Below are positions 1 to 20,792 of a stretch of DNA of 20,792 bases, in pieces. The stretch comes from a virus. The stretch covers positions 1 to 20,792 of the IMG/VR virus record IMGVR_UViG_3300006870_002740; one strand, given 5' to 3'. Each line of letters starts with the position of its first letter. Position 1 is the first letter of the stretch. Made by a program: the position numbers and the translations under genes. A model generated the notes under the pieces. It was not told the origin of the DNA. It saw nothing but the letters and a program-made list of their open reading frames with translations, and ran no database searches.

Positions 1-235
1 TCCTGTAAAATTTCTTTTCCATTACAGAACGAAAATCATAATATCTTTGTCTACACTTATACCACTTCAGTTCTTTTATAATAGAGGGAGATTTCCAGAT
101 AGTGAGCAATAATCCAGATGTACTTAAAATTAAGATTAAATGTAATGTGCCAAAATCACCTAAACATCCCTCAATAGGACCCATTCTAACATAACCATTA
201 CATTCTTGCTGCTGGATAATATTTTGCCCCATCAT
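1..235 (-). CDS. Small membrane protein, 3' end outside window
   Basis: An open frame starts at tandem ATG codons (235 or 232) and runs off the window edge, giving at least 78 codons. The product begins MMGQNIIQQQEC, has one hydrophobic stretch at about residues 31-44 (rich in Leu and Ile), then a basic, Tyr/Lys/Arg-rich region. It looks like a single-pass membrane protein. I do not recognise the family. The start lies 3 bases after the stop of the preceding small gene and shows no clear Shine-Dalgarno motif, which is common in this window. The C-terminus is not visible, so length and function are unknown. Confidence 0.55.
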   Translation of the reverse strand, partial: MMGQNIIQQQECNGYVRMGPIEGCLGDFGTLHLILILSTSGLLLTIWKSPSIIKELKWYKCRQRYYDFRSVMEKKFYR

Positions 236-238
236 AAT

Positions 239-337
239 TTATTCTACTAAAGTTCCATGCTGTCTGCGAATTTCTCTTAACTGCTCAAAATCTTTCACCT
301 TTGTACCACCATCGACTACTCTATCTATGCTGATCAC
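239..337 (-). CDS. Small hypothetical protein (32 aa, GTG start)
   Basis: This frame reads ISIDRVVDGGTKVKDFEQL and continues as a charged, helix-like segment ending in GTLVE and TAA. A GTG start at 337 gives 32 residues and overlaps the upstream gene by 17 bases. An in-frame ATG at 376, next to a G-rich stretch, would give 45 residues but a 56-base overlap. The peptide has the composition of a real cytoplasmic protein, and the gap to the next start is only 3 bases, as expected in a packed phage operon. Family not recognised. The start choice is uncertain; the shorter form is preferred for its smaller overlap. Confidence 0.5.
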   Translation of the reverse strand: MISIDRVVDGGTKVKDFEQLREIRRQHGTLVE

Positions 338-521
338 TCGGAAGTTGTAACAACTCTTCCGACTCGGTGGTGTCATCACCCCCATCTTCTAACTCCTGAT
401 ATGCTAATGACATTAATGTATATATGTAATAACCTACTCCAAACAACAATATCAATAATGATATAATAACACTCCAAGTAGGATTATTAATATCAGATAG
501 AGGACGAAGTAGTAAGTTCAT
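321..521 (-). CDS. Small single-pass membrane protein (66 aa)
   Basis: A 66-residue protein with a short polar N-terminus, one strong transmembrane helix at about residues 17-38 (WSVIISLLILLFGVGYYIY), and an acidic tail rich in Asp and Glu ending SDQHR. The ATG at 521 follows the stop of the upstream holin-like gene by only 2 bases, so the two are probably co-transcribed and possibly translationally coupled. There is no signal-peptidase site, and the acidic tail is likely cytoplasmic or periplasmic depending on orientation. Family not recognised. With a two-segment membrane protein and a secreted lysozyme nearby, a lysis accessory role (for example a spanin-like or holin-modulating protein) is possible but unproven. 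Confidence 0.65.
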   Translation of the reverse strand: MNLLLRPLSDINNPTWSVIISLLILLFGVGYYIYTLMSLAYQELEDGGDDTTESEELLQLPSDQHR

Positions 522-523
522 TT

Positions 524-856
524 TTATTTAGCACTTTCTTCTTCTTTTTTCCTAGAAGTTTCTACTGATTTGTTGTTACCATTACCATTACCATTACCAT
601 TACCATTAGACTTAGATGGAGTCACTCCAAAAGTAGCTAAAGTTCCAGTAAAAACACTAGCGATAAAAGTTGGATCAATTTTTTGCTGTGGTATACCTGG
701 AATAGAAACATAGTTAAGTGTTAATATAGCACCAGTCCATCCTAAAACAACAAGTCGCACTAGACTTGATATACCTTCTTCTCTCCAATCAAAATCATGA
801 TCATCTTCACCATCTTTTCTTTTTTTGGGAAGCATGGACTTTAATAGTGATTTCAT
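524..856 (-). CDS. Membrane protein with Gly-Asn tract, possible holin
   Basis: A 110-residue protein. The N-terminus is basic (KSMLPKKRKDG), followed by an acidic patch with DWREEG. Two hydrophobic segments follow, at about residues 31-48 and 65-79 (PTFIASVFTGTLATFGV), joined by a short loop with IPGIPQQK. The C-terminal tail carries an (Asn-Gly)5 tract and a charged end (RKKEEESAK). Small size, two transmembrane segments and charged termini fit a class II holin, and genes for a secreted lysozyme-like protein and a metallopeptidase-like protein lie just upstream in the same direction. The holin reading is inference from topology and context only; a structural membrane protein is equally possible. 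Start ATG 856 is 6 bases after the previous stop. Confidence 0.6.
   Translation of the reverse strand: MKSLLKSMLPKKRKDGEDDHDFDWREEGISSLVRLVVLGWTGAILTLNYVSIPGIPQQKIDPTFIASVFTGTLATFGVTPSKSNGNGNGNGNGNNKSVETSRKKEEESAK
576..605 (-). repeat. Hexanucleotide tandem repeat (5 units, Asn-Gly)
   Basis: Five perfect copies of the 6-base unit ttacca (plus strand) lie inside the preceding membrane-protein gene and encode an (Asn-Gly)5 tract. Perfect short tandem repeats can gain or lose units by slippage; because the unit is 6 bases, length changes would keep the reading frame and only alter linker length. Confidence 0.9.
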
Positions 857-862
857 ATCTAT

Positions 863-1531
863 TTATTTAATAAAGCCATTCTCTTTTAACCACTTATTAG
901 TAAGTGGTGTTGGTTTATAATCAGTCCACATAGTGCCAGCAGCGCATGATTCAAGTGCTTTCATTGTCATGCCTTCGGTTCTACCTGCCCACGATGCTTC
1001 TGCCTCCCAGGGAACAGAGTGTTTAGGATAAGTTTTCTCTGTCATATTACGCCAAATCTTAGGCACATCCTCTTCTGGTTTGATGATAGCAATCATATTA
1101 TTCTCAATGCTACCTGCCATACAGTCTTGTGCTGCGTGCCATCCTTCATGGCGCATGACTGACATAAGTGTTGATTGTCGATGCATAAAAGCATCATTCA
1201 GAAAAAAGTTATTAGAAACTGTATGATAAACACCACGATGCCCAACTGGAAAATATTTTTGATCTGCTAAAAAAACCATAACTCCGATCTTATCAAGGGA
1301 TAGAAGCATTTGGTTAATCTCATGCCCAATAGCAGAATAAATAGAATCAGGATAAGCAGATTTAATATCTTCGATACTTCGGATTCGTCTAACATTGTCG
1401 GTGCATTCTTGTAGTAACATGCAACCCATGGAACCCATAGTATTGAATTCTTTAAACCCATTTTCTTTTGCTAATGCTGCTTGAGATGTTGCTGCTAATC
1501 CCGCTAAAAGAATAGAGAATACTTTATTCAT
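863..1531 (-). CDS. Secreted HEGWH-motif protein, putative metallopeptidase
   Basis: A 222-residue protein with a clear Sec signal peptide (MNKVFSILLAGLAATSQAALA, likely cut near residue 21). The key motif is RHEGWHAAQDC, with HEGWH at residues 128-132, matching the HExxH zinc-binding signature. A possible third ligand is Glu 176 or 178 in PWEAEASWAGR, about 45 residues later, in the spacing range of gluzincin-type peptidases. Several cysteines (37, 43, 137, 196) could form disulfides in the periplasm. The gene follows the secreted lysozyme-like gene, so both may act on the host envelope during exit. Substrate unknown. A non-catalytic zinc protein cannot be excluded. A late-promoter-like motif lies just upstream. 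Confidence 0.65.
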   Translation of the reverse strand: MNKVFSILLAGLAATSQAALAKENGFKEFNTMGSMGCMLLQECTDNVRRIRSIEDIKSAYPDSIYSAIGHEINQMLLSLDKIGVMVFLADQKYFPVGHRGVYHTVSNNFFLNDAFMHRQSTLMSVMRHEGWHAAQDCMAGSIENNMIAIIKPEEDVPKIWRNMTEKTYPKHSVPWEAEASWAGRTEGMTMKALESCAAGTMWTDYKPTPLTNKWLKENGFIK

Positions 1532-1552
1532 AGTGATAAAATCATTTATTAG

Positions 1553-1560
1553 TATTTATC
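1553..1560 (-). promoter_or_regulatory. T4-type late promoter-like motif GATAAATA
   Basis: The minus strand reads GATAAATA, matching the T4-like late promoter pattern NATAAATA, 21 bases upstream of the ATG at 1531. It overlaps the stop codon of the upstream lysozyme gene. An 8-base inverted repeat (1533-1540 with 1555-1562, GTGATAAA/TTTATCAC) surrounds it. Short AT-rich motifs occur by chance, so this is tentative. Confidence 0.4.
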
Positions 1561-2164
1561 ACACATAAATCATCTTTTTAGTATAATCGTAGGCGTATTG
1601 CTCACGATACCCTTTAATACCCCATCCTAACCAATAGTAGGCAGGAACCATGTACTGAGAGACAGTTTGCCCACTGCCCTCAAACTCGGGCAGGTGACGT
1701 TGAAAGACTGATTCGTTAATCATATAGCGAGTCTGCCCTTCAAGACTGCTCGGGTCGCAGTCATACTTATTACAGAACTTTCCAAGGTTATTATAACGAT
1801 TTATGCTGGTCCATTGAATCAGTCCGTAACCACCGCTATAACAACGGTCGTAAGGAACTCTAGCCCCTCCCTCGCATATATTGGGAATGAACTTGCTTTC
1901 CTGTTTAATGTTACCCATGATCGTTGCAAGAGCATTACGATCTGAGATCTTGGTGTGTTCTTGGAGTTGTTCGAGGACATACTGTTCGTTGGGGGAGCAA
2001 GTGGGGCAAGTCCAAGTCTTGTTGTCCACCTCAAGAGCGATTGCCTTGTCTTTGTTGACGCTGACATCAACAGTGGGGGGAGCGTCAATCTGACTGATGC
2101 TCGGGTAAGCACCAGCAGAACTCGTAAGTCCCAAACTCAAAAATATTAGAACTCGTTTTAACAT
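1559..2164 (-). CDS. Secreted lysozyme-like protein (phage tail lysozyme family)
   Basis: A 201-residue protein starting with a signal peptide (MLKRVLIFLSLGLTSSAGA). A linker with a CPTC pair (53-56) leads into a lysozyme-like domain from about residue 60: the segment ALATIMGNIKQESKF has the expected catalytic Glu (residue 89), followed by GGYGLIQWTS (111-120) and NRYNNL. This pattern is typical of the Phage_lysozyme2 / tail lysozyme family, which cleaves peptidoglycan glycan strands. The signal peptide and extra cysteines (97, 108, 131, 136) suggest export and folding in the periplasm, so it could be a secreted endolysin rather than a tail-borne enzyme. The start at 2164 lies directly after a terminator hairpin and has no nearby Shine-Dalgarno sequence. 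Confidence 0.75.
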   Translation of the reverse strand: MLKRVLIFLSLGLTSSAGAYPSISQIDAPPTVDVSVNKDKAIALEVDNKTWTCPTCSPNEQYVLEQLQEHTKISDRNALATIMGNIKQESKFIPNICEGGARVPYDRCYSGGYGLIQWTSINRYNNLGKFCNKYDCDPSSLEGQTRYMINESVFQRHLPEFEGSGQTVSQYMVPAYYWLGWGIKGYREQYAYDYTKKMIYV

Positions 2165-2166
2165 AT

Positions 2167-2194
2167 AAAAAAATAGGAGACCATTGGGTCTCCT
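2167..2194 (-). terminator. Rho-independent terminator
   Basis: A perfect 8-base stem (AGGAGACC at 2175-2182 with GGTCTCCT at 2187-2194) with a 4-base loop is followed on the minus strand by A and then seven T residues (2173-2167). It would end transcripts coming from the 41-residue gene and the photosynthesis/redox operon upstream. It sits immediately before the lysozyme gene start (2164), so that gene must depend on read-through or on a promoter overlapping the hairpin. Confidence 0.85.
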
Positions 2195-2220
2195 TATAGT
2201 AACGTATTTTATTTAGGTTG

Positions 2221-2346
2221 TCAAGGGGTGTAGACAGAAGCAGGAACCATCATTCCTCCTTGATGATCATCGTCATCGTCAATATCTTCCGAAAATACAG
2301 CATGAATTATAAAAGCACCCAACATAAAGGTTGCTAATAACATCAT
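2221..2346 (-). CDS. Small membrane protein with Asp-rich segment (41 aa)
   Basis: A 41-residue protein: a hydrophobic N-terminus (MMLLATFMLGAFIIHAVF), then an acidic stretch of consecutive Asp residues (DIDDDDDHQGG), then a short tail ending VYTP. The start is well supported: tandem ATG codons at 2346 and 2343 are preceded by GGAG with 7 bases spacing, one of the few clear Shine-Dalgarno sites here. A perfect late-promoter octamer lies 36 bases upstream and a strong terminator 26 bases downstream, so it may form its own late transcript. Single membrane anchor or uncleaved signal; function unknown. Confidence 0.75.
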   Translation of the reverse strand: MMLLATFMLGAFIIHAVFSEDIDDDDDHQGGMMVPASVYTP

Positions 2347-2366
2347 TTTATTTCTCCATATATTAC

Positions 2367-2404
2367 GCAACTACTTTTAATTATTTATAAAAATAAGTAG
2401 TTGC
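2367..2404. repeat. Inverted repeat flanking a late promoter
   Basis: A perfect 10-base inverted repeat (GCAACTACTT 2367-2376, AAGTAGTTGC 2395-2404) with an 18-base AT-rich loop. It lies just after the stop of the second hli gene. The loop contains the late promoter octamer. It may act as a weak terminator or processing site for the upstream operon; no T-run follows it on the minus strand. Confidence 0.6.
2382..2389 (-). promoter_or_regulatory. T4-type late promoter TATAAATA
   Basis: The minus strand carries the exact T4 late promoter octamer TATAAATA, which in T4-like phages is read by the gp55-type sigma factor and has no -35 element. It lies 36 bases before the ATG of the 41-residue gene, giving an expected leader of roughly 30 bases that includes the GGAG ribosome binding site. 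Confidence 0.65.
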
Positions 2405-2413
2405 TTATTAAAT

Positions 2414-2533
2414 CTACCAAATACCAGGAATTAAATCTCCGGTAAGGGTATAAGTTCCGACAGCAATCACGAAACCGAGCATTGCCAGACGGGAGTTGAG
2501 GATCTCTGCCTCAGGGGTGAATCCGAATTTCAT
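2414..2533 (-). CDS. hli: High-light-inducible protein (39 aa)
   Basis: A 39-residue protein with the chlorophyll-binding helix signature of the Hli/ELIP family: FTPEAEILNSRLAMLGF, where Glu and Asn/Arg are the usual pigment-ligand positions, then a hydrophobic stretch (VIAVGTYTLTG) and DLIPGIW. Phage Hli proteins insert in the thylakoid membrane and are thought to protect photosystems and bind chlorophyll during infection. The length is at the short end for the family. The ATG (2533) overlaps the preceding TGA in an ATGA junction, so translation is probably coupled to the 49-residue gene. Last gene of the photosynthesis/redox operon. Confidence 0.85.
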   Translation of the reverse strand: MKFGFTPEAEILNSRLAMLGFVIAVGTYTLTGDLIPGIW

Positions 2534-2679
2534 TGGTTTTTCTCCAGTGTAGTGTTTGTGATGATGATCTTTTGACCATCGTGAGTAAATTGTAACTCAT
2601 CGTCAGGATGCCATAGAAGTTCTTCATACATGTCATCCAGCTTTTGCATATCTTCGCGTAGTTGATTGGGGTTAGGCAT
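2530..2679 (-). CDS. Small acidic hypothetical protein (49 aa)
   Basis: A 49-residue protein starting MPNPNQLREDMQKLDDMYEE, then LLWHPDDELQFTHDGQKII and a polar end (TLEKNQ). The first part looks like an amphipathic helix, the second like a short beta hairpin. The frame overlaps the end of the thioredoxin-like gene by 8 bases at its start and the next hli gene by an ATGA junction at its end. This tight packing between two recognisable genes makes it very likely real. No membrane segment or cysteine. Family not recognised; function unknown, but co-transcription suggests a link to the redox or light-harvesting genes. Confidence 0.75.
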   Translation of the reverse strand: MPNPNQLREDMQKLDDMYEELLWHPDDELQFTHDGQKIIITNTTLEKNQ

Positions 2680-2962
2680 ATTTTTCTACAGCAGATCTAA
2701 TGTTTTGCGTGATTCCCATACCCCCAACATATTGTACAAGTTTATTACCTTCACTGTCAGTAATAACTAATACAGGTGTTGCAGTCACACCATATTTTTT
2801 AACAAGATCTAGATTTTCTTGTGGAATAGGAATATCAGTAAAATCTTCCAAATCAATTTTTTCAATCATACTAGTATCTACTTTAATGTTATTAAAGTAT
2901 TTCTCAACTAAAGCACAAGGTCCGCAAGATTTTTTGGAAAAAAGATAAAACTTGTTCATCAT
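2672..2962 (-). CDS. Thioredoxin/glutaredoxin-like protein
   Basis: A 96-residue protein of thioredoxin fold: an early beta strand (KFYLFSKKS), the redox-active CGPC motif at residues 13-16, an acidic central part, the cis-proline motif GVTATPV, then strands (VLVITDSEG) with a conserved Gly-Gly (YVGGMG) and a final helix. The CGPC pair is the thioredoxin-type dithiol site; the size is closer to glutaredoxins and T4 NrdC. It probably reduces disulfides of phage or host proteins such as ribonucleotide reductase, in the cytoplasm. The first ATG (2962) overlaps the ferredoxin stop (TAATG), so the two are coupled. A second ATG follows directly and could also be used. Confidence 0.85.
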   Translation of the reverse strand: MMNKFYLFSKKSCGPCALVEKYFNNIKVDTSMIEKIDLEDFTDIPIPQENLDLVKKYGVTATPVLVITDSEGNKLVQYVGGMGITQNIRSAVEKYA

Positions 2963-3252
2963 TAAATATTTTCTTCCTGTTCAGTCAGAACGGTAACATC
3001 ACTAGTGGGATATGCAACACAGAGAAGTGTAAATCCTTGCTCTAGTTGTTCATCATCAAGAAAAGTTTGGTCACTATTATCTACAGAACCAGAGATAACT
3101 TTACCAGCACAGGCAGAACAAGCACCAGCACGGCAGGAAGAAGGAAGGTCTACACCTGCTTCTTCAGCAGCATCAAGGATGTACTGATCATCTTCACATT
3201 GAATAACACTTTCGGTGCCATCAGGTGTACGAAGAGTAATATTAAAATCCAT
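2962..3252 (-). CDS. petF: Plant-type [2Fe-2S] ferredoxin
   Basis: A 96-residue ferredoxin with all four cluster ligands in canonical spacing: Cys 40, 45, 48 and 78, inside [17 protein letters not shown] and FTLLCVAYP. The length matches cyanobacterial photosynthetic ferredoxin. It carries electrons from photosystem I to soluble enzymes; phage copies are thought to support bilin reductases. That fits this window, which also encodes the ferredoxin-dependent enzyme PcyA. The ATG overlaps the stop of the 28-residue gene by one base, and its own stop overlaps the thioredoxin-like start, placing it in the centre of a coupled operon behind a sigma-70 promoter. Confidence 0.95.
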
Positions 3253-3338
3253 TAGTAAGTTTCGGATAGTTTTTCTACAGAGTATGCCAACAATACAAAG
3301 AAGGCAATGCTAGTTATTGTAAACAAAATTGAAGTCAT
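3252..3338 (-). CDS. 28-residue single-helix membrane peptide
   Basis: A 28-residue frame reading [20 protein letters not shown] then VEKLSETY. It is a single transmembrane helix with a short charged C-terminus. Evidence that it is real: the ATG follows the hli stop by 9 bases and its TAA overlaps the ferredoxin ATG by one base (TAATG), the same coupling used by the next gene pair. Size and topology resemble the small one-helix subunits of photosynthetic complexes (PSII, cytochrome b6f, NDH-1), and cyanophages are reported to encode such subunits, but I cannot assign it to any one of them from sequence alone. Confidence 0.7.
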
Positions 3339-3347
3339 TGTCAATAT

Positions 3348-3551
3348 TCAAAAGATACCGAAGAAGAACTTACCATTAATGGCATATGCAACGAATCCCA
3401 TAATGAGACCCATCATAGCCCAGCGTCCATTATACATCTCCTTCTGTTGCCAGGGAGAGGAAAGACCCTTCTTATTGTAGTTTTCAACTACCATTTGAGG
3501 TTCGACAGCCCACATATTTTGTTGACCGTGCTCGTTAGTTGTAACAGTCAT
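3348..3551 (-). CDS. hli: High-light-inducible protein (67 aa)
   Basis: A 67-residue protein with a polar N-terminus and the Hli signature in the second half: KEMYNGRWAMMGLIMGF, where the Glu, Asn and Arg are the expected chlorophyll-binding residues, followed by AYAINGKFFFGIF. One transmembrane helix in the thylakoid. It is the first gene of the photosynthesis/redox operon, with a consensus sigma-70 promoter ending 28 bases upstream of the ATG at 3551, so it should be expressed early by host RNA polymerase. No Shine-Dalgarno sequence is visible. It differs clearly from the shorter Hli at 2414-2533, so the two are not a recent duplication. Confidence 0.92.
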   Translation of the reverse strand: MTVTTNEHGQQNMWAVEPQMVVENYNKKGLSSPWQQKEMYNGRWAMMGLIMGFVAYAINGKFFFGIF

Positions 3552-3578
3552 GATACGTTTTGTAATGAATCTTTACAT

Positions 3579-3608
3579 ATTATATAGTAAGAAGGGGGGC
3601 GTTGTCAA
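3579..3608 (-). promoter_or_regulatory. Sigma-70 (early) promoter of the hli-ferredoxin operon
   Basis: The minus strand has a perfect TTGACA (-35, 3608-3603), an 18-base spacer and a perfect TATAAT (-10, 3584-3579). The expected start is near 3572, giving a leader of about 20 bases before the hli ATG. Host RNA polymerase should recognise it early in infection. The spacer and -35 lie inside a G/C hairpin. Confidence 0.85.
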
Positions 3609-3616
3609 TCCCCCCC
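3594..3616 (-). terminator. G/C hairpin, possible terminator overlapping promoter
   Basis: Six G (3594-3599) face a run of seven C (3610-3616) on the plus strand, with a roughly 10-base loop that contains the -35 element of the next operon. It lies 13 bases after the stop of the 62-residue gene. The following bases are only moderately T-rich (TTCTTAC), so termination may be partial. Confidence 0.5.
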
Positions 3617-3628
3617 GTCTCATTATTA

Positions 3629-3817
3629 TCAGTAATCACTTACATAACTGGCACATATGTCCTTGTTCTTCTTACAGAACTGACGAACATAGGAGTCAGC
3701 ATCTTGTTCCATAGTATGGTGAGCATGGTTATGAACGATACCCACCGCAATAAAAAATCCAACCAGTAACAAGTTAATCTGTGTTACTGGATGGAAGATT
3801 ACCTTTAAGTATTTCAT
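3629..3817 (-). CDS. Small membrane protein with His-rich segment (62 aa)
   Basis: A 62-residue protein with a basic N-terminus (MKYLKVIFHP), one transmembrane helix at about residues 13-29 (INLLLVGFFIAVGIV), a histidine cluster (HNHAHH, 29-34), then a soluble part with two cysteines (CKKNKDICASY). The helix followed by conserved-looking His and Cys residues suggests a membrane-anchored periplasmic or lumenal domain, perhaps metal or disulfide linked. The N-terminal segment could also be an uncleaved signal. It follows the outer-membrane-like gene, separated by a UUCG hairpin, and has no Shine-Dalgarno site. Family not recognised. Confidence 0.65.
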   Translation of the reverse strand: MKYLKVIFHPVTQINLLLVGFFIAVGIVHNHAHHTMEQDADSYVRQFCKKNKDICASYVSDY

Positions 3818-3823
3818 GGTTTA

Positions 3824-3841
3824 AGGGGACCGAAGTCCCCC
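3824..3841 (-). terminator. UUCG-loop hairpin between two genes
   Basis: On the minus strand GGGGAC-TTCG-GTCCCC forms a 6-base stem with the very stable C(UUCG)G tetraloop, 10 bases after the stop of the outer-membrane-like gene. It is followed by TTAAA rather than a long T-run. It is better seen as a partial terminator or an RNA-stabilising 3' end that lowers expression of the following membrane gene. Confidence 0.6.
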
Positions 3842-3850
3842 TAGGAAGGA

Positions 3851-4222
3851 TCAGAAGCTGTACGTCACACCTGCCTTAGCACCGTATCCACGGTCGATGT
3901 CGCTATCGCCGGAACCAACGAACGAGACTTCACCATAGAAACCAAGTTGCTCGGTAGCAGCGAAACCAAGACCTGCCTTACCAGAAGGAACAGTGTCAGC
4001 ATCACCACCGTCAGGAGTCACTAGGGTAGCACCACCTTGGACGTAGTAGGAAGTACGCTCGCCAAGAGCACCTTCGTAACCGATGTGGAGATCAGTCGCG
4101 GCACCATTATAGTCCGAACCGGTCCAACCAGCATTGGTTTCGACGTTTACATAAGGACCAGCGACAGCAGCGCCAGCGAACAGGGGAGCAGCAGCAAGGG
4201 CTGCGAAAGCGGATTTGATCAT
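3851..4222 (-). CDS. Secreted small outer-membrane beta-barrel-like protein
   Basis: A 123-residue protein with a signal peptide (MIKSAFAALAAAPLFAGAAV, likely cut after AVA at 21). The mature part alternates polar and hydrophobic residues with many Gly, Tyr and Thr (HIGYEGALGERTSYYVQGGA), as in small beta-barrels, and ends YSF: a C-terminal Phe is the outer-membrane insertion signature. The start at 4222 is preferred over an upstream in-frame ATG (4273) because it directly precedes the signal peptide and has AGAGG 8 bases upstream. Codons are richer in G and C than in the neighbours, suggesting high expression or recent transfer. It is driven by a composite early/late promoter. A host-derived porin-like or surface-modifying role is inferred. 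Confidence 0.7.
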   Translation of the reverse strand: MIKSAFAALAAAPLFAGAAVAGPYVNVETNAGWTGSDYNGAATDLHIGYEGALGERTSYYVQGGATLVTPDGGDADTVPSGKAGLGFAATEQLGFYGEVSFVGSGDSDIDRGYGAKAGVTYSF

Positions 4223-4330
4223 GTTTATACCTCTTAGATTTTTGCTTGTGGAATGGTTACCCACAGATGACAAAAGACTCGACGTGCCTTCGTTTGTTAC
4301 AGTTCGTGAAGCAAGTGCTCTACGAATGTT

Positions 4331-4338
4331 TATTTATA
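4331..4338 (-). promoter_or_regulatory. T4-type late promoter TATAAATA
   Basis: An exact TATAAATA octamer on the minus strand, upstream of the outer-membrane-like gene. It overlaps the -10 element of a sigma-70 promoter by three bases. The expected leader is about 100 bases long (4325 to 4223), longer than others here; apart from the AGAGG ribosome binding site I see no clear structure in it. Confidence 0.7.
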
Positions 4339-4364
4339 ATACTTGATATTTTGAACCTTGTCAA
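4336..4364 (-). promoter_or_regulatory. Sigma-70 (early) promoter overlapping the late promoter
   Basis: The minus strand has TTGACA (4364-4359), a 17-base spacer and TATTAT (4341-4336), one mismatch from the -10 consensus. It begins 5 bases after the stop of the coiled-coil gene, so it separates the glycan/pcyA operon from the outer-membrane-like gene. Confidence 0.75.
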
Positions 4365-4369
4365 CCCCC

Positions 4370-4789
4370 TTACAGGATCCCAAAAGGAAGGTTGCTGAGT
4401 CCTTTAAGAGCAGATCCACCTGAAGTGGGTGGTCTCATTGGCAAGTTTGCTTTCTCTCTCTTTTCAGCTTTAAGTTCTAGCTCATAGATTCTTTCTTCCA
4501 TAACTTCAATAGAAGCATGTAGATTTGTTAGATACTCAATCAAGTCTTCCTTATTTTCTACAACTTGTTTAATATCTTCTCTAAGTTCTTTTTCCTTTTT
4601 CTCAACATCAAGTTGATCTGGATCTAAAGCTCCACTTTTTGCCATGTAGTAGTCGGCAATCTCTTGACTATTATCAAGATCAATACCTTCTAACTTGGGC
4701 GAAACTTCTTCATTTTCTTGTTCTGGATATTCATCCTCAGCATATTTAATACTGTGGATTACTTCAGTGCGTCTTGGTTCTTCTGTCAT
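4370..4789 (-). CDS. Acidic coiled-coil protein, function unknown
   Basis: A 139-residue protein. The first 60 residues are acidic (EYPEQENEEVSPKLEGIDLD); residues about 60-112 form a long charged helix with heptad-like spacing (DVEKKEKELREDIKQVVENK and on through EERIYELELKAEKREK), typical of a coiled coil; the tail is Pro/Gly-rich (LPMRPPTSGGSALKG) and ends LPFGIL. No signal peptide or membrane segment. It is the last gene of the 11-gene cluster; its ATG overlaps the PcyA stop (TGATG). It could be a scaffold or oligomerisation protein. Family not recognised. Confidence 0.7.
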   Translation of the reverse strand: MTEEPRRTEVIHSIKYAEDEYPEQENEEVSPKLEGIDLDNSQEIADYYMAKSGALDPDQLDVEKKEKELREDIKQVVENKEDLIEYLTNLHASIEVMEERIYELELKAEKREKANLPMRPPTSGGSALKGLSNLPFGIL

Positions 4790-5493
4790 CAGATCTCTGG
4801 GTAATCAAACAACATTTCTTTGATGTATTTATCGGCAAACTCTTCACCAAAAATACTCCTCAATACAGCTCTGGTCTTAGTATTTTGCCTCTGCTTATCA
4901 CAATAATACTTATGACCTTCGTAGTTTTCTTTAATATTTTCTGAAATAGGTTTAGTATTATATGCAATAGCACAATGATAGTTTAAATATGTGAATGCAG
5001 TATTAATAAACTTCTGATATTCATCCTCGTTTGGACTCACAAAAACGCAGTACTCAGAAAATACATCTCCCCAGTCAGGCATCTTTTTATCTTTTTCAAA
5101 CTCTGTATCGAGGATGTTTAAGATTTCATATTGCTGTGGCAAAGACCTGTCTGGTCTAATAGAGCTAATATCTACGATTGCTGCACCAACTGCTTTTTCT
5201 GATGCAACAATATCTGCACCATAAATGGGAATATCATATTGATATCTTGGGTACATATTAGTGTGAAGAATATCAAGACCCGATTTCATTTGAGCGACTT
5301 CCAAATGAATCTTTCTAAACTTTTCAGTCTCCCACACATAGTTTTCAACATAAACTTCTTCTTCGTCACCAGAAGACATCTCAATGAGTTTAAACTCATC
5401 AGCAATCTCTACTTCTTGAAGATCAAAATTCTCTTGCCAACTATCCAGAATAGAATCTGCTAGTCCTTGAATAAGTGGATGTAAGTCTCTCAT
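4789..5493 (-). CDS. pcyA: Phycocyanobilin:ferredoxin oxidoreductase
   Basis: A 234-residue ferredoxin-dependent bilin reductase. PcyA reduces biliverdin IXa by four electrons to phycocyanobilin, the chromophore of phycobiliproteins. Family hallmarks are clear: FRKIHLEVAQ with Glu 65, LDILHTNMYPRYQYDIPIYG with His 77, GADIVA with Asp 94, then MPDWGDVFSEYCVFVSP and YYCDKQRQNTKTR. Glu 65, His 77 and Asp 94 match the catalytic Glu76, His88 and Asp105 of Synechocystis PcyA with a constant offset of 11. The sequence follows PcyA, not the phage enzyme PebS. Electrons may come from the phage ferredoxin at 2962-3252. It sits in the glycan cluster with an ATGA overlap to the SNase-like gene, an unexpected neighbourhood. 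Confidence 0.93.
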   Translation of the reverse strand: MRDLHPLIQGLADSILDSWQENFDLQEVEIADEFKLIEMSSGDEEEVYVENYVWETEKFRKIHLEVAQMKSGLDILHTNMYPRYQYDIPIYGADIVASEKAVGAAIVDISSIRPDRSLPQQYEILNILDTEFEKDKKMPDWGDVFSEYCVFVSPNEDEYQKFINTAFTYLNYHCAIAYNTKPISENIKENYEGHKYYCDKQRQNTKTRAVLRSIFGEEFADKYIKEMLFDYPEI

Positions 5494-5915
5494 AATAGTC
5501 CCATATACTTTTCAGGTGGTGTACTGAGAACATAAAGTTCTCTTACTTTTGGAAGTTCTTCCTTAGTCAAATCAATACCATTGTCCCAAACATATCCCAT
5601 TAAAAACATTTGTTTATTTATCGAATGATCAAACTGTTCTGTGTAGATATTGCCCCACATATAGTCATCATGATAGTCAGTAACCTCTACATATAATGTT
5701 CCAACTAAATCATCTTTTATGAAATGACGAAGTTTATTCATAGCATTATATGCATAAAACTTTGTCTCTCGATCAGTAGACTTTGGGTCTGGAGAATCTA
5801 TTCCAGACAAATATATAACTTTCTTGAGATAGACTCCCATACCCAAATCTATAACTGCTTCAAATGAAGATCCATCAAATACCTCAAGAACTCTGCTTAT
5901 TTGGTATTTGTACAT
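5490..5915 (-). CDS. SNase-like protein with degenerate active site
   Basis: A 141-residue protein resembling the staphylococcal nuclease (OB-fold) family: VLEVFDGSSFEAVIDLGMGV aligns with the usual V-DGDT---IDLG pattern, then VIYLSGIDSPDP aligns with VRL-GID-PE, followed by a helix with AYNAMNKL and a late NKQMFLMGYVWDNG. Key catalytic positions look lost: DGDT is DGSS, the Arg before the GID motif is Tyr 35, the Glu is Asp 43, and the second Arg region (YGR in active enzymes) reads MWGN. So it may bind nucleic acid or protein without cutting. It lies between the fusion glycosyltransferase and pcyA and overlaps pcyA by ATGA. The SNase match is by eye only. Confidence 0.65.
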   Translation of the reverse strand: MYKYQISRVLEVFDGSSFEAVIDLGMGVYLKKVIYLSGIDSPDPKSTDRETKFYAYNAMNKLRHFIKDDLVGTLYVEVTDYHDDYMWGNIYTEQFDHSINKQMFLMGYVWDNGIDLTKEELPKVRELYVLSTPPEKYMGLL

Positions 5916-5923
5916 TTAAGTTT

Positions 5924-8905
5924 TTAATCGGTAAACATATACTTAACAACATTAACGGTTTTATCTGATACAGTCTTCATCTCATTAACTACTTCTGGAT
6001 CGATGAGATCAGGATGATACCACCAATCCTCAAAAGGACTGTTATCGTTTGGAGAAACATTAGCGACTAACATTTCATATCCCATTAACTTAAGATATCT
6101 CCTAGACTTATCACGATAAGATCTAGTCATATCAACATAATGATCATGTTCATATGTAATAATACTAAACCTATACTTCTCGAATGGCATTGCTAACAAG
6201 CATTCAAAAGTAGTCCTAGAGGGTTCAACATCTAGTTGAAGATAATCAAAATCAGTTCCTTTATCAAAGTTATCAAGCAACTTCAAATAATCGATAGTTG
6301 TTGCATCTTTGCAAATGATCTGATTTTTGCGCTCTCTTGAAAACTGAGCGCACAAATCAGGAAGAATCTCAATAGAAATACCATCCCATTCATATTTAGT
6401 CTCAAGAAGAGCAGTGTTATTTTGATAGAAAGGTTGCTGAGCACCTATTTCAAGATAAAGTCCATTAGTTTTACCTTGAGTTGCAGCAAGAATAAACATG
6501 TCCTGGAATGCTTGAGAATGATTTTTTTCAATCGTTTCTGATCCAGGGAACTTAAACCTCAATCTATCATGCTTTCTCTTCTGATACTTAATCACTTCAT
6601 CTGGGATATGTCCAGATCCCATTCTCATTAGATTGTTAGCAACCATGTCATAGTGGCGATCATCCATTTCATAGTTGTTCTTCATGTCTTGAAGAAGCGT
6701 TCTGGACTCATCACCTTTACCCCACCACCAAGCAGCAAGTTGCTTCTCAAAAAGAAGACCATACTTACCAGGATATTCCACATCAGTCTTCAATGGTTTA
6801 CAATCAAAATCACAGAAGTCTATTGCCCATTGAGAAAAGATATAGCAATCTTGCCACCATTGACGTTTCTCAGCAAACCTCGCTAGAAGGTAATACGCTT
6901 CAGGTCTTTTAGGACGAATACAAAGTGCTTGCTGAAGAAGTCCTTTTGCTGTTTGATCTCTCGTCCCTTGCCTGTCATAGGCATTGGAAGCATGGATCAA
7001 TGCTTCATAAGCAAGATCAAGATCATCTGTACGCTCAGCACATCTCAGGAAGAATGATAGTGCTGGAGCATTATGTCTGTAATGCTCGTACCACATACCA
7101 ATGTTAAAGTTCTTCACTGGGTTCTCAGTATCTAATGCATACTCTAAAAGTAAATCATTTAGATTTGCATTAGAAGCATCCGTCAATAATAGATCTTTCT
7201 TTACAACAAACTCAGAAGCAACTCTTAATTCTTCTTCTACTTGTTGCTCTTTAACTTCAAATGATTTTCCCATAAGTTCCTCAACTGTTCTATTAGAACC
7301 ATTATCTTTCCACCAGTTTATAACATAGTCGTGGGTATAATAGTGATTACGTTTCTGACCATATTTTACATCTCCATCTCCACCTTCAAAGGTAGAAGTA
7401 AAACGAACATCCTCTACAAACATTGAAATAGTATAAACTTTTCCAGCATTGGTATAAAGAATATTTTCAATAAGTGGTTGAACTCCATTATCTAGTTGAA
7501 GATGATATGTGCCGTCAACGATATAAGTATCTATAATATATTTTGCATAGTCTCTTTTAATAATATATGCAGTAACTGACCAATCATCCCAGTACCTGTC
7601 TCGGATTTTAATATCTTCAAAATCACCACGAATAGGAAGCATTTGAACACATCCCCAATCTTCTGGAAGTGCATCAACAAACTGTTTCCAAGTGAAGTTC
7701 CAGTAATCAACAGTATCAAGACTCAGATCATCTTCACAAAAGAAACCATACTCTTCCTCAGTTTCATAATACCAGTTTAAAATAGATTTTAAATGGGAAA
7801 CACAACACCCTTTCGTACCATCATTTAATGTGTGAACATACTCACCCGTAACTACATCATCACACTCTGCAAATCTTTTTGAGATCAATGGTCTAATGTT
7901 TGTAACTCCATGATCTTTGAGAGATTGATCAAGTTTCTTACGTCGTTCTACACTTTCTTCTAAACTAACATAAGAAACACTACTTAGTTCTAATAACTTT
8001 TTCATTTTTTCTTTTCTAGTAGCAACATAGTTTTGGTCATCAATGTTCATCACATCCCATTCATATATCCTATCAATATAATAGTAATCTAAATCAGAAA
8101 ATCTTTTCTCATTTTCTTCTACATTCATTTTTGCTAGAAGATATTCAAGATTCCAACGATCAGAGTCACTTGTATCAGGATTAGCAATCTTTCTTTTTAC
8201 ATTTTCAATATTGCTATCGTCAGAATCTTCACCATACCCCTCAAAGTTTTCGTATCTTTTCTTATCTGGATGTGGCAAATGAATAATATTATAGTTTTGA
8301 GTTAGTTTTTTGCACTCTAGACCCATCATAGTAAGTCTTTTAGTCATTTGATCATCTTCATAGGCATAATACTTACCCATGCGTTCATCATATCCACCAA
8401 CTTTCCAAAAGTTTTCTCTAGTCACAAAACATAGTCCAGTCAAATATTTAAACAAAGGACTATAGGTATGAGAATATTTCATCAACTCCCCAACATCCAT
8501 GTTATGGAAGTTAATCGCATATCCTTTTAGATTCCCATCCCAATACTCATGATTACACACATAATCATCTTGTCCACATAGGAAAGAGTTTTCATCAACT
8601 TTATAAAACTGAAAAAAATCAAAGTAAGGATTAATAATATAATCAGTATCTACTTTAATAATATAATCTCCAGTAGCAATACTGGCAGCAAGATTTAATG
8701 GTTGAGGTTGGTTAAAATACTTTTCATCATTGACTCGTATAACTTTTATTCTTTTATCCAGTTTTGTAAGATGACTGATTGGTTCATCAGAACTCCAATC
8801 AACCACAATAATCTCTTTTATTTCATAAAAAGATAACCAAGAGTTTAAAGAAACTCTCAGTGCATTATAGCGATTTTTACATGCACAAATTAAAGAAACA
8901 TTCAT
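5924..8905 (-). CDS. Four-part fusion: GT2, GT25, TPR, methyltransferase
   Basis: A 993-residue protein. Start ATG 8905 is chosen over a TTG 12 bases upstream because it forms an ATGA overlap with the previous stop. Domains in order: (1) GT2 glycosyltransferase, about 1-225, with CACKNR near the start, the metal-binding DTD at 86-88, and FWKVGGYDERMG...YEDDQMTKRL typical of the galactosyltransferase-type acceptor end; (2) GT25 domain, about 305-540, with VSYVSLEESVERRK, KGCCVSHLKSI and CEDD at 390-393, as in LPS and collagen galactosyltransferases; (3) helical TPR-like region, about 580-765; (4) FkbM-like methyltransferase, about 790-990, with GLYLEIGAQQPFY and YLQLDVEPS. A single chain could add two sugars and a methyl group. 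No signal peptide, so cytoplasmic. Confidence 0.85.
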   Translation of the reverse strand: MNVSLICACKNRYNALRVSLNSWLSFYEIKEIIVVDWSSDEPISHLTKLDKRIKVIRVNDEKYFNQPQPLNLAASIATGDYIIKVDTDYIINPYFDFFQFYKVDENSFLCGQDDYVCNHEYWDGNLKGYAINFHNMDVGELMKYSHTYSPLFKYLTGLCFVTRENFWKVGGYDERMGKYYAYEDDQMTKRLTMMGLECKKLTQNYNIIHLPHPDKKRYENFEGYGEDSDDSNIENVKRKIANPDTSDSDRWNLEYLLAKMNVEENEKRFSDLDYYYIDRIYEWDVMNIDDQNYVATRKEKMKKLLELSSVSYVSLEESVERRKKLDQSLKDHGVTNIRPLISKRFAECDDVVTGEYVHTLNDGTKGCCVSHLKSILNWYYETEEEYGFFCEDDLSLDTVDYWNFTWKQFVDALPEDWGCVQMLPIRGDFEDIKIRDRYWDDWSVTAYIIKRDYAKYIIDTYIVDGTYHLQLDNGVQPLIENILYTNAGKVYTISMFVEDVRFTSTFEGGDGDVKYGQKRNHYYTHDYVINWWKDNGSNRTVEELMGKSFEVKEQQVEEELRVASEFVVKKDLLLTDASNANLNDLLLEYALDTENPVKNFNIGMWYEHYRHNAPALSFFLRCAERTDDLDLAYEALIHASNAYDRQGTRDQTAKGLLQQALCIRPKRPEAYYLLARFAEKRQWWQDCYIFSQWAIDFCDFDCKPLKTDVEYPGKYGLLFEKQLAAWWWGKGDESRTLLQDMKNNYEMDDRHYDMVANNLMRMGSGHIPDEVIKYQKRKHDRLRFKFPGSETIEKNHSQAFQDMFILAATQGKTNGLYLEIGAQQPFYQNNTALLETKYEWDGISIEILPDLCAQFSRERKNQIICKDATTIDYLKLLDNFDKGTDFDYLQLDVEPSRTTFECLLAMPFEKYRFSIITYEHDHYVDMTRSYRDKSRRYLKLMGYEMLVANVSPNDNSPFEDWWYHPDLIDPEVVNEMKTVSDKTVNVVKYMFTD

Positions 8906-9738
8906 ATTGAAATCCAATGTGGTAATCTTAATCCATCAGAATCGATGTAATCGCAGTATGGCAAAAACCACTGCTTAGGTGAAATAGTTTTTTTACTTTT
9001 TGCTAACCAAGAACCCCACCAACTAAAAGAGCTGTTGGCAATAATATGATAATCACATTTAGACATTAAGCACATATCAACATAAGTGTTATTAGTTTTT
9101 ATTATAATAAACCTATCGTCTTGGAATATTTTTTGCTCTTTACACCACTCAGTATCGTCAGAAAATACTAGAACTGGTAAAGATTTGTCGAAAAAACTTA
9201 ATGCTTCCTCATAATAATTTATATCCAAACTATTGAGGACATGTGAGTTAACGTAGTCAGTCCTCCTTACATGCATCGAGATTACTTCAGTATCAGAAAA
9301 CATCTGAGAAAAATACTGTTCTGATATATCAAAATATTTTTTTCTGAATACAAACTTGTTTCTTAGTTTATCTTCGACATGAGAAAAATATTTATGATTT
9401 TGAAAAAAACCTAAGATACTTTTATTGTCATGATTAGTATTTAAAAACTCTTGATCAAAATGTGTTGATAAGAACTTTGCATTCTCTTCTTCTGAAGGAA
9501 TGTAAATAACATGCCCATCAACCACAACATTAGAATTTAGTTTATTTGGACAATGAAACTCTTTATTATAAAATGAAAATATTTTTGTGTCAATATCAAA
9601 GCATTCATAGAGTTGTATATTTTTTCTTGCTAAAGCATAATCTAAACCATATTTATCTGCTATGCCTACCAAGGCAGAGTATTGGAACATTTGATTTCCA
9701 AGTCTTCCAATAAATCCTATATGTGGAAATGTAATCAT
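8902..9738 (-). CDS. GT11 alpha-1,2-fucosyltransferase-like protein
   Basis: A 278-residue protein with the three GT11 motifs: GRLGNQMFQY at residues 11-20, the GDP-sugar-binding HVRRTDY at 156-162, and VFSDDTEW (191-198) followed by ANSSFSWWGSWL (234-245). GT11 enzymes transfer L-fucose from GDP-fucose, usually in alpha-1,2 linkage to galactose, in bacterial LPS and host-like glycans. The length is typical of bacterial members. Both ends overlap neighbouring genes by ATGA, so it is translated together with the GT2 gene and the large fusion. Donor and acceptor are inferred from the family; the phage window shows no GDP-fucose synthesis genes, so host GDP-fucose would be needed. Confidence 0.85.
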   Translation of the reverse strand: MITFPHIGFIGRLGNQMFQYSALVGIADKYGLDYALARKNIQLYECFDIDTKIFSFYNKEFHCPNKLNSNVVVDGHVIYIPSEEENAKFLSTHFDQEFLNTNHDNKSILGFFQNHKYFSHVEDKLRNKFVFRKKYFDISEQYFSQMFSDTEVISMHVRRTDYVNSHVLNSLDINYYEEALSFFDKSLPVLVFSDDTEWCKEQKIFQDDRFIIIKTNNTYVDMCLMSKCDYHIIANSSFSWWGSWLAKSKKTISPKQWFLPYCDYIDSDGLRLPHWISI

Positions 9739-10481
9739 AGTTCCAATATCTTATGCATATATTCTCTAGTCAGTTTCATATTATAATCCAACTCTTGTAC
9801 AAAATAGTTTCCTGGTCTTATTCTGTGATGATGATAAAACCCATCAACGATAGTGAATGTGTTTTTATATCTCAACCAACAATAAGAAAATAGTAAAACA
9901 TCAGCACCTTTTGGATCTTTAAACTTTTTACCTCCTCTCCTTAAACTTTGAACAGCACTTTTTTGAGAATCAATATAGCTATTTTTATTTACAATAAAGT
10001 TACCAGTATTTAATAACCAATCAATATAGTTAGTGCTTTCTTGAATATTTTTCTTTGCTACTGAAAGATCTATAAAGTTATCTCTATAGTCAAAGTTAAC
10101 AATATTTCCACCAGTCATATGAAGTTGTTTCACATGATAACACGTATCTTCTTTTGAAAAATCTATATTTCTTACGACATCCAATACTGATTTATCAAAC
10201 CAGTTATCGCTATCTATAAGATAAACCCAATCATTTTTACATTTTGATACGGCAAGATATTTATTAATATATGCTTTTTCATTTTTAGAACCACGATACA
10301 ACTTTATTTTATTAGTATCAATATTTGAAATCGTTTCAATAAGATTATAATATTCTACTTCAGAAGATTTATCATCGTGAATAATAATCTCAGATATAAT
10401 ATCGCTATCAATGGCAGGTTTAATACAATCCCAAAGATATTGAGAACTATTATAAGTTGGTATTGCTAATGATATTGTCAT
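9735..10481 (-). CDS. GT2 family glycosyltransferase
   Basis: A 248-residue GT-A fold glycosyltransferase. It opens with ISLAIPTYNSSQYLWDCI, has IIHDDKSS (34-40) and the metal-binding DSD in VYLIDSDNWFD (90-92), then a C-terminal acceptor region ending in REYMHKILEL. The ATG at 10481, one base after the upstream stop, is preferred over an in-frame TTG 9 bases earlier. There is no membrane segment, so it is soluble. Substrate cannot be read from sequence. Given its position between methyltransferases and the fucosyltransferase, it most likely adds one sugar of the glycan built by this cluster. Confidence 0.85.
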   Translation of the reverse strand: MTISLAIPTYNSSQYLWDCIKPAIDSDIISEIIIHDDKSSEVEYYNLIETISNIDTNKIKLYRGSKNEKAYINKYLAVSKCKNDWVYLIDSDNWFDKSVLDVVRNIDFSKEDTCYHVKQLHMTGGNIVNFDYRDNFIDLSVAKKNIQESTNYIDWLLNTGNFIVNKNSYIDSQKSAVQSLRRGGKKFKDPKGADVLLFSYCWLRYKNTFTIVDGFYHHHRIRPGNYFVQELDYNMKLTREYMHKILEL

Positions 10482-10482
10482 T

Positions 10483-11136
10483 TTAAACAAAGATTGTGTT
10501 TATATGATCACGATATACTTCAGTATATCCCACACTGTTTATGTATTCCCTCAACTTTCGACATGACGTTATCAGTTTTATATTATCTTGAAAATAAGAA
10601 TGATCATCAACAAGTTCAATGATCATCATCTTTGGTTTCCACAAATCAAGTCTAAAAGAGTTAAAAACATCTTCCTCTCTTCCTTCAACATCAACAACTA
10701 ACAAATCAAAGTTTTTAGGAACATCTGCCATTTGCATATAAGTATCCAATCTTACTTGTTTACATTCTGATTCTGTAAACTGAGGATAACCAAATAGATG
10801 CATTGAAGAAACAATATCAGCTTGTTCTTTATCTAAAGTTGAGACTATTCCAGAACAATAAACTGGTTTATATCCAACTTCTGTTCCAATAGCATAGTTA
10901 GATACTTTAATCTTTTTGTTATTTTTGTGCCTGTTAACACACTGATTAAAGTGCTCTTTTACAGGTTCAATATAAAACCCTTTCCATCCAGCATCAGCAA
11001 GACAAGATGTGTTGGATACAGATTCACCATCAAAAGCACCAACTTCTACAAAGGTTCCTTTTTTTGATCCAAAATATTTTAGATAAATCTGATCAAGATC
11101 AGGTATCTGACAAGTAGGAGATAAGTTATAGATCAT
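10483..11136 (-). CDS. FkbM-type SAM methyltransferase
   Basis: A 217-residue class I methyltransferase of the FkbM family. The SAM-binding motif is GTFVEVGAFDGESVSNT (27-43), followed by the acidic strand end FYIEPV (54-59) and the characteristic FDLLVVDVEGREEDVF (143-158). FkbM proteins O-methylate sugars or small molecules. The ATG at 11136 lies 11 bases inside the end of the previous methyltransferase gene; its stop is 1 base before the GT2 start. The three FkbM proteins of this cluster differ widely in sequence, so they probably methylate different positions rather than being recent copies. Confidence 0.85.
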   Translation of the reverse strand: MIYNLSPTCQIPDLDQIYLKYFGSKKGTFVEVGAFDGESVSNTSCLADAGWKGFYIEPVKEHFNQCVNRHKNNKKIKVSNYAIGTEVGYKPVYCSGIVSTLDKEQADIVSSMHLFGYPQFTESECKQVRLDTYMQMADVPKNFDLLVVDVEGREEDVFNSFRLDLWKPKMMIIELVDDHSYFQDNIKLITSCRKLREYINSVGYTEVYRDHINTIFV

Positions 11137-11782
11137 AATACTCTTTATGTGTCCACAGTTGTTCTCTACCAGAAGTTAAAACTTCTTCGTAACCACAATA
11201 TTTTAACGATCTTGCGACTTCATGTGCAGGGGGAATATTTTTATCTGGAAGTCCATACTCAAACTGAACATATTTAATATTATGTCTCATTAAAAGATCT
11301 TTAGCTCCTTGAATGATTTTTAACTCAGCACCTTCGGCATCTATTTTTAAATAATCAATATGATCTAAAGATAGTTCTTTACATAAAGTATCAAGTGTTT
11401 TGCATTCTACTTTTTCGGTATGTAATGATTCTCCCAAAAAATCATCTTGCATATAAAAACTTGATAAGACGTGACGATCTCCAGGATAAAAAATAAACTC
11501 ATGTCCATTTTTATTTGAAAGAGCAAGTTTTATTAACTCAACCCTTTCATCATCTCTCCATCTATTTTCAAACTCTTGCCAATGCAAAGGTTCTACAGCA
11601 TAGCATTTAGCGTCTTGAAATCTATCTAGAAATAATAAAGTAAAATCATCATTCCAGTTTTCAATCCATACTGCATTATCTTCTTCTACAATTTTATTAA
11701 TGTTACATCCAATATCAAATACAATAGGATTAGATGGAAGATATGGAACTGTTTCAATACATTTACGATAATCAAAACTCAT
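11126..11782 (-). CDS. FkbM-type SAM methyltransferase
   Basis: A 218-residue methyltransferase. Motifs: PIVFDIGCNI (19-28), CYAVEPL (60-66), and the FkbM hallmark HIDYLKIDAEGAELKIIQGA (141-160). Between motif I and the acidic strand it has an insert rich in Trp and Asp (WIENWNDDFTLLF) not seen in the other two family members. The C-terminus ends WTHKEYYDL. Likely O-methylation of a sugar hydroxyl. It starts one base after the stop of the upstream methyltransferase gene and overlaps the next by 11 bases. Confidence 0.85.
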   Translation of the reverse strand: MSFDYRKCIETVPYLPSNPIVFDIGCNINKIVEEDNAVWIENWNDDFTLLFLDRFQDAKCYAVEPLHWQEFENRWRDDERVELIKLALSNKNGHEFIFYPGDRHVLSSFYMQDDFLGESLHTEKVECKTLDTLCKELSLDHIDYLKIDAEGAELKIIQGAKDLLMRHNIKYVQFEYGLPDKNIPPAHEVARSLKYCGYEEVLTSGREQLWTHKEYYDL

Positions 11783-11783
11783 A

Positions 11784-12401
11784 TCACATAAATGCTCCTT
11801 TCTTTACATACCAAATGTGAACTGGACCATCAATACCAACAAGTTGATCTTCATCATAATGATTTTTTAGGAAGGAAGTAATATTTCCAAATGAAGGGTG
11901 ATTCCAATCATGACCCATGATATATCCACCATCACGAACTTTTGTTTCCCAATACTTTAGATCATTTTCAAGATCAAAATGATCGCCGTCAATAAAAATA
12001 AAATCTAAACTTTCATTCTTAAACTTCTTTGCTGCTGCTTCAGATGTCATACGAGCAATTTTTCCTCTAGTTCCATACGGCTTAAGCATAGCAACAACGT
12101 GCTGATATAAACCCTCAAAGGATACAAAGTCATTTTTTATATTTACATCACCAACATTCCACCTTTTTTCAGAATAAGTATCTACTCCCCAAAGTTTAGT
12201 CAGTTTTGTTTCTTCGAGAAGAAGTTTCATATTAGATCCAAAAGCAACTCCAATCTCAACACCTGTTGAAATATCATCACTTCTTTCATTAATAAAATCT
12301 TTTAACCATTGATGGGATTCATCCCAATACTGATGATACTTGTAAAGGTTTTCTAGATTAATATCTACTGTAGTAGTCGTAGTTGTTGCCATTGTAATCA
12401 T
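11784..12401 (-). CDS. Class I SAM methyltransferase (Methyltransf_24-like)
   Basis: A 205-residue methyltransferase of a type different from FkbM: VEIGVAFGSNMKLL (48-61) for SAM binding, LWGVDTY (70-76), LDFIFIDGDHFDLENDL (132-148) and GGYIMGHDWNHPSFG (158-172). The DGDH and HDW motifs are typical of Methyltransf_24 and cephalosporin-hydroxylase-like proteins that modify sugars. The N-terminus has a run of Thr (ATTTTTT). Two starts are possible: ATG 12401, which forms an ATGA overlap but has GGAG only 2 bases away, and ATG 12392 with GGAG 11 bases away; both keep the whole domain. Confidence 0.8.
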   Translation of the reverse strand: MITMATTTTTTVDINLENLYKYHQYWDESHQWLKDFINERSDDISTGVEIGVAFGSNMKLLLEETKLTKLWGVDTYSEKRWNVGDVNIKNDFVSFEGLYQHVVAMLKPYGTRGKIARMTSEAAAKKFKNESLDFIFIDGDHFDLENDLKYWETKVRDGGYIMGHDWNHPSFGNITSFLKNHYDEDQLVGIDGPVHIWYVKKGAFM

Positions 12402-13018
12402 TTCTCCTGTTTTGTATAAAGGGCATCACCCCAATCATGATCTTGCCACCAGTTAGTTTCAGTTCTTTCAAATGAATACTGTAACAAAAACTTATCGATG
12501 TCTTCTATATATGCGTTGTTCTCATATATCTCTGCACGATTAACTTCACAGTAAACATAATCAATATGATTTAAAGTGTTTTTAGCACCTTTTAGAACCT
12601 CAAGTTCATATCCCTGTACATCCATATTTAAAAAGTTATACTTTGTAAAGTTATAATCATCTAATAACTTTACTTCAATAGTTTCAGTTTCATTAAATGT
12701 AATGTCTGGATATAAATTGAGATGTTCTTTAGGTTTGAGAATAGAACTACTCTCACACATATTACTGCTTAGATACATATCAACTGTTTTATGTTCACTA
12801 CCTAAAGCAACTTGATACCCTAAAATATTTGCATCGTAGTTTGCTGCATGTTTAGCAACAATATCAAAGTTTCTTTCTACTGGTTCAAACAAGACAATAT
12901 TTTTAATTCCATTATTGATATATAAAGGAATCTCTTCTCCATGATGAGCCCCTACGTGAATAACTCCATTAATATTCATATCATACTTTGTAGTAATATT
13001 ATTAAATGTTAGAATCAT
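12398..13018 (-). CDS. FkbM-type SAM methyltransferase
   Basis: A 206-residue FkbM methyltransferase with NGVIHVGAHHGEEIPLY (17-33), IVLFEPVERNF (41-51), and YNFLNMDVQGYELEVLKGA (127-145). This HVGAHxGEE variant is common in viral and cyanobacterial glycan-modification clusters. The C-terminus contains RTETNWWQDHDWGDALY, which looks like a substrate-facing aromatic loop. ATGA overlaps join it to the GH130-like gene upstream and the Methyltransf_24-like gene downstream. Substrate unknown; sugar O-methylation is the likeliest reaction. Confidence 0.87.
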   Translation of the reverse strand: MILTFNNITTKYDMNINGVIHVGAHHGEEIPLYINNGIKNIVLFEPVERNFDIVAKHAANYDANILGYQVALGSEHKTVDMYLSSNMCESSSILKPKEHLNLYPDITFNETETIEVKLLDDYNFTKYNFLNMDVQGYELEVLKGAKNTLNHIDYVYCEVNRAEIYENNAYIEDIDKFLLQYSFERTETNWWQDHDWGDALYTKQEK

Positions 13019-14031
13019 GTTTCACTATAGATAAACTTTTTGACATAATCAATATTCACTCTTAAAAGATAAGCAGAGTTATCTTGGAATCCAAATGTAA
13101 TCAAATAATCATCACCATATTCACACATACCAACAGCAAACTCAATCTCTGCTTCCATAAAAGAAAACTGTTTAGACACTGTTTCAATCTGCCAGTTCTT
13201 ATCCCAAACAATAAATCTATGTCTATAGATACCATCTTTACGATCTTGTTCACTTTTGGTTAAGTATGTTTCATGGCAAAGTGTAATATGTTTACCGTCA
13301 CCAAAAGGAAGAACCTGAGATCCTCCTCTTAGATCAATACAACCAATATCTTTCCAATCAGTAATAACTACTGTCTCAGTTGTATTGGTTTCAATATCAT
13401 ATCTTACAACTTCTGTGCCATTAGTCCACTTAACAAAATGCCATGGCATATCAACAATAGGCATCCAGTTCTTTTCACAATAAGATTGCCTATTACCTGG
13501 TGTAGGAATACGATATTGAGCAATCTCTTTCACATAATCAGGACCAATCTCAATCTCAGATAGTTCCATTCTACCAGTACCAACAGTGTCTAGATCTCTT
13601 CTGACACCACACATAAAAAGTCTTCCATCCCAACGGAAAATCCTGGAATCTTCAAGACCTACAAAATCCCAAAGCTCTTTATCGGGGAAGTCTGATGTAT
13701 CAATATGTCTTTGCCATACTGGATTCATATTAGAATCATACTCACACAGAATATTCTTTGTGCGAAGCTTCCAATCATTTTCTGGATGAATATAAACTAA
13801 AGGACCCCATGGATGTTCATAGGTCTTCTTCTCAGAATGATATAATGTATAGTTAATATTTCTTAGATTTACTAGAATCTTATCCCCATCCAAATAAATC
13901 GAAGGATTTGTTAGAGAAGGTCCTTTAAGAATAGAAGAATCTGTTACCAGTGGATGAATACTACCTCCATTCTCAATACACTCTTTCACAAAATTCATAC
14001 TATGTGATGATTCATGCAATGGTCTGTTCAT
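13015..14031 (-). CDS. Beta-propeller glycoside enzyme-like protein (GH130-like)
   Basis: A 338-residue protein with repeated beta-strand pattern and motifs reminiscent of the GH43/GH130/DUF377 five-bladed propellers: WDFVGLEDSRIFRWDGRLFM (121-140), CEKNWMPI (185-192), RGGSQVLPFGDG (235-246), HETY (253-256), and EFAVGMCEYGDDYLITFG (297-314). GH130 enzymes phosphorolyse or hydrolyse beta-mannosides, and related propellers act as mannosyltransferases. Here it leads the cluster, so it may trim or build a mannose-type link in the glycan. The typical catalytic Asp cannot be fixed by eye, so activity is open. First gene after the consensus sigma-70 promoter; no Shine-Dalgarno site, and a short palindrome (14031-14046) touches the start codon. 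Confidence 0.6.
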   Translation of the reverse strand: MNRPLHESSHSMNFVKECIENGGSIHPLVTDSSILKGPSLTNPSIYLDGDKILVNLRNINYTLYHSEKKTYEHPWGPLVYIHPENDWKLRTKNILCEYDSNMNPVWQRHIDTSDFPDKELWDFVGLEDSRIFRWDGRLFMCGVRRDLDTVGTGRMELSEIEIGPDYVKEIAQYRIPTPGNRQSYCEKNWMPIVDMPWHFVKWTNGTEVVRYDIETNTTETVVITDWKDIGCIDLRGGSQVLPFGDGKHITLCHETYLTKSEQDRKDGIYRHRFIVWDKNWQIETVSKQFSFMEAEIEFAVGMCEYGDDYLITFGFQDNSAYLLRVNIDYVKKFIYSET

Positions 14032-14107
14032 ATTATTTCAATAATAACAAAGTATCTATAAGATTTTTAAAGGTCTTAAATTAATCCCAATCAAACCTGA
14101 CAAAGGT

Positions 14108-14136
14108 ATTATATCAATATCTGATTACTATGTCAA
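14108..14136 (-). promoter_or_regulatory. Sigma-70 (early) promoter of the glycan/pcyA cluster
   Basis: A perfect TTGACA (14136-14131), a 17-base spacer and a perfect TATAAT (14113-14108) on the minus strand. The expected start is near 14101, giving a leader of about 70 bases. All 11 genes down to 4370 follow without a gap larger than 8 bases, so this promoter probably drives them all, early in infection. Confidence 0.87.
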
Positions 14137-14161
14137 TATCAAAAGAAAATAAGATTAAGTG

Positions 14162-14181
14162 AAGTGTCTAAATTAACACTT
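14162..14181 (-). terminator. Weak hairpin after the fibre gene
   Basis: A 6-base stem (AAGTGT 14162-14167 with ACACTT 14176-14181) with an 8-base loop overlaps the fibre stop codon. The downstream minus strand is T-rich (TTAATCTTATTTTC) but lacks an uninterrupted run. It may end the fibre transcript inefficiently. Confidence 0.35.
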
Positions 14182-17100
14182 TACTTATTTTCAAGATTAC
14201 TAACTCTATTCTCCAATACTTTTATGTAATTGTGGTCTTCAACAAGAGCATTAATTAGGAATGGAATTAATCCAGAATAATTTACAGTTTTATTATTTCC
14301 ATTATTATTAACTAGTTCTGGAATAATGTTTTCCAATTCTTGTGCTATAACACCATAACTTACATTTCCATTATCTTTCCAAGTAAATCTTATTGATGAA
14401 ATTTTTTCTAATTTGTCAATACTATTACTCAGATAACTGATATTTTCTTTTAACTGTATATCGGATGTAGAATTAAAATCAGTTGCTGACAGTTGACCAG
14501 TACTTGGATTGAATTGGAGTTTTGTTGAAGAAACATATTCTGTTGATACTGTCCCAGAAGTCTGGTTTACAAACGTAGGATATCTTGTGGCATTTGTTGT
14601 TGTGTCATTAGTAATTGAAATTTCAGTTCCCGATTTACCTTGAACACCCTGAGATGATTGTGTACCTTGAACGCCTTGAGTACCTTGGAGACCCTGGTTT
14701 CCTTGAACACCTTGATTACTTAAACCTTGGAGACCCTGATTACCTTGGAGACCTTGAGTACCTTGAGTTGCTTGTGTACCTTGAGTACCTTGGCGTCCTT
14801 GTAATCCCTGGTTACCCTGGTTACCTTGGTTACCCTGGTTACCTTGGCGGCCTTGTGTACCTTGAGTTGCTTGTGTACCTTGAGTACCTTGGTTACCTTG
14901 GTTACCTTGGTTACCTTGAGTTGCTTGTGTACCTTGGTTACCCTGAACGCCTTGGTTACTTCTACCTTGGTTACCTTGGTTACCTTGAGTTGCTTGTGTA
15001 CCTTGGTTACCCTGAACGCCTTGGTTACTTCTACCTTGGTTTCCTTGATTACCTTGATTACCTTGGCGTCCTTGGTTACCTTGAAGACCTTGGTTTCCTT
15101 GGTTTCCTTGGTTACCCTGAGTTCCTTGGTTACCCTGGTTACCCTGGCGTCCCTGACGACCCTGGTTTCCTTGGTTGCCCTGTAGACCTTGGTTTCCTTG
15201 ATTACCTTGATTACCTTGGCGTCCTTGGTTACCTTGAAGACCTTGGTTACCTTGATTACCTTGATTGCCTTGATTACCTTGATTACCTTGGCGTCCTTGG
15301 TTACCTTGAAGACCTTGGTTACCTTGATTACCTTGATTGCCTTGATTACCTTGGTTACCTTGGCGTCCTTGGTTACCTTGGAGACCTTGATTACCCTGAT
15401 TACCTTGGTTACCCTGGTTACCTTGATTACCTTGGTTACCCTGGTTGCCTTGGTTGCCTTGAAGACCTTGGACACCAGATCTTGTAAATGCTAATGTTAC
15501 TTCTTCACTTACTGATGGCGAAGCACCTGCAAGATAGTTGACTGGAATGGTATAGTAAGAACCATTATCAGTTATATTTCCATCAACTTCAAAAATAACA
15601 ACAGTATTATCTGAAGATAGAGCTGAGATTATGTAAATATAACCCCTGTTTAATCCACCAGTTAATGTAGTATCATCCCAACTTGCAATCCATCCCGATT
15701 GATTATTGCTTAAAGCGTCAATATCATTAACTGTAATAGAAGTTACAGAAGATGCTGTGGCATTATTAAATCTAATCTGACCAGAAGATGGTGCTCCAGT
15801 TCCTCCATATGCATAAGGAACTCCACCACGGTTACCGATGTTACCCTGGTTACCCTGGTTACCTTGGTTACCTTGGTTACCTTGGTTACCTTGGTTACCT
15901 TGAAGACCTTGGTTACCTTGATTACCTTGATTTCCTTGGTTTCCTTGGTTACCCTGGTTACCCTGTAGACCTTGGTTTCCTTGGTTGCCCTGATTACCTT
16001 GATTACCCTGGTTTCCTTGGAGACCTTGATTACCCTGGTTACCTTGGAGACCTTGATTACCTTGGTTTCCTTGGAGACCTTGATTACCTTGGTTTCCTTG
16101 ATTGCCTTGGAGACCTTGGTTTCCTTGATTGCCTTGGAGACCTTGATTACCTTGGTTACCTTGGTTACCTTGAAGACCTTGGACACCAGATCTTGTGAAT
16201 GCTAAAGTAACTTCTTCACTTACTGATGGTGTAGATCCACTAATGGGATTAACTGGGATAGTATAATATGTACCATTATTTGTTGCAGAACCATCAACTT
16301 CAAAAATATTAACGGTATTATCGGATGAAAGTGCCGAAATAACGTAAATATAACCTCTATTTAATCCACCAGTTAACGCTGTATCATCCCAACTTGCAAT
16401 CCAGTTTGATTGATCATTACTTAACTGATCAATATCATGGACTTGAATCGCAGTGATGCTAGCAAATGTAGAGTTATTATATCTGATCTGTCCACTAGAA
16501 GGAGCTCCAGTTCCACTATAAGTATAAGGAACTCCACCACGGTTACCAATATTACCTTGGTTACCTTGGAGACCCTGGTTTCCTTGGTTACCTTGGTTTC
16601 CTTGATTACCTTGATTTCCTTGGTTACCCTGTAGACCTTGGTTACCTTGGTTGCCCTGATTTCCTTGGTTTCCTTGGTTGCCCTGATTTCCTTGATTACC
16701 TTGAAGACCCTGAAGTCCTTGATTACCTTGATTACCTTGGTTACCCTGATTACCTTGGTTACCTTGATTACCTTGAAGACCCTGAAGTCCTTGGTTACCT
16801 TGGTTACCCTGTAGACCTTGATTGCCCTGGTTGCCTTGGTTTCCTTGATTACCTTGATTTCCTTGGTTACCTTGGAGACCTTGGTTACCTTGATTACCCT
16901 GGTTGCCTTGGTTTCCTTGATTGCCTTGGTTTCCTTGGTTTCCTTGGAGACCCTGAACACCCTGAACACCAGATCTTGTAAATGTTAAAGTAACTTCTTC
17001 ACTTGCAGTAGGAGTACTACCAGATAAGTAGTTGACAGGAATAGAATAATATGAACCGTTATCAGTTATATTTCCATCAACTTCAAGGATTGTTACAGTA

Positions 17101-20100
17101 TTGTCAGAAGATAGTGCAGAAATAATATAAATGTAACCTCTATTCAGACCACCATTTAATGTAGTATCATCCCAACTTGTAATCCAGTTTGATTGATTGT
17201 TACCAAGATCATCAATATCGTTAACATAAACTACTGTAGGATTGGATCCATTGTTGAATCTAATCTCACCAGATGTTCCCGATGATGTTCCCGTACCAGC
17301 ATAGGTATAAGGAACTCCACCACGGTTACCAATGTTTCCTTGTAGACCTTGGTTGCCCTGATTACCTTGGTTACCCTGGTTGCCCTGGTTTCCTTGATTA
17401 CCTTGGCGTCCTTGGTTACCCTGTAGACCTTGGTTGCCCTGATTACCTTGGTTACCTTGATTACCTTGGCGTCCTTGGTTACCTTGGCGTCCTTGGTTAC
17501 CCTGTAGACCTTGGTTGCCCTGGTTGCCCTGGTTACCTTGATTGCCCTGGTTGCCTTGATTACCTTGGCGTCCTTGGTTGCCCTGTAGACCTTGGTTTCC
17601 TTGGTTGCCCTGGTTTCCTTGGTTTCCTTGGTTGCCCTGGTTTCCTTGGTTACCTTGCAGACCCTGGACACCTTGAACACCAGATCTTGTGAACGCTAAG
17701 GTAAGTTCTGTTCCATTTGAGGGAACAGTACCACTAATAGGATTGACTGGGATGGTCCAATATGTTCCATTATTTGTCGCAGTACCATCAACTTCAAAGA
17801 TATTAACCGTATTTGCATCAGATGAAGCGGAGATTAGATAGATATAACCCCTATTCAATCCGCCAGTTAATGCTGTATCATCCCAACTTGAAATCCAGTT
17901 AGTTTGGTCATTACTTAACTGGTCAATATCATGAATTCTAAGTTGAGTAATAGAACTAAAAGTTGAACTGTTATAAGTGACTGTACCTGATCCAGGAACT
18001 CCTCCAGTCGATCCTTGGAAGTCATAAGGAACTCCACCACGGTTACCAATGTTTCCTTGCAGACCCTGAACACCTTGGTTACCTTGGTTTCCTTGGTTAC
18101 CCTGGTTTCCTTGGTTACCCTGGTTTCCTTGGTTACCTTGAAGACCTTGGTTACCAACTGGTTGAATAACAACAAATACTCTGTCACCATCGGTAAATGT
18201 ACCAGTCTGTGCAATCTTTGTGACAGTAAAGTATCTCCAAGTACCTTGATCATTTCTATAAGATTCAACGGAGAAGACAATATAATCTAAGTTATTTGCT
18301 TCTCTTTGAACTGTAATAACCGATCTTGGGCTGTTATTTGAATAGTCAATAGAAGAAAGAATACCCTGCACATCAGTAGTTTCAATATCAATCTCACTGA
18401 TTCTAAACTGTGTAAAGTTTGCTGTTGGTGCAGCGTTAAATCCAATATGACCATTTCCAGGATTAGTATTAGCCGTTGACGAGTTATATTCAAATACAGA
18501 ACCTAGGGATCTTGCTGCAGAAATACCTTGTAAACCTTGGAGACCTTGGTTACCCTGATTACCCTGGTTGCCTTGGTTACCCTGGTTTCCTTGGTTACCC
18601 TGATTCCCTTGTAAACCCTGGTTGCCCTGGTTACCTTGGTTTCCTTGGTTACCCTGGTTTCCTTGGTTACCCTGATTCCCTTGTAAACCCTGGTTGCCCT
18701 GGTTACCTTGGTTGCCTTGATTACCTTGGCGTCCTTGGTTGCCCTGTAGACCTTGGTTTCCTTGGTTGCCCTGGTTGCCTTGATTTCCTTGGTTGCCTTG
18801 GTTACCCTGATTACCTTGATTGCCTTGTAGACCTTGTATTCCAGAAGCAACAAAGTTTACTGAAAGTTCTTCATTATTTGCTGGTAATGAACCAGATACA
18901 TGACTGACTGGAATCTTATAATATCCAGAAGCAACTGTTACTGCACCAGTAATCTGGAATACATCAACAGTTGTTTCATTACTATCAGATGATGTTAGAT
19001 ATAAGTAACCTCTAACAAGACCTGTGTTGACCTGAGTATCATCCCAAGTGTTATACCATCCTGTCTGATTGTTTCCTAAACCATCTAAGTTATCAATATA
19101 AATTTCGGTTACTGAACCTATAGTAGAATCATTATATCTTAAAGTTCCATTTCCAGGATCAGCATCTCCAGTTGCTGTAGAGAAGACATATGGAGTTCCA
19201 CCGCGACTACCATAATTACCCTGCAATCCTTGGAGACCCTGATTACCTTGGTTACCTTGGAGACCTTGATTACCTTGGTTTCCTTGGAGACCCTGGTTGC
19301 CTTGATTGCCTTGTAATCCCTGATTACCCTGGTTACCTTGAAGACCCTGATTACCTTGGTTTCCTTGGAGACCCTGATTACCTTGATTTCCTTGGAGACC
19401 CTGATTACCTTGATTTCCTTGGAGACCTTGATTACCCTGGTTTCCTTGGAGACCCTGGTTACCTTGATTACCTTGGAGACCTTGGTTACCTTGATTTCCT
19501 TGGAGACCTTGGTTACCTTGGTTACCCTGAAGACCTTGATTACCTTGGTTTCCTTGGAGACCTTGATTGCCTTGTCGTCCTTGAAGACCTTGAAGACCTT
19601 GAAGACCAGCAAGACCAAAGCTTATATAAACATCTTCATTATTTGAAAATCCCGAACCAGAACTAACAGATTCTGTAAGATCTAATATAGACCAACCATC
19701 AATACCAGAAGATTGTATAGATACTCCACCTATTCTAAAAATGTAAAAATTATTGGAATTCAATTGAGATTGAATTTTAATAAATCCTTTATTTCCGGGA
19801 GAACCATATTGGTTTACGAAAGCATAAAAATCTGATAAATTAGAACCATTTTGATCTCTATGATCCAAATAAAGTTCAGTACTGTTTTCTATAGTACTAT
19901 CATCAAATCTTATAAAACCTTGTCCAGGATCTGATGATGTTGTGCTATTGCTATAATTATATTCAAAAGTATCTCCAGAACTCACACCATCAGGACCTTG
20001 AAGTCCTTGAAGTCCTTGTAGTCCTTGAATTCCGGATTTGGAAAAATTGAATACTAATTTTTCAGAATTTAATGGAACAGATCCCGATAAATATGAAACT

Positions 20101-20792
20101 GGTATCTTGTAATACCCACTAGAGACTGTAACTTCACCAACAATTTTGAAAGTGTTTATCGTAGTATTATTAGAATCCGCAGATGAAATTACAAGTTGCC
20201 CCCTTTCGAGAGAAGAATTTACAATAGTATCATCCCAACTATCATACCAACCAGTTTGAGTATTACCCAAATTGTCGATGTTATCGATATAAATTTCATC
20301 TACTAAATCAATTGTGGAGTTATTATATCTAAAAGTTCCGTTTCCAGGATCGGCATCACCAGTAGTTGTCGAGAAGATATAAGGAACTCCACCACGATTA
20401 CCAATATTTCCCTGTAGACCTTGTAATCCTTGATTACCTTGAAGACCTTGATTGCCTTGGTTGCCCTGTAATCCCTGATTACCCTGGTTACCTTGAAGAC
20501 CCTGATTTCCTTGGTTGCCTTGAAGACCCTGATTTCCTTGGTTGCCTTGAAGACCCTGATTGCCTTGATTACCTTGAAGACCCTGATTGCCTTGATTACC
20601 TTGAAGACCTTGATTTCCTTGATTGCCCTGAAGACCTTGGTTGCCTTGATTACCTTGGAGACCCTGGTTACCTTGATTACCTTGTAATCCTTGATTACCT
20701 TGGTTTCCTTGGAGACCCTGGTTGCCTTGATTACCTTGGAGACCTTGATTACCCTGGTTTCCTTGGAGACCTTGATTACCCTGGTTTCCTTG
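14181..20792 (-). CDS. Giant collagen-like tail fibre protein with S74 chaperone, 5' end outside window
   Basis: At least 2203 residues, open at the window edge, so the N-terminus and start are not visible. Collagen-like (Gly-X-Gln)n blocks, X mostly Asn or Leu and sometimes Arg, Val or Thr, lie at about 20792-20411, 19609-19221, 18840-18526, 18153-18055, 17680-17339, 16966-16555, 16188-15842 and 15474-14635. Between them are eight globular modules of about 120 residues; six share GGVPY or GGTPY, SWDDT-like and SGVQG/SGIQG motifs, while two (about 19978-19610 and 18525-18154) are different. The C-terminus (from about 14634) is a Peptidase S74 intramolecular chaperone: TSDIQLKENI has the Ser and the Lys five residues later that perform self-cleavage, then YGVIAQELENIIPEL and a final coiled coil. 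Likely a trimeric host-binding fibre. Confidence 0.88.
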   Translation of the reverse strand, partial: QGNQGNQGLQGNQGNQGLQGNQGNQGLQGNQGNQGLQGNQGNQGLQGNQGNQGLQGNQGNQGLQGNQGNQGLQGNQGNQGLQGNQGNQGLQGNQGNQGLQGNQGNQGLQGNQGNQGLQGNQGLQGLQGNIGNRGGVPYIFSTTTGDADPGNGTFRYNNSTIDLVDEIYIDNIDNLGNTQTGWYDSWDDTIVNSSLERGQLVISSADSNNTTINTFKIVGEVTVSSGYYKIPVSYLSGSVPLNSEKLVFNFSKSGIQGLQGLQGLQGPDGVSSGDTFEYNYSNSTTSSDPGQGFIRFDDSTIENSTELYLDHRDQNGSNLSDFYAFVNQYGSPGNKGFIKIQSQLNSNNFYIFRIGGVSIQSSGIDGWSILDLTESVSSGSGFSNNEDVYISFGLAGLQGLQGLQGRQGNQGLQGNQGNQGLQGNQGNQGLQGNQGNQGLQGNQGNQGLQGNQGNQGLQGNQGNQGLQGNQGNQGLQGNQGNQGLQGNQGNQGLQGNQGNQGLQGNQGNQGLQGNQGNQGLQGLQGNYGSRGGTPYVFSTATGDADPGNGTLRYNDSTIGSVTEIYIDNLDGLGNNQTGWYNTWDDTQVNTGLVRGYLYLTSSDSNETTVDVFQITGAVTVASGYYKIPVSHVSGSLPANNEELSVNFVASGIQGLQGNQGNQGNQGNQGNQGNQGNQGNQGLQGNQGRQGNQGNQGNQGNQGLQGNQGNQGNQGNQGNQGNQGNQGLQGNQGNQGNQGNQGNQGNQGNQGLQGLQGISAARSLGSVFEYNSSTANTNPGNGHIGFNAAPTANFTQFRISEIDIETTDVQGILSSIDYSNNSPRSVITVQREANNLDYIVFSVESYRNDQGTWRYFTVTKIAQTGTFTDGDRVFVVIQPVGNQGLQGNQGNQGNQGNQGNQGNQGNQGVQGLQGNIGNRGGVPYDFQGSTGGVPGSGTVTYNSSTFSSITQLRIHDIDQLSNDQTNWISSWDDTALTGGLNRGYIYLISASSDANTVNIFEVDGTATNNGTYWTIPVNPISGTVPSNGTELTLAFTRSGVQGVQGLQGNQGNQGNQGNQGNQGNQGNQGLQGNQGRQGNQGNQGNQGNQGNQGNQGLQGNQGRQGNQGRQGNQGNQGNQGNQGLQGNQGRQGNQGNQGNQGNQGNQGNQGLQGNIGNRGGVPYTYAGTGTSSGTSGEIRFNNGSNPTVVYVNDIDDLGNNQSNWITSWDDTTLNGGLNRGYIYIISALSSDNTVTILEVDGNITDNGSYYSIPVNYLSGSTPTASEEVTLTFTRSGVQGVQGLQGNQGNQGNQGNQGNQGNQGNQGLQGNQGNQGNQGNQGNQGNQGLQGNQGNQGLQGLQGNQGNQGNQGNQGNQGNQGLQGLQGNQGNQGNQGNQGNQGNQGNQGLQGNQGNQGNQGNQGNQGNQGLQGNQGNIGNRGGVPYTYSGTGAPSSGQIRYNNSTFASITAIQVHDIDQLSNDQSNWIASWDDTALTGGLNRGYIYVISALSSDNTVNIFEVDGSATNNGTYYTIPVNPISGSTPSVSEEVTLAFTRSGVQGLQGNQGNQGNQGLQGNQGNQGLQGNQGNQGNQGLQGNQGNQGLQGNQGNQGLQGNQGNQGNQGNQGNQGLQGNQGNQGNQGNQGNQGNQGLQGNQGNQGNQGNQGNQGNQGNIGNRGGVPYAYGGTGAPSSGQIRFNNATASSVTSITVNDIDALSNNQSGWIASWDDTTLTGGLNRGYIYIISALSSDNTVVIFEVDGNITDNGSYYTIPVNYLAGASPSVSEEVTLAFTRSGVQGLQGNQGNQGNQGNQGNQGNQGNQGNQGLQGNQGRQGNQGNQGNQGNQGNQGLQGNQGRQGNQGNQGNQGNQGNQGLQGNQGRQGNQGNQGNQGLQGNQGNQGRQGRQGNQGNQGTQGNQGNQGNQGLQGNQGRQGNQGNQGNQGRSNQGVQGNQGTQATQGNQGNQGRSNQGVQGNQGTQATQGNQGNQGNQGTQGTQATQGTQGRQGNQGNQGNQGNQGLQGRQGTQGTQATQGTQGLQGNQGLQGLSNQGVQGNQGLQGTQGVQGTQSSQGVQGKSGTEISITNDTTTNATRYPTFVNQTSGTVSTEYVSSTKLQFNPSTGQLSATDFNSTSDIQLKENISYLSNSIDKLEKISSIRFTWKDNGNVSYGVIAQELENIIPELVNNNGNNKTVNYSGLIPFLINALVEDHNYIKVLENRVSNLENK
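14635..20792 (-). repeat. Nine-base collagen-coding tandem repeats in eight blocks
   Basis: The collagen blocks are built from 9-base units (Gly-X-Gln), varied at third codon positions (GGT/GGA/GGG/GGC, AAT/AAC, CAA/CAG). On the plus strand they read as endless variants of ttaccttgg and gaccttgg. Longer segments recur as well, for example in 15213-15370, so the array can expand or shrink by recombination. Globular modules interrupt it as described for the fibre gene. Confidence 0.9.
14898..15039 (-). repeat. Tandem duplication of 69 bases within the fibre gene
   Basis: Two adjacent near-identical copies with a period of 69 bases (marker string gagttgcttg at 14918 and 14987). Each encodes 23 residues including GRSNQGVQGNQGTQATQG. 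As 23 is not a multiple of three, each copy shifts the Gly-X-Y register of the collagen block, with GRSNQG and TQATQ as interruptions. Confidence 0.8.

Follow-up and report, generated by a model that had tools for sequence, protein, structure and literature searches.

A TPR-based glycosyltransferase–methyltransferase chain and its GH130/GT108-like partner accompany Gly-X-Gln collagen-like fibres in cyanophages

Cyanophage glycosyltransferase clusters are routinely labelled "LPS modification" without test. The locus analyzed here, in a stretch of 20,792 nucleotides (IMG/VR virus record IMGVR_UViG_3300006870_002740; hereafter the window), raises the question of what such enzymes modify when their genes adjoin that of a giant collagen-like fibre (Table 1). 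An earlier note on this DNA had put forward that one 993-residue chain, combining two glycosyltransferases, helical repeats and an FkbM-like methyltransferase, decorates the fibre. The module to which this chain belongs offers a specific and testable alternative to the usual label.

Table 1. Features of the window, with coordinates, strand and basis of each assignment
Feature	Coordinates	Strand	Basis
Giant collagen-like fibre, (Gly-X-Gln)n shaft, S74-type C-terminus; probable substrate	14181..20792	(-)	runs past window end
Extended -10 sigma-70 promoter, TTGACA-17-TATAAT, between fibre and operon	14108..14136	(-)	12/12 match
Partner protein, predicted GH130/GT108 fold, 338 aa, first operon gene	13015..14031	(-)	model and PDB fold matches
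FkbM methyltransferase	12398..13018	(-)	PF05050 7e-18
Methyltransf_24 methyltransferase	11784..12401	(-)	PF13578 4e-12
FkbM methyltransferase	11126..11782	(-)	PF05050 1e-18
FkbM methyltransferase	10483..11136	(-)	PF05050 3e-17
GT2 glycosyltransferase	9735..10490	(-)	PF00535 7e-13
GT11 (fucosyltransferase-type) glycosyltransferase	8902..9738	(-)	PF01531 9e-24
Fusion gene, 993 aa: GT2 - GT25 - TPR - FkbM-like methyltransferase	5924..8905	(-)	ORF, translation, domain searches, AlphaFold model
GT2 domain (GT-A), ~residues 1-240	8186..8905	(-)	PF00535 5e-9, PF02709 (Glyco_transf_7C) 9e-6
GT25 domain, ~residues 304-545; GCxxSH 366-371, EDD 391-393	7271..7996	(-)	phrog_2835, 8xlz profile match, motif, fold
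Predicted four-TPR domain, ~residues 582-762	6620..7162	(-)	model; 72/72 non-redundant chains; fold matches OGT, SPY, designed TPRs
Putative FkbM-like SAM methyltransferase domain, ~residues 772-990; EIGAxxP, DYLQLD	5936..6592	(-)	PF05050 0.001, motif conservation

A multidomain chain in an eight-gene operon

The proposed architecture of the chain is confirmed. The fusion reads from an ATG at 8905 to position 5924 (a TTG start would give four more residues), full-length versions are present in many IMG/VR contigs, and homologues with ~50-100% identity were found at 48 IMG/VR loci. Its AlphaFold model (pLDDT 87, pTM 0.40) contains four confident domains in series, whose mutual placement is uncertain, and a disordered linker at residues 548-570. 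A search of PDB sequences with the single fusion gave no match; matches were obtained with the fusion-family profile and with fold searches. The best overall fold matches are two polymerases with two glycosyltransferases each, heparosan synthase 2 and K4 chondroitin polymerase, and further ones include Mimivirus R655, GmaR and TPR proteins such as O-GlcNAc transferase (OGT), SPINDLY and designed TPRs.

The N-terminal domain is a GT2 enzyme of GT-A fold, with both of its Pfam matches exceeding the cut-off, a DxD motif (D86/D88) conserved in 19/19 relatives and the E183-D184 of the Glyco_transf_7C motif present in 19 of 20. For the second domain, the Pfam match of the window protein alone (E 0.029) falls below the cut-off, and the GT25 assignment is secured by family-level evidence. 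Indeed, the PHROGs family phrog_2835 ("glucosyltransferase") matches residues 298-537 at 5e-39, the fusion-family profile finds the solved GT25 enzyme 8xlz at 3e-5, PF01755 is matched by 23 of 45 relatives (best 7e-11), and the GCxxSH...EDD signature is invariant, since EDD is found together with SH in all 31 chains having that stretch. Mimivirus R655 is a fold match of this domain, whose GT25 identity, already claimed in the earlier note, is therefore upheld. The helical repeats are modelled as four TPRs (mean pLDDT 87), tandem helix-turn-helix repeats in a predicted superhelix, and Pfam TPR models match in relatives of the chain. Finally, the FkbM-like domain has a predicted class-I methyltransferase-like secondary structure and scores 19.6 bits against PF05050 (cut-off 22.7); E-values of up to 2e-19 among aligned relatives may stem from the extra FkbM domains that several of them carry.

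The fusion closes an operon of eight head-to-tail genes (14031->5924), mostly overlapping by a few bases, in the order GH130-like gene, FkbM methyltransferase, Methyltransf_24, two FkbM methyltransferases, GT2, GT11 and fusion. An FkbM methyltransferase of the type encoded second is fused onto the N-terminus of the chain in some relatives. The fusion's cluster had been described as lying directly downstream of the giant fibre, which is correct for the operon, whereas the fusion itself, as the eighth gene, is ~5.3 kb away. The early-type promoter ascribed to the cluster was found as a perfect extended -10 sigma-70 site, one of three 12/12 sites in the window (0.03 expected), and it is conserved, with a site of at least 10/12 upstream of the first operon gene in 14 of 18 relatives. 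The late-promoter motif TATAAATA occurs at chance level, with no excess. No strongly hydrophobic segment was detected in any cassette protein, and the operon genes include none for a flippase, polymerase, ligase or membrane protein; the flippase or membrane glucosyltransferase and the lipid carrier step that define a gtr-type O-antigen/LPS cluster are thus lacking from the operon.

The first operon gene encodes the partner, whose model (pLDDT 84.5, pTM 0.87, residues 65-85 poorly modelled) is predicted to adopt the five-bladed propeller fold of GH130/GT108. It has 221 PDB fold matches at E <= 0.001, led by members of these families with TM-scores of only 0.46-0.59 (query length, leading matches). 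Among them are beta-1,2-mannobiose phosphorylases and the GDP-Man GT108-type mannosyltransferases/phosphorylases of Leishmania, with E-values down to 9e-10. The partner had no match in Pfam, nor did its profile match any PDB sequence. A GLEDxR motif at residues 125-130, which we take to resemble the GH130/GT108 family motif, is near-invariant in the partner family, and homologues in the phages DSL-LC02 and S-SCSM2R are annotated as "beta-mannosyltransferase" and "MGP protein".

The conserved unit and its association with collagen-like repeats

The conserved unit is larger than the fusion and consists of a two-gene pair, the GH130-like enzyme and the TPR chain. The partner served as bait to collect loci, and of those with 3 kb or more of sequence downstream, 74/74 (42/42 after removal of near-copies) have a gene with the fusion's TPR module on the downstream side of the partner; a TPR chain upstream of the partner was seen in 0/32. 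In the 42 non-redundant loci, the gap between both genes has a median of 12 bp and reaches 7 kb at most. TPR is the only module common to all 72 non-redundant chains, in which its presence is membership by search definition. Around it, GT25 is found in 44 of these chains, a methyltransferase in 39 and GT2 in 27, and other chains carry GT17, WavE-like, radical SAM/SPASM, extra FkbM or DUF6445 domains, the last presumably 2OG-oxygenase-like. Since GT2, GT25, FkbM and oxygenase modules are exchanged while the TPR stays, the fusion represents one build of a modular system, and the idea that conservation attaches to the fusion itself was discarded. The content of the cassette is highly variable among relatives. 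In DSL-LC02, the pair is flanked by a collagen-like gene on one side and by tail-fibre genes on the other. Bacterial genomes gave only five distant matches (42-46%); as these all come from binned or metagenome-assembled genomes, where they lie on short contigs, they show no cellular home for the module.

The co-occurrence across cyanophages, which had been set beforehand as a refuting test, revealed that the fusion and its larger family are mostly found with collagen-like repeats. Repeats were detected in 21 of 22 pair-bearing genomes or contigs versus 3 of 22 isolates devoid of the pair (Fisher p = 4e-8); PF01391 scores over the cut-off in 19/20 large pair-bearing contigs, which were picked without regard to collagen content and carry the caveat of incompleteness, in 2/2 pair-bearing isolates and in 3/22 pair-free cyanophage isolates. 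The pair-bearing isolates are the Synechococcus phages DSL-LC02 and S-SCSM2R, the latter with WH7803 as host. The contrast between isolates alone is thin (2/2 versus 3/22, p = 0.036). The exception is a 64-kb pair-bearing contig with a distant gp23 (G041), in which no collagen match was found. On a gp23 tree, the five rows with pair and collagen require five changes, at least four of which are forced by well-supported branches, and pair and collagen have been gained independently at least four times. Near-sister contrasts are provided by DSL-LC02 (with the pair) and DSL-LC03 (without), and by G034 (with) and SynMITS9220M01 (without), the pair-free sisters having no collagen match. The association and its several independent gains support the fibre as substrate over LPS.

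Two observations stand beside this comparison. Nine gp23-related contigs, taken as controls within lineages, include one with collagen and none with the pair, which is side evidence only because such fragments may lack the tail region. Besides, contig G050 may be a shortened copy of the phage of the pair-bearing G032 (gp23 100% identical).

In the reverse direction, 7 of 30 phage contigs selected only by their Gly-X-Gln DNA carry the partner gene. All seven belong to the 16 contigs with less than 4% Pro, versus 0/14 at or above this value (p = 0.007, the 4% line being set post hoc). Physical closeness of the pair to collagen runs is modest, with a combined p of 0.053 for seven contigs that falls to 0.010 when two isolates are added, and was dropped as main evidence for being too weak.

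The fibres that accompany the pair are of one shaft type. The fibre of the window extends over at least 2203 aa, and its full frame, seen in the longer contig of L002, has 4420 codons (~4,400 aa). The absence of lysine remarked on in the earlier note is complete in its 355 Gly-X-Y triplets, which include 0 Lys and 1 Pro and consist almost only of Gly, Asn, Leu and Gln, with ~1% Ser/Thr. Gly-X-Gln repeats (Y = Q in 49-100%) with at most ~4% Pro characterize all pair-bearing loci examined, and Lys is about zero in nearly all of them (range 0-5%, the highest at L081). Conversely, the pair-free phages ACG-2014f and P-SSM2 have Thr- or Pro-rich repeats, with S-CRM01 as an exception since it has Gly-X-Gln repeats without the pair. 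In the window clade, the tip of the fibre is of S74 type. In clades B and C, whose fusions are 94% and 84% identical, the same N/L-rich Gly-X-Gln shaft is combined with tips dissimilar to that of the window, one such tip being followed by a tail-collar type gene. Tips are thus swapped while the shaft type is kept, which argues that the cassette tracks the shaft and not the receptor-binding tip.

Possible substrates and mechanism

On balance, we lean towards the view that a modular cytoplasmic multienzyme, which builds and methylates glycans, acts, together with its GH130/GT108-like partner, on the collagen-like fibre shaft of the phage itself. From the sigma-70 promoter, the operon would be transcribed by the host RNA polymerase, probably early, and the enzymes would therefore be present before or during the synthesis of the fibre chain. 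The TPR superhelix would dock the acceptor; as TPR is kept in all relatives, the class of acceptor is probably constant. Sugars would be added stepwise from activated donors, within the chain by its GT2 and GT25 domains and outside it by the partner and the separately encoded GT2 and GT11 enzymes, as their families and conserved motifs suggest. O-methylation of these sugars would fall to the FkbM-like domain together with the free-standing methyltransferases. The acceptor would most likely be the Pro-poor Gly-X-Gln shaft rather than the tip, and the glycan may stiffen the triple helix in place of proline or serve as a cloak around the fibre.

The chemistry of such a modification would differ from the one first envisaged. 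Enzymes of the COLGALT type act on the (hydroxy)lysine of Gly-X-Lys, and the analogy with collagen galactosyltransferases fails at the acceptor, since the repeats of the window fibre and of most relatives are without lysine. For the repeats of the window fibre, action of GT25 on lysines, and with it hydroxylysine as acceptor, is thus ruled out. Likewise, the scarcity of Ser/Thr in the repeats rules out these acceptors for the window phage, while they are possible in relatives. Since the repeats of the window phage contain little but Gly, Asn, Leu and Gln, any glycan attached to them would need Asn or Gln, the only abundant side chains there able to bear a sugar, as its carrier; otherwise, the sugars would be placed on Ser/Thr-rich interdomains. 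In bacterial collagen-like helices, Gln and Thr are considered to act as stabilizers via hydration (PMC8968730), so Gly-X-Gln repeats need not imply a modification. Of the initial proposal that the fusion decorates the fibre, the association with collagen repeats stands, whereas the lysine-type chemistry does not and the conserved unit is the pair and not the fusion. In the literature on collagen-like tail-fibre glycosylation and on FkbM in cyanophages, nothing direct was found.

A serious rival explanation, although a clearly less probable one, is that the operon modifies the host surface, adding methylated sugars to LPS or capsule early in infection and so blocking competing phages or self-adsorption. 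This is how glycosyltransferase clusters of cyanophages and pelagiphages are usually read (PMC7824862, PMC7029224), and the operon would travel with the adhesin because both concern the receptor. LPS enzymes exist within GT25 and GT11, some relatives have WavE-like and GT17 domains, and the conserved early-type promoter fits, as it suggests expression ahead of fibre synthesis, which speaks against the fibre as substrate. This last point is not decisive, because enzymes may be made ahead of their substrate. However, modification of the host surface predicts a linkage to the receptor-binding tip, and tips swap while the cassette and the shaft type stay; neither does it predict the link to Pro-poor Gly-X-Gln shafts. 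The lack of a flippase, polymerase, ligase or membrane protein in the operon and the TPR protein-docking module of the chain also speak against it.

It is improbable that the module decorates a different virion protein, whether a further tail fibre, the baseplate or the capsid, with the collagen-like fibre as a mere marker of its presence. Tail-fibre and baseplate families are its commonest upstream neighbours, and mycobacteriophages glycosylate their capsid and tail-tube proteins (PMC12363180), but the association is specific to collagen-like repeats, and to one shaft type, through several independent gains. Fibre and cassette may also move jointly as one hypervariable block; mere hitch-hiking, in which glycan genes and fibres co-vary in a recombination-prone tail region with no shared substrate, would fit the modest proximity and the variable cassette content, but is very improbable given the invariant two-gene core (42/42) and the co-gain in separate lineages.

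If the shaft is indeed the substrate, a more specific proposal can be made, which we regard as doubtful. The phages would have a collagen-modification system of their own, distinct from the lysine/proline one of animals, in which the GH130/GT108-like enzyme and the TPR-docked multienzyme would put methylated glycans on Gln (Y) or Asn (X) of the Pro-poor Gly-X-Gln repeats, so that a giant triple-helical fibre could form without proline, hydroxyproline or lysine.

Whatever its substrate, the two-gene module is widespread (at least 594 relatives in a scan with the partner alone) and follows one specific sort of collagen-like fibre. Action on the shaft would extend collagen modification beyond animals and giant viruses, would account for the building of giant phage fibres whose repeats are nearly free of proline, and would be of use in making glycosylated collagen-like materials. 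If this view is wrong, the module is a clean handle on the remodelling of cyanobacterial surfaces by phages.

Comparison with known systems

Several known systems share part of this organization. The heparosan synthase PmHS2 and the K4 chondroitin polymerase also have two GT-A domains in one chain, but these polysaccharide polymerases contain neither TPR nor methyltransferase. A TPR module joined to a catalytic domain is found in OGT, SPINDLY, GmaR (whose module is TPR-like) and collagen prolyl 4-hydroxylase (C-P4H), and binds the protein substrate in OGT and C-P4H; their catalytic domains are of other families, and the phage chain has several transferases at once. In Bacillus, BclA carries sugars of rhamnose type, with methylated sugars, on the Thr acceptors of Gly-Pro-Thr type repeats. 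This spore protein is a sugar-carrying bacterial collagen-like fibre (PMC8968730), whereas the repeats of the window have almost no Ser, Thr or Pro.

Among giant viruses, Mimivirus L230, which joins GT25 to a lysyl hydroxylase and is related to human GLT25D1, glycosylates collagen-like proteins (PMC9614988). The DUF6445 domain of some phage TPR chains adds to this likeness, although L230 requires hydroxylysine, while the window chain has no oxygenase and the fibre repeats no lysine. The glycan on the capsid protein of the chlorovirus PBCV-1 receives its methylated end, with two rhamnoses and a 2-O-methyl group, from the three activities of the virus's A064R (PMC9614988). A064R is thus, like the phage fusion, a single viral chain with two glycosyltransferases and a methyltransferase. 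It differs by its unrelated GT families, by the lack of TPR and of a GH130-like partner, and by acting on capsid N-glycans of a eukaryotic virus. Finally, the peptide-binding domain of C-P4H is itself a TPR fold, which binds collagen-type peptides via the tyrosines of its groove (PMC12433258).

Partner family and variant chains

The GH130/GT108-fold protein encoded by the first operon gene, a candidate mannosyltransferase or phosphorylase, has at least 594 relatives among viral contigs in a scan with the window protein, and the TPR chain (in the window, the GT2-GT25-TPR-FkbM-like fusion) is its obligate partner. A very large viral contig of 413,021 bases (L404) carries two homologues of the GH130-like gene together with Gly-X-Gln repeats. 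Variant TPR chains occur in relatives (Table), and those ending in DUF6445, a 2OG-oxygenase-like domain, may couple a hydroxylase to the glycan machinery. Matches to 'ferrochelatase' PHROGs are frequent among the upstream neighbours in relatives' loci (14 of 123; the Table gives two examples). Some of these names look misassigned, because Pfam clearly places the L071 example among the 2OG-Fe(II) oxygenases.

Operon surroundings

A short way 3' of the operon lies a phage PcyA-type gene, whose product matches PRK02816 at 249.8 bits (cut-off 206). The SNase-like gene stands between it and the fusion, an arrangement kept in close relatives. Two further perfect sigma-70 promoters are listed, against a chance expectation of 0.03 for 12/12 sites in the window. 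The thioredoxin-like, ferredoxin and high-light-inducible genes are of the host-metabolism kind typical of cyanophage.

Table. Features in the window and in relatives' loci (L-numbers)
Feature	Position	Strand	Match or remark
TPR chain, C-terminal DUF6445	L048:7720-10245		
TPR chain, C-terminal DUF6445	L050:19980-21845		
TPR chain, C-terminal DUF6445	L121:3818-6286		
TPR chain, C-terminal DUF6445	L125:1614-3467		
TPR chain fusion	L105:10962-13796		two methyltransferase domains, then radical SAM and SPASM
'Ferrochelatase'-PHROG upstream neighbour	L071:7935-8591		
'Ferrochelatase'-PHROG upstream neighbour	L027:7026-7589		
GH130/GT108-fold protein	window 13015-14031	-	outside Pfam's reach
Phycocyanobilin:ferredoxin oxidoreductase (PcyA type)	window 4789-5493	-	NCBIfam PRK02816
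Small SNase-like nuclease	window 5490-5915	-	phrog_452; PF00565 0.008, below cut-off
Thioredoxin-like protein	window 2672-2962	-	
Ferredoxin	window 2962-3252	-	
High-light-inducible protein	window 3348-3551	-	
Sigma-70 promoter, 12/12	window 9593-9565	-	within GT11 gene, ~0.7 kb upstream of fusion start
Sigma-70 promoter, 12/12	window 3608-3579	-	additional site
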